From Strigamia acuminata (taxonomy: Eukaryota; Arthropoda; Chilopoda; Geophilomorpha; Linotaeniidae), in the NCBI GenBank assembly GCA_949358305.1, contig OX442322.1, positions 8,928,001-8,992,000 of the forward strand: a stretch of DNA of 64,000 nt, written 5' to 3'. Made by a program: the position numbers and the translations under genes. The notes beneath the pieces were generated by a model. It made no database searches. It was not told where the DNA came from and saw nothing but the letters and a program-made list of their open reading frames with translations. Below are positions 1 to 64,000 of this stretch, in pieces; the first letter of the stretch is position 1; every line of letters begins with the position of its first letter.

Positions 1-3000
1 ATGCCTGTTAGAATGGGTCTCATTGTATTGAGATAATACAATAACGCTGAAGAGAATATCTGGACGCGTTCTATTCGCGATAAAGAGTAAACTCCCTACT
101 AGGGACCTGTATGGGAACGTCGAGTTTATTTGTTCACCCGGTTGTACCTTCTGTATCATGGTACCGACTGTGACTGGGATTTTAATTTTATGGCACGGAT
201 CAATGTCGTATTTCTCGACTAATTTCGCAATATAACTCTTTTGATGTACTAAAATGTCCCCATTTTTCCTTTCAAAATGAATCCCTAATAAAAGAGTCAC
301 CGGTCCAAGGTTGACAATTTCAAAGCTCTCTTGAATCCACTCGATGATACATTGTTCAACGAAAGCATCACGACTAAACAAAACAATGTCGTCCACGTAA
401 AACAAAAGTACGGCATCTGAGCCGTAATTATATACGCAATTCAGTCCTAAGACTGGAGTAAATCCTATTTCCAGTAATCGTTCGTGGAGCTTGAAATACC
501 ACATCCTTCCGGACTGGTGAAGTCCGTATAAGGATTTGACTAGACGCCAACACTTGTGTTGGTTCTCCTTGGTCCGGAAGCCCTTGGGGATATTAATGTA
601 TTGTGGCACATCAAGGTCTCCGTACAAGTACGCAGACTTGATGTCGAGATGTGTATCTCGCCAGCCTTGCAGAACCACAAGAGAACAAAAGAATATAAGC
701 ACGAGAACAAAGTTGACCACTGGTGAAAATATCTCAGTGAAGTCAACTCCCTCCTTCTGCCCAAAACCTTGCGCAACTAAACGTGCTCTCCAACGCTTAA
801 TTGCCCCAGTGTAGTCACGCTTGATTTTGTAAATCCATTTTGTTCCCAGTAAATTCATCCCCTCGGTTTTATCAACTTCCTCGTAAACTTTCCTGTCATT
901 AAAGATATTAATCTCATCATCCATGGCATCCTGCCAGTCGGATTTATTGGGGTTGGACATAGCTTCTTCGAAAGTATCCGGCTCGACGGATGCATGACCG
1001 GCGAACCCAACGGTCTCATCTGTTGCCTTAAAGTCGAAACAACCCCCATCGTACTGATAGTTTTCCTCTTTGCACCATCGTACAACATCAATCCGACTGC
1101 GGATTCTATCGCCAAGTGGTGTTATGTAGATTACATCTACCTGGCCAGCAGTTTCACCACTCTGCCTAACGGTTTCTCTCCGCTGCCATTGTGTCATATC
1201 TAAAATTTTTAACTTCTCGGGAGCAGCTGCACGCTGTTTCACTGTGTCCCCCTTTAACTTAACACCCCGTGGTGGGTTCCTCCTAACTGGTGGGGGGGTG
1301 AGAGTCGGATTTGGAAGCCGAACTTCCACTTGTTGCTCCTCCTCTTCTTCGATCCCACCAACAGCTTGGGCGATTTCTTCCACAGCTTCAGGCTCGACCG
1401 CCTGTTGGACTAATTGGGGATTCGGAATCGCATGTTTCGGGGCCTGAAACAACTGCTGTATGACAGGGGGCACCTGTTGCTGTTGTACAGCAGGTAGGAT
1501 CTCATCATCTGAATCTTCATCCCATGATGCCGCTACAAAATCTGGCTCACGTGGGATGGAATTTGATTGCACCGATTCATGCCAAAAAACATTTTCATTA
1601 ATCTTTACATGCTTTGAAGCAATCACTTGGTTGGACTTGGGGTCCCAAACTCGATACCCACGCGTCTTAATTGCGTAACCGACTAGGGCCCCAGGCCATG
1701 CCCTTTCTTCCAACTTGCTTCTCCTTGTTTGCGAAGGAATGTGCACGAAAACTTTAGAACCGATACATCTTAGATGTCTCAACGACATTTTCTTGTTATG
1801 AAACAAGTTGTAAGGGGTTTTCCCACTCAAGCTTGCATGTGGGAATCTATTTTTAAGATAGACAACTGTCACGGCTAATTCTGCCCACAAACCCTTTGGA
1901 AAATTGTTTTCGAAAAGCATGGCTCTAATTCCCCCAACAATTGTTCTGTTTGCTCTTTCGGCCACGGAATTCATTTCTGGGGAGTAGGGGTTTGTTTGGA
2001 TGCACTTAAGCCCAATAGAAGCCGCATAGTCATCCCACTTTTTCGACACAAACTCCCCGCCGTTGTCTGTCTTGATGCATTTGACCTTTTTCCCGGTGCT
2101 GCGCTCAACTTGTGTTTGCCATCGTTTGAAGCGCTCAAATGTATCCCCCTTATTCTTGATAATTTCCACCCACATGAAACGCGAATAATCATCTACAATT
2201 ATTAGGTAATAGCTGGCCCCTCCCAAAGATTTAAAAGGCTGGGGGCCCCACAGATCCATGTGGATTACTTCCAAAATTCCCTTTGTAGAAATTTCCGGGA
2301 TTGGGGAAAAGGTTGCCCTAGTGCTCTTTGCCTTCGAACACGCGTCACAGGGTGAAAGTTCTTTGTCGGAGAGTTTAACTCCGAAAATATCCGGTGAAAT
2401 TTCCATTTTTGCAATCCCACTTGCGTTAAAATGGCCCATTCTGGAGTGCCAAATGTCCATTGGCTGTGGTTTCACTTTGATCTTTTCGATTTTTCCCCCA
2501 TTCGAATTATTTTGCCCGTTAGTATCATTTAAATCGCTTTTCTTAAGATTTGACGCATTTACTAGCGCATTTACGCTCACTTGCTGCTTCGCTGCAGTCT
2601 GCACTGCGCCACTCAATGTGTTTAGTAATGCTGCCTTAAAATCTACTGTTTTTAGTAAAGGATTAATGACACTTTCACTTTTTACAACATTTTTGACCGA
2701 ATTTCCACCCACCGCTGCACTCTGTTGCGCAGAAGGTGCAGTTGTGTTCACAATATTGGCCTCTATTTTGCAGTTAACTTTGTACATCCGATCATTAGTT
2801 TTATCTGCAACAAGGAAAGGCTCACCAATTCGGTCTCTAAACATGGTCAACTTTCCATTTTTGATAAAAGTTGTGAAACCAGCTTCATCTGTCCGGCCCA
2901 GCGATAAGAGATTTTTCTTAAAATTTGGCGCAAAATACACATTTTGCAGTGTGATTTCCCTACATCTGCCTGCATAACAAGATGTAATCAACACGTTTCC

Positions 3001-4116
3001 AATGCCCTCGATTTTAGACTTCCCTTCCCCCTGCTGGACACTATAGCCGGACAGTGGCTTGAAGGTCACGAACCAACTTCTATTAAATGAAAAGTGATCT
3101 GTCGCACCGGTATCTATGTACCAGTGCGGATCAAAGTCGCAATGTGACATCAAAGACAATGGTGGTGACAAGGTGACTTCCTCTTCAGTTTGGTGAACTG
3201 CCGCTGAAAACATTGTCAAGGGCTCATCAAAAATGTCAACTTGTCCCAAATTGGCCTTTTTGGTCTTTCCACCACGGCCACGTCCTCGTGCAGTGCCTTT
3301 TGCTAGCTGTGCAGAGGTGCCACCTCGTTGGCTTTGCATATTCGCTTGTTGTTTGGGCGGTGACGGGCATTCTCTCGCGAAGTGACCAGTGCCGCCACAG
3401 GAAAAACAAGTCCGAGGTGTAAATGGCTGATTTCCGCCTTTTCCGCGTTGGAATCGCCCTTTTCCAAAGAATGCGCCTGCATTATCAGTGGAATCCTGTG
3501 TACGCATACCATAGGAGTCTGAAGCTTCAAATAAACGATTATACTCTCCTAATAATCGGTCTTTCACTTTTGCAGGGGTGAAGTCCAAATCCTCCCAGTG
3601 ATACATTATTTGTTTTATAGTCTCATAAGTTGTAGGGAGGAAATCCATGTATTGGAATGCAATTTCCTCATCCGTCGGTATTACTTTGACATTCGCGAGT
3701 TCCGCGACTTTTCTGTCGACACGGGCCAGAAAACACATCATCTCCTCATTGTCCATTAGATGCATTTGCAGGAACTCGCGCCTCAATCTGCCTTTCCGGG
3801 CGCGTGTGGTGGGCTGGTAAGCATCTCGGATTGCTTCCCACGCTCCTTTAGAAGTATCTTTGGCAACGGCCACGAGCTGTTGCGCTTCTTCGCAACTCAA
3901 GCATATCGTGGACCATGCTCGCTTCTCACGCACTCTAAAATCCCGTTTCTCTTTGGCTGTGGCGTTGGGACCCGGCGCGGTCTCGTCGCCCGTCACGTGG
4001 TCCCACACGCCTTGCTGGGATAACAACAACTTCGCACCAATCGCCCATTGTGCATAATTTGTCCCATTTAGTTTTTTGATCGACTTATAATCGTCGCATT
4101 TCTCCTCCGACGCCAT
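1..4116 (-). CDS. Cop1 gag-pol polyprotein with an MBD-like domain (3' end beyond window)
   Basis: I checked the frame triplet by triplet from the ATG at 4116 to base 1 and found no stop: 1372 codons, still open. Domains in order: copia gag; CCHC knuckle at about 237-250 (CFSCGGTGHFAREC); protease with DTG at 335-337; GAG-pre-integrase from about His557; integrase with D621, D684 and E720, 35 residues between the last two as in DD35E; a Gln- and Pro-rich stretch; an MBD-like segment at about 988-1040; reverse transcriptase with YVDD at about 1240. RNase H would follow to the left of the window. The protein makes the capsid and copies and inserts the element. The intact frame suggests recent activity. 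The MBD is not a standard copia domain and is treated separately. The start is the first ATG of the frame after the leader. Confidence 0.95.
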   Translation of the reverse strand, partial: MASEEKCDDYKSIKKLNGTNYAQWAIGAKLLLSQQGVWDHVTGDETAPGPNATAKEKRDFRVREKRAWSTICLSCEEAQQLVAVAKDTSKGAWEAIRDAYQPTTRARKGRLRREFLQMHLMDNEEMMCFLARVDRKVAELANVKVIPTDEEIAFQYMDFLPTTYETIKQIMYHWEDLDFTPAKVKDRLLGEYNRLFEASDSYGMRTQDSTDNAGAFFGKGRFQRGKGGNQPFTPRTCFSCGGTGHFARECPSPPKQQANMQSQRGGTSAQLAKGTARGRGRGGKTKKANLGQVDIFDEPLTMFSAAVHQTEEEVTLSPPLSLMSHCDFDPHWYIDTGATDHFSFNRSWFVTFKPLSGYSVQQGEGKSKIEGIGNVLITSCYAGRCREITLQNVYFAPNFKKNLLSLGRTDEAGFTTFIKNGKLTMFRDRIGEPFLVADKTNDRMYKVNCKIEANIVNTTAPSAQQSAAVGGNSVKNVVKSESVINPLLKTVDFKAALLNTLSGAVQTAAKQQVSVNALVNASNLKKSDLNDTNGQNNSNGGKIEKIKVKPQPMDIWHSRMGHFNASGIAKMEISPDIFGVKLSDKELSPCDACSKAKSTRATFSPIPEISTKGILEVIHMDLWGPQPFKSLGGASYYLIIVDDYSRFMWVEIIKNKGDTFERFKRWQTQVERSTGKKVKCIKTDNGGEFVSKKWDDYAASIGLKCIQTNPYSPEMNSVAERANRTIVGGIRAMLFENNFPKGLWAELAVTVVYLKNRFPHASLSGKTPYNLFHNKKMSLRHLRCIGSKVFVHIPSQTRRSKLEERAWPGALVGYAIKTRGYRVWDPKSNQVIASKHVKINENVFWHESVQSNSIPREPDFVAASWDEDSDDEILPAVQQQQVPPVIQQLFQAPKHAIPNPQLVQQAVEPEAVEEIAQAVGGIEEEEEQQVEVRLPNPTLTPPPVRRNPPRGVKLKGDTVKQRAAAPEKLKILDMTQWQRRETVRQSGETAGQVDVIYITPLGDRIRSRIDVVRWCKEENYQYDGGCFDFKATDETVGFAGHASVEPDTFEEAMSNPNKSDWQDAMDDEINIFNDRKVYEEVDKTEGMNLLGTKWIYKIKRDYTGAIKRWRARLVAQGFGQKEGVDFTEIFSPVVNFVLVLIFFCSLVVLQGWRDTHLDIKSAYLYGDLDVPQYINIPKGFRTKENQHKCWRLVKSLYGLHQSGRMWYFKLHERLLEIGFTPVLGLNCVYNYGSDAVLLFYVDDIVLFSRDAFVEQCIIEWIQESFEIVNLGPVTLLLGIHFERKNGDILVHQKSYIAKLVEKYDIDPCHKIKIPVTVGTMIQKVQPGEQINSTFPYRSLVGSLLFIANRTRPDILFSVIVLSQYNETHSNRH
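997..1155 (-). other. MBD-like domain in the Cop1 polyprotein
   Basis: Residues about 988-1040 follow the methyl-CpG-binding (MBD) pattern: a W-x-R start (W988, R990), then R995, the core VDVIYITPLGDRIRS (1004-1018) matching the family pattern DVYY-x-x-P-x-G-x-x-x-RS, and a closing FDF (1038-1040). R995 and R1017 fall where the two DNA-contacting arginines of MBD proteins lie, and D1005 where the conserved aspartate lies. The segment is between integrase and reverse transcriptase. Binding of methylated CpG is inferred. Confidence 0.75.
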
Positions 4117-5203
4117 ATCTAGTCGATTCGTCGCGAAGATTACACTTTATCACTAAATAAATCGTCGCACACACCAAATGAAGCACAAAACACACTCTTT
4201 ACGCTTTTATAAATGGCGTAAACCCCCAAAAGGTTTAGGCGAAAAATTATACAGTCTCCCTTGGACAAATCTCACTAAGTGAGATGCAAAACTTTACGTA
4301 GTATCTCCCGAGTTCCGACCGGACTCCTAGGACCGCGGGACACTCGGTGGCCAGAGAAAGCCTACGCAAAAATACAATTCCACTACGCGACTGCGTAAAG
4401 GGTGGAAAGGATACTACAAGACCCCCAAACAAAACCTTAAACTTATTAACAATGAATTTCGACAACTTAAAACTAAATAATAGTTGGCAAGGTGAAAATC
4501 CGTTGTTTTGCGGGTTGGTTTGCGTCGCAAAAATTCCCTCGTTGATCCCACGTCGTGAAATCGATGCACGTCGACTCAACGTGCTCGTCCGCACCTTCGT
4601 AGGATGTGCTCCGTGCACAAAACCTCGGGAAAATGCCAGCGCGTACGTTTAACCCGCTAACTGGTCTTCTAGGTGCTCAAATAGCTGATGCCTGTGTGCA
4701 AATTTATGCCCACACAGGTCCTTACGTTGAAAATTATTCTCACACGTCGTTTTTCGTCTGCTTTGACGAAAAATCCGGCCGCCGTCGAAAAATCGATTCG
4801 CACGATGACTTCCGTGTTGATTTTCAACGAAAAACGGTCCAAAAATTACGTCGTTTCGACGTATTCTTTGTTGAATCGTGATGAGAGCGTGTGTCGATCC
4901 GTACACACGATTCTCTGCTGGCTTCACGGCCGTACGCGATGAAGTCAAAAAAAATGGCGCCGCAGAAGAAAAATCTTCTTTATATCGGCAAATGTGCTTA
5001 TTTCGCACGAAAAAACGACAATTCTCACACTGTTTTGTTCCAAATTCGTTGGCGAATTGCCCGCACACGTTGTCAAAGCTCGTCCGCTTTGCTAAAATCC
5101 CGAAAACGGCGATACGTCTCTGCGACGATACCGACGAAGTCGCGATGTCCGTTCCTTCACAAAAATCGCCGCCAATTCATCACAAACGGTTGGCCGCGTC
5201 GTC
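4117..5203 (-). other. Cop1 leader between primer site and gag
   Basis: About 1.1 kb, long for a copia element. It is rich in CpG and in short CGTCGAAAAATCG-like words. Short open frames exist on both strands but none has a recognisable domain. Cop2 has a leader of the same length and composition (28479-29544). Confidence 0.7.
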
Positions 5204-5221
5204 AACCATCCTCTGCTACCA
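5204..5221 (-). other. Cop1 primer-binding site, initiator tRNA-Met
   Basis: The plus strand reads AACCATCCTCTGCTACCA, the 3' end of animal initiator tRNA-Met including CCA; the minus strand is therefore its 18-nt complement. A 2-nt spacer separates it from the LTR at 5224. This fixes the element's orientation. Confidence 0.9.
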
Positions 5222-5223
5222 AA

Positions 5224-5689
5224 TGATGAGATTGTAGGCGCCGGACATCAGGAAAATAGAGCTGAGACATGATTTAATGGGTGCGGGAACTCGCATTGCG
5301 CGACCGCCATCTTTAATCGTCACGAACCACAGTAAAAACGACTGCTTTGAGGCTAGCCGCCCTCAAAGTATGAATACAAGCTTACAATAGAACAAATCAT
5401 TGTTAGCAAGCAATGACTTGTCCTTTACATGATAAACAATAAGGGAGGAGCAAATAAGCGATAAACAACTCAAAAGCAATGGAAAAACTAAACGAATATT
5501 GCTCATTTGAGCGGACGACGAGAAGGCACATCTTTACAAGTAAATAAACTAGTTGCGGCACATAACAAGCAGGGTAAAAAATCAGGATCAACTAGTTTAA
5601 CTAAGTCACAGCAAAGTAAAGACATGCACGTTGCATTTAGCCATAAATATGCAACTAATAAATCTCAAACAGTTGGGCATATCCCAACA
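5224..5689 (-). repeat. Cop1 5' LTR
   Basis: 466 bp running TGATGAGATTG to ATATCCCAACA on the plus strand, so it has TG...CA ends. One side is bounded by the primer site and the other by Z sequence that is continuous in Y. The partner LTR is outside the window. Confidence 0.85.
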
Positions 5690-6275
5690 CAAGTGTTATT
5701 GACCAGCACCCCTTCCTCTTTGACGAGGATTCTCGTTTTCCTGCTTCTAGTTTCCATTAGTTTAAGCGTCTGTCTACGAGTTGACAGACTGAGTTTTCGG
5801 ACAAGCTCCCGCAATGTTCTCACGTCGTTTTAGTTAGAAAACCCGTTCAGTCGGATTTTCTAAAGGTTTTCTGCGTGTGCGCCACGTGTTTATTGGCGAC
5901 GCCGTAGCCCCTTAGTGTCTGGACTAGGTCATCGTGGCATGACCCTTCTCTTTCTTCTCTCGTGTTCTAAGTTTCTTTTAGTCTTTATTGGTTGTTGATA
6001 AGGAAGTGCGCCGCAACGCAACTTCTCTTTTCTTTCGTCTCTCCGGTGTTTTATGGGCCGCGATCCGACTTTGACGCCCATGACTCTAGGAAGCGCCTAG
6101 AGGTCCCGGATGTTTAGGTACCAGCTTGTTGCCTTTGTGTTTATGGTTTTGCCTTCGCGACTTTCACAAAGTCGAGTTTGGTTAGGTACTTTTTCTTCCT
6201 GTGCTCTTGGTTTTGATGGGGAATTCCTTCAACGGTTTTCTGCCTTGCCTTCCCTTCTTCTTTGGCCGGCAACGC
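5690..6275 (+). other. Z internal 3' region, non-coding
   Basis: Nearly identical to Y 17278-17863. It holds the hairpins GTCTGTC...GACAGAC and CGACTTTCACAAAGTCG and ends in the pyrimidine tract plus GGCCGGCAACGC that precedes the 3' LTR. No credible coding frame. Confidence 0.8.
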
Positions 6276-6369
6276 TGTTGCGAGCACGTGCAACATGGAT
6301 TTTTGCTATCGCAATAGCGGATTTGCTTTAATTGATCAATTATTTAAGTTTGTGTTTAGTTAATAGTGC
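6276..6369 (+). repeat. Z 3' LTR, first piece
   Basis: 94 bp from TGTTGCGAGCACGTGCAACA to ...AATAGTGC. It is broken by X, and GTGC (6366-6369) is duplicated at 12328-12331. Confidence 0.9.
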
Positions 6370-7130
6370 TGTTTCTAGCAATGCTTTGTGGCCGTGTGGC
6401 ACTCTAGAAGACAACAGAAAAAGCTTATAACAAATAAACCTACTTACTAGAACTTGTGATGAGCTCCAAAAGAGATGATGCATTGCAGGAGAAATCCTGC
6501 TTGAAATCCCTGCAAAGTGGCCTAATAAGTGTCTGGAAGAACTCACCACTAATATGCCAAATAACACATAAACAAACCGAATTTAATGTAAAGTTAATAT
6601 CTATCAAAAGTACACAGAAAAGAGAGGAGAAAATTACATATCTTAACCCTAGAAATCTACATAACAGTCACAGTGTAGTTGCTGCGCAACCTACAACAAT
6701 TAGAGCAACGAGTGGCAACAATCACTCGCAAGAGGCGAATTGTCCCTCTAGTGACAAAATGATAAAGCGTATACAAGAAAATACACAGTTTCAAGTATAA
6801 AATCATTACAAAAGGCACAAAACCGTAATACATTAAGCCAAAGTGTTTCAAATAAATGAACTAACTTAGGAACTAACAGCAGCGACTCTTTGGACGAATC
6901 CAAGCAGTAAAACTCCAAAGAATCAAAGGAAAAATACAAGATTACCTTAAGAAAGACAGCTTAAATCAGGTAAAACATAACTCCCACGTCACAAACTACA
7001 CGAAATTCATTTAACATTTAGCCAAAACTTAAGCTGCACTATTAACTAAACACAAACTTAAATAATTGATCAATTCAAGCAAATCCGCTATTGCGATAGC
7101 AAAAAATCCATGTTGCGCGTGCTCGCAACA
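6370..7130 (-). repeat. X 3' LTR
   Basis: 761 bp. In element orientation it starts TGTTGCGAGCACGCGCAACA, a small hairpin, and ends TTGCTAGAAACA. It looks the same as 11567-12327 and is of the same subtype as the 752-bp LTRs of C. Confidence 0.92.
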
Positions 7131-10100
7131 GCGTTGCCGGCCAAAGAAGAAGGGAAGGCAAGGCAGAAAACTGTTGAAGGAATTCCCCATCAAAACCAAG
7201 AGCACGGAAAGAAAAAGTATCGAAGCCAAGCTTGACTTTGTGAAAGTCGCGAAGGCAAAACCATAGACACTAAAAGAAACTTAGAACACGAGAGAAGAAA
7301 GAGAAGGGCCGTGCCATGATGACCTAGTCCAGACACCAAGGGGCTACGGCGTCGCCAATAGACACGTGGCGCACACGCAAGAACCTTCAGAAAATCCGAC
7401 TGAACGGGTTTTCTAACCAAAACGACGTGAGAACATTGCGGGAGCTTGTCCGAAAACTCAGTCTGTCAACCCGTAGACAGACGCTTAAACTAAACGGAAA
7501 CTAAAAATGGGAGAACAGAAATCCTTGTCAGAGAGGAAAGGCGCTGGTCCAAAACAATCGTCCAACCAAACACCGAGGTTAGAAGTCTCAGAACCGAAAA
7601 CTAAACGTCGTCGAAAAAAGGAAAACTGTCACAAAAACTCTTGATCGAGCATGGCCTCGCAAGGAACATGACATACATGAAGACTAGAAGAAACTTGAAA
7701 CGCAAAAAAGAACAAACTTGAGACACGGCAGACTTCACCGCCTCGTTGTCCTCGAGCCAGCGCTCAAGTGGCAACGTGCCACGGAAACCTCCGTCCGCAC
7801 GAAAACACGAGCTGCGAACTCAAACTTAATAAACTATTAAGGACGACCCTTTTCTAGAAAACAAGAAAAATGCAAAATAAGGGAATGAATGCGTTGACCC
7901 AGACCTATCGTCTGACCAACCACCCAGCATTCGTACGAAGAACTAGAAAATGCCGTCAAGACCTAGGCACCACTCTTTTGCAAAGAGTGACCAACTAACA
8001 ACTTACCCAAAGCCATGACCACCTAGCTAACATGATCACGCCAGAAAGAGGAAAAAGAGAACGAGAAGGCATGAAGCTCAGGCAATGCGAACCATTCGCA
8101 GCAACTGCCACGCAAAGGCGTTGACCGCACCCTGACTTGACATGAACCCACGAAACCGCTAAGAGCAGAGAATAAAGAAAAAAGGAAAGACTTAGTCAGG
8201 TGACTGTGTAAACCATCTGCGACCTCTTGTCCACAGCGACAAGGAAACACGCGCACGCTGACCCATCAACCACAACTTTATCTAACTAACAAGAGAAAAA
8301 CGGTTCAATTATCTAAACAGAACGAGCACGTTCCGTGCAAATAAATACCGGCTAAAACGTCAATATTATCACTAAAGCTATTGGCCAAGTATGGCCTCAC
8401 AAAGGAAACTAGCAAACCGGAACTGTGAAAACCAGCAAGAATTCCAAAACACTAAACTTTCTGCTTTGTTTTTTCGAAGAGGGAACAAGTCCGTACCCAA
8501 ATAATCAATCCATTTCCTCCCCACGAGAAAAGAAAGGAAAGGGACCTGCTTCTTTTTGAAGATCAACAGGTGTCATATGATACTGAAAAACGTTGGAAGC
8601 AGTGCAACTGCAACCAAATGAAGCGAAGCTACACTTCCTTCACGAAAACTAATCACGTCGTTGAAAAGAAATTAAAACCGGTGGCTTTCCTTCAGCCGAG
8701 CTGCGCTTTACGAATGCGCCTTGAACAAAGAGGTACCCGATGGACATCGCGTCCGCACTCGGGCCACCGTGTAGCCTGTTGTGAGCAGACTACCACGAAG
8801 ACTGAAACTTCTTTAACCGAGGGGGGAAATAGAAACTAGATCTAGTTAAAACCCCATGCTCCAATAAGGAGGCTACCGTATGAACGCTTGGCCCACCCCG
8901 AGTCGGAACCAATATGATTGAACCGAGAAACGAGAGAAGAGGGAGGGTTGCTTGACGTCCCTGATTGCGAGGGGCGTCACACATAGACATGAGCACAAGG
9001 ACTTGCCAGTTGCCAACCGCATTCCTGGAACCGGTAAGCAACTGCAAGTCGACAATTGACTCGCTCACACACCCATTGACGACATCTTCAATCAGCAAGC
9101 CGACTTCCGGAAATCGCCACTCTACTGAAAGCACGTGTCGTCCAATGGCTAAAACGTGTTGCCGAGTGCCGGCGCCAAAAAGGCCGCACACACACGTCCT
9201 TCGACCCATCCTAGAGTGGGCTCCCTGCCTAGTGCATGTCTGCCTCACTGCAGAGCTAGGGATGAAAGACTAACAACAACTACTCAGTCGCGGGAAGCCA
9301 ACGTAGAAATAGGGGCCGCCAAGAGGCGCAGGGACATTGTCTCGGACACGACATCTAACAGAGTATGGCAGTGCAAACCTGCCCTCTGAAACACATCGAA
9401 TGGCAGTCCTTGCTGTGCACAGCAAGAACGACCATCCCAAACAAGTACCTATACCCTAACGCCACGCTAGCTAGCCACAACCCAAAAATAGCAAGCAAGC
9501 TATTTCCTAAACGAATAAGCTAAAATGTCCAAATTCTAAGGTTGCCCCAAAGAATTAGAATAACTAAACTTCCTTTTTTTTTAAACGATAAAAGGCGAGA
9601 CTAATCACTAATGAAGACTCATGAAACGCTACGGACGTTTCCACGAAGAGACAGCGAAAATGCAGAACGTACATCACCAGCGGTAGACACTGGGTGTAGC
9701 GGTCAACAACAGAAACTGGACTTGCCCAGTGGGCGGTGCGGATCGGCTGCTCTAAACTTCCAGCACCGACAGAAGTCACACGCCTTTCTAAATCCAAACC
9801 CACTTGCAAACAAGTCGTAACACAATCTAACCGAACAGAAATTTGACGGACAGATAAGAACCGACTGACCTCACGGGCCAGCGCTCGCTCAGCTTGACAT
9901 GAGCAGCAAAAGAACGAATCTCGTTCTAAAAACAAGAAACGTTCTAAAAACACACGAATACAAACGGGTGTGCCCTCTCCCGAAGCGGAGAGGTGACCGA
10001 CACCAGATCTCACGAGGAAACTCGTGCAACACACGAAAGACATTGGACACAAAACGTAAAGACCAGAGGTCGTCCACATTCCAAACACAAGAGCAGGCTC

Positions 10101-11566
10101 ACATGACGAGAAGAAGCTAGATCACTCAAGGACCCCCCTGACCGCCGCTCTGATAGGCGGGAAGGACGAGAAGAGGGAACTGGTTGGCCCACAATAGCTA
10201 GTAATTTAACTTTAGCGTAGGGCAGAAAGCTAAAAGCGGGAGTTAATCGACCCCAAGCTGACGACTAACTGGCCAACACCACTAAAAATCTGCAAATGTG
10301 ACGACGCTCCTGTCAGTAAGCCTAAAAAAACTCTCAAAGAGTTTACACGTAACAAGGGAAAAACCCTGGGAAATTACAAGAACTCAAGACCAAAGAGCTT
10401 ATTGTATAATAAGTTGGCGATTTCAAATTAAAAGGGAGTGGATTAAAGAAAATTCAAATACAACTAACTACCGTATGCACGGATTGGGCCGAAAATTCTC
10501 AATAAAACGTGTGCAAGCTACTTAAAAAACCGCAGGTCTAACTGTAGACAATTAAAGACAGGAACTCCCTAATTAATTTCCGACAAAAAAGCCAATAAAT
10601 TCATATAAGCTACTCTTTAGTATCTTTAACAAGAAACTCATGACATTAATACTAGAAAACGCATTCGAGGAGGACAAAAACAGAAGTTTAGAGTTTAAGG
10701 GGACTCCAAACAAGGCGCAAATAGGCGTGGAAACTAGCTACACTTGCACAACGACGTATGCAGAAGCATGAAACAGAACTAACGCCCCAAAACTCCCAAA
10801 ACAACCAGAATATCCCCCAAAAACCTTAAAATTAACATTTGATGAAAACGAGAAAATATAATCGACAAAAAAAACAAAATCTTCATTGCCGACTCTAGTA
10901 CATTGCGTTGTGTTTAACTGGCGGTCGACTGACGCTTGAAGAGTGACTCTTCCAAACTCGGTGACCATTCTGTGTGCGCTGACGGCACGAATCTCTTTGC
11001 TGGATCGTCCATTCTGCCTGAGAAAACTGGCTCTGCTGAAGACGAAACAACTCGACTGGAATCTTGACCGCGTCGCTTGTGAGACGGCGCACGTCTGTGT
11101 GGACACAGCCTCGTTCTGTACAACTAGCTGGGCACACGAAAACTCGGAAAATCTTTGCAAAACTCTCTTGACCGACGATCCCGATGTGATTGCTATCGAC
11201 GATCAGACCAATGGCGTCCCGCTTTATTAACGACACCAAACCACGTGCTGTGCTGACGACGCCGATGACGCACGGAACTGCCCAGCTCAAAACGTTGAGG
11301 CATCTGCATTCCGCCATGCAACGCACTCGCACTGGACTTACTGGATGTTCCTGAAACAAATATCGCCATTCTTTGTGGCGATTCCCGATGTGTGTGGCAG
11401 CCACACTTGCTGCGCTTGTGGCACACGACGTGGTGGACGTAACACAGTCCACGCAACTCTTGATGCAATCGTTGATCTTGAAAATGGCGCCCGTTTCGGC
11501 CATTTTCGAACTCACGGCAACTACGCATCTGGTTTGCATCCTGGTCAAGCAAAACGGCACCAAAAA
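7131..11566 (-). other. X internal domain, non-coding
   Basis: 4.4 kb matching the Y and C interiors in reverse. The longest frames (for example 8790-9248 and 9564-10088) recur in Y and C, but most of the visible base differences between copies change the amino acid, so I see no coding constraint. Short hairpins are retained. The leader (10914-11566) is open in one frame as far as the 13-nt motif. Apart from the primer site and motif I see no further genes. Confidence 0.7.
11541..11562 (-). other. X primer-binding site, tRNA-His-like
   Basis: In element orientation TGGTGCCG, then a short insert, then TGACCAG follow the LTR after TTTT. TGGTGCCGTGACC is what I recall as the complement of the tRNA-His 3' end, so this is a split match. 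Assignment to tRNA-His is inferred. Confidence 0.55.
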
Positions 11567-12327
11567 TGTTTCTAGCAATGCTTTGTGGCCGTGTGGCACT
11601 CTAGAAGACAACAGAAAAAGCTTATAACAAATAAACCTACTTACTAGAACTTGTGATGAGCTCCAAAAGAGATGATGCATTGCAGGAGAAATCCTGCTTG
11701 AAATCCCTGCAAAGTGGCCTAATAAGTGTCTGGAAGAACTCACCACTAATATGCCAAATAACACATAAACAAACCGAATTTAATGTAAAGTTAATATCTA
11801 TCAAAAGTACACAGAAAAGAGAGGAGAAAATTACATATCTTAACCCTAGAAATCTACATAACAGTCACAGTGTAGTTGCTGCGCAACCTACAACAATTAG
11901 AGCAACGAGTGGCAACAATCACTCGCAAGAGGCGAATTGTCCCTCTAGTGACAAAATGATAAAGCGTATACAAGAAAATACACAGTTTCAAGTATAAAAT
12001 CATTACAAAAGGCACAAAACCGTAATACATTAAGCCAAAGTGTTTCAAATAAATGAACTAACTTAGGAACTAACAGCAGCGACTCTTTGGACGAATCCAA
12101 GCAGTAAAACTCCAAAGAATCAAAGGAAAAATACAAGATTACCTTAAGAAAGACAGCTTAAATCAGGTAAAACATAACTCCCACGTCACAAACTACACGA
12201 AATTCATTTAACATTTAGCCAAAACTTAAGCTGCACTATTAACTAAACACAAACTTAAATAATTGATCAATTCAAGCAAATCCGCTATTGCGATAGCAAA
12301 AAATCCATGTTGCGCGTGCTCGCAACA
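11567..12327 (-). repeat. X 5' LTR
   Basis: 761 bp, the same length as and visibly the same as 6370-7130. It ends at CGCAACA (12327), where Z's LTR resumes with the duplicated GTGC. Confidence 0.92.
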
Positions 12328-12331
12328 GTGC

Positions 12332-12477
12332 AGCTTAAGTTTTGGCTAAATGCTAAATGAATTTCGTGTAGTTTGTGAAGTGGGAGTGGTGAATTACCTG
12401 ATTTAAGCTGTCTTTCTTAAGGTAATCTTGTATCTTTTCTTTGATTCTTTGGAGTTTGACTGCTTGGATTCGTCCAA
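12332..12477 (+). repeat. Z 3' LTR, second piece
   Basis: 146 bp continuing the LTR from where X interrupted it. It ends at CCAA (12474-12477), the duplication made by Y. It carries G where both Y LTRs carry A in GAAGTGGGAGTGG, so Z and Y are separate copies. Confidence 0.9.
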
Positions 12478-13250
12478 TGTTGCGAGCACGTGCAACATGG
12501 ATTTTTGCTATCGCAATAGCGGATTTGCTTTAATTGATCAATTATTTAAGTTTGTGTTTAGTTAATAGTGCAGCTTAAGTTTTGGCTAAATGCTAAATGA
12601 ATTTCGTGTAGTTTGTGAAGTAGGAGTGGTGAATTACCTGATTTAAGCTGTCTTTCTTAAGGTAATCTTGTATCTTTTCTTTGATTCTTTGGAGTTTGAC
12701 TGCTTGGATTCGTCCAAAGAGTCGCTGCTGTTAGTTCCTAAGTTAGTTCATTTATTTGAAACACTTTGTCTTAATTTATTACGGTTTTGTGCCTTTTGTA
12801 ATGATTTTATACTCGAAACTGTGTATTTTCTTGTATACGCTTTATCATTTTGTCACTAGAGGGACAATTCGCCTCTTGCGAGCGATTGTTGCCACTCGTT
12901 GCTAAGAGCCGCTGCTCTAATTGTTGTAGGTTGCGCAGCAACTACACTGACTTGTTATATAGTTTTTCTAGTCCTAAGTTTGTTAATTTTCTCCTCTTTT
13001 TTCATGTAATGTTTTGATAGATTTTAACTTTACAATAAATTCGTTTTTGTGTGCTAACTTGAGCACAATAGTATTGAATTATCCCAACATGTTCAGCAGC
13101 TCACTTTACAGGTTTCACATCAAGGTTTTTCCTGTAATGGACTTTCTTCTTTGGGATTCTTCACAAGTTCTGGTAAATAGGGTTATTTATTTTAACCATT
13201 TTCTAATGTCTTCTAGAGTGCAACACGGTCTTCAAGCACTGCTAGAAACA
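12478..13250 (+). repeat. Y 5' LTR
   Basis: 773 bp from TGTTGCGAGCACGTGCAACA to CACTGCTAGAAACA. A second small hairpin, GCTATCGCAATAGC, lies just inside the start. Confidence 0.95.
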
Positions 13251-13254
13251 AAGT

Positions 13255-13270
13255 TGGTGCCGTTGACCAC
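13255..13270 (+). other. Y primer-binding site, tRNA-His-like
   Basis: TGGTGCCGTTGACCAC begins 4 nt after the LTR. It differs by one extra T from TGGTGCCGTGACC, the complement I recall for the tRNA-His 3' end. Confidence 0.6.
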
Positions 13271-13864
13271 GATGTCGGCCGAATTTCGAGATGAAAAGGC
13301 AAGTCCGCCATATTCGAATGCCGCCGTGCAGATGGTCATCAAGCGAGTTTCGAGTGTGCTCAAACACTCTCAGGCGCATCGTGTGCGAGTACGTCAGGTG
13401 CTTAGGCAGCGAGTGGTCGTCAAATGCAACGGAGACAAGCGATTTGCGCCACAGCATGAGGTGGTGACCGCCTCGTTGCGAGAGGCCAGCGCCGCGTGTA
13501 TTGCTGACAAGCGGGACGAGAATCGCCGCACAGGATGGCGAAATTTGTCTCGGGAGCTTCCAGTGGGTCGTGTGCGAGTCTGTGGGTCGCCGTCGCCGTC
13601 CATGCAGTTCGTACCAGTGGCCACTCCGGGATCAATTGACGATCTTTCACCGAGCAGAAAGAAGCAGCGCCACTTGTGCAACATGATAGGACTGCCCAAT
13701 GCGCTCATCGGTCGAACAGTTTTGCCGCCGAGTCAAGATTGGTCTCGTCTTGTCGTCAGTCAGGTGTTGGCGTGCCACGTGTCCAGACGGATCCGCCAAG
13801 CTGCAACGCAACTTGCGAGCTTCGGATGTTCAAGCGACAGTTACGCCGCCTGTAGTCCAGTTAA

Positions 13865-13877
13865 ACACAACGCAATG
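13865..13877 (+). other. Conserved leader motif ACACAACGCAATG (Y copy)
   Basis: Exact 13-mer also found in X (10901-10913, minus), A (32612-32624, minus), B2 (41661-41673, minus), B (44524-44536) and C (53369-53381). D has its first nine bases (62244-62252). It lies about 370-660 nt downstream of the primer site in the elements whose leader is intact. Role unknown. Confidence 0.85.
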
Positions 13878-16800
13878 TACAAGAGTCGGCAATGAAGATT
13901 TCGTTTTTTGTCGATCATTTTCGTTTTTATCGAATATTTTCTCGCTTTTATTGTTAATTTTAAGGTTTTTGGGGGAAATTGTGGTCGTTTTGGGGTTTTA
14001 AGGGGCGTTAGGTTTTTACAGTGGATAAGGGTCGTTTTTAGCTCATTTTCTCTAGTTTTCCTCGCATGTTCGCGCCTTGTGGCGATAGTCTATTATGTAG
14101 AGCTGTCGGCAAAGTCCCTTTAGATTCCCTGTAACAGTTGTTGTCCTTTTTCTTACGATTTACTGTGATCTTGTTTCACGTTTCCCTTTTGAGATAAAAT
14201 AAGGTGGCTGGTATAATTTTGCTGGCGTTTTCTATTTGGGTCTAGTTAGAGTTTGCATCTTTGATAGTTTATACTTAACCCGTGTATATTTATTAGCTTT
14301 ACTCGATTTGCTCACGTTTGGTGAGATTTTCAGTCCGATTCATGCTTAATATAGTTAGTTCTCTTCAAGTTTTGATTGTCAGGTCCCTTGTAGACGAGTT
14401 CGCCAGTATGTTCTGCCGCTAGCCTTATATTCGTTTGGCTTTTTCGTTTAGTTCGTTTAGCAGTTGTTAATCGAATTTCTCCTTTACCGTTAAAAAGGGG
14501 ATTTCGTGTTGAGATGGGAAATCTGTCCCATGGCTCTTGTGGCCGGAGTAGCGATGCACGAGTCATACCTCGTGATCTGCTCTCTCCTTTTTTTCATGAT
14601 GTTGCGTCTTATTGCAGAGTCCCGCCTTCTATAAGGGGCTCTATCTGTTTTTGCCTTTGTCTGTTTCAAGAAGGTCCGGGTTCACAGCTCGGGGTCCTTT
14701 CAGTTGGGGGTTTCCGCTAGTCATTGGTGATCGGACGCTGGTGTTATGAGGCCAGTCCGGGACCAGCGAGGCGGTTGAAGCCCGCCGTTCTCGGTTTTAG
14801 TTTTGTGTGCCGCTCGAGTTTCCTCGTGAGCTCTGGTGTCGGTCATCTCTCCGCTCCGGGAGAGGGCACACCCGTTTGTATTCGTGTGTTTGTAGAACGT
14901 TTCTTGTTTTTAGAACGAGATTCGTTCTCTTGCTGCTCGTGTTTTGCAGGGAAAGCACTGGCCCGCGAGGTCAGTCGGTTCTTACCTGTCCGTCAATCTC
15001 TGTTAGTTTAGGTTGTTACACAACTTGTTTGCAAGTGGGTTTGGATTTAGAAAGGCGTGTGACTTCTGTCGGTGCTGGAAGTTTAGAGCAGCCGATCCGC
15101 ACCGCCCACTGGACAAGTCCAGTTTTTGTTGTTGACCGCTGCACCCAGTGTCTACCGCTGGTGATGTACGTTCTGCATTTTCACTGTCTCTTCGTGGAAA
15201 CGTCCGTAGCGTTTCATGAGTCTTCATTAGTGATTAGTCTCGCCTTTTATCGTTTAAAAAAGGGAGTTTAGTTATTCTAGTTCTTTGGGGCAACCTTAGA
15301 ATTTGGACATTTTAGCTTATTCGTTTAGGAAATAGCTTGCTTGCTATTTTTGGGTTGTGGCTAGCTGGCGTGGCGGTAGGGTATAGGTACTTGTTTTGGA
15401 TGGTCGTTCTTGCTGTGCACAGCAAGGACTGCCATTCGATGTGTTTCAGAGGGCAGGTTTGCACTGCCATACTCTGTCAGATGTCGTGTCCGAGACATAG
15501 TCCCTGCGCCTCTTGGCGGCCCCTATTTCTACGTTTGCTTCCCGCGACTAAGTAGTTGTTGTTAGTCTTTCATCCCTAGCTCTGCAGTGAGGCAGACATG
15601 CACTAGGCAGGGAGCCCACTCTAGGATGGGTCGAAGGACGTGTGTGTGCGGCCTTCTTGGCGCCGGCACTCGGCAACACGTTTTAGTCATTGGACAACAC
15701 GTGCTTTCAGTAGAGTGGCGATTTCCGGAAGTCGGCTTGCTGATCGACGATGTGGTCAATGGGTATGTGAGCGAGTCAATTGTCGACTTGCAGTTGCTTA
15801 CCGGTTCCAGGAATGCGGTTGGCAACTGGCAAGTCCTTGTGCTCATGTCTATGTGTGACGCCCCTCGTAATCAGGGACGTCAAGCAACCCTCCCTCTTCT
15901 CTCGTTTCTCGGTTCAATCATATTGGTTCCGACTCGGGGTGGGCCAAGCGTTCATACGGTAGCCTCCTTATTGGAGCATGGGGTTTTAGCTAGATCTAGT
16001 TTTTATTTCCCCTTCGGTTAAAGAAGTTTCAGTCTTCGTGGTAGTCTGCTCACAACAGGCTACACGGTGGCCCGGGGGCGGATGCGATGTCCATCGGGTA
16101 CCTCTTTGTTCAAGGCGCATTCGTAAAGCGCAGCTCGGCTGAAGGAAAGCCACCGGTTTTAATTTCTTTTCAACAACGTGATTAGTTTTCGTGCAGGAAG
16201 TGTAGCTTCGCTTCATTTGGTTGCAGTTGCACTGCTTCCAACGTTTTTCCGTATCGTTTGACACCTGTTGATCTTCAAAAAGAAGCAGGTCCCTTTCCTT
16301 TCTTTTCTTGTGGGGAGGAAATGGATTGATTATTTGGGTACGGACTTTTTCCCTCTTCGAAAAAAAAAAAAGCAGAAAGTTTAGTGTTTTGGAATTCCTG
16401 CTGGTTTTCACAGTTCCAGTTTGTTAGTTTCCTTTGTGAGGCCATACTTGGCCAATAGCTTTAGTGATAATATTGACGTTTTTGCCGGTATTTATTTGCA
16501 CGGAACGTGCTCGTTTTTTTTTTAGATAATTGAACCGTTTCTTCTCTTGTTAGTTAGATAAAGTTGTGGTCGATGGGTCAGCGTGCGCGTGTTTCCTTGT
16601 CGCTGTGGACAAGAGGTCGCAGTTGGCTTGCTCAGTCACCTGACTAAGTCTTTTCCTTTTTTCGTTATTCTTCGCTCTTAGCGGTTTCGTGGGTTCATGT
16701 CGAGTCAGGGTGCGGTCAACGCCTTTGCGTGGCAGTTGCTGCGAATGGTTCGCATTGCCTGAGCTTCATGCCTTCTTGTTCTCTTTTTCCTCCTTCTGGC

Positions 16801-17863
16801 GTGATCATGTTAGCTAGGTGGTCATGGCTTTGGGTAAGTTGTTAGTTGGTCACTCTTTGCGAAAGAGTGGTGCCTAGGTCTTGACGGCATTTTCTAGTTC
16901 TTCGTACGAATGCTGGGTGGTTGTCAGACGATAGGTTTGGGTCAACGCATTCATTCCCTTAGTTTGCATTTTTCTTGTTTTCTAGAAAAAGGTCGTCTTT
17001 AATAGTTTAATAAGTTTGAGTTCGCGGCTCGTGTTTTCGTGCGGGCGGAGGTTTCCGTGGTACGTGGCCACTTGAGCGCGGGCTCGAGGTCAACGAGGCG
17101 GTGAAGCCTGCCGTTTATCAAGTTAGTTTTCTTTCACGTTCCCAGTTTCTTCTGGTCTTCATGTATGTCATGTTCCTTGCGAGGCCATGCTCGGTCAAGA
17201 GTTTTTGTGACAGTTTTCCTTCCTCGACGACGTTTAGTTCTCGGTTCTGAGACTTTGAACCTTGGTGTGTGGTCAGGCAAGTGTTATTGACCAGCACCCC
17301 TTCCTCTTTGACGAGGATTCTCGTTTTCCTGCTTCTAGTTTCCATTAGTTTAAGCGTCTGTCTACGAGTTGACAGACTGAGCTTTCGGACAAGCTCCCGC
17401 AATGTTCTCACGTCGTTTTAGTTAGAAAACCCGTTCAGTCGGATTTTCTAAAGGTTTTCTGCGTGTGCGCCACGTGTTTATTGGCGACGCCGTAGCCCCT
17501 TAGTGTCTGGACTAGGTCATCGTGGCATGACCCTTCTCTTTCTTCTCTCGTGTTCTAAGTTTCTTTTAGTCTTTATTGGTTGTTGATAAGGAAGTGCGCC
17601 GCAACGCAACTTCTCTTTTCTTTCGTCTCTCCGGTGTTTTATGGGCCGCGATCCGACTTTGACGCCCATGACTCTAGGAAGCGCCTAGAGGTCCCGGATG
17701 TTTAGGTACCAGCTTGTTGCCTTCGTGTTTATGGTTTTGCCTTCGCGACTTTCACAAAGTCGAGTTTGGTTAGGTACTTTTTCTTCCTGTGCTCTTGGTT
17801 TTGATGGGGAATTCCTTCAACGGTTTTCTGCCTTGCCTTCCCTTCTTCTTTGGCCGGCAACGC

Positions 17864-18636
17864 TGTTGCGAGCACGTGCAACATGGATTTTTGCTATCGC
17901 AATAGCGGATTTGCTTTAATTGATCAATTATTTAAGTTTGTGTTTAGTTAATAGTGCAGCTTAAGTTTTGGCTAAATGCTAAATGAATTTCGTGTAGTTT
18001 GTGAAGTAGGAGTGGTGAATTACCTGATTTAAGCTGTCTTTCTTAAGGTAATCTTGTATCTTTTCTTTGATTCTTTGGAGTTTGACTGCTTGGATTCGTC
18101 CAAAGAGTCGCTGCTGTTAGTTCCTAAGTTAGTTCATTTATTTGAAACACTTTGTCTTAATTTATTACGGTTTTGTGCCTTTTGTAATGATTTTATACTC
18201 GAAACTGTGTATTTTCTTGTATACGCTTTATCATTTTGTCACTAGAGGGACAATTCGCCTCTTGCGAGCGATTGTTGCCACTCGTTGCTAAGAGCCGCTG
18301 CTCTAATTGTTGTAGGTTGCGCAGCAACTACACTGACTTGTTATATAGTTTTTCTAGTCCTAAGTTTGTTAATTTTCTCCTCTTTTTTCATGTAATGTTT
18401 TGATAGATTTTAACTTTACAATAAATTCGTTTTTGTGTGCTAACTTGAGCACAATAGTATTGAATTATCCCAACATGTTCAGCAGCTCACTTTACAGGTT
18501 TCACATCAAGGTTTTTCCTGTAATGGACTTTCTTCTTTGGGATTCTTCACAAGTTCTGGTAAATAGGGTTATTTATTTTAACCATTTTCTAATGTCTTCT
18601 AGAGTGCAACACGGTCTTCAAGCACTGCTAGAAACA
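17864..18636 (+). repeat. Y 3' LTR
   Basis: 773 bp, visibly identical to 12478-13250. Followed by the CCAA duplication and the last piece of the Z LTR. Confidence 0.95.
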
Positions 18637-18640
18637 CCAA

Positions 18641-19174
18641 AGAGTCGCTGCTGTTAGTTCCTAAGTTAGTTCATTTATTTGAAACACTTTGTCTTAATTT
18701 ATTACGGTTTTGTGCCTTTTGTAATGATTTTATACTCGAAACTGTGTATTTTCTTGTATACGCTTTATCATTTTGTCACTAGAGGGACAATTCGCCTCTT
18801 GCGAGCGATTGTTGCCACTCGTTGCTAAGAGCCGCTGCTCTAATTGTTGTAGGTTGCGCAGCAACTACACTGACTTGTTATATAGTTTTTTCTAGTCCTA
18901 AGTTTGTTAATTTTCTCCTCTCTTTTCATGTAATGTTTTGATAGATTTTAACTTTACAATAAATTCGTTTTTGTGTGCTAACTTGAGCACAATAGTATTG
19001 AATTATCCCAACATGTTCAGCAGCTCACTTTACAGGTTTCACATCAAGGTTTTTCCTGTAATGGACTTTCTTCTTTGGGATTCTTCACAAGTTCTGGTAA
19101 ATAGGGTTATTTATTTTAACCATTTTCTAATGTCTTCTAGAGTGCAACACGGTCTTCAAGCACTGCTAGAAACA
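18641..19174 (+). repeat. Z 3' LTR, third piece
   Basis: 534 bp from AGAGTCGCTGCTG to CTAGAAACA. It adjoins satellite at 19175. The open frame from 18938 is an LTR artefact. Confidence 0.9.
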
Positions 19175-20445
19175 GCACAAACACCACAAGACCAATGTCT
19201 CTGAATGTTCAGAAATAGCGTTTAAACCTTAGTAGAAGGCTCCAATGTAAGTTTTAGAAACATCCAAGCAATGATTTGAGAGAATAAACTTTTGATCTCA
19301 TCACAGTTGACTTAGCACAAACACCACAAGTCCAATGTCTCTGAATGTTCAGAAATAGTGTTTAAACCTTAGTAGAAGCCTTCAATGTAAGTTTTAGCAA
19401 CATCCAAGCAATAAATTTAAAAAAAAAAATTTTGAGCTCATTTTACATTGCAGTTGACTTAGCACAAAGACCACAAGATCAATGTCTCTGAATGTTCAGA
19501 AATAGTGTTTAAACCTTAGTAGAAGGCTCCAATGTAAGTTTTAGCAACATCCAAGCAATGATTTGGGAGAATAGACTTTTGATCTCATCACAGTTGACTT
19601 AGCACAAACACCACAAGACCAATGTCTCTGAATGTTCAGAAATAGTGTTTAAACCTTAGTAGAAGGCTCCAATGTAAGTTTTAGCAACATCCAAGCAATG
19701 ATTTGGGAGAATAGACTTTTGATCTCATCACAGTTGACTTAGCACAAACACCAGAAGACCAATGTCTCTGAATGTTCAGAAATAGTGTTTAAACCTTAGT
19801 AGAAGGCTCCAATGTAAGTTTTAGAAACATCCAAGCAATGATTTGGGAGAATAGACTTTTGATCTCATCACAGTTGACTTAGCACAAACACCACAAGTCC
19901 AATGTCTCTGAATGTTCAGAAATAGTGTTTAAACCTTAGTAGAAGCCTTCAATGTAAGTTTTAGCAACATCCAAGCAATGATTTGCGAGAATAGACTTTT
20001 GATCTCATCACAGTTGACTTAGCACAAACACCACAACACCAATGTCTCTGAATGTTCAGAAATAGTGTTTAAACCTTAGTAGAAGGCTCCAATGTAAGTT
20101 TTAGCAACATCCAAGCAATGATTTGGGAGAATAGACTTTTGATCTCATCACAGTTGACTTAGCACAAACACCAGAAGACCAATGTCTCTGAATGTTCAGA
20201 AATAGTGTTTAAACCTTAGTAGAAGGCTCCAATGTAAGTTTTAGAAACATCCAAGCAATGATTTGGGAGAATAGACTTTTGATCTCATCACAGTTGACTT
20301 AGCACAAACACCACAAGACCAATGTCTCTGAATGTTCAGAAATAGTGTTTAAACCTTAGTAGAAGGCTCCAATGTAAGTTTTAGCAACATCCAAGCAATG
20401 ATTTGGGAGAATAGACTTTTGATCTCATCACAGTTGACTTAGCAC
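19175..20445. repeat. 140-bp satellite, array 1
   Basis: About nine head-to-tail monomers of 140 bp, anchored on TTAGCACAAACACCACAAG. Monomer subtypes differ at CCACAAGACC, CCAGAAGACC, CCACAAGTCC or CCACAACACC, at GGCTCC or GCCTTC, and at GCAACATCC or GAAACATCC. The monomer near 19410 has an A-rich replacement. The last 700 bp follow the five-monomer order also seen in array 2. The array is broken by A at GCAC. Confidence 0.95.
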
Positions 20446-21905
20446 TGTTGCAACTGGCCTGGGCTGGGCCAATTAAGAAACAAAGGACCTTCTTTTTGAC
20501 CGCTGATTTTGTATAGTGGCTTTGAAGATTCAATGTCCATCTGTCAGGCATCCAGAACAGCAGGTACTTTGGAGGAAACAAGGAGTTTTTACTCCTCACT
20601 CATTCTGTTAAAATCCACGGGAGTAAAAATAAACATCGTTTAATATCATTGAAAACATGAATAACACAGATACAATGCAGCGCGAGAGCAGAAACAAAGC
20701 AGTTACACTTAAAACAATAAACTATAACAAGTGCAATCACATAAGCATTGTATAAGGACATATGCACTTGAAAGTAAGGAAGCCTTAGGTCCCTAAAAAA
20801 GGGAGGAAATAAACCATCTGATACAAATAGACTACCGTACAGGGCATCAAGTACATTTGCTTAAGCCTAACAACTGAAAACCTACATTAAATGTAATAAA
20901 TCAGTTTTACAATCAATCTTTAGATGCTATATTCAAGAACCCATTAGAAATGCATTAAATCCAAGTAAATATTCATGAAACACAAGAAAAAGAATAAATA
21001 CAGAGGTTTTCTACCAATCAAATTACAGCTCTACAGTGAGTGCAGTATTTACATCAGAAAGCATTATCATCATGCAATAAAACTTAATACTATTACATTG
21101 CTAATTACACAAATGCTCAATTACTCACAAATACCTCATAAAACCCACAAAAAGGTAATTTTAAATACATCTTTACAGAGACACTTAAGCCACGCCCACA
21201 GCAATGGCGGACAAGGAGAGAGAGATTGCTCATATGAGCACAAAAGCAATCCAATTAACCTTCCAGGACAAGTGAGAGGCATTTTAAGGTAACAAATTAA
21301 TTAATAGGCATACAAACAACTAATATAAGTGGTTTTTAATCCGTGACAGGACCTGGAACATTTCTACCAGCTGTCCAGAGGCGGACACGCATGGGAGGCG
21401 ATCATTTGCACGCATTTTGGACGTTTTCACACCTGAAACGAGCGGTGTTGAACTCACATGCGCACAATAGACACACAGGACATTAAACAAGGTAGGAAAA
21501 TTGCTAATAAACTGATAAAATGCACTGAATGCATTTAAACATTAATAATAACAGTTAGATCTCTTCCAGTCCACATTTGAATTGAGCGAGATGCATCCAG
21601 CTTGTCGGACTGCTTACACTAATGAACTGGAAATAGATAACACTCAAGAAACAGGTAAAATTTGCACAAAACGTTAATAAGTGACAACAAAAACTTACAA
21701 AGCAATATTTTGACATTTCAGATAATTAATTCACATGGCAAACGCTTTTATACGGGGAAATATTCAGATAATTGACAAATTCGAACTCAAACACACAAGA
21801 ATATTATTAAAAACGTTTTGTCTGTATTTCCAGGAAATTGCCACATGTATAGATTTTCTTCCTAGCCGGTAAACGTTTTGACAACTCCATTTGTTGCTAG
21901 CAACA
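20446..21905 (-). repeat. A 3' LTR
   Basis: 1460 bp. In element orientation it starts with the perfect palindrome TGTTGCTAGCAACA and ends CCAGTTGCAACA. It looks identical to 33072-34531. Confidence 0.95.
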
Positions 21906-21938
21906 AAGATTGCCGGCCGAAAGAAAGAAACCGACATC

Positions 21939-22710
21939 CTATGTAATTCTTTGACGTAATAGGTTTGAAATCCATTCAGGTATTCTTTTACCAACAGCGA
22001 CCAAGCTTAACTTGACCAGTGTATTTATCATCTGTTTCTGTTTCAGTGGATCTTTTGAATAGAAACCATAGTCTTGATGAGTGAAAGAAAATTTCTGATT
22101 TTTGCCTACAAACGACTTCATCTTTGTGCAAGGCGATCTATATCGATACTTAGGACGACGTGCATCTGCTTCCTTTACCAATTCGATTTCTGCGCCAACA
22201 TTTCGATCTTGTTTGATAATAGTTTGACTCAAAACGTCTCTTGTATTTCTGAATAGTAAAGGTTTTTTGTCTATTTTCAGCAACTCGAGAAGCTTTTCCT
22301 TTTTTCCCAAGAACATTGGGCCTTTAATCGATTGAATTTCCTCTAGATTACTTCGAATCGAGCCCCAGAAATTTAAAAAGTCCGGGTGGGATAACCTTAC
22401 ACTCCAATTCCGAGTCCAACTCTTCTCCACACGGTAACGAGGAATATTTTCCCGGCCGAAAGAACCAAGTAGCCAGCTCTTGACTGCATTTCCAGATCCT
22501 TCCTTTCGAGAAAGCATGGTCTTTGATGATTTGGGAAGGTTTGAGTTGACTGTGCAGAAACAACTTGACTTTTCATCTGAAATTTGACTCAACTTCTTGC
22601 GATGGACGACTTCCGATGCTTGAGTTGCGATTAGGACCGGATTTTTTGATTTGTTCCGGATAATTTGGCCTTGTTCTACCGAGAGACACGATACAGCTGC
22701 GCTAGTATCC
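21939..22710 (-). pseudogene. A gag-protease-kinase gene, C-terminal part with a thymidine-kinase relic
   Basis: About 256 codons up to the stop. They belong in frame with 30103-32006 once Cop2 and one copy of the GAATA duplication are discounted, giving a protein of about 891 residues. The P-loop relic GPMFLGKK (about 22299-22322) aligns with GPMFSGKT of B2, but its last Ser/Thr is Lys. A downstream LLFRNTRD resembles the kinase's LLVKHLTD, and the tail PEWISNLLRQR resembles B2's PPWVASLIRKK. The stretch holding the DEGQFF catalytic motif, the AALNGDF strand and the zinc cysteines of B2 is missing. No kinase activity is expected. The open frame seems to continue upstream into Cop2's LTR as far as 22811, but that part is not native. 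Confidence 0.8.
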
Positions 22711-22715
22711 GAATA

Positions 22716-23253
22716 TGTAGCAGAGGAAAGCGGCGCAGTTCGGTTTTCACACCGAAAAAGGAAGCGATAGGCGTGTTTCACACACGTACGAGGCGACGAC
22801 GATAACGGCAATGCGTACGAGACGGGCGCGCGGCTTAAGGCCGCTTATATGCGCTGGAGATGGACTAAAAGGTGTTCTAATAATGAACACTAACAACTAA
22901 AATAATAAAACATTTAATGGAAATGAAATAACTTACAAATAGGCTCCATTCTGGAGTTGAGAAAATCACACAGCACAAAGCACTGTGTGCGGCCATGTTG
23001 GAAGAAAACAAGAGAGAGTGCGACACACTCTGGTGGCGATGCATGGCATTAAAAGAACATAATACATTGGGAATTGAATAGAAAGTCTAACGAATGCATG
23101 GTGCTGCATGCATAAATACAATCAATGATAATAAATATCGAATATTAACAAAACAGACTGGATAATTATAAATGTATAAATATACACCGAAATGAAAGAT
23201 CATTATGTGATTCTATATCACATCGAGACATGTCACGGTCTTATAGACCAACA
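22716..23253 (-). repeat. Cop2 3' LTR
   Basis: 538 bp; the plus strand reads TGTAGCAGAGG to TATAGACCAACA. Immediately to its right the minus strand carries the polypurine tract AGGGGGAA (about 23256-23264). Confidence 0.95.
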
Positions 23254-23474
23254 ATTCCCCCTATCGATGGAAATAGAATCAGGGGAAAAGCCTATGCAAA
23301 AACTGGAATTACAGTATAATTTACGGGAAAAGATAAATAATAAGGTCGAATCATCGAGCCGGGTACTATCATTGAAAAACACTACGTAAGCCCGAATATT
23401 CCCTCAGAAACTCGATGATCCTCATAATCCGGTATAAGAAATAAAGAATGTCACGATAAGGTCTCGGTAAGAGT

Positions 23475-26400
23475 TCACAGTCGGAAGATGTTTGAGATTA
23501 GTGATCGCAGACGTTCAGAGCTGAGCCATTTGGTGAATATGTCTGCGACGTTCCGTTCACCGGACACTTTACGAAGATCAAAACATCCTGCCGTGAACCA
23601 CTCCCTGAGCCAATGGTATTTGACGCGGATATGCTTTGTTTTAGCATTCTCCACGTCATTCGATGTAAATTGAATACTGGCCAGGGCGTCGGAGTAAATA
23701 ATCGGTCGCGAGATACGGTCGAGGATCGGAAATTCGGTGAAAATGTGATCGAGCCAGTAAGTTTCTTTCACACATTCAACTAGGGCGATAAACTCCGCTT
23801 CCATAGTTGAACATGCGACCGTTGATTGTTTTCGGCACGACCAGCCAATAGGCACATTTCCGATATAAGTTATGAAACCGCCGAAACTTAAAGACGTAGC
23901 CAAGTCGCTTGCCCACGACGCATCCGTATACGCCCAGAGCTGACTGGACGTGCAGCCTGAAAGTTCGATGCAATAATCCATGGTGTTTGCCACGTATTGG
24001 AGTACTTGCAAAAGGGCACGAATGTGGGTTTTGTCGTAGCACGTATTGAATTGACTCAGCGAAATGACGGAAAATAAGATGTCGGGGCGCGTCCTCGAAG
24101 CCAGAAACAGAAGCGATCCGATCAGCGATCGATATGGAAAGTCAATCAAGTTGTCGGTGGGTCCCCTCACGAGTGTCGTCCCGGGTGTAACTGGGACTTT
24201 CACGAGTCGATTCGTCAATACTTCAAACTTCTTGACCAGTTTGGCAATATAGGCGCGTTGTGAAATAAAGGTGCGCCCCATATCTCGGATGAACTCGACT
24301 CCTAATAGTTTCGTGATGGGTCCGAGGTTGACGATATCGAACTTCGAGGTGATAAGTTGGATAATTCGGTTTAACACGGTGTCGGAAGCGTAAAACAGAA
24401 CAATGTCATCGACGTACACCAGCATGACTGCACAATTGCCGTAGATATACACGCAATTGCAGGCGGGCATTTTCCGGAAACCGAGGGCTCGAAGTGACTC
24501 GTCCAACTTTTCGTACCACTGCCTCCCTGATTGGTGAAGTCCGTAGAGGGATTTAACAAGCAGCCATACGTTGTCGGGATTCGTACAGGTTGCACCTGCC
24601 GGGATGCGCATGTACACCTTGTGCTTCAGGTCCCCGTACAGGTATGCACACCTGACGTCGAGGTGCGCATCTTTCCACCCTTTCAAAACAACCAGAAGAC
24701 AGAAGAAAAGTCGGATGAGCACAAAGTTTACGACCGGACTGAAGACCTCGTCGTAGTCCACTCCCAGGGTTTGTCGAAAGCCCTGGGCCACGAGTCTTGC
24801 GCGATAACGAGTTATGGTGCCGGCCGCGTCCGATTTTAACTTGAAAATCCATTTACAGCCCAACACTGTGGTTTTGGGCGGTCTCGGGACTTCAACGTAA
24901 ATTTCTCTTTCTTTGAATGTCCCTAACTCCTCATCGATGGCTTCGCGCCATTTTGGGGCGTCATGAAATTTTGGGATTTCGGCATACGATGACGGTTCCG
25001 TGCGACATAGATGTGCGACGTGACGAGGACCAGGAATCGTGGGCAGCGTGTGTTCCATATTGCCGAAAAAGAACAGTTCCGGGTCGTAGGGGAGATCGTT
25101 CATAACACAGAATTCTTCAACGTCTCGTCTCGAACGCAGTCGAAGATTCGGTTCCGGGAAATAATAAACGTCGATATCGATGCAGCCGGGTCGTTGATCT
25201 TTCCGAAGATGCTCCTCCCGAACCCATCGTCTAAAGACTGTATCTCCGCCGATATAGCGCCAAAAGAAAGACGTTTTTCCCGCTGACGGGGCTGCAACAT
25301 GAGTTGGACCAGGAGGTAACGGAGATAAAGCACCTTGATCGAAAATTGGCATCATTTGCTGCAAAACGTTTCGGCCATCTCTTCTACGTGTTGTGACAAA
25401 ACGTAGTGGTGATCCCGGCGGCGAGAGTCCGGGAGAACTTGCTTGAGACGTTTCTGGTGAGATGTGAGGGGATCGAACTTGATGCAATTGTGCTGCGTCC
25501 GGTTGAATTGCCTCCTCGACGATCTGTCCAACATCTTCATCCGTGTCCTGTCCTTCCTCTTGATAAAGAATCGGGTATGATGCTGAGCGGCCCACGCTTG
25601 CTGAACTGGGCAATGCTAATGCACATGCATCTATAAGTTGACGTTCCGGAGTATTAAGTGGAGGAATGTGAACACAAGGAATGGATATCGATCTCGAAAC
25701 CGATCCATTTCCATCGTCGTCATCATCATCATCAGATTCACCATTTGACGATCCGTCATCCGAATCTGTCCGTTTGGGCCAATCGACGTAATGTACGTCG
25801 TCGTCGAATGATACTCTTTGTTGTCGGTCAGCATCTGGATCGTCGAAAGTTTGATTTTGGCGACCATTACGATTTCTAAGCAATTTTCGGTAGGATTGAT
25901 ACTCGTCTATTTTAACGTGAATGGATTCCGTTATCGAGTTATCTATGGGGTTCCACACACGATATCCTCGTGTTCCCGTTGCATATCCAACCAAAAATCC
26001 TTCCCAGGCCCGAGCATCGAGTTTCTTTCGGCCTGGTGCAGTAAAGTGTACCCAACATTTGGATCCGATCTTTCTCAAATGTCGAAGTGATAGGGCACGT
26101 TGACGCCAGAGGATGTATGGCACTTCATTCTTTAATCGTGAATGTGGGCTGCGATTTTTGATGTAGGCGAATGTAACCGCTAGTTCAGCCCACAGGCCCT
26201 CTGGAAGTTGTGTTTCTTCGAGTATAGATCGAAAGTTGTCGGCCATCGTCCTGTTGATTCTCTCGGCAGTTCCGTTCATCTGTGGTGATGACGGATTTGT
26301 TCGCTGACCCTGGATCCCCTTTTCTTTAAGGTATTGAAGAAATTCATTGGACATAAATTCACCTCCTCTGTCAGACCGAATCGCTTTGATGCGGGTATTT

Positions 26401-28478
26401 GCAACCCGTTCGAGTCTGGCAACGAGGTCTTTGAAGCATTCAAAAACTTGTGATTTCTGTGCAAGGGGCGTTATCCAGGTGTATCTCGTCGCATCGTCGA
26501 TGACGGTAAAGACAAAACGAGCACCACCAAAAGAGGTCACAGGAGCCGGCCCCCACACGTCCATGTGTAGAAGGTCTAGTGGTTGTGTCGTGCAAGGATG
26601 TGGATCCGGTTTGTGCGAAGCCCTAGTTGATTTTGCAATCCGACAGTGGTTGCAAGCCAGTTCTTGGCGTACTTCAGCTGGCTCGAGACCGTGCACATGA
26701 TCGTTGTTCGCCAACAATCGCATCGCATTAGTGTGTAAGTGGCCAAGACGACTATGCCACAAACCAGTTGCATCTTTGATTGAAGCAGGATTGGCGATAA
26801 CCTTCTTCGGGGATTGAAAAGGTTTCGGGATTATCTCTTTTTGTGACGGAGAGACATTGCAAGGATTGGAGATCACTGGCAAAGGTGTGGAAGGGATTTG
26901 CTGTATTACATCAGCATAGGATGGGGTAGGTGGCTCATTGTGGATAGGAGGTAAGGATTGCGGAATAGGCAATGGATTGGTCACTACCGGAATTGACTTC
27001 TGGTTTGGCATTGGTGGCATTTGAATTCTAAAGTCCGAAATGTCACGTTGCTTTGACTGTTGCTTTTTAGGCTTCGGGATGTTCTCGAATTCAACCTCTG
27101 TCGTTACGAAAGTCTGTACAGGCTCAGGTTGAGTGATTGGAGAAATCAATGTCGAGACAGCCGGATTAGAGCACAACCCGTCCACATAATAAAGGCCACT
27201 CTTCTCCCGTGCGCGTAGGATGGGACTCTCAATCGACGATTCATAGATGTTAACTTCACCATTATAAATGTGGATATGGTGACGGGTCTTGTCGATCTTG
27301 GACACCGAGATCAAATTGGCTTCGAAGCTCGGCGCGTATAAAACGTTCGTCAAGACCACAATACTGTCGTAATCGTCTACGCGTGTCAATAATTGTACGG
27401 TTCCTTTGCCAGTAACTTGGGATTTTCCCTGGCCTAATTCAATGTCGAAAGGTACAATGTTCGTAAAGTCGGAGAACCATGATCGTACATGCGAGACGTG
27501 GTCTGTAGCGCCACAATCTACAATCCACTCGTTGGATTGCATAAAGTGAGCAACCGGGCGCTCAACCACTTGCGGTGCGTTCACGAAGAAAATCGTCTTC
27601 CGCACAGGACGCGAGTTGCCTCGGGGACGCGTGTCATCAACTTTCGGCGCAGAATTCTTATTAGGCTTCTTGCTCTTACTTCTAGAGCGTTGGAACGAAG
27701 CCGAAGACTGATTTGGGTCAGTGCGCCGAGGAAGGGGACATTTGTTAGCGTAGTGCCCCATTTGGTCGCAGTTGAAGCACTTCACGGATGACAGCGGTCG
27801 TCGACGACGAGAATCATTCCGAGGTCGCGATTGGTCTTTGGCGGACGCGTGCACCGATGTTGAAGAAGAATTATGGGCCAAACCCATCGATTTGAGACGT
27901 AAATATTCGGATATCAACTGTTCTGAAACCTTGCTTGGCGTAAAGTCCGCCAAAGGCATGTGATAGATGGCGAATGTCACTTGGGCGTATTCCTGCGGTA
28001 TGCGGTTTAAATACTGGTATGCATGATGCTTATCGGATACGTCTTCTTGAATGTCCTTAAGTTGGCGGACGTGGTGGTCGACACGTGCGATGAAATCGAC
28101 CATTTCCTCGTTCGCCTCGAGGTGAAGACTCAAGAATTGCCACCGCATGGCTGCCTGTCTCGCCAGAGAACTAGGGGCGTAGATTTTGGATAACGCTTCC
28201 CAAGCCTCTTTGGGGGTGTTACAGACATCCAACACAGAACGTTTCGCCTCGCTCACGTGGACGTAGATAATGCCGAGTGCTTTATCCTTTTTCGTCGCGA
28301 ATCGTTCTTTTTCTTTGTCGGTCAAAGTTAATAAATGTTCAGCCTCTTTCTCTTCTGTTACGTGCCTCCAGAGGCCCTCCGCTTTGAGGAGCATGCGCAT
28401 CGAGCGCTGCCACGTTTCGTAGTTCGAAATGCCCAAAATAGGGATTTTTCCCATCGAGGATTCTCCTGACTTCTGCAT
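23475..28478 (-). CDS. Cop2 gag-pol polyprotein with an MBD-like domain, intact
   Basis: 1667 residues. Domains in order: copia gag (about 10-200); CCHC knuckle C234-C237-H242-C247; protease with DCG at 321-323 where DSG or DTG is usual; GAG-pre-integrase H575, H580, C609, C612; integrase D640, D703, E739 (35 residues between the last two); an acidic run near 907-922; an MBD-like segment at about 1082-1138; reverse transcriptase with LGCKWIFKLK (about 1206) and YVDD (1355-1358); RNase H with AYTDASW and TMEAEF. It makes capsid, protease, integrase and reverse transcriptase for its own transposition. Length and order are those of a full copia polyprotein plus the extra domain. It differs strongly from Cop1, so the two are separate families. 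Start: first ATG of the frame after the leader; a second Met is at residue 9. Confidence 0.97.
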   Translation of the reverse strand: MQKSGESSMGKIPILGISNYETWQRSMRMLLKAEGLWRHVTEEKEAEHLLTLTDKEKERFATKKDKALGIIYVHVSEAKRSVLDVCNTPKEAWEALSKIYAPSSLARQAAMRWQFLSLHLEANEEMVDFIARVDHHVRQLKDIQEDVSDKHHAYQYLNRIPQEYAQVTFAIYHMPLADFTPSKVSEQLISEYLRLKSMGLAHNSSSTSVHASAKDQSRPRNDSRRRRPLSSVKCFNCDQMGHYANKCPLPRRTDPNQSSASFQRSRSKSKKPNKNSAPKVDDTRPRGNSRPVRKTIFFVNAPQVVERPVAHFMQSNEWIVDCGATDHVSHVRSWFSDFTNIVPFDIELGQGKSQVTGKGTVQLLTRVDDYDSIVVLTNVLYAPSFEANLISVSKIDKTRHHIHIYNGEVNIYESSIESPILRAREKSGLYYVDGLCSNPAVSTLISPITQPEPVQTFVTTEVEFENIPKPKKQQSKQRDISDFRIQMPPMPNQKSIPVVTNPLPIPQSLPPIHNEPPTPSYADVIQQIPSTPLPVISNPCNVSPSQKEIIPKPFQSPKKVIANPASIKDATGLWHSRLGHLHTNAMRLLANNDHVHGLEPAEVRQELACNHCRIAKSTRASHKPDPHPCTTQPLDLLHMDVWGPAPVTSFGGARFVFTVIDDATRYTWITPLAQKSQVFECFKDLVARLERVANTRIKAIRSDRGGEFMSNEFLQYLKEKGIQGQRTNPSSPQMNGTAERINRTMADNFRSILEETQLPEGLWAELAVTFAYIKNRSPHSRLKNEVPYILWRQRALSLRHLRKIGSKCWVHFTAPGRKKLDARAWEGFLVGYATGTRGYRVWNPIDNSITESIHVKIDEYQSYRKLLRNRNGRQNQTFDDPDADRQQRVSFDDDVHYVDWPKRTDSDDGSSNGESDDDDDDDGNGSVSRSISIPCVHIPPLNTPERQLIDACALALPSSASVGRSASYPILYQEEGQDTDEDVGQIVEEAIQPDAAQLHQVRSPHISPETSQASSPGLSPPGSPLRFVTTRRRDGRNVLQQMMPIFDQGALSPLPPGPTHVAAPSAGKTSFFWRYIGGDTVFRRWVREEHLRKDQRPGCIDIDVYYFPEPNLRLRSRRDVEEFCVMNDLPYDPELFFFGNMEHTLPTIPGPRHVAHLCRTEPSSYAEIPKFHDAPKWREAIDEELGTFKEREIYVEVPRPPKTTVLGCKWIFKLKSDAAGTITRYRARLVAQGFRQTLGVDYDEVFSPVVNFVLIRLFFCLLVVLKGWKDAHLDVRCAYLYGDLKHKVYMRIPAGATCTNPDNVWLLVKSLYGLHQSGRQWYEKLDESLRALGFRKMPACNCVYIYGNCAVMLVYVDDIVLFYASDTVLNRIIQLITSKFDIVNLGPITKLLGVEFIRDMGRTFISQRAYIAKLVKKFEVLTNRLVKVPVTPGTTLVRGPTDNLIDFPYRSLIGSLLFLASRTRPDILFSVISLSQFNTCYDKTHIRALLQVLQYVANTMDYCIELSGCTSSQLWAYTDASWASDLATSLSFGGFITYIGNVPIGWSCRKQSTVACSTMEAEFIALVECVKETYWLDHIFTEFPILDRISRPIIYSDALASIQFTSNDVENAKTKHIRVKYHWLREWFTAGCFDLRKVSGERNVADIFTKWLSSERLRSLISNIFRL
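25065..25235 (-). other. MBD-like domain in the Cop2 polyprotein
   Basis: Residues about 1082-1138 contain W1085-V-R1087, then DIDVYYFPEP (1101-1110), LRSRRDVEEF (1114-1123) and a closing LFFF (1135-1138). This follows the MBD pattern W-x-R, DVYY-x-x-P, RS and F-x-F. R1115 sits at the second DNA-contacting arginine. It lies at the same place between integrase and reverse transcriptase as in Cop1. Methyl-CpG binding is inferred. Confidence 0.72.
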
Positions 28479-29544
28479 GCTGGAGTAAACTCAGCTCACC
28501 GCACAAAACGCAAAGGCTCAGAGAATGGCGACGGCGATGTCGTAGCACTGCACACAATGAAGCTCTCGGTGACACGAAACGAAGCACTGTCAAAGCGGAT
28601 ATCCGACAAAGGGGAACTGATGCTATAATCAGTTGATAACCCAAAGCAAGTGTCCCCCTAGCGTCCTTTGTGACCACCTGGGGCCGCGGGAATGCTAGGT
28701 GGCGCAGGGCTCAGCCTTGCCTTGGAATACAACAACAGCGGTGGACGGAATGTCCGAAGAGCTGTTGCGAATCTAATAAGGACCCTCTCCAAAAATCTTA
28801 AAACTATCTTAATAATTAACAGAGTTTCACGACAGGGAAGGCGAAAAGGTCGGTGAATCTCTCGCGTAACGTCACGCGAGCTCGTGATAAAGGCACGAGC
28901 GGGTTTTCTCGAAAAACCCGTTTGAAAAACGCAATTTGGATTCGAAAATCCAAATTCTTCTCGAATAAATCGAGGCTCTTCACGAAAATACGCAAAAATC
29001 GTCGAAAAATCGCCGTGTTAATGAGTTCGGCGATACTGTGTACACGCCGGGGTGTAACACAGCGAGAATCGTCTCGTTTCGAGGAATAAATCGTCGTCGG
29101 GACGTTGTCGAAACAAATCGACGCGAAATCTGAAAAAAATAAAAGAATTCGCCTCGAAATTCGCGAGACCGCGGAATTTCGGACGATATTAGGCAGGAAA
29201 AACGATGAAATAGACAACACTGGTCGTCTATAAATGTCGGCAGTACGTCTCGAAACGTCCTCGACACGAATCTGGGCGAAAATTGACGAAACGTCTGCAA
29301 AAATAAATGAATTTGTCTGGAAATCCGCGAATCCCGCGTGATTTTCGACAAAATTAGGCGTCGAATCGTGTAGAAAACGTTGTAGGCAGCCGTGGAACGA
29401 CGGCGACGCGTATCTAACGTCTCCAATACGAAACACGGGGCGAAAATCGTCGTAAACCTACAAATGAACAATTCCGGCGCAAAATTCGCAAATTTTGCGA
29501 ATATTACGTCGAAAAATTAGCAAAACAAATGTGGATTAGCAAGG
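28479..29544 (-). other. Cop2 leader
   Basis: About 1.07 kb, CpG-rich, with many GTCGAAAA-like words as in Cop1's leader. The open frames at 28816-29436 and 28980-29471 overlap each other, have no known domain and look like effects of base composition. Confidence 0.7.
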
Positions 29545-29562
29545 AACCATCCTCTGCTACCA
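29545..29562 (-). other. Cop2 primer-binding site, initiator tRNA-Met
   Basis: The plus strand reads AACCATCCTCTGCTACCA, the same 18 nt as in Cop1, with a 2-nt spacer before the LTR at 29565. Confidence 0.92.
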
Positions 29563-29564
29563 CT

Positions 29565-30102
29565 TGTAGCAGAGGAAAGCGGCGCAGTTCGGTTTTCACA
29601 CCGAAAAAGGAAGCGATAGGCGTGTTTCACACACGTACGAGGCGACGACGATAACGGCAATGCGTACGAGACGGGCGCGCGGCTTAAGGCCGCTTATATG
29701 CGCTGGAGATGGACTAAAAGGTGTTCTAATAATGAACACTAACAACTAAAATAATAAAACATTTAATGGAAATGAAATAACTTACAAATAGGCTCCATTC
29801 TGGAGTTGAGAAAATCACACAGCACAAAGCACTGTGTGCGGCCATGTTGGAAGAAAACAAGAGAGAGTGCGACACACTCTGGTGGCGATGCATGGCATTA
29901 AAAGAACATAATACATTGGGAATTGAATAGAAAGTCTAACGAATGCATGGTGCTGCATGCATAAATACAATCAATGATAATAAATATCGAATATTAACAA
30001 AACAGACTGGATAATTATAAATGTATAAATATACACCGAAATGAAAGATCATTATGTGATTCTATATCACATCGAGACATGTCACGGTCTTATAGACCAA
30101 CA
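29565..30102 (-). repeat. Cop2 5' LTR
   Basis: 538 bp, no visible difference from 22716-23253. It is followed by the GAATA duplication and the A gag frame. Confidence 0.95.
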
Positions 30103-32006
30103 GAATATTCATCCAAATCGTGGTTTGTGTTTCCAATCGAACCATTGGCAATCCAACCAAATATCGTGCGAGACAAACCAAATGTTTTGCTAATTCGTTT
30201 TCTTCCACAGAGAGCAACTTTCCAAAAGTTGTCACCTCCTATTAGGAAGTCAATTTCATCCGTGACTGACGGATGCGGTTCAGCTAATTCCAATCCAAAC
30301 GCCAATATTTTCTTGATAGTTTCGGCGTTTGTCAGTCCACTGACTGTGGGCAACGCTTTAGCTTTTAACGCATCAAATGTAAGCTTTTGATTTCCGTGAC
30401 GTGACTGTAGCTCTACTGGAATTACGTCGTAATTAGCGGGAACCGCATGTTCATCATCCAATCGCTTCATCATGTATGCTACGGATCCCTTCTTTGTCAT
30501 CCGAAGGCATTCGACCAATTTGGTAGATACGTACGACCGGTGACTCCCGGGGTCAAGAAGACCTCGGACGATAACTGGCTCCTTGTTTTTTCGGATTAAT
30601 TGAGCTGAAAATACCATCAACTGAATACTCGATGCAACTGCTAAAGATACATTTGCAGAGACACTGGATTGGGTGGGAATTTCTTCTTTCTTTTCAGCAG
30701 GTTTTTCTTCCCCTTTTTGACAAATTATCGTGTGATGTCGACCACCACATTTCCTGCAACTGAAGCTTACCAAGCAGTCTTTCGCCGAATGATTTCTGCG
30801 GAGGCAATTAAAGCATAAGCGCTTTTGTTTAGCGATTTCTGTTCGTTCCGCAACAGTAAGAGAAGCGTCGCATTTCGCATTATAATGTGATCCGTCACAA
30901 AAAACGCAGACGATTTTTCCCGACCCCATTGGACCGGATGGTTTAGGTTTGTCCTTCCCTGACTGTGAGGTGAAACAGGTTGACATGGTGCCTTTTCGCG
31001 CAAAATCCGACTCTTTCGGTGACTTTTCTGATTTTTCTTGTTTTTTCTTAGATGCTTTTGCTTTCAGAACCGTTTCTTCAGCGAGCTCAGCAATCCGCAG
31101 TTCTTCCGCAACAAAGTCCACAAACTTTAGTACGTTGTCCATGCGACCCTGGTTGGTGCGGTGGTAACGTTTCGCTATGTCAGGTGGAAACTTTTCCAGA
31201 AGGTCAGGCACGAGGAAAAGACCAGCTGTTCGGATAGGTACATGTAGTTTATCGAGCGTTTTTAATGAGGATGAAATCGATGTCAACAATTGCTTGACCG
31301 GCAGGACTGGATACATCTCGTGTACCGCCTTGAGTTCGCGTATCGACTTTACCAACGCATTCTTCTGATTAATTTCAGATCCATAACGACTTCTTAGCTC
31401 TGCCAATGCAAGAGAGTAAGAGTCTTTGGTTAGTGGAAAAGATCCAACGACCTTTTCCGCATCTCCGGTACAGGTTGACTTCAAGTATTGTAGTTTCTCG
31501 ATGTCCGACAATTCATCGTTCTTGTCGACAGCAGCATCGAACATGTCTATATATGACTGGAACTTCAGTGGGCTTCCATCATATTTGGTGATCTCAATCT
31601 TGGGTAGGCGTAAGTTATGCTTCTTTGACGACACCGATGTGAATCCGGTGTTGAACGTCTGTGAAGCAATGGCACTAGCTCCCAAGGAGGTTGAACTGGT
31701 CCGGGCGACTTCCACTCGCTTCTTCAAGTGGTTGACCTTCGATCCAATCTTGTCCAAACGAACGATGAAATCCAGATATTTCTCTCTTGCCAGGTGCGGT
31801 TGGAGAACGGTGAGATCATCTATCAATGTAGCGTGTTGCTCCTGAATTGATTGGGAAATGGCATCCAACTCCCCAAAATCCTGCATGTTTGTTGACGTTC
31901 CCAACAAGTCTTCTATGTTCCCTATCTTCGATTTCCATAAGATTTCCCATTCTTCTATCTGATCTGCGGACGGCGGCGCGACTGGAGTGGTTACTGGAAG
32001 TGACAT
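30103..32006 (-). pseudogene. A gag-protease-kinase gene, N-terminal part, interrupted by Cop2
   Basis: About 634 native codons; the last few residues read before the stop at 30090 come from the Cop2 LTR. Contents: a coiled-coil-like N terminus; the BEL/Pao gag core (DUF1759 type) at about 134-310; three zinc knuckles, C367-C370-H374-C379, C398-C401-H406-C411 and C417-C420-H424-C429; and a DUF1758-type retropepsin with GLLDPGSHRSYV (D485, P486, G487), ending near FGWIANG. The usual D[S/T]G is DPG here and in B2. The reading frame is intact up to the insertion, and the GAATA duplication is in phase, so the gene was probably whole before Cop2 arrived. The rest lies at 21939-22710. Confidence 0.92.
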
Positions 32007-33071
32007 TTTTCAGATAAGTAAACTTTGACAACAGGAATTGATTCTTTGTGTAAAAATAAAATCTCCTTTTCCAGTTGGATCCCAACCCAACGGACGACAC
32101 ACTAAGGGCAAAGCAGAGACACCAACAAACAAAAAGGACGGATTTGACTTACACACTCGAATTTCGACCTCGAAATCCCACGTTCAAGGATCGATGCGAC
32201 AGCGCTTAATTTATGTGAGCTAACTATTGATTTTGGAGATGACAAAGACCCCCAAAACCCTCGAGTCACAATAAATTTCGATACGCTTATCTGTACGGAA
32301 TTGCACTCTGGCGTATTTAAGCGACAATTGCTCTCTGCCTAATGCAGTAATGGCGAGCGAACTTGAGTATTTGCCCAGATTCAATTGTAGATTTAACAAC
32401 CAAATTGCAAACAAAACACTCCTAACTGAATTATTCTCGAAAATCTTTTCTTATTAGACCAAAACTGATCACTTGAATAAGACTTTGCTAAATAAACGAT
32501 TTGTTTTCCCCCAAAGACCTGACTGAATGCTGGACATATACTTAAGAAGATTATATTTAATTTATTTGAGACAAAATTATAAATATAAATCTTTGTTTCA
32601 GATGGACATCGCATTGCGTTGTGTGATGATTGACGACTAGTTGACAGCCAGGAACGTCCGCGACCAGTGGTGCGCTGCGGCTTGAACTCCACACTGAGGA
32701 CGTTGTCCACTCGAAGGAGATCCACTGTCACGACGACACAAAACGGGAAAAGGACGATTTGCTCCAAACAGGCGAATTCACTGCACGGCTCACTGTCACT
32801 TGGCACAAACTCAAGTGCGCACTTGAAGACAGACGGCGCTAAGCAGCTGGACACACCTGATGCACTTGAAACACACCTTTTGGCACTTTCACAAGATACG
32901 TGACCGCAACTGACCGGAAATACAGGCGTACAACGGCGCACGGACGACACGCATACAAAAAGCACTGGTGCTTGACACTTGAAATGAGAGCAAATCATAA
33001 ATCACACAATAAACCTGGCACAGACTCGAATTCGCGATGACACGAAGTATCCTGGTCACTGGGACCAAAAA
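32007..33071 (-). other. A leader with primer site and conserved motif
   Basis: 1.07 kb between the 5' LTR and gag. The primer site lies at about 33050-33067, reading TGGTCCCAGTGACCAGG in element orientation, an imperfect tRNA-His-like match. ACACAACGCAATG is at 32612-32624. One frame is open from 32998 through the motif, with no recognisable domain. Confidence 0.7.
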
Positions 33072-34531
33072 TGTTGCAACTGGCCTGGGCTGGGCCAATT
33101 AAGAAACAAAGGACCTTCTTTTTGACCGCTGATTTTGTATAGTGGCTTTGAAGATTCAATGTCCATCTGTCAGGCATCCAGAACAGCAGGTACTTTGGAG
33201 GAAACAAGGAGTTTTTACTCCTCACTCATTCTGTTAAAATCCACGGGAGTAAAAATAAACATCGTTTAATATCATTGAAAACATGAATAACACAGATACA
33301 ATGCAGCGCGAGAGCAGAAACAAAGCAGTTACACTTAAAACAATAAACTATAACAAGTGCAATCACATAAGCATTGTATAAGGACATATGCACTTGAAAG
33401 TAAGGAAGCCTTAGGTCCCTAAAAAAGGGAGGAAATAAACCATCTGATACAAATAGACTACCGTACAGGGCATCAAGTACATTTGCTTAAGCCTAACAAC
33501 TGAAAACCTACATTAAATGTAATAAATCAGTTTTACAATCAATCTTTAGATGCTATATTCAAGAACCCATTAGAAATGCATTAAATCCAAGTAAATATTC
33601 ATGAAACACAAGAAAAAGAATAAATACAGAGGTTTTCTACCAATCAAATTACAGCTCTACAGTGAGTGCAGTATTTACATCAGAAAGCATTATCATCATG
33701 CAATAAAACTTAATACTATTACATTGCTAATTACACAAATGCTCAATTACTCACAAATACCTCATAAAACCCACAAAAAGGTAATTTTAAATACATCTTT
33801 ACAGAGACACTTAAGCCACGCCCACAGCAATGGCGGACAAGGAGAGAGAGATTGCTCATATGAGCACAAAAGCAATCCAATTAACCTTCCAGGACAAGTG
33901 AGAGGCATTTTAAGGTAACAAATTAATTAATAGGCATACAAACAACTAATATAAGTGGTTTTTAATCCGTGACAGGACCTGGAACATTTCTACCAGCTGT
34001 CCAGAGGCGGACACGCATGGGAGGCGATCATTTGCACGCATTTTGGACGTTTTCACACCTGAAACGAGCGGTGTTGAACTCACATGCGCACAATAGACAC
34101 ACAGGACATTAAACAAGGTAGGAAAATTGCTAATAAACTGATAAAATGCACTGAATGCATTTAAACATTAATAATAACAGTTAGATCTCTTCCAGTCCAC
34201 ATTTGAATTGAGCGAGATGCATCCAGCTTGTCGGACTGCTTACACTAATGAACTGGAAATAGATAACACTCAAGAAACAGGTAAAATTTGCACAAAACGT
34301 TAATAAGTGACAACAAAAACTTACAAAGCAATATTTTGACATTTCAGATAATTAATTCACATGGCAAACGCTTTTATACGGGGAAATATTCAGATAATTG
34401 ACAAATTCGAACTCAAACACACAAGAATATTATTAAAAACGTTTTGTCTGTATTTCCAGGAAATTGCCACATGTATAGATTTTCTTCCTAGCCGGTAAAC
34501 GTTTTGACAACTCCATTTGTTGCTAGCAACA
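33072..34531 (-). repeat. A 5' LTR
   Basis: 1460 bp, visibly the same as 20446-21905. It ends TTGCTAGCAACA against satellite GCAC. Confidence 0.95.
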
Positions 34532-36705
34532 GCACAAACACCAGAAGACCAATGTCTCTGAATGTTCAGAAATAGTGTTTAAACCTTAGTAGAAGGCTCC
34601 AATGTAAGTTTTAGAAACATCCAAGCAATGATTTGGGAGAATAGACTTTTGATCTCATCACAGTTGACTTAGCACAAACACCACAAGACCAATGTCTCTG
34701 AATGTTCAGAAATAGTGTTTAAACCTTAGTAGAAGGCTCCAATGTAAGTTTTAGCAACATCCAAGCAATGATTTGGGAGAATAGACTTTTGATCTCATCA
34801 CAGTTGACTTAGCACAAACACCACAAGTCCAATGTCTCTGAATGTTCAGAAATAGTGTTTAAACCTTAGTAGAAGCCTTCAATGTAAGTTTTAGCAACAT
34901 CCAAGCAATGATTTGCGAGAATAGACTTTTGATCTCATCACAGTTGACTTAGCACAAACACCAGAAGACCAATGTCTCTGAATGTTCAGAAATAGTGTTT
35001 AAACCTTAGTAGAAGGCTCCAATGTAAGTTTTAGAAACATCCAAGCAATGATTTGGGAGAATAGACTTTTGATCTCATCACAGTTGACTTAGCACAAACA
35101 CCACAAGTCCAATGTCTCTGAATGTTCAGAAATAGTGTTTAAACCTTAGTAGAAGCCTTCAATGTAAGTTTTAGCAACATCCAAGCAATGATTTGCGAGA
35201 ATAGACTTTTGATCTCATCACAGTTGACTTAGCACAAACACCACAACACCAATGTCTCTGAATGTTCAGAAATAGTGTTTAAACCTTAGTAGAAGGCTCC
35301 AATGTAAGTTTTAGCAACATCCAAGCAATGATTTGGGAGAATAGACTTTTGATCTCATCACAGTTGACTTAGCACAAACACCAGAAGACCAATGTCTCTG
35401 AATGTTCAGAAATAGTGTTTAAACCTTAGTAGAAGGCTCCAATGTAAGTTTTAGAAACATCCAAGCAATGATTTGGGAGAATAGACTTTTGATCTCATCA
35501 CAGTTGACTTAGCACAAACACCACAAGACCAATGTCTCTGAATGTTCAGAAATAGTGTTTAAACCTTAGTAGAAGGCTCCAATGTAAGTTTTAGCAACAT
35601 CCAAGCAATGATTTGGGAGAATAAACTTTTGATCTCATCACAGTTGACTTAGCACAAACACCAGAAGACCAATGTCTCTGAATGTTCAGAAATAGTGTTT
35701 AAACCTTAGTAGAAGGCTCCAATGTAAGTTTTAGAAACATCCAAGCAATGATTTGGGAGAATAGACTTTTGATCTCATCACAGTTGACTTAGCACAAACA
35801 CCACAAGTCCAATGTCTCTGAATGTTCAGAAATAGTGTTTAAACCTTAGTAGAAGCCTTCAATGTAAGTTTTAGCAACATCCAAGCAATGATTTGCGAGA
35901 ATAGACTTTTGATCTCATCACAGTTGACTTAGCACAAACACCACAACACCAATGTCTCTGAATGTTCAGAAATAGTGTTTAAACCTTAGTAGAAGGCTCC
36001 AATGTAAGTTTTAGCAACATCCAAGCAATGATTTGGGAGAATAGACTTTTGATCTCATCACAGTTGACTTAGCACAAACACCAGAAGACCAATGTCTCTG
36101 AATGTTCAGAAATAGTGTTTAAACCTTAGTAGAAGGCTCCAATGTAAGTTTTAGAAACATCCAAGCAATGATTTGGGAGAATAGACTTTTGATCTCATCA
36201 CAGTTGACTTAGCACAAACACCACAAGACCAATGTCTCTGAATGTTCAGAAATAGTGTTTAAACCTTAGTAGAAGGCTCCAATGTAAGTTTTAGCAACAT
36301 CCAAGCAATGATTTGGGAGAATAGACTTTTGATCTCATCACAGTTGACTTAGCACAAACACCAGAAGACCAATGTCTCTGAATGTTCAGAAATAGTGTTT
36401 AAACCTTAGTAGAAGGCTCCAATGTAAGTTTTAGAAACATCCAAGCAATGATTTGGGAGAATAGACTTTTGATCTCATCACAGTTGACTTAGCACAAACA
36501 CCACAAGACCAATGTCTCTGAATGTTCAGAAATAGTGTTTAAACCTTAGTAGAAGGCTCCAATGTAAGTTTTAGCAACATCCAAGCAATGATTTGGGAGA
36601 ATAGACTTTTGATCTCATCACAGTTGACTTAGCACAAACACCACAAGTCCAATGTCTCTGAATGTTCAGAAATAGTGTTTAAACCTTAGTAGAAGCCTTC
36701 AATGT
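34532..36705. repeat. 140-bp satellite, array 2, with five-monomer higher-order repeat
   Basis: About 15.5 monomers at exact 140-bp steps (for example 34671, 34811, 34951, 35091). With P = CCAGAAGACC/GAAAC, Q = CCACAAGACC/GCAAC, R = CCACAAGTCC/GCCTTC and S = CCACAACACC, the order is P Q R, then P R S P Q twice, then P Q P Q-like monomers and a final R cut by element B. The 700-bp block P-R-S-P-Q also closes array 1. Confidence 0.93.
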
Positions 36706-37123
36706 TGTTGCGAGCAGATACGCAACAAAATTAATATTCAGAAAAGAGAAAGAAACTTTGGTTCATCTGCATGATTCGAATTACCATTCGTGGAATGTTT
36801 ACCTTGTAAGTTGTCGGGGTTTGCTGAATCGTTTCGGTCATTTCGTTTCTTTGAAAGTCTCAATTTCTCGAAGAGTTCGCAACATTGGAAATGAGAGGTG
36901 AGCGCAGTCCGCCATCTTGTGTTAAGTTCGGGCATCGGATTTATCTACAAAGGAAAAGTTAAGGTTTTTAATTTCGGTTCCGGTTAGTTTGAATAATTTT
37001 CAAGAACTTATCTGACACGGTACAGGCAGGCATTGGGTCGCTAATTAAAGGCGATAACGGCGAGGATGGGTTTCAAAGCGAAAAGCGAAGTCGTTGTTGA
37101 TTATCGAGCGGTTTGGTCTGGTC
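36706..37123 (+). repeat. B 5' LTR, first piece
   Basis: 418 bp starting TGTTGCGAGCAGATACGCAACA, which can fold as TGTTGCG...CGCAACA. It is broken at GGTC by B2. The uninterrupted sequence is at 49043-49460 and beyond. Confidence 0.95.
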
Positions 37124-37847
37124 TGTTGCAACTCGCCACTGCCGTGATGCGACGAGTTGTAACGCGGTGGGGAATTATTGGCAAATTTCCCATAGGCCTA
37201 TACTTTGCTTAGCTGAGAGGAGAAGTGTAGTAACTTGAGTTTCTGCCCTTGCTCTTGAAGGAAGCTGCTCCAGGGAGTTTGGGGTTAAATCTCCCTACTC
37301 ACACATGTTGGATGTTGAATAAAATAAAGCTTTGTGTAGAAAAATCCAGATAATGCTTTTAATCATTTCAAAACATTAACATGGAGGCAAATTTAACTTA
37401 ACAACATCTAATTCTTCATAACAAGAGTGTAACAACTTCATAACAACAACAATTCTATAGCAACAACAAACTCATGAGGCACCTAGTGACTAAATTCATA
37501 AATAACATAAGTTAAAGCTTGCATTGTGCCTCATAATAGAGATAAAATCAACTTAAAATTAACAGAAATCATTGGAAAACAAGACTAAAAATTCCTAAAC
37601 CTTGACCTTGTCATTCTAAGAGATAAAATACCTAACAAACATTGTCTTTACTGAAAATTGGCACACAAAAAGACATGTAAAATTCCTATTACAACAGAAA
37701 AAGATTAGATATTTGCTAAATAAATAATACAATTATAAGACCGAAATTAGTAACTCTTCTTTACATTTTCGAACACATAAAATCAAACTACTATCAAATT
37801 GACGAGCAGTTGTGGTCTCTCTTTCCTCCTTTCTGTTGCTCGAAACA
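37124..37847 (-). repeat. B2 3' LTR
   Basis: 724 bp. In element orientation it starts TGTTTCGAGCAACAG and ends GAGTTGCAACA. The 74 bp between it and the stop codon hold a pyrimidine tract and CGGCGGCAATCTC but no polypurine tract. Confidence 0.95.
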
Positions 37848-37921
37848 GAGATTGCCGCCGAAAAGAAAAAAAGGTGAAGAAGAACCTCTTAGCAATCTGA
37901 AAACTTCTCATCCACCTAGGA

Positions 37922-40900
37922 TCAGCTCCCTAATGACTCCTTAAGGTAAGCGCAATTTTTTTTGCGGATCAAACTGGCCACCCATGGAGGTAATCTTCGA
38001 TTCAAAATCGCTAAACTTAAATGTGCCGCTTCATTAATTAGCTTTCTCTTGACTTCTATAGAATTGATTGATTTCTGAAAACAGGTACGACACGTTGGCT
38101 TGTATCTCTCTTCTCCTCCCACAACCTGAACTTGCGTTTCACCCGATATTCGTTTGGTGAACGACGCTTGGTTTCCACAAAAGTGGCATTTGGCATGAAG
38201 TTTGACAATAGTTTCCACTAGTGGAATGAGATTAGATACTGCCTTGAATTCCTGTCTCTTAAAATCACCATTTAAAGCGGCAATTATTACATTCTTTCCT
38301 TCGTTCGCCATTTTGTCGGAAAACGAATCGATGTCTCCGAAAAATTGCCCTTCGTCGATACCTATCGTCTTGACCGACTCCGCAATTTTCTTGATTTCCT
38401 GTAACGACGCGACCCGAACCGCTGGACGTCGTTGTCCGGTGTGGCTAACCATTTCATCTTTACTATATCTAACGTCTGTCAAATGCTTAACAAGCAGGCA
38501 AGAATTTTCTTCTTCATTTCGGATTACATTAAGTAAAGCAGTAGTTTTTCCAGAAAACATTGGGCCAATTACTAAATGTATATTTCCCGTGGCCTTTGTG
38601 ACTGCATTTGATCTTCTGTGCGAATTGGTGAGTTTCTTGCGACTCCATTTCAATATCTTTCTCCATTTACTTAAACCCTTTTCTTCATCTTTTTTGAAAT
38701 TTTTCGGAAATTCTCCTTTCTTTTCCGTAGACTCCAGTGTGTCAGGACTCTGAGAAATCGCCATCTTGCCCGACCTTATCCCTTTAAACGTCCGCTTTCC
38801 ATCCATTTCCAATTCGATGGGGACGTCAGGATGCCGTACCTCCAGCTCGCTAGAGCGGCTCGCGGCAAAACGAGAAGCGATGACGCCTTTTGCTCGTACT
38901 CCACCCTTTTCGCTTTTCTCGTCGGGCATTGATGTGGAATTCGCCTGTCCAAACCCGCCTTTGTCCTTTTTTGAAGTGTTGAAAGTCATCTTCTTTCCAG
39001 AATCGATCGCCATACACGATACATCTCCCAGTGAGATATCGTCTTTGTAGATGGAAGGCTCTTTTGAGTTAATTTGTCCGTTTAAAATCCATCCAAAAAC
39101 TGTTTTCATCATTCCTAAATCTGGACTAATTCTCTTCGTTCCCGCTTGAATTATTTTCCACCATGCTCCGCTTCCGATCAAGACATCTACCTCATCCGAC
39201 ACGGAGGGATGTGGTTCTGCCATCTCAAGATTAAACGACTTGATTTGTTGCAGCGTCTGGTGATCTACCACTCCCTTTATATTGGGAAGTGTGTCGGTAT
39301 CAAGAGCAAATACAGACACTTTCTGCTTGTCGTGACGAGACTGCAACTCGAATCTAAACACGTCATGAGTTGTAGGAACTGGTTCCTTGTTCAGCAGACA
39401 CTGGGTCATGGTGTGATACGTCTCAATCTTGTTTAGGTGTAATTTCTTTGCTAACCGCTTCGTAATATATGAACGATGACTACCCGGATCGAGTAATCCA
39501 CGAACTGGGATTGTTTCGCCACTCTTTCGGACGAACAATGCTGTGAAAACCATTAGCTGGACGTCACTTGAGACCGACAACGAGACGTTGGCGGAGACGT
39601 TCTCTTCTTTGGTATCAGTTGGCTTTTCCGCATGACCTCTGTTACAAATTGAAGAATGGTGTCGACCACCGCATGATCGGCAACAAAATTTTACAGGGCA
39701 GTTACCCACTGTATGGCTTGGTCTCAGGCAATTAAAGCATAGACGTTTTCGCTTAACGATGTCGTATTTCTCCGAAACTTCCAGATTTGCGTCGCAATTA
39801 TTGTTAAAATGATCTCCTTCACAGAAGGCACAGATCAATTTCCGGACTGGACCTGATTTTGGTTTGAATGATTCTTTCGTATTGGACCCGAATGACGTAT
39901 TTTGCGCAACCGCGCAAGATGACATGGTCCCTCGTAATTCTTCTTTTTGCTCTCTAGTTGCTGGTTTCTCACTTTTCTTGGTGACTTTCTGACTGGTAAA
40001 TACGCTATCGTCTGATAATTCTGCTACTCTGACTTCGCTTGCTACAAATTCGAGAAATAAATTAACGTTTTCTACGTTTCCTTTGTAAATCCTATGAAAT
40101 CGTCTTCCCAATTCCGGTGGAAACTTCCGCAATAATTCCGGGATTAGAAATAATCCAGTAGTCGTAACTGGGAACTTCAACTGTTCTAATGTTCGGAAAG
40201 CACCGGTGAGGGACGTCAATAGAGATTTTACCGGCTGGATTGGGTACAAATCTTTAACTGCTTCGGCTTCACGAATTTTCCTCGCCAGAGCGTTCTTTTG
40301 GGCTACTTCTGACCCAAAAAGTCCTTCTAAACTGCTAAGTGCCATTAAATACGAATCGTTAGTAAGTGGGTACGACTTAATCGCCACTTCAGCTTCCCCG
40401 ATACAGCTTGATTTCAGGTATTGAAGTTTTTCGACGTTCGATAACTCGGCATCGGCGTCAACTGTGGTTGAAAACATATCCATGAAGCTCTTATACTCCA
40501 TCGGATTCCCGTCGAATTTCTGCAATGTCAGCTTTGGAAGCTTTGTAGTCTTCCTTGAGATTATCGATGAGTTGTTCAGAAATCCAGAATTCATTAGCGT
40601 ATTTCCGCCTGGATGGGCCCCAAACTTATCCTGCATCTGTTTTGAAAATTTCGTCCTTTGCTTAAGAAGATTGACCTTAGTCCTAATGTCTTCGAGACGT
40701 CTCAAACTAAGCAGGTAATCTGAACGTTCTATCTTGTCTTTAAAGACAGCGAGCTCATCAATAAGGTCACTCAACTGCGCATCTATTGTTGCGTGGAGAG
40801 CTTCAAGCTCACCCCCGTCGAGAACGTTTGCAGATGTCGAGAGCAGATCCTCTGCTCCTTGGGCCTTGGCTTGCCATTGTGTTTCTTTCTCTTCCGCTGC

Positions 40901-40930
40901 TTCCGTGGTCAAACCAGCCGCAGTTGCCAT
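37922..40930 (-). CDS. BEL/Pao gag-protease fused to thymidine kinase
   Basis: 1002 residues, one uninterrupted frame. Order: coiled-coil-like N terminus (about 40-100); BEL/Pao gag core of DUF1759 type (about 130-305); zinc knuckles C367-C370-H374-C379, C398-C401-H406-C411 and C417-C420-H424-C429; retropepsin of DUF1758 type with GLLDPGSHRSY (D481-P482-G483) to FGWILNG (612-618); a charged linker of about 160 residues; and a type II thymidine kinase at about 781-952. The gag would form particles and bind RNA; the kinase would phosphorylate thymidine with ATP to dTMP. BEL/Pao proteins normally continue from protease into reverse transcriptase; here the kinase takes that place. The tail 960-990 (PPWVASLIRKK) is shared with A. 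The first ATG follows a leader of about 1.2 kb. Whether fusion protein or cleaved products act is unknown, and the DPG site may be inactive. Confidence 0.95.
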   Translation of the reverse strand: MATAAGLTTEAAEEKETQWQAKAQGAEDLLSTSANVLDGGELEALHATIDAQLSDLIDELAVFKDKIERSDYLLSLRRLEDIRTKVNLLKQRTKFSKQMQDKFGAHPGGNTLMNSGFLNNSSIISRKTTKLPKLTLQKFDGNPMEYKSFMDMFSTTVDADAELSNVEKLQYLKSSCIGEAEVAIKSYPLTNDSYLMALSSLEGLFGSEVAQKNALARKIREAEAVKDLYPIQPVKSLLTSLTGAFRTLEQLKFPVTTTGLFLIPELLRKFPPELGRRFHRIYKGNVENVNLFLEFVASEVRVAELSDDSVFTSQKVTKKSEKPATREQKEELRGTMSSCAVAQNTSFGSNTKESFKPKSGPVRKLICAFCEGDHFNNNCDANLEVSEKYDIVKRKRLCFNCLRPSHTVGNCPVKFCCRSCGGRHHSSICNRGHAEKPTDTKEENVSANVSLSVSSDVQLMVFTALFVRKSGETIPVRGLLDPGSHRSYITKRLAKKLHLNKIETYHTMTQCLLNKEPVPTTHDVFRFELQSRHDKQKVSVFALDTDTLPNIKGVVDHQTLQQIKSFNLEMAEPHPSVSDEVDVLIGSGAWWKIIQAGTKRISPDLGMMKTVFGWILNGQINSKEPSIYKDDISLGDVSCMAIDSGKKMTFNTSKKDKGGFGQANSTSMPDEKSEKGGVRAKGVIASRFAASRSSELEVRHPDVPIELEMDGKRTFKGIRSGKMAISQSPDTLESTEKKGEFPKNFKKDEEKGLSKWRKILKWSRKKLTNSHRRSNAVTKATGNIHLVIGPMFSGKTTALLNVIRNEEENSCLLVKHLTDVRYSKDEMVSHTGQRRPAVRVASLQEIKKIAESVKTIGIDEGQFFGDIDSFSDKMANEGKNVIIAALNGDFKRQEFKAVSNLIPLVETIVKLHAKCHFCGNQASFTKRISGETQVQVVGGEERYKPTCRTCFQKSINSIEVKRKLINEAAHLSLAILNRRLPPWVASLIRKKNCAYLKESLGS
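38075..38590 (-). other. Thymidine kinase domain within the B2 protein
   Basis: Residues about 781-952. Walker A is GPMFSGKT (789-796). The motif IDEGQFF (858-864) has the catalytic Glu at 860. It is followed by AALNGDFKRQEF (884-895), where family members usually have Asp for Asn887. The zinc pairs are C915-x2-C918 and C947-x2-C950, with the lasso VVGGEERY (936-943) between them. This is the cellular and viral TK1-type (type II) fold, about 170 residues, with every key motif present. The source, host or viral, cannot be decided from the sequence alone. Confidence 0.93.
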
Positions 40931-42099
40931 TTATTCTCGAGAAAGAGAGAATGAGAATAAAAATTCTATTCAACAACTCAATAACTGCGAATTAAATTCC
41001 CACAAATATTCTCCGAACTTCACAGACTCTTACTTATACTTGCTTAACGTTAATTCAAATGCGGTGTGCAAATGAAAAACGACCTCGAAATAAAATGCTA
41101 AACTCAACTCCGGAATACTACAGACAAATTGACTTAACACACTATACGTAATACACTGGGACGGAATTATTGACCGCACAAATAAACTTATCCGCATAAA
41201 TATCTTGATAATTCCCCCAAAATGCACTTAGTTCGAAATTAATAATTAATATCTAACCGCACAACCGAGATAAATAGTTATCTTTTACAATAACACTGCA
41301 CAAAGGAGATAAATAGTTATATTTTACAATAACCCCGCACAAAGAGATAAATAGTTATATTTTACAATAACCCCGCACAAAAAGAGATAATAGCTATAGT
41401 TTATAATAGCGCTGCACAAAAGAGATAATTAGCTATCATATACAATAGCTCCGCACTTAAGAGATAATAACTTGATGTTTAAAATTATTGACATAAAAAA
41501 CCCCTTTTAAACTCCCCAAACACAGCTCGAAATTGGCAGAAACTTCCTTGAAAAATCAGATAAAGAATTAATTTAAATAAATATAATTCTTAAATTCTAA
41601 CAGCAATTGAGTTAAAATTAATCTTGTTCTTTATCATCAGCAGATGAACTTGAAGATTGACATTGCGTTGTGTTTCTCAAATTGTTGACCAGGAAATCGC
41701 TTGCTTGTCTCCTTATGTTGACCGCCACAGTAGAAAGACTCCGAACTCGTTACACTTGACATAAAATCCACTGACGAATCAACTCCCTGACGCCTGCGAA
41801 GGACGACACAGCACAAACACACTTCTGTCGCAATTGGCGACAATAATCCAGTGGAAATAAATCGAAAAACGCGTCGCCACACACTTCACACCACGAAAAT
41901 CGGCACCCCACACTGCTTACTGCGAACTAGATGCCACACACTGCCTCACTGTGAAGTCGGGAACACACACGCAAATCACCGTGAAATTGACGTCACACAC
42001 CTGGCTAAAAATGCAATGACGTGCACTGAAATCCACTGGAAGAACTGGACAAAAATCCTGGTTGGCAACAACAAAATCCTTGGGTCACGGTACCAAAAA
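40931..42099 (-). other. B2 leader with primer site, motif and minisatellite
   Basis: 1.17 kb. The primer site is about 42080-42095, TGGTACCGTGACCCAA in element orientation, one mismatch from the tRNA-His complement over the first 14 nt. ACACAACGCAATG is at 41661-41673. An imperfect tandem repeat occupies 41255-41475. The open frame 41637-41882 runs through the motif and has no known domain. Confidence 0.75.
41255..41475 (-). repeat. Hairpin-forming minisatellite in the B2 leader
   Basis: Five to six imperfect copies of about 38 bp built on GAGATAAATAGTTAT and TTTTACAATAACCCCGCAC. GTTAT and ATAAC within most copies can pair, giving a row of short stems in the genomic RNA. Confidence 0.8.
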
Positions 42100-42823
42100 T
42101 GTTGCAACTCGCCACTGCCGTGATGCGACGAGTTGTAACGCGGTGGGGAATTATTGGCAAATTTCCCATAGGCCTATACTTTGCTTAGCTGAGAGGAGAA
42201 GTGTAGTAACTTGAGTTTCTGCCCTTGCTCTTGAAGGAAGCTGCTCCAGGGAGTTTGGGGTTAAATCTCCCTACTCACACATGTTGGATGTTGAATAAAA
42301 TAAAGCTTTGTGTAGAAAAATCCAGATAATGCTTTTAATCATTTCAAAACATTAACATGGAGGCAAATTTAACTTAACAACATCTAATTCTTCATAACAA
42401 GAGTGTAACAACTTCATAACAACAACAATTCTATAGCAACAACAAACTCATGAGGCACCTAGTGACTAAATTCATAAATAACATAAGTTAAAGCTTGCAT
42501 TGTGCCTCATAATAGAGATAAAATCAACTTAAAATTAACAGAAATCATTGGAAAACAAGACTAAAAATTCCTAAACCTTGACCTTGTCATTCTAAGAGAT
42601 AAAATACCTAACAAACATTGTCTTTACTGAAAATTGGCACACAAAAAGACATGTAAAATTCCTATTACAACAGAAAAAGATTAGATATTTGCTAAATAAA
42701 TAATACAATTATAAGACCGAAATTAGTAACTCTTCTTTACATTTTCGAACACATAAAATCAAACTACTATCAAATTGACGAGCAGTTGTGGTCTCTCTTT
42801 CCTCCTTTCTGTTGCTCGAAACA
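42100..42823 (-). repeat. B2 5' LTR
   Basis: 724 bp, visibly the same as 37124-37847. The GGTC duplication follows at 42824-42827. Confidence 0.95.
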
Positions 42824-42827
42824 GGTC

Positions 42828-44155
42828 GAAGTGCACTCGGAAAGATGTTGTTTTGAAGCTGTAGATTTGAATACATTAGTTTAGAAACCACTCCGGTGAT
42901 TAAATAAATAGCTTTAGTTGTAATTTACCGTGGATTAAAGTCCGATGATTCGGCGTTGGGCCGAGGCGAAGCTTCGTTGCTCACCAAGGAGCGTTGATCG
43001 GCTAGATCCGCCATTAGAAGACAGTTGGTACAACGAGCCTCGTTTTCGATTGAGATTTAATTTGATTCAGAATAAGATTTGTTCGACTTAAGTTTTTATT
43101 GTGTGATTTAATGCGATTTCGAATTGATTAGTTGGTTATTTTTTCGTTGTTTTGTGTTTCGGATAAGATTCAATCGTTTGGTCGGGTGTCACGTGATTTG
43201 GCGCATCGTGCATCTATTCGGTCGAGTTCGGGTTTTATAACTCGCCCGCGAATAGCATTGGGTTTAGTGCGGGCGATGGGAATTTAATTCCGTGCAATGC
43301 AAGGGATTTATTAAATGCGCACAACGAGTGTCGAGGATGCATTATTTGGGTTCTTTATTCGTATTAAGACAGTGGCCATGTTCGGGATGCGAGAATTACG
43401 ATTGATTAGATTAAGTTTTCGTTGACATTGATTAGGCGACGTCTCGTGGCGAAATGTAGCAGTTTTCGGGTTTTCGAGATTTCCATTCAATGTTCGTTGA
43501 GGTTTTAATTTTGAAGGTTTGCACCTTCTTTCATTTCATTTTCGCTGTATTAAATAATCATTAGGGTTTGAGTTATTTATATGCTCGATTTTCGATATTA
43601 AAGATAAGTTTTTTGGTGTAATTTGAACTCTCAACGGCCGTTCTTGTTTTGTTGTACGGAGGCCGTTTTGAGACATTGGCTTTTTGATATATTGTTATCT
43701 ATTTTATTAATAATGCTGTCGTGTTGACGTTTATTGTTGTTAGAGACCGTGACACGAGTTTACACATTGTAAAAACAGTTATAGTTCTGATTTGAACGAT
43801 TAAACATCGGTTTATATTTGTTCGTAAATAAGAACGAGTGTTTCTTTTCGGTTGCACACAAGCGCGAGATTCGAATCTGCGCCATCTTTGATTTATGAAA
43901 GACGAGATTGATATTCGAGCCCGAATATCCGCCAACAGTCATGTTTAAAGCAAAAGCCAGGTTCTCGAGTTTTGGTCGACATGGAGAGGACAATGATGGC
44001 CAAGTCAGAAAACATGATATGCGTTATCAGATGTCAGAATGGTTTCAATCGAGTCGAGTAGTGAAAAGTGCTGTGCGAAGATTTGATCGCTCGAATGTTT
44101 ATTACGAGGTGCGTGAGTTGCCAGTCCTTGCAGCAATCACTGCTTGCTGGCAACA
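42828..44155 (+). repeat. B 5' LTR, second piece
   Basis: 1328 bp from GAAGTGCACTCGG to GCTTGCTGGCAACA, matching 49461-50788. Several small frames on both strands recur in both LTR copies and have no known domain. Confidence 0.93.
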
Positions 44156-44167
44156 TAGCCCTTTTTG

Positions 44168-44191
44168 TGGTGCCGTGGATGACCGGGATTC
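44168..44191 (+). other. B primer-binding site, tRNA-His-like
   Basis: TGGTGCCGTG, then a short insert, then ACCGGGATTCG begin 12 nt after the LTR. This resembles TGGTGCCGTGACCCGGATTC, the tRNA-His 3' complement as I recall it. Inferred. Confidence 0.55.
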
Positions 44192-47100
44192 GTCGGGTAG
44201 ACGAGGAGAGAGCCAGCAACCAGATGAGAATAGAAGTCCCAGGGTCGCAAAAGGAAGCAGCCGGCGTCAACAGAGAAGTGCCCGCACTGATGGGTTGAGG
44301 GCGAAGCGGCAAGCGGTCTCTCGTCGGGCGGTAATCAAGTCGAAGGAGATTTGGGAAAAATACGTCGCGGGAGGTCGGTTGGTCCGAAAGCGTCGGTCGA
44401 GCCGTCGGAAGGGACAATGGCGTCGCGGGACCGGAATGAAGAAGGTTGCGGAAATTAAGCAGTCGGCGTATAAAGAAGGAGGAACGATCGGAACCCTGAA
44501 TCTCGGGCGAGCCTAGAAGTTATACACAACGCAATGACACTAGAAGAGAAGAGTCTTGTGTTTTCTTTTTTCGAATTGTTTATTTGTTTTAAGTTAGTTT
44601 AGAGTTGTTTTAGGATTGTTTTGGGGGTTTTTGTTTCGTTCGGCTAGTGTATGTGTATTGCGGGGTTGTTATGTCGGATTCGATTTGGTGTGCGGTATAT
44701 TGGTAGTCTTAATTTGTGGGGCGTGCTCTGTTTCAGGGCTCAACGAGGGTCGTAAGACACTCTTGCCTAATGAAGCGAGTCATTGAAAAACGCCTTGTAC
44801 AGTTTACTTTAGTGTGTATGATTTTTAGACTAGCATATTTTCGAGTTGTTTCCGACCTGACAATTTCGTGAGCGCCGTTCGATATGGAGTATTTCCGTTA
44901 CGATCTTAATTTTTAAGTGTTGAGTTTTGCGAATCACATTCAAAGTTCGAAGTGTGTCTTTTTGGGGGGATTGATTTCCAATTGCATATGCATAATTAGT
45001 CGGTTTTTTTTGTGAACTGGATTTTCTTTGGAGATTGAAGTTTCTAGTCAGTCCTTTTTTTGTCACGTTGATGAATTAAAGGTAAAAAGCTTTGAGTTAA
45101 ATTAGAGTTTCAATTGCGAGTTTAGAAATTAATTTCCGACGTTTGCGAAAGTTGCATTCAAGCATGAACAAGTCCACGTTAAATAGAACAGGGGCAAGAA
45201 GATAAATTCCCTTTATAGATAAAGACGTGGGTTCCCCCAATCGACAATTTTGAGATTGGTGTGAGTTTTAATTGAAAAGAAAATTTCGAGTCTCTTAAGT
45301 TTGAACGCGGTTGGAATCCGTTTGGGAGTATGCATAATTAAGAAGCTGGACAGCCTTTTAAAGAACCAGAAAAGAGAATTAGCACACCCCAGGTTAAGGG
45401 TCCAACTCGTGAATAGCATAAGAAGTTTTAATGCAAGCTAAGTTTATACGTTAGAGAGGTGATGTGTGGAATTTCGATTCTCTATTCAGTTTTTCGGGAC
45501 GCCGAATAAAAGAAGGAGTTTTGGGTTTCATCATCCGTGGCAATAGAAAGTTATGGTCGACTTCAAGAGGTTTTATTAAAGTATCTAAGCGTTTTGAAGG
45601 AGGTCGAAAGCTAGTTGAATAAAATGATTCGCCACGCGCAAGAATAATTTCAGACTAATGAAGGAGCGAGAGAGTTCGCCATTAGTTGCAAATTGCAGCA
45701 TCGCCTTAGCGGGAGGTCCCAATTGGTCACTTGGATCGAAATTGATATTTCCTCAGGCGGAGAAAGAGCGCAATAAGTTCCGTTGGTGCTGATTCGCAAT
45801 AAATCGAACCAAAGAGAGATAAATCTTATTGTACAGAAAAAGAAAGACGAACGTAAAACCTTTACATTGATTTCCTTTCTGGCAAAGGGCCATTTTGAAA
45901 TAGAAGTTGTTCGTCAGGAATTTTTCCGTGACTCTTTGTCTTTATTTTCAAAGCAACAAGCTACAAGAAGAAAATATTACATTGGTTGTTGGAGATTCCT
46001 TTAGTAGCAAGAAACTTTCTCTTTTGAGCTGTTAACAGCACGGTCAGTCTAATTTAGAAAGCTTGCAATGTAGAAGTCCAGTCGGTTAACAGTTGGTCCG
46101 TCGAGTTTCACTAGCAGAATGCGAGGATAATTGACGCGTGAAACTTTCGCGCTGAATTCACTCCTCAAAAAATGAGAGATAGAAAAAAAGGGGAGAAACT
46201 CGGGAAAGTCTCGAGGTTGCATAATAAAGTTTTAAAGAAGAAAATTCCCCCCTATACAGAAGACAGAATTTAGAGAAGGTTTTAGTTGGTTAACAGTGGT
46301 CCATCAAACCCAAGTACTAGATTAGAGAAAAGGTTTTAGTTGGTTAACAGCGGTCCATCAAACCTAAAGATAGAAATCCATCTTCCTCCTTGTAGAGTAA
46401 GAAAAGGCAACAATCATCAGCTTTCAGCTAATAGAATAAAAAGGGATCGTAAAGTTAAACTGAAAGGATTTTTAAAGCAATCAGTTAGAGAATTAGTCCG
46501 GTGCAAGTTGGTTTGAGGAAGTTGTTGAGTTGGGAAGAGCCAGGTGAAGTCAGCCGAAGAAACAAGGTGACAGTGAAAAGGTTCAGTCGAGAAAAGGAGC
46601 GAATCCCAGTTTATTGAGAATTAAAGACCCCAGAACCAACAGAAAAGAATACAAACCTCTCGTCACTTAGAAAAATAGAAATTAATTTAGTTTATTCTTC
46701 CAGTCCTTTTATACAGCTCTTTATTTAAGAAAATGCAGAGAATTCCTCTCGAGAATTTAGTGATTTTCAAGTTTCGGAAGTTTCCCGATCGATTTCTTTG
46801 AAAGCATAAAAGATCTTCACAGTAGAAATACTTATTCTCCAGGATATTACAGTAAGAACAAGTTTAATAAATCGGGAGCAGATTGAGTTTGGACGTAAGA
46901 ATTTATAATTTCTATTACATTTGAATTCAGGTGTTGGTCAAATATAGAAGTCGGTGTTAGTATTTATGGCATTAGTCAAAACCACATGAGCCGATCTGTT
47001 GAGATATTCATTGCCGCTGGGTGCATCTTAGAAAATAAAGCCTCCCTCCTTAGATAACCTTTAGTTGTGTTTTTTCCTGACAGTTTCAGTATTAGAAAAG

Positions 47101-48412
47101 TTCGCCACTTTATTTCGGGAGATTTCCTGAAAAGTGGATCTACTCCTTGGCGCCGAGTGTGTCAAGATACATGCTGTCGCTTCCTAAATATCAATCCATG
47201 CCATACTTAAATCCTGACTAAATAGAAAAATCCCTTACATATAACATAAGAATGACAGAACGAGATAGATTAGTTTTTCTGTTATAAGTACCTCCTTTTT
47301 CCTTTTTTCCTCTGGAAAGCTCTGATTTAAGGGCAGCCAAAGTAAACCGCCTTTGAACACTGGGAATCTTGAGAATTCTGGACGTTCTCAGAAAAATGAT
47401 TCAATTTGTGAAGTAATGGCTTTGGACTTTCTGTTTGGAAGTTAGCAAATAAGTCCTTCGCATTGCGGCGTTCACTTATGGGTTACATTGTCCTTTTAGG
47501 GTTAGAAAATACATAAAGAAGTAAATAGAATAGAAAACCTTGACCTCTTAAACCTTCATAACAGTTGAAATAGATAATGGGAGTTTCAAGCCATTTAGAT
47601 GAATAAATCGCTTTTCCCCTCGGGATTAGACGAAAATGGAAAGCTCTCCTAATTGATGCAGTTGTTTAGAGCTAAAACGAATGCGGGAATATACCAGGAC
47701 CTGTTCACACCAGCTTATCTAATGTGACAAGGACAGTGCTTTCATACACACATTCAAATATAAAGTCCCTCTACACCCCTTCTCTCTTTATGATTCTAAT
47801 GGTTCTTCGTTTGAATGTTCGATTCTTCGACATGCAAGATGGCAAACACCAATGGGTTGCTCGAATCCCTTAGAGACCTCCAGCCAGAGTTAGCAGGAGT
47901 AGGGACCCGAATAGCAATAGAGCTTCCCTTCTTGTTTCTTTTTTGAGTCGGGAGGGAATTATATGAATATATAAAATAAAATTGGGATTGGAAACGACAA
48001 AATGTGTCCGGAAAAGTCCTGCCGGCCACCGGCGGAGTGCACGCCGTCGGTCGCCGAAGAGGAACGGTCACTAAACCTTTTTGATCAATTTCCTGTTTTC
48101 CTAATCCTAAGATTTTATATTGTGGAAAAATAACAGATAGAAGAGTCCTCATAGCCTCCCTCACTCTTACCTCAAACAATTAACACGGGAAATAATATAC
48201 AGGGTGCTTAATCTAAGCCCAACAACAAGAAACTAACCCATTCATTAGAAAATAGTAGCATGTGGTTTTTACTCTTCACTCATTCTGTTATTAAAATCCG
48301 GTCTTGATAAGGTTTTTCTTTTTTAACAAAGTTGATGGAGTTTTCCAAGGCAGAAATAAGATAAGAAAATATTAGAGATTTACAGAGCTGATAGTAAAGG
48401 TTGTTGTCTAAA

Positions 48413-48613
48413 TCAAGTGAAGTGGATTAGCAAATAAGAGAAGTCCGCTGTTGCTGGGTCCACGGGTTCGGCAATCTTGACTTCCTCTTTTAAGAATTTA
48501 TTAAGACATTCGAGAGTTAACAGAGGACGATTCCGGTTTGTAATAGGAATTTTAAGTAGTCCGGAAGTCGTTGTCTCCGAATAAGAGAAAAAGTAGTCAA
48601 AGAACATCGGCAC
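48413..48613 (-). pseudogene. Inverted gag fragment of A/B2 type inside B
   Basis: In the minus frame TTTSGLLKIP followed by NKFLKEEVKIAEP matches the gag segment TTTGLFLIP...LFLEFVASEVRVAE of B2 (about 256-305), with a deletion between. About 150 bp to the left, 48264-48299 (TTTTTACTCTTCACTCATTC) resembles the A LTR at 20584-20617, in the arrangement LTR then gag expected for a minus-strand A-type element. This looks like a decayed nested copy. Confidence 0.5.
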
Positions 48614-49042
48614 GTGAAGTGGTTATTTGAGCCGTGTCGAGAGTCACAAGTCGTAAGATTACGACGTTCGTTGAATTGAGTTAGATTCTGGAATTTAAAA
48701 AGAGGTGATCAGATTTTCTCAAGAGAAGCGATTAAAAGCTGTTAATCGAAAATAGTTTTGTTTGCATAAATAATAGAGAGTGTCTGTATTTCCTATTCCC
48801 CTCCCTCTTAGGTCCTTACACTCGGTCTCTTGAAAGGAATAGAAAGGACCGAGATGGGAGTCTGAGAGAGGGGATGGGTTGCGGGGTACAGATAAGAGAG
48901 ACGGTTGGTCATGCTAAGCGTCTCCACAACGTCACTTGTGGTAATTAGCGAGGTTAGATGGGCTGTCCTAGTAAAGAGAAGATGTGAATTTATTAGGGAT
49001 AAATTTCCCCCCGCTGTCGTCTTCCTTTTTTGGTGGGAGCGA

Positions 49043-50788
49043 TGTTGCGAGCAGATACGCAACAAAATTAATATTCAGAAAAGAGAAAGAAACTTTGGTT
49101 CATCTGCATGATTCGAATTACCATTCGTGGAATGTTTACCTTGTAAGTTGTCGGGGTTTGCTGAATCGTTTCGGTCATTTCGTTTCTTTGAAAGTCTCAA
49201 TTTCTCGAAGAGTTCGCAACATTGGAAATGAGAGGTGAGCGCAGTCCGCCATCTTGTGTTAAGTTCGGGCATCGGATTTATCTACAAAGGAAAAGTTAAG
49301 GTTTTTAATTTCGGTTCCGGTTAGTTTGAATAATTTTCAAGAACTTATCTGACACGGTACAGGCAGGCATTGGGTCGCTAATTAAAGGCGATAACGGCGA
49401 GGATGGGTTTCAAAGCGAAAAGCGAAGTCGTTGTTGATTATCGAGCGGTTTGGTCTGGTCGAAGTGCACTCGGAAAGATGTTGTTTTGAAGCTGTAGATT
49501 TGAATACATTAGTTTAGAAACCACTCCGGTGATTAAATAAATAGCTTTAGTTGTAATTTACCGTGGATTAAAGTCCGATGATTCGGCGTTGGGCCGAGGC
49601 GAAGCTTCGTTGCTCACCAAGGAGCGTTGATCGGCTAGATCCGCCATTAGAAGACAGTTGGTACAACGAGCCTCGTTTTCGATTGAGATTTAATTTGATT
49701 CAGAATAAGATTTGTTCGACTTAAGTTTTTATTGTGTGATTTAATGCGATTTCGAATTGATTAGTTGGTTATTTTTTCGTTGTTTTGTGTTTCGGATAAG
49801 ATTCAATCGTTTGGTCGGGTGTCACGTGATTTGGCGCATCGTGCATCTATTCGGTCGAGTTCGGGTTTTATAACTCGCCCGCGAATAGCATTGGGTTTAG
49901 TGCGGGCGATGGGAATTTAATTCCGTGCAATGCAAGGGATTTATTAAATGCGCACAACGAGTGTCGAGGATGCATTATTTGGGTTCTTTATTCGTATTAA
50001 GACAGTGGCCATGTTCGGGATGCGAGAATTACGATTGATTAGATTAAGTTTTCGTTGACATTGATTAGGCGACGTCTCGTGGCGAAATGTAGCAGTTTTC
50101 GGGTTTTCGAGATTTCCATTCAATGTTCGTTGAGGTTTTAATTTTGAAGGTTTGCACCTTCTTTCATTTCATTTTCGCTGTATTAAATAATCATTAGGGT
50201 TTGAGTTATTTATATGCTCGATTTTCGATATTAAAGATAAGTTTTTTGGTGTAATTTGAACTCTCAACGGCCGTTCTTGTTTTGTTGTACGGAGGCCGTT
50301 TTGAGACATTGGCTTTTTGATATATTGTTATCTATTTTATTAATAATGCTGTCGTGTTGACGTTTATTGTTGTTAGAGACCGTGACACGAGTTTACACAT
50401 TGTAAAAACAGTTATAGTTCTGATTTGAACGATTAAACATCGGTTTATATTTGTTCGTAAATAAGAACGAGTGTTTCTTTTCGGTTGCACACAAGCGCGA
50501 GATTCGAATCTGCGCCATCTTTGATTTATGAAAGACGAGATTGATATTCGAGCCCGAATATCCGCCAACAGTCATGTTTAAAGCAAAAGCCAGGTTCTCG
50601 AGTTTTGGTCGACATGGAGAGGACAATGATGGCCAAGTCAGAAAACATGATATGCGTTATCAGATGTCAGAATGGTTTCAATCGAGTCGAGTAGTGAAAA
50701 GTGCTGTGCGAAGATTTGATCGCTCGAATGTTTATTACGAGGTGCGTGAGTTGCCAGTCCTTGCAGCAATCACTGCTTGCTGGCAACA
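49043..50788 (+). repeat. B 3' LTR, with empty B2 site
   Basis: 1746 bp. TTTGGTCTGGTCGAAGTGC at about 49450-49468 is continuous here, whereas the 5' copy is split at GGTC by B2. It ends CTGGCAACA at 50788 against satellite ATGT. Confidence 0.96.
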
Positions 50789-52470
50789 ATGTAAGTTTTA
50801 GCAACATCCAAGCAATGATTTGCGAGAATAGACTTTTGATCTCATCACAGTTGACTTAGCACAAACACCACAAGACCAATGTCTCTGAATGTTCAGAAAT
50901 AGTGTTTAAACCTTAGTAGAAGGCTCCAATGTAAGTTTTAGCAACATCCAAGCAATGATTTGGGAGAATAGACTTTTGATCTCATCACAGTTGACTTAGC
51001 ACAAACACCAGAAGACCAATGTCTCTGAATGTTCAGAAATAGTGTTTAAACCTTAGTAGAAGGCTCCAATGTAAGTTTTAGAAACATCCAAGCAATGATT
51101 TGGGAGAATAGACTTTTGATCTCATCACAGTTGACTTAGCACAAACACCACAAGACCAATGTCTCTGAATGTTCAGAAATAGTGTTTAAACCTTAGTAGA
51201 AGGCTCCAATGTAAGTTTTAGCAACATCCAAGCAATGATTTGGGAGAATAGACTTTTGATCTCATCACAGTTGACTTAGCACAAACACCAGAAGATCAAT
51301 GTCTCTGAATGTTCAGAAATAGTGTTTAAACCTTAGTAGAAGGCTCCAATGTAAGTTTTAGAAACATCCAAGCAATGATTTGGGAGAATAGACTTTTGAT
51401 CTCATCACAGTTGACTTAGCACAAACACCACAAGACCAATGTCTCTGAATGTTCAGAAATAGTGTTTAAACCTTAGTAGAAGGCTCCAATGTAAGTTTTA
51501 GCAACATCCAAGCAATGATTTGGGAGAATAGACTTTTGATCTCATCACAGTTGACTTACCACAAACACCACAAGACCAATGTCTCTGAATGTTCAGAAAT
51601 AGTGTTTAAACCTTAGTAGAAGGCTCCAATGTAAGTTTTAGAAACATCCAAGCAATGATTTGGGAGAATAGACTTTTGATCTCATCACAGTTGACTTAGC
51701 ACAAACACCACAAGACCAATGTCTCTGAATGTTCAGAAATAGTGTTTAAACCTTAGTAGAAGGCTCCAATGTAAGTTTTAGCAACATCCAAGCAATGATT
51801 TGGGAGAATAGACTTTTGATCTCATCACAGTTGACTTAGCACAAACACCACAAGACCAATGTCTCTGAATGTTCAGAAATAGTGTTTAAACCTTAGTAGA
51901 AGGTTCCAATGTAAGTTTTAGAAACATCCAAGCAATGATTTGGGAGAATAGACTTTTGATCTCATCACAGTTGACTTAGCACAAACACCACAAGACCAAT
52001 GTCTCTGAATGTTCAGAAATAGTGTTTAAACCTTAGTAGAAGGCTTCAATGTAAGTTTTAGCAACATCCAAGCAATAAATTTTGAAAAAAAAATTTTGAG
52101 CTCATTTCACATCGCAGTTGACTTAGCACAAACACCACAAGATCAATGTCTCTGAATGTTCAGAAATAGTGTTTAAACCTTAGTAGAAGGCTCCAATGTA
52201 AGTTTTAGCAACATCCAAGCAATGATTTGGGAGAATAGACTTTTGATCTCATCACAGTTGACTTAGCACAAATACCACAAGACCAATGTCTCTGAATGTT
52301 CAGAAATAGTGTTTAAACCTTAGTAGAAGGCTCCAATGTAAGTTTTAGCAACATCCAAGCAATGATTTGGGAGAATAGACTTTTGATCTCATCACAGTTG
52401 ACTTAGCACAAACACCAGAAGACCAATGTCTCTGAATGTTCAGAAATAGTGTTTAAACCTTAGTAGAAGG
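50789..52470. repeat. 140-bp satellite, array 3
   Basis: About 12 monomers. GCAACATCC and GAAACATCC types mostly alternate, giving a 280-bp dimer in place of the five-monomer order. One A-rich monomer lies near 52075. The array is cut by C at AAGG. Confidence 0.94.
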
Positions 52471-53222
52471 TGTTGCGAGCACGCGCAACATGGATTTTTG
52501 CTATCGCAATAGCGGATTTGCTTTGATTAATCATTAATTTAAGTTTGTGTTTAGTTAATAGTGCAGCTTAAGTTTTGGCTAAATGTTAAATGAATTTCGT
52601 GTAGTTTGTGACGTGGGAGTTATGTTTTACCTGATTTAAGCTGTCTTTTTTTAGGTAATCTTGTATCTTTTCCTTGATTCTTTGGAGTTTTACTGCTTGG
52701 ATTCGTCCAAAGATTTGCTGTTGTTAGTTCCTAAGTTAGTTTATTTATTTGAAACGCTTTGTCTTAATGTATTACGGTTTTGTGCCTTTTGTAATGATTT
52801 TATACTTGAAACTGTGTATTTTCTTGTATACGCTTTATCATTTTGTCACTAGAGGGACAATTCGCCTCTTGCGAGTGGCAAAGTTGCTCTAATTGTTGTA
52901 GGTTGCGCAGCAACTACACTGTGACTGTTATGTAGATTTCTAGGGTTAAGATATGTAATTTTCTCCTCTCTTTTCTGTGTACTTTTGATAGATATTAACT
53001 TTACATTAAATTCGGTTTGTTTATGTGTTATTTGGCATATTAGTGGTGAGTTCTTCCAGACACTTATTAGGCCACTTTGCAGGGATTTCAAGCAGGATTT
53101 CTCCTGCAATGCATCATCTCTTTTGGAGCTCATCACAAGTTCTAGTAAGTAGGTTTATTTGTTATAAGCTTTTTCTGTTGTCTTCTAGAGTGCCACACGG
53201 CCACAAAGCATTGCTAGAAACA
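52471..53222 (+). repeat. C 5' LTR
   Basis: 752 bp from TGTTGCGAGCACGCGCAACA to CATTGCTAGAAACA. It looks identical to 57112-57863. Confidence 0.95.
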
Positions 53223-56200
53223 GTTTTGCCGCCGAGTCAAGATTGGTCTCGTCTTGTCGTCAGTCAGGTGTTGGCGTGCCACGTGTCCAGACGGATCCGC
53301 CAAGCTGCAACGCAACTTGCGAGCTTCGGATGTTCAAGCGACAGTTACGCCGCCTGTAGTCCAGTTAAACACAACGCAATGTACAAGAGTCGGCAATGAA
53401 GATTTCGTTTTTTGTCGATCATTTTCGTTTTTATCGAATATTTTCTCGCTTTTATTGTTAATTTTAAGGTTTTTGGGGGAAATTGTGGTTGTTTTGGGAG
53501 TTTTGGGGCGTTAGTTATGTTTCATGCTTCTGTATACGTCGTTGTGCAAGTGTAGCTAGTTTCCACGCCTATTTGCGCCTTGTTTGGAGTCCCCTTAAAC
53601 CCTAAACTTCTGTTTTTGTCCTCCTCGAATGCGTTTTCTAGCATTAATGTCGTGAGTTTCTTGTTAAAGATACTAAAGAGTAGCTTATATGAATTTATTG
53701 GTTTTTTTGTCGGGAATTAATTAGGGAGTTCCTGTCTTTAATTGTCTACAGTTAGACCTGCGGTTTTTAAGTAGCTTGCACACGTTTTATTGAGAATTTT
53801 CGGCCCAATCCGTGCATACGGTAGTTAGTTGTATTTGAATTTTCTTTAATCTACTCCCTTTTAATTTGAAATCGCCAATTTATTACGCATTAAGCTCTTT
53901 GATTTTGAGTTCTTAGTTCTCCCGGGTTCTTTCCCCAGTTACCGGTAGGTTTTTGGATTAGGAATATTGCCTGATTCTGCATGTTCTTGTGTGGAATGCT
54001 GGTGGTTCCTGGTCTTTACGTTTTTTGTATTCATTAATGCGTTTTGCTTGGGAATGTCGTTGCATTCGCTGCCCTTTGTAGCCTTGACCTGTTCTTTGGC
54101 GGTGCTAAGCCAATTAACTCTCGCCCTTAATTTATCAGTGTCTCTAGATGTAGTAGGTCGGGGGTCAAGTTTCCTCGCAGCTGGGTGTGTGTGTGTGTTC
54201 GGGTGGAATGTAGACGATTCCTAATCTTTACGATTTAGCGTGTTCTTGTCTTGTCCAGTAAGATTTTCTTGGGGTCATTCGAGTTCCTCGTTGGTTCTGG
54301 TGTCGGACGCCTCTCCGGAACGAGAGAAGGCACACCCGTTTGTATTCGTGTATGGTAAAGTGTTTCCTGTTTTTATAACGGGATTAGTTTCTTTGTTGCT
54401 CGTGTCTAGCAGAGAGCGCGCTGGACCACGTGGTCAGTCGGTTCTTATCTGTCAGTCAATTTCTGTTCGGTTAGATTGTTATACGACTTGTTTGCAAGTG
54501 GGTTTGGATTTAGATAGGCGTGTGACTTCTGTCGGTGCTGGAAGTTTAGAGCAGCCGATCCGCACCGCCCACTGGACAAGTCCAGTTTTTGTTGTTGACC
54601 GCTGCACCCAGTGTCTACCGCTGGTGATGTTACGTTCTGCATTTTCGCTAGTTTATTCGTTTAGGAAATAGCTTGCTTGCTATTTTATGGTTGTGGCTAG
54701 CTGGCGTGGCGGTAGGGTATAGGTACTTGTTTTGGATGGTCGTTCTTGCTGTGCACAGCAGGGACTGCCATTCGATGTGTTACAGAGGGCAGGTTTGCAC
54801 TGCCATACTCTGTTAGATGTCGTGTCCGAGACAAAGTCCCTGCGCCTTTTGGCGGCCCCTATTTCTACGTTTGCTTCCCGCGACTGAGTAGTTGTTGTTA
54901 GTCTTTCATTCCTAGCTCTGCAGTGAGGCAGACATGCACTAGGCAGGGAGCCCACTCTAGGATGGGTCGAAGGACGTGTGTGTGCGGCCTTCTTGGCGCC
55001 GGCACTCGGCAACACGTTTTAGTCATTGGACAACACGTGCTTTCAGTAGAGTGGCGATTTCCGGAAGTCGGCTTGCTGATCGACGATGTGGTCAATGGGT
55101 ATGTGAGCGAGTCAATTGTCGACTTGCAGTTGCTTACCGGTTCCAGTAATGCGGTTGGCAACTGGCAAGTCCTTGTGCTCATGTCTATGTGTGACGCCCC
55201 TCGTAATCAGGGACGTCAAGCAACCCTCCCTCTTCTCTCGTTTCTCGGTTCAATCATATTGGTTCCGACTCGGGGTGGGCCAAGCGTTCATACGGTAGCC
55301 TCCTTATTGGAGCATGGGGTTTTAACTAGATCTAGTTTCTATTTCCCCCTCGGTTAAAGAAGTTTCAGTCTTCGTGGTAGTCTGCTCACAACAGGCTACA
55401 CGGTGGCCCGAGTGCGGACGTGCAGTCCATCGGGTACCTCCTTGTTCAAGGCGCATTCGTAAAGCGCAGCTCGGTTGAAAGAAAGCCACCGGTTTTGATT
55501 TCTTTTCAACGACGTGATTAGTTTTCGTGAAGGAAGTGTAGCTTCGCTTCATTTGGTTGCAGTTGCACTGCTTCCAACGTTTTTCAGTATCATATGACAC
55601 CTGTTGATCTTCAAAAAGAAGCAGGTCCCTTTCCTTTCTTTTCTCGTGGGGAGGAAATGGATTGATTATTTGGGTACGGACTTGTTCCCTCTTCGGAAAA
55701 AAAAGCAGAAGTTTAGTGTTTTGGAATTCTTGCTGGTTTTCACAGTTCCGGTTTGCTAGTTTCCTTTGTGAGGCCATACTTGGCCAATAGCTTTAGTGAT
55801 AATATTGACGTTTTAGCCGGTATTTATTTGCACGGAACGTGTTCGTTTTTTTTAGATAATTGAACCGTTTTTCTCTTATTAGTTAGATAAAGTTGTGGTC
55901 GATGGGTCAGTGTGCGCGTGTTTCATTGTCACTGTGGACAAGAGGTCGCAGTTGGCTTGCACAGTCATCTGACTAAGTCTTTTCCTTTTTTCGTTATTCT
56001 TCGCTCTTAGCGGTTTCGTGGGTTCATGTCAAGTCAGGGTGCGGTCAACGCCTTTGCGTGGCAGTTGCTGCGAATGGTTCGCATTGCCTGAGCTTCATGC
56101 TTTCTCGTTCTCTTTTTCCTTCTTCTGGCGTGATCATGTTAGCTAGGTGGTCATGGCTTTGGGTAAGTTGTTAGTTGGTCACTCTTTGCGAAAGAGTGGT

Positions 56201-57111
56201 GCCTAGGTCTTGACGGCATTTTCTAGTTCTTCGTACGAATGCTGGGTGGTTGGTCAGACGATAGGTCTGGGTCAACGCATTCATTCCCTTATTTTGCTTT
56301 TTTCTTGTTTTCTAGAAAAGGGTCGTCTTTAATAGTTTAACAAGTTTGAGTTCGCAGCTCGTGTTTTTAGGCGGACGGAGGTTTCCGTGGTACGTTGCCA
56401 CTTGAGCGCTGGCTCGAGAACAACGAGGCGGTGAAGCCTGCCGTGTCTCAAGTTTGTTCCTTTTTGCGTTCCAAGTTTCTTCTAGTCTTCATGCATGTCT
56501 TGTTCCTTGCGAGACCATGCTCGATCAAGAGCTTTTGTGACAGTTTTCCTTCCTCTTTGACGAGGATTCTCGTTTTCCTGTTTTTAGCTTTCATTAGTTT
56601 AAGCGTCTGTCTACGGGTTGACAGACTGAGTTTTCGGACAAGCTCCCGCAATAATCTCACGTCGTTTTGGTTAGAAAACCCGTTCAGTCAGATTTTCTAA
56701 AGGTATTTTGTGTGTGTGCCACGTGTCTATTGGCGACGTTGTAGCCCCTCGGTGTCTGGACTAGGTCGTCGTGGCACGGCCCTTCTCTTTCTTCTCTCGT
56801 GTTTTAAGTTTCTTTTAGTTTTTGTTGGTTGTTGATAGGAAGTGCGCCGCAACGCAACTTCTCTTTTCTTTCGTCTCTCTGGTGTTTTTGGGCCGCGATC
56901 CGACTTCGATGCCCTTGACCCTGGGACGCTCCTAGAGGTCTCGGTTGTTTAGGTTACAGCTTTTTGCCTTCGTGTCTATGGTTTTGCCTTCGCGACTTTT
57001 ACAAAGTCGAGCTTGGCTTCAATACTTTTTCCTCCCGTTCTCTTGGTTTTGATGGGGAATTCCTTCAACGGTTTTCTACCTTGCCTTTCCTTCTTCTTTG
57101 GCCGGCAACGC
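53223..57111 (+). other. C internal domain, non-coding
   Basis: 3.9 kb. It starts directly at GTTTTGCCGCCGAGTC, which in Y lies 470 bp inside the leader. The motif ACACAACGCAATG is at 53369-53381. The hairpins CACTCTTTGCGAAAGAGTG (about 56180-56198) and CGACTTTTACAAAGTCG are kept. The frames 54240-54671 and 54923-55357 repeat those of Y and are not credible genes. Confidence 0.75.
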
Positions 57112-57863
57112 TGTTGCGAGCACGCGCAACATGGATTTTTGCTATCGCAATAGCGGATTTGCTTTGATTAATCATTAATTTAAGTTTGTGTTTAGTTAAT
57201 AGTGCAGCTTAAGTTTTGGCTAAATGTTAAATGAATTTCGTGTAGTTTGTGACGTGGGAGTTATGTTTTACCTGATTTAAGCTGTCTTTTTTTAGGTAAT
57301 CTTGTATCTTTTCCTTGATTCTTTGGAGTTTTACTGCTTGGATTCGTCCAAAGATTTGCTGTTGTTAGTTCCTAAGTTAGTTTATTTATTTGAAACGCTT
57401 TGTCTTAATGTATTACGGTTTTGTGCCTTTTGTAATGATTTTATACTTGAAACTGTGTATTTTCTTGTATACGCTTTATCATTTTGTCACTAGAGGGACA
57501 ATTCGCCTCTTGCGAGTGGCAAAGTTGCTCTAATTGTTGTAGGTTGCGCAGCAACTACACTGTGACTGTTATGTAGATTTCTAGGGTTAAGATATGTAAT
57601 TTTCTCCTCTCTTTTCTGTGTACTTTTGATAGATATTAACTTTACATTAAATTCGGTTTGTTTATGTGTTATTTGGCATATTAGTGGTGAGTTCTTCCAG
57701 ACACTTATTAGGCCACTTTGCAGGGATTTCAAGCAGGATTTCTCCTGCAATGCATCATCTCTTTTGGAGCTCATCACAAGTTCTAGTAAGTAGGTTTATT
57801 TGTTATAAGCTTTTTCTGTTGTCTTCTAGAGTGCCACACGGCCACAAAGCATTGCTAGAAACA
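57112..57863 (+). repeat. C 3' LTR
   Basis: 752 bp, preceded by CTTCTTTGGCCGGCAACGC and followed by the AAGG duplication and satellite. Confidence 0.95.
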
Positions 57864-60354
57864 AAGGCTCCAATGTAAGTTTTAGAAACATCCAAGCAAT
57901 GATTTGGGAGAATAGACTTTTGATCTCATCACAGTTGACTTAGCACAAACACCACAAGACCAATGTCTCTGAATGTTCAGAAATAGTGTTTAAACCTTAG
58001 TAGAAGGCTCCAATGTAAGTTTTAGCAATATCCAAGCAATGATTTGGGAGAATAGACTTTTGATCTCATCACAGTTGACTTAGCACAAACACCACAAGAC
58101 CAATGTCTCTGAATGTTCAGAAATAGTGTTTAAACCTTAGTAGAAGGCTCCAATGTAAGTTTTAGAAACATCCAAGCAATGATTTGGAAGAATAGACTTT
58201 TGATCTCATCACAGTTGACTTAGCACAAACACCACAAGTCCAATGTCTCTGAATGTTCAGAAATAGTGTTTAAACCTTAGTAGAAGCCTTCAATGTAAGT
58301 TTTAGCAACATCCAAGCAATAAATTTTTAAAAAAAAATTTTGAGCTTATTTCACATTGCAGTTGACTTAGCACAAAGACCACAAGATCAATGTCTCTGAA
58401 TGTTCAGAAATAGTGTTTAAACCTTAGTAGAAGGCTCCAATGTAAGTTTTAGAAACATCCAAGCAATGATTTGGGAGAATAGACTTTTGATCTCATCACA
58501 GTTGACTTAGCACAAACACCACAAGACCAATGTCTCTGAATGTTCAGAAATAGTGTTTAAACCTTAGTAGAAGGCTCCAATGTAAGTTTTAGCAACATCC
58601 AAGCAATGATTTGGGAGAATAGACTTTTGATCTCATCACAGTTGACTTAGCACAAACACCAGAAGACCAATGTCTCTGAATGTTCAGAAATAGTGTTTAA
58701 ACCTTAGTAGAAGGCTCCAATGTAAGTTTTAGAAACATCCAAGCAATGATTTGGGAGAATAGACTTTTGATCTCATCACAGTTGACTTAGCACAAACACC
58801 ACAAGACCAATGTCTCTGAATGTTCAGAAATAGTGTTTAAACCTTAGTAGAAGGCTCCAATGTAAGTTTTAGCAACATCCAAGCAATGATTTGGGAGAAT
58901 AGACTTTTGATCTCATCACAGTTGACTTAGCACAAACACCACAAGACCAATGTCTCTGAATGTTCAGAAATAGTGTTTAAACCTTAGTAGAAGGCTCCAA
59001 TGTAAGTTTTAGAAACATCCAAGCAATGATTTGGGAGAATAGACTTTTGATCTCATCACAGTTGACTTAGCACAAACACCACAAGACCAATGTCTCTGAA
59101 TGTTCAGAAATAGTGTTTAAACCTTAGTAGAAGGCTCCAATGTAAGTTTTAGAAACATCCAAGCAATGATTTGGGAGAATAGACTTTTGATCTCATCACA
59201 GTTGACTTAGCACAAACACCACAAGACCAATGTCTCTGAATGTTCAGAAATAGTGTTTAAACCTTAGTAGAAGGCTCCAATGTAAGTTTTAGCAACATCC
59301 AAGCAATGATTTGGGAGAATAGACTTTTGATCTCATCACAGTTGACTTAGCACAAACACCACAAGACCAATGTCTCTGAATGTTCAGAAATAGTGTTTAA
59401 ACCTTAGTAGAAGGCTCCAATGTAAGTTTTAGAAACATCCAAGCAATGATTTGAGAGAATAAACTTTTGATCTCATCACAGTTGACTTAGCACAAACACC
59501 ACAAGTCCAATGTCTCTGAATGTTCAGAAATAGTGTTTAAACCTTAGTAGAAGCCTTCAATGTAAGTTTTAGCAACATCCAAGCAATAAATTTAAAAAAA
59601 AAAATTTTGAGCTCATTTTACATTGCAGTTGACTTAGCACAAAGACCACAAGATCAATGTCTCTGAATGTTCAGAAATAGTGTTTAAACCTTAGTAGAAG
59701 GCTCCAATGTAAGTTTTAGCAACATCCAAGCAATGATTTGGGAGAATAGACTTTTGATCTCATCACAGTTGACTTAGCACAAACACCACAAGACCAATGT
59801 CTCTGAATGTTCAGAAATAGTGTTTAAACCTTAGTAGAAGGCTCCAATGTAAGTTTTAGCAACATCCAAGCAATGATTTGGGAGAATAGACTTTTGATCT
59901 CATCACAGTTGACTTAGCACAAACACCAGAAGACCAATGTCTCTGAATGTTCAGAAATAGTGTTTAAACCTTAGTAGAAGGCTCCAATGTAAGTTTTAGA
60001 AACATCCAAGCAATGATTTGGGAGAATAGACTTTTGATCTCATCACAGTTGACTTAGCACAAACACCACAAGTCCAATGTCTCTGAATGTTCAGAAATAG
60101 TGTTTAAACCTTAGTAGAAGCCTTCAATGTAAGTTTTAGCAACATCCAAGCAATGATTTGCGAGAATAGACTTTTGATCTCATCACAGTTGACTTAGCAC
60201 AAACACCACAAGACCAATGTCTCTGAATGTTCAGAAATAGTGTTTAAACCTTAGTAGAAGGCTCCAATGTAAGTTTTAGCAACATCCAAGCAATGATTTG
60301 GGAGAATAGACTTTTGATCTCATCACAGTTGACTTAGCACAAACACCAGAAGAC
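57864..60354. repeat. 140-bp satellite, array 4
   Basis: About 18 monomers of mixed subtypes, with A-rich monomers near 58320 and 59585. The monomers at about 59440-59650 match those at 19230-19450 of array 1 in order and detail, so array 1 and array 4 share a longer-range duplication. The array is cut by D after AGAC. Confidence 0.94.
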
Positions 60355-61776
60355 TGTTGCAACCTGTTGCAAACAGAGTGGAATATAAATTGATACTGCT
60401 TTTTATTTGCCATTTTATTGTCCTATTAAATATTCAAAGTGTTGTTAAATTTTGCTTCTAATAGTTTGACTTACATTTCAGGTGTTTTTTGTGTCATATT
60501 AAAGCTTTTAGTTCATTATTTTCTTATATTGTCATGAATTTTGGGTATTGTGTGTTTAAATAGACTTATTCTAGTGTGTTTTATTTTGCATAACATTTTA
60601 ATCTTATTTTACAGGATTTTTTGCATTATTAAAACTATTAAAGTGTTTTATGATATTGTTGTTTATTAAAATATGATATTTCATTGTCTATTGCATTCAT
60701 TTCAAGTGTTATTTATAAGAATTTGTCTTATATTATCAATTCCTATTCATTTTGTGTGTTTCCGTGTGAAATTGGGTGCATCCGTCGTCAAACAGTTCAC
60801 TAGTGTAATTGGAGTGACGTCATATTTCGAAATCTAGTTCGGTTTTGACTCCAACTTCTAACCTTTCGTTTTCATTGAATTCTTGTCGTTAGAATTGATC
60901 CTAATATTGTTTTAGACTAATTTAGGGGTGATCTGTCGATCTGTGCACTTAGTTTCTTTCCCGGAGCAGCCGTTTTGTCTGTACGAACGATCGTGACGGA
61001 CCTCGCATGTGCGTTGCCGTCCGCGATCGTTTCTTTTCTTTCAAGACTAATTTTCATGTGTATTCTTATTAAAAGTGCTTTATTTTGAAGGAAATTACTT
61101 TTCCTAAGTGTATTTATTAGTAACATTACCTAGTATTTGCTATATTCTTGTGTCAGAATTCAAATGTCGTGTTTTGCCGCTCTTATTGAGTTGTACGGGC
61201 GCCATGTTGGATTTATTCGCTAATTTCGTTATTAAATCGATTCTATTGTATTATTAATACTTGTTTTGCATTTACTATTTCATTTCATTGTATTTTAGTG
61301 CATTTTATTTACCATTTCAGTGATTTTGTGAGGTTTTAAATTCAAATCTTTGCATTACGTAACTTTGCTGTATTCTGATTGGCTGAGCCGATCGTCTGCT
61401 TCCCGATCGATTCTTTCTGTATTTTCTCATTGTTTTAAGTGTTTTTGAGCATTGTTACCATTTACTTTTATGTTCCTGACATCTTTGTGGTCATTTTGAC
61501 ATATTGCAATTTGATTTTAATGCATTTTTGAGCAATCGCTCACTTCAATGTATTTCATTTTTCTCCGTTGTCATAGCAACGGAATTTCTCAATTGTGTTT
61601 TTTACCTTGGCGCGTGCCGTGACCATTGTTTTGCACGTGCATTTTCTTTGTTAGCCAACGTACATTCGTGTATTTGGTCAGTTATCATTCTACTTCCGAA
61701 TAAATAAGTTGTTTTATGTTATCTCCTGGAGTTTTTACTTTCGTCGCCATTACAATGTGTCGGGAGTAGCCAAACA
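60355..61776 (+). repeat. D 5' LTR (3' boundary inferred)
   Basis: The start is fixed by the satellite junction. The end at GTAGCCAAACA is inferred from the -AAACA end of sister LTRs, the following TTTT, a weak CCCAGACTGGTCA match to A's primer region, and the distance to the leader motif at 62244. About 1.42 kb. Confidence 0.55.
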
Positions 61777-62961
61777 TTTTCCCAGACTGGTCAATGGTTA
61801 AGCGGACACTTGGATACCATTCAACAGTAGTTTCTACAGGGATTCCTTCATTCTCCAATGCATTTCGGGACAAATTAAATCTGTTTCCACACGGTATACG
61901 TACTAACCTCACTATACGATCGTTTGAGTGGATTGGCGGGAAATTCAAAACGCCATGGCTCAGTTCTTTTCTGTCCTGTGTGATTGACCGCTACATAGGA
62001 TACGAATTTATAGTGCACGTGACCAGGATTCCGTCTGAAATCTGTGAGTTTTTCCGGTTCGTCATTGATACGGTTCTATGCGTGATTGATGCGACGGGAG
62101 AAGTATACGTTCGGGATTCGTCGTCTGCTAGAACAATCATCGTTCAACGTGACAACAGTCACAACGGGGATTCGTTTGGCGCCGAATACGAACAATTGAG
62201 TGTCATCAGCGGGATTCTACGGTCGCCATCTTGGATTTGGATAACACAACGCGCTGTGCTGGAAAGCTGGTTTGCCCCTGAAATTATTGCATTTTCTTTT
62301 GTTTTTCATTCTATTTGTGTGTTTTGGAGATTTTTATTGCATGAGGGTGTTGTATTGGGTATTCCATTGTTGTTTTTGCTTTTCCATTTGCTAGTTTTAA
62401 GGGGAAATTTCGTAAAGTGTATTTTATTGAAAATCTTAAAAGTGTTCTATTTAATTTTGTGCATGCATCTCCATATAACTGCCATAAGCAGGGGAGATTA
62501 GATTCTTTTGATGCTAGTTACTGGTCAGTCTCTCATTGCAAGGGCTGTCAGTTATTATCTTGAATTTTATGATAGAGTTTTGGCGAGATTTGTTCCAAAC
62601 GAACCGTCAATTATTTCAAAACTGTGCAGGACTTTTTGAGTCACGTTTTTCATACGTGATCAAGGTCGCTCGTCTGTTTTAGCATCCTTGATTGTTAAAA
62701 CATTCGATATTCGTGTATTTTCAATTTGCTTTTCTTGTCACGTGGGCATTAAAACTTTGAAAAATTCAGTTCATTTTAAGTGTGAAATTTCTGATTTTAT
62801 TCTTTTTGGGGTATAAAATTGTGATTTTATTCTTTTTAAGTTTTCATTCATTTTGAAGTGTAAAATTTTGAATTTTATTCTTTTTGAGTTTCATTGCAAA
62901 GTGTTATTTTGTTGTTCAAGTTATTGTCTTCTGTTTTAAAATTGACCGCCGTGAATTTGAA
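61777..62961 (+). other. D leader
   Basis: 1.2 kb. ACACAACGC at 62244-62252 matches the first nine bases of the family motif. One frame (61794-62501) is open through it, with no known domain. Near 62780-62900 ATTTTATTCTTTTT recurs three times in imperfect 45-60 bp units. Confidence 0.6.
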
Positions 62962-64000
62962 ATGGAGAGAGATAGCACAACAGAGCCAACAATGCGTGAT
63001 CTGCTCACTGAGGAGCAGATTGAAACAATGGAACAACGTTGGGAATCGCAAGTTACAGCAATGAATCATCTGTTGTCTATATCGGAGAAGACAGCAGATC
63101 CAGGAGAACTGGAAGCGCTGGTGCAAACTGCGAACCCAAAAGAGACACGGATAGTAGGTGCTTTGAATGAATTACAGAATTATTCCGACCACCAATTTTA
63201 TCTGGAATGCATTGACAAGCTTGAGACTATGCAAGCTAGAGTGGATCTTCTTCGCAGGAGATACGAAATTTCCAAGCGATCAATTCCTACGTTGGGAGGA
63301 AGATTAAATACGTCTACAAGCTTCAATGCAAACACATCTATGAATGCGACAGCCTCGTTTAGAAAAAATTCGAAGCTGCCCAAACTGGAATCCGTAAAAT
63401 TCGACGGAGATATTCTGAAGTACAAAACGTTCAAAAGCAACTTCGAGACCTCTGTACACAAGGATCCAGACCTGAGTAACGTTGAGAAACTACAATACTT
63501 GCAGACCATGTGCATTGGTGAGGCAGCGACTCTCATCTCCACCTTCCCTTTGATCGAGGAATCATATGACTTAGCCAGAGAGGAACTCGACAGAAACTAT
63601 GGTGATGAGGATGCCCAGCAAACTGCACTAATCAAATCCATTAGAGACTTAAAAACAATTTCCAGTGTATATCCAACCAAAGCGATAAAAGCAAACTTGA
63701 CGAAAATTTCTGCGACAATAAGACTGCTCGAGCAATTAAAGATTCCAATTCAAACTTCCGGAGCTTTCTTATTGCCCGACATAATTAGCAAGTTTCCGAA
63801 TTCCATGGCATTGAGGTTCTACCAGGTTCACGGAATGCAAAACAAGAATATTGTGACATTGCTCAATTTCTTTTTGAATGAAGTTGCAATGGCTGAGAGA
63901 ACTGAAAACGTTTCTTCCTCTGAAAAATCGAAAAAAGAAAAGAATGAGAAGTCTGAAGCTGAGAAACAGAAAGCTAAGGGTTCAATGACCACGTGTGCAG
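62962..64000 (+). CDS. D gag, BEL/Pao type (3' end beyond window)
   Basis: 346 codons from ATG at 62962, open at the edge. It has an N-terminal helical region, then the DUF1759-type core at about 138-315: KLPKLESVKFDG (138-149), LSNVEKLQYLQ (171-181) and IQTSGAFLLPDIISKFP (263-279), lined up with the same blocks in A and B2. The last visible residues KGSMTTC (339-345) correspond to RGTMSSC just before the zinc knuckles of B2 (about 333-339), so the knuckles and protease should follow outside the window. Capsid and RNA-binding role by homology. Start chosen as the first ATG before the conserved region. Confidence 0.9.
   Translation, partial: MERDSTTEPTMRDLLTEEQIETMEQRWESQVTAMNHLLSISEKTADPGELEALVQTANPKETRIVGALNELQNYSDHQFYLECIDKLETMQARVDLLRRRYEISKRSIPTLGGRLNTSTSFNANTSMNATASFRKNSKLPKLESVKFDGDILKYKTFKSNFETSVHKDPDLSNVEKLQYLQTMCIGEAATLISTFPLIEESYDLAREELDRNYGDEDAQQTALIKSIRDLKTISSVYPTKAIKANLTKISATIRLLEQLKIPIQTSGAFLLPDIISKFPNSMALRFYQVHGMQNKNIVTLLNFFLNEVAMAERTENVSSSEKSKKEKNEKSEAEKQKAKGSMTTCA

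What the first reader, a model, noticed from the sequence alone, without database searches (positions are those of the whole stretch)
37922..40930. A thymidine kinase fused to a retrotransposon gag-protease in place of pol
The 1002-residue frame of B2 passes without a stop from BEL/Pao gag through three zinc knuckles and a retropepsin into a type II thymidine kinase with Walker A (789-796), DEGQ (859-862) and both zinc cysteine pairs. I know of no described LTR element with this layout. A kinase packaged in particles could raise dTTP during reverse transcription in non-dividing cells, as DNA viruses do with their own kinases; that role is inference.
Basis: partly seen in the sequence, partly recalled or inferred. 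Interest (0 to 1): 0.96.

Follow-up and report, generated by a model that had tools for sequence, protein, structure and literature searches.

The report
Kinase-carrying retrotransposon that needs helpers
In this animal genome a family of jumping elements carries a thymidine kinase, an enzyme that makes a DNA building block, in place of its own copying machinery; it exists in dozens of intact copies and probably depends on sister elements to move.

Summary

The element lacks RT and integrase. Other pol-less BEL families share its termini and satellite-rich blocks: one with a decayed TK (C), some non-coding (D, E). A pol-bearing lineage (N; 48 of 70 frames at least 1738 codons) fills the same blocks, with a similar primer-binding site: the likely trans helper. 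The kinase is no recent copy of the host's intron-bearing TK1; it groups with intronless multi-copy TKs of this genome, source open.

Raising dTTP for reverse transcription is the best, untested, role. The searches made found no such element described. New variant of a known kind; interest high.

The parts
37124..37847 (-). 3' LTR of the gag-TK element (left copy on + strand)
   Evidence: identical to 42100-42823; flanked by TSD GGTC at 37120-37123
37848..37860 (-). conserved motif before the 3' LTR (CGGCGGCAATCTC), presumed plus-strand primer region, not polypurine
   Evidence: alike in A, B, C and E1-E3
37922..40930 (-). gag-protease-thymidine kinase frame, 1002 aa; TK domain residues 782-951
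41257..41469 (-). 39-bp tandem repeat (5.4 copies) in the 5' leader
42082..42095 (-). primer-binding site TGGTACCGTGACCC
   Evidence: read; compared; the matching tRNA was not sought
42100..42823 (-). 5' LTR of the gag-TK element
   Evidence: TSD GGTC at 42824-42827
36706..50788 (+). element D, non-coding, in whose left LTR the gag-TK element sits; right LTR 49043-50788 is the empty site
20446..34531 (-). family C element: identical LTRs 20446-21905 and 33072-34531; gag-protease 30090-32006; decayed TK and tail about 21942-22715; split by a Copia element 22716-30102
52471..57863 (+). non-coding element E1 of the same clan (LTRs 52471-53222, 57112-57863)
6370..12328 (-). non-coding element E2
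12478..18636 (+). non-coding element E3
60355..64000 (+). start of another BEL element of this clan; gag from about 63004, 85-91% identical to the L014 gag; runs off the window
34531..36705 (.). 140-bp satellite array; others at 19174-20445, 50787-52470, 57864-60354

Best explanation
A helper-dependent BEL/Pao LTR retrotransposon whose pol is gone and whose gag-protease frame ends in an intact TK1-type kinase. Shown: LTRs, primer-binding site, TSD, gag, protease fold, no RT or integrase, many copies with identical LTRs, kinase residues kept and constrained. Inferred: its RNA is copied and integrated in trans by a related pol-bearing element (about 0.85), most likely lineage N (about 0.7); the kinase is catalytically active and selected (about 0.85); made one-to-one with Gag it raises dTMP, hence dTTP through host enzymes, where the host's own TK1 is low, helping reverse transcription of its RNA and perhaps of co-packaged relatives (about 0.5).
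For: TK1 fold and residues. Kinase constrained between B copies (8 non-synonymous of 21, 16.4 expected, P 8.5e-5) with linker and tail neutral in the same pair; A against A' dN/dS 0.12. 85 full frames of 92 gag copies. No RT hit in the window. N has long gag-pol frames (48 of 70 at least 1738; one with a TAG) and lies in the same blocks: 45 of 51 copies on six contigs inside blocks drawn from gag-TK and C copies, against 0 of 94 best BEL A17 hits. N primer-binding site TGGTGCCGGTGACCC and LTR end TTTGCAACA resemble A (TGGTACCGTGACCC, GTTGCAACA).
Against: N, C, D and E spread without an intact kinase of their own. S1 also has alike LTR starts, so N is not the only possible helper. The D-P-G protease may be weak. 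No expression, packaging or activity data. A against A' linker is mildly constrained too (64 of 95, 75.4 expected, P 0.004).
Confidence: 0.5

Rival explanations
1. The kinase domain and its helical tail act as a protein module (assembly, tethering); catalysis is incidental. TK1 tetramer formation is recalled.
For: Family C keeps gag-protease, a P-loop remnant and the tail in 19 of 26 intact 892-codon frames without a catalytic core.
Against: 27 of 29 checked TK1 residues are kept in A and the kinase is constrained while the tail drifts between B copies.
Confidence: 0.12
2. The kinase is active but works in the cell at large (general nucleotide pool or repair at insertion), not in or by the particle.
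For: Same conservation data; nothing here shows packaging.
Against: In-frame fusion to Gag in both families makes co-localisation the default unless cut (alignment).
Confidence: 0.25
3. The kinase is passenger cargo that has not yet decayed.
For: It decayed in C; dTTP role unproven.
Against: Purifying selection over A-A' divergence with dS about 1.1.
Confidence: 0.06
4. Assembly join or single chimeric copy.
For: None found.
Against: 92 gag copies on 19 contigs in two families, LTR pairs and TSDs.
Confidence: 0.01

Closest known systems
BEL/Pao LTR retrotransposons (Belpaoviridae, taxid 2169562)
   Same: LTR ends TG..CA, TSD 4-5 bp, gag DUF1759, zinc knuckles, retropepsin-like domain
   Different: No RT, RNase H or integrase; TK1-type kinase fused behind the protease
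TR-GAG and LARD non-autonomous LTR elements of plants (PMC8704663 and PMC5818461, passages read)
   Same: Two LTRs, a gag frame without pol (A, B, C) or no frame (D, E), beside pol-bearing relatives; in Coffea such a set is centromeric; a TR-GAG insertion was seen in Arabidopsis
   Different: Animal BEL clan, protease kept, and an enzyme fused to gag
Bdelloid rotifer LTR elements with captured enzyme ORFs (PMC5408684, abstract and passages read)
   Same: Enzyme domains (dUTPase, DEDDy exonuclease, GDSL esterase) added to LTR elements
   Different: There added to gag and pol as ORF3 or domain; no kinase mentioned ('kinase' 0 times); here pol is missing and the enzyme is in the gag frame
Type II thymidine kinases (TK1; also poxvirus TK)
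   Same: Fold, P-loop, DEGQ, zinc cysteines
   Different: Fused to Gag in a retroelement; best identity of the genome's mobile TKs to the 148 database proteins held was about 55% (120 of 6675 TK hits were listed)
Acute transforming retroviruses with gag-onc fusions (recalled)
   Same: Captured cellular gene fused to gag, pol missing, helper needed
   Different: Here an established, vertically inherited, multi-copy family with a metabolic enzyme

Membership tests
BEL/Pao LTR retrotransposon | two LTRs, short TSD, primer-binding site | tested here: met
BEL/Pao LTR retrotransposon | BEL-type gag (DUF1759) and protease | tested here: met
   DUF1759 E 4.9e-15; protease weak by Pfam but 45% identical over 637 aa of gag-protease to family C and alignable with S1
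BEL/Pao LTR retrotransposon | pol (RT, A17, integrase) in the same element | tested here: not met
   no pol between the LTRs; so a derivative of BEL/Pao, not an autonomous member
Type II thymidine kinase | P-loop, DEGQ, thymidine-site and zinc residues, TK1 fold | tested here: met
Type II thymidine kinase | thymidine phosphorylation | not testable with these tools
   needs an assay
TR-GAG-like non-autonomous element | LTRs, gag, no pol, pol-bearing relative with alike ends | tested here: met
   N's full LTRs not read
TR-GAG-like non-autonomous element | mobilised in trans | not testable with these tools
   inferred from identical LTRs and shared blocks
Centromeric retrotransposon | confined to satellite-rich blocks | tested here: met
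   blocks drawn from the gag-TK and C copies; satellite seen on C13 and C9 only in the 150 of 302 hits listed
Centromeric retrotransposon | CENH3 chromatin | not testable with these tools
   no chromatin data

The most novel reading that the evidence does not exclude
A guild of retroelements in one genome shares a nucleotide-supply enzyme as a common good: helper N provides pol, gag-TK elements provide Gag and a particle-borne thymidine kinase that raises local dTTP, and kinase-less C and non-coding D and E live on both. It would be the first LTR retroelement known to me to carry its own nucleoside kinase.
Probability: 0.35. Interest if true: 0.93.

Novelty: new variant of a known kind. Interest (0 to 1): 0.86.

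Why it matters
Large DNA viruses often carry thymidine kinases (recalled); the searches here found no LTR element described with one. If the kinase feeds reverse transcription, dNTP supply becomes a selectable trait of a retroelement, the mirror image of host dNTP depletion. Many intact recent copies, a kinase-dead sister family and an abundant pol-bearing lineage in the same satellite blocks make helper dependence and sharing of an enzyme between elements directly testable.

Tried and rejected
Single chimera or assembly join: rejected by copy number; no raw reads seen. Kinase recently copied from host TK1: the host gene is multi-exon (C9 near 8.319 Mb, L042) and groups with molluscs (95/72), the mobile TKs with each other (98/95); holding mobile and host TK together is not rejected (AU p 0.082), so the source is open. 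One origin of all TK-bearing gag fronts: unstable; A, A', B and C as one clade is not rejected in a 10-row set (p 0.295) but is in an 11-row set (p 0.0003), and all pol-less families as one clade is rejected there (p 0.0005); the groups were named after a first tree. D-P-G protease as a mark of pol loss: rejected, since a pol-bearing N copy also has D-P-G (L010 with L045); S1 and S2 have D-T-G. The L014-type gag is not N: 48% identical to the N piece L045 over the part compared. gag-TK in other genomes: residues 760-1002 against 5.8 billion proteins gave 3 hits of 978 candidates, none with a gag domain listed; residues 1-640 gave 25 hits of 8000 scored, 21-28% identical, none with a TK domain listed; viral contigs: 6 pattern matches, no relative (six peptides of one sequence). 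Animal genomes other than the host could not be searched. Papers, as listings: searches (17 of 17 listed; 20 of 574; 0 papers; 20 of 21; 0; 15 of 24; 0; 10 of 144; 10 of 64), 112 (6 of 12); none of the titles or abstract starts describes a TK-carrying element. Passages were read in three papers. Species not named: the 18S search did not complete. The tRNA for the primer-binding site was not sought.

Full report
WHAT IS THERE. The minus-strand frame 37922-40930 runs 1002 codons from ATG to stop. Pfam finds a BEL/Pao gag domain (DUF1759, 139-282), a weak retropepsin (475-619, under its cut-offs) and a thymidine kinase domain (782-951, E 3.7e-54). Two identical LTRs, 37124-37847 and 42100-42823, a primer-binding site at 42082-42095 and a 4-bp duplication GGTC enclose it. 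It sits in the left LTR of a second element, D; D's other LTR, 49043-50788, is the same sequence without the insertion. 74 bases separate the stop codon from the 3' LTR (one search printed 76 from an LTR end set two bases off). A BEL RT query has no hit in the window, so pol is absent.

A FAMILY, NOT A CHIMERA. In the host genome (237.5 Mb, 157 contigs) the TK search scored 150 of 205 candidates; 85 lie in frames of 995-1022 codons, one of them with an internal TGA. The gag search scored 92 of 1195 candidates: 43 A-like (38 in frames of 991-1002) and 49 B, 56-57% identical to A (47 in frames of 1009 or 1013). These are lower bounds. LTR searches scored 40 of 101 and 40 of 122 candidates; most neighbouring LTRs lie about 5 kb apart, one pair 12 kb, and tandem LTR-gagTK-LTR arrays occur. 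In the four A and B copies whose two LTRs were compared directly the LTRs are identical; TSDs of 4-5 bp are seen in three of them and in C and S1, and are unclear in L010.

RELATIVES IN THE SAME GENOME. Family C, also in this window, has a gag-protease 45% identical to A, here split by a Copia element. Its 3' part keeps a P-loop remnant (hhalign probability 67, 36 columns) and the gag-TK tail (16 of 32 identical to B) but no DEGQ and no Pfam match. The genome has 26 scored C gags, 19 in 892-codon frames: a kinase-dead derivative that still spread. Two more pol-less families, L040 and L041 (LTR pairs 99.7% and 99.4% identical), have other, hydrophobic C-terminal parts. D and E1-E3 in the window are non-coding elements with the same kind of LTR start; E1-E3 also share the motif before the 3' LTR with A, B and C, D does not. 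Pol-bearing relatives are S1 (6 copies, 5 in frames of 1752), S2 (2 copies) and N: 71 matches at 70 loci, 48 with frames of at least 1738, one of these with a TAG.

WHERE THEY LIVE. On six contigs I drew blocks (11.7 Mb together) around the gag-TK and C copies, so 89 of 89 inside is by construction; 0 of 94 best BEL A17 hits on those contigs fall there (150 scored of 1068 candidates; two lie just outside the C8 block). The independent check is N: 45 of 51 copies inside, the other 6 within 0.35 Mb. S1 and S2 lie mostly elsewhere; two S1 copies are in the C5 block. The 140-bp satellite of the window maps to C13 8.04-9.37 and C9 0.46-1.43 Mb in the 150 hits listed of 302 (40 of 1061 candidates scored); satellites of other blocks were not examined. 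A centromere is inference. N's primer-binding site (TGGTGCCGGTGACCC) and LTR end (TTTGCAACA), read in one copy (L046), resemble those of A more than S1's site does. N is therefore the best candidate for the missing pol; its full LTRs were not read.

ORIGIN OF THE KINASE. The host has an intron-bearing TK1 (L042). The gag-TKs form one clade (97/93) inside a larger clade (98/95) with the intronless 181-, 185- and 220-aa TKs of this genome. A tree with mobile and host TK together is not rejected (p 0.082). So the gag kinase shares a source with other multiplied TKs here; whether that was the host gene long ago or something foreign is open. A, A' and B group firmly by gag-protease; C may carry an S-like front, but the test is unstable.

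HOW IT MOST LIKELY WORKS. Shown: pol-less, recent, multi-copy, kinase conserved. Inferred: RNA packaged in Gag, copied and integrated by N; kinase made one-to-one with Gag, raising dTMP, with host enzymes making dTTP. Against need: N, C, D and E lack an intact kinase, unless they share it. The D-P-G protease leaves open whether Gag-TK is cut.

NOVELTY. The searches listed under Tried and rejected gave no element of this layout; absence rests on those collections only. It is a TR-GAG-like element (passages) of BEL descent with an enzyme fused to gag: a new variant of a known kind.

Noticed in passing
L015-L027 (own genome): Intronless TKs of 181, 185 and 220 aa in several to dozens of copies outside any gag frame; the 185-aa type has about 8.3 kb of flank shared at 99.7% between two copies, so it may ride on a mobile unit.
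   Followed up: partly
L040:2643-5108 and L041:1779-4469: Two more pol-less BEL gag-protease families with hydrophobic, probably membrane-spanning C-terminal parts instead of pol.
   Followed up: partly
window 37848-37860, 21906-21919, 57097-57111: A conserved motif (about CGGCCGGCAAYCT) stands right before the 3' LTR of A, B, C and E1-E3 in place of a polypurine tract.
   Followed up: partly
residues 481-483 of the frame 37922-40930: Protease active site D-P-G in A, B, C, L014, L040, L041 and a pol-bearing N copy; D-T-G in S1 and S2.
   Followed up: partly
L026:1296-4052: Copia-type pol frame with a methyl-CpG-binding domain (PF01429, E 6.4e-11) beside RVT_2.
   Followed up: no
L009 against L010: Synonymous divergence differs along the frame (TK 0.123, gag 0.041), hinting at recombination between copies.
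   Followed up: no
window 22716-30102: Copia element with identical 538-bp LTRs and a 1667-aa frame inserted in the family C element.
   Followed up: no
L012, L028: Tandem arrays in which neighbouring gag-TK units share an LTR.
   Followed up: no
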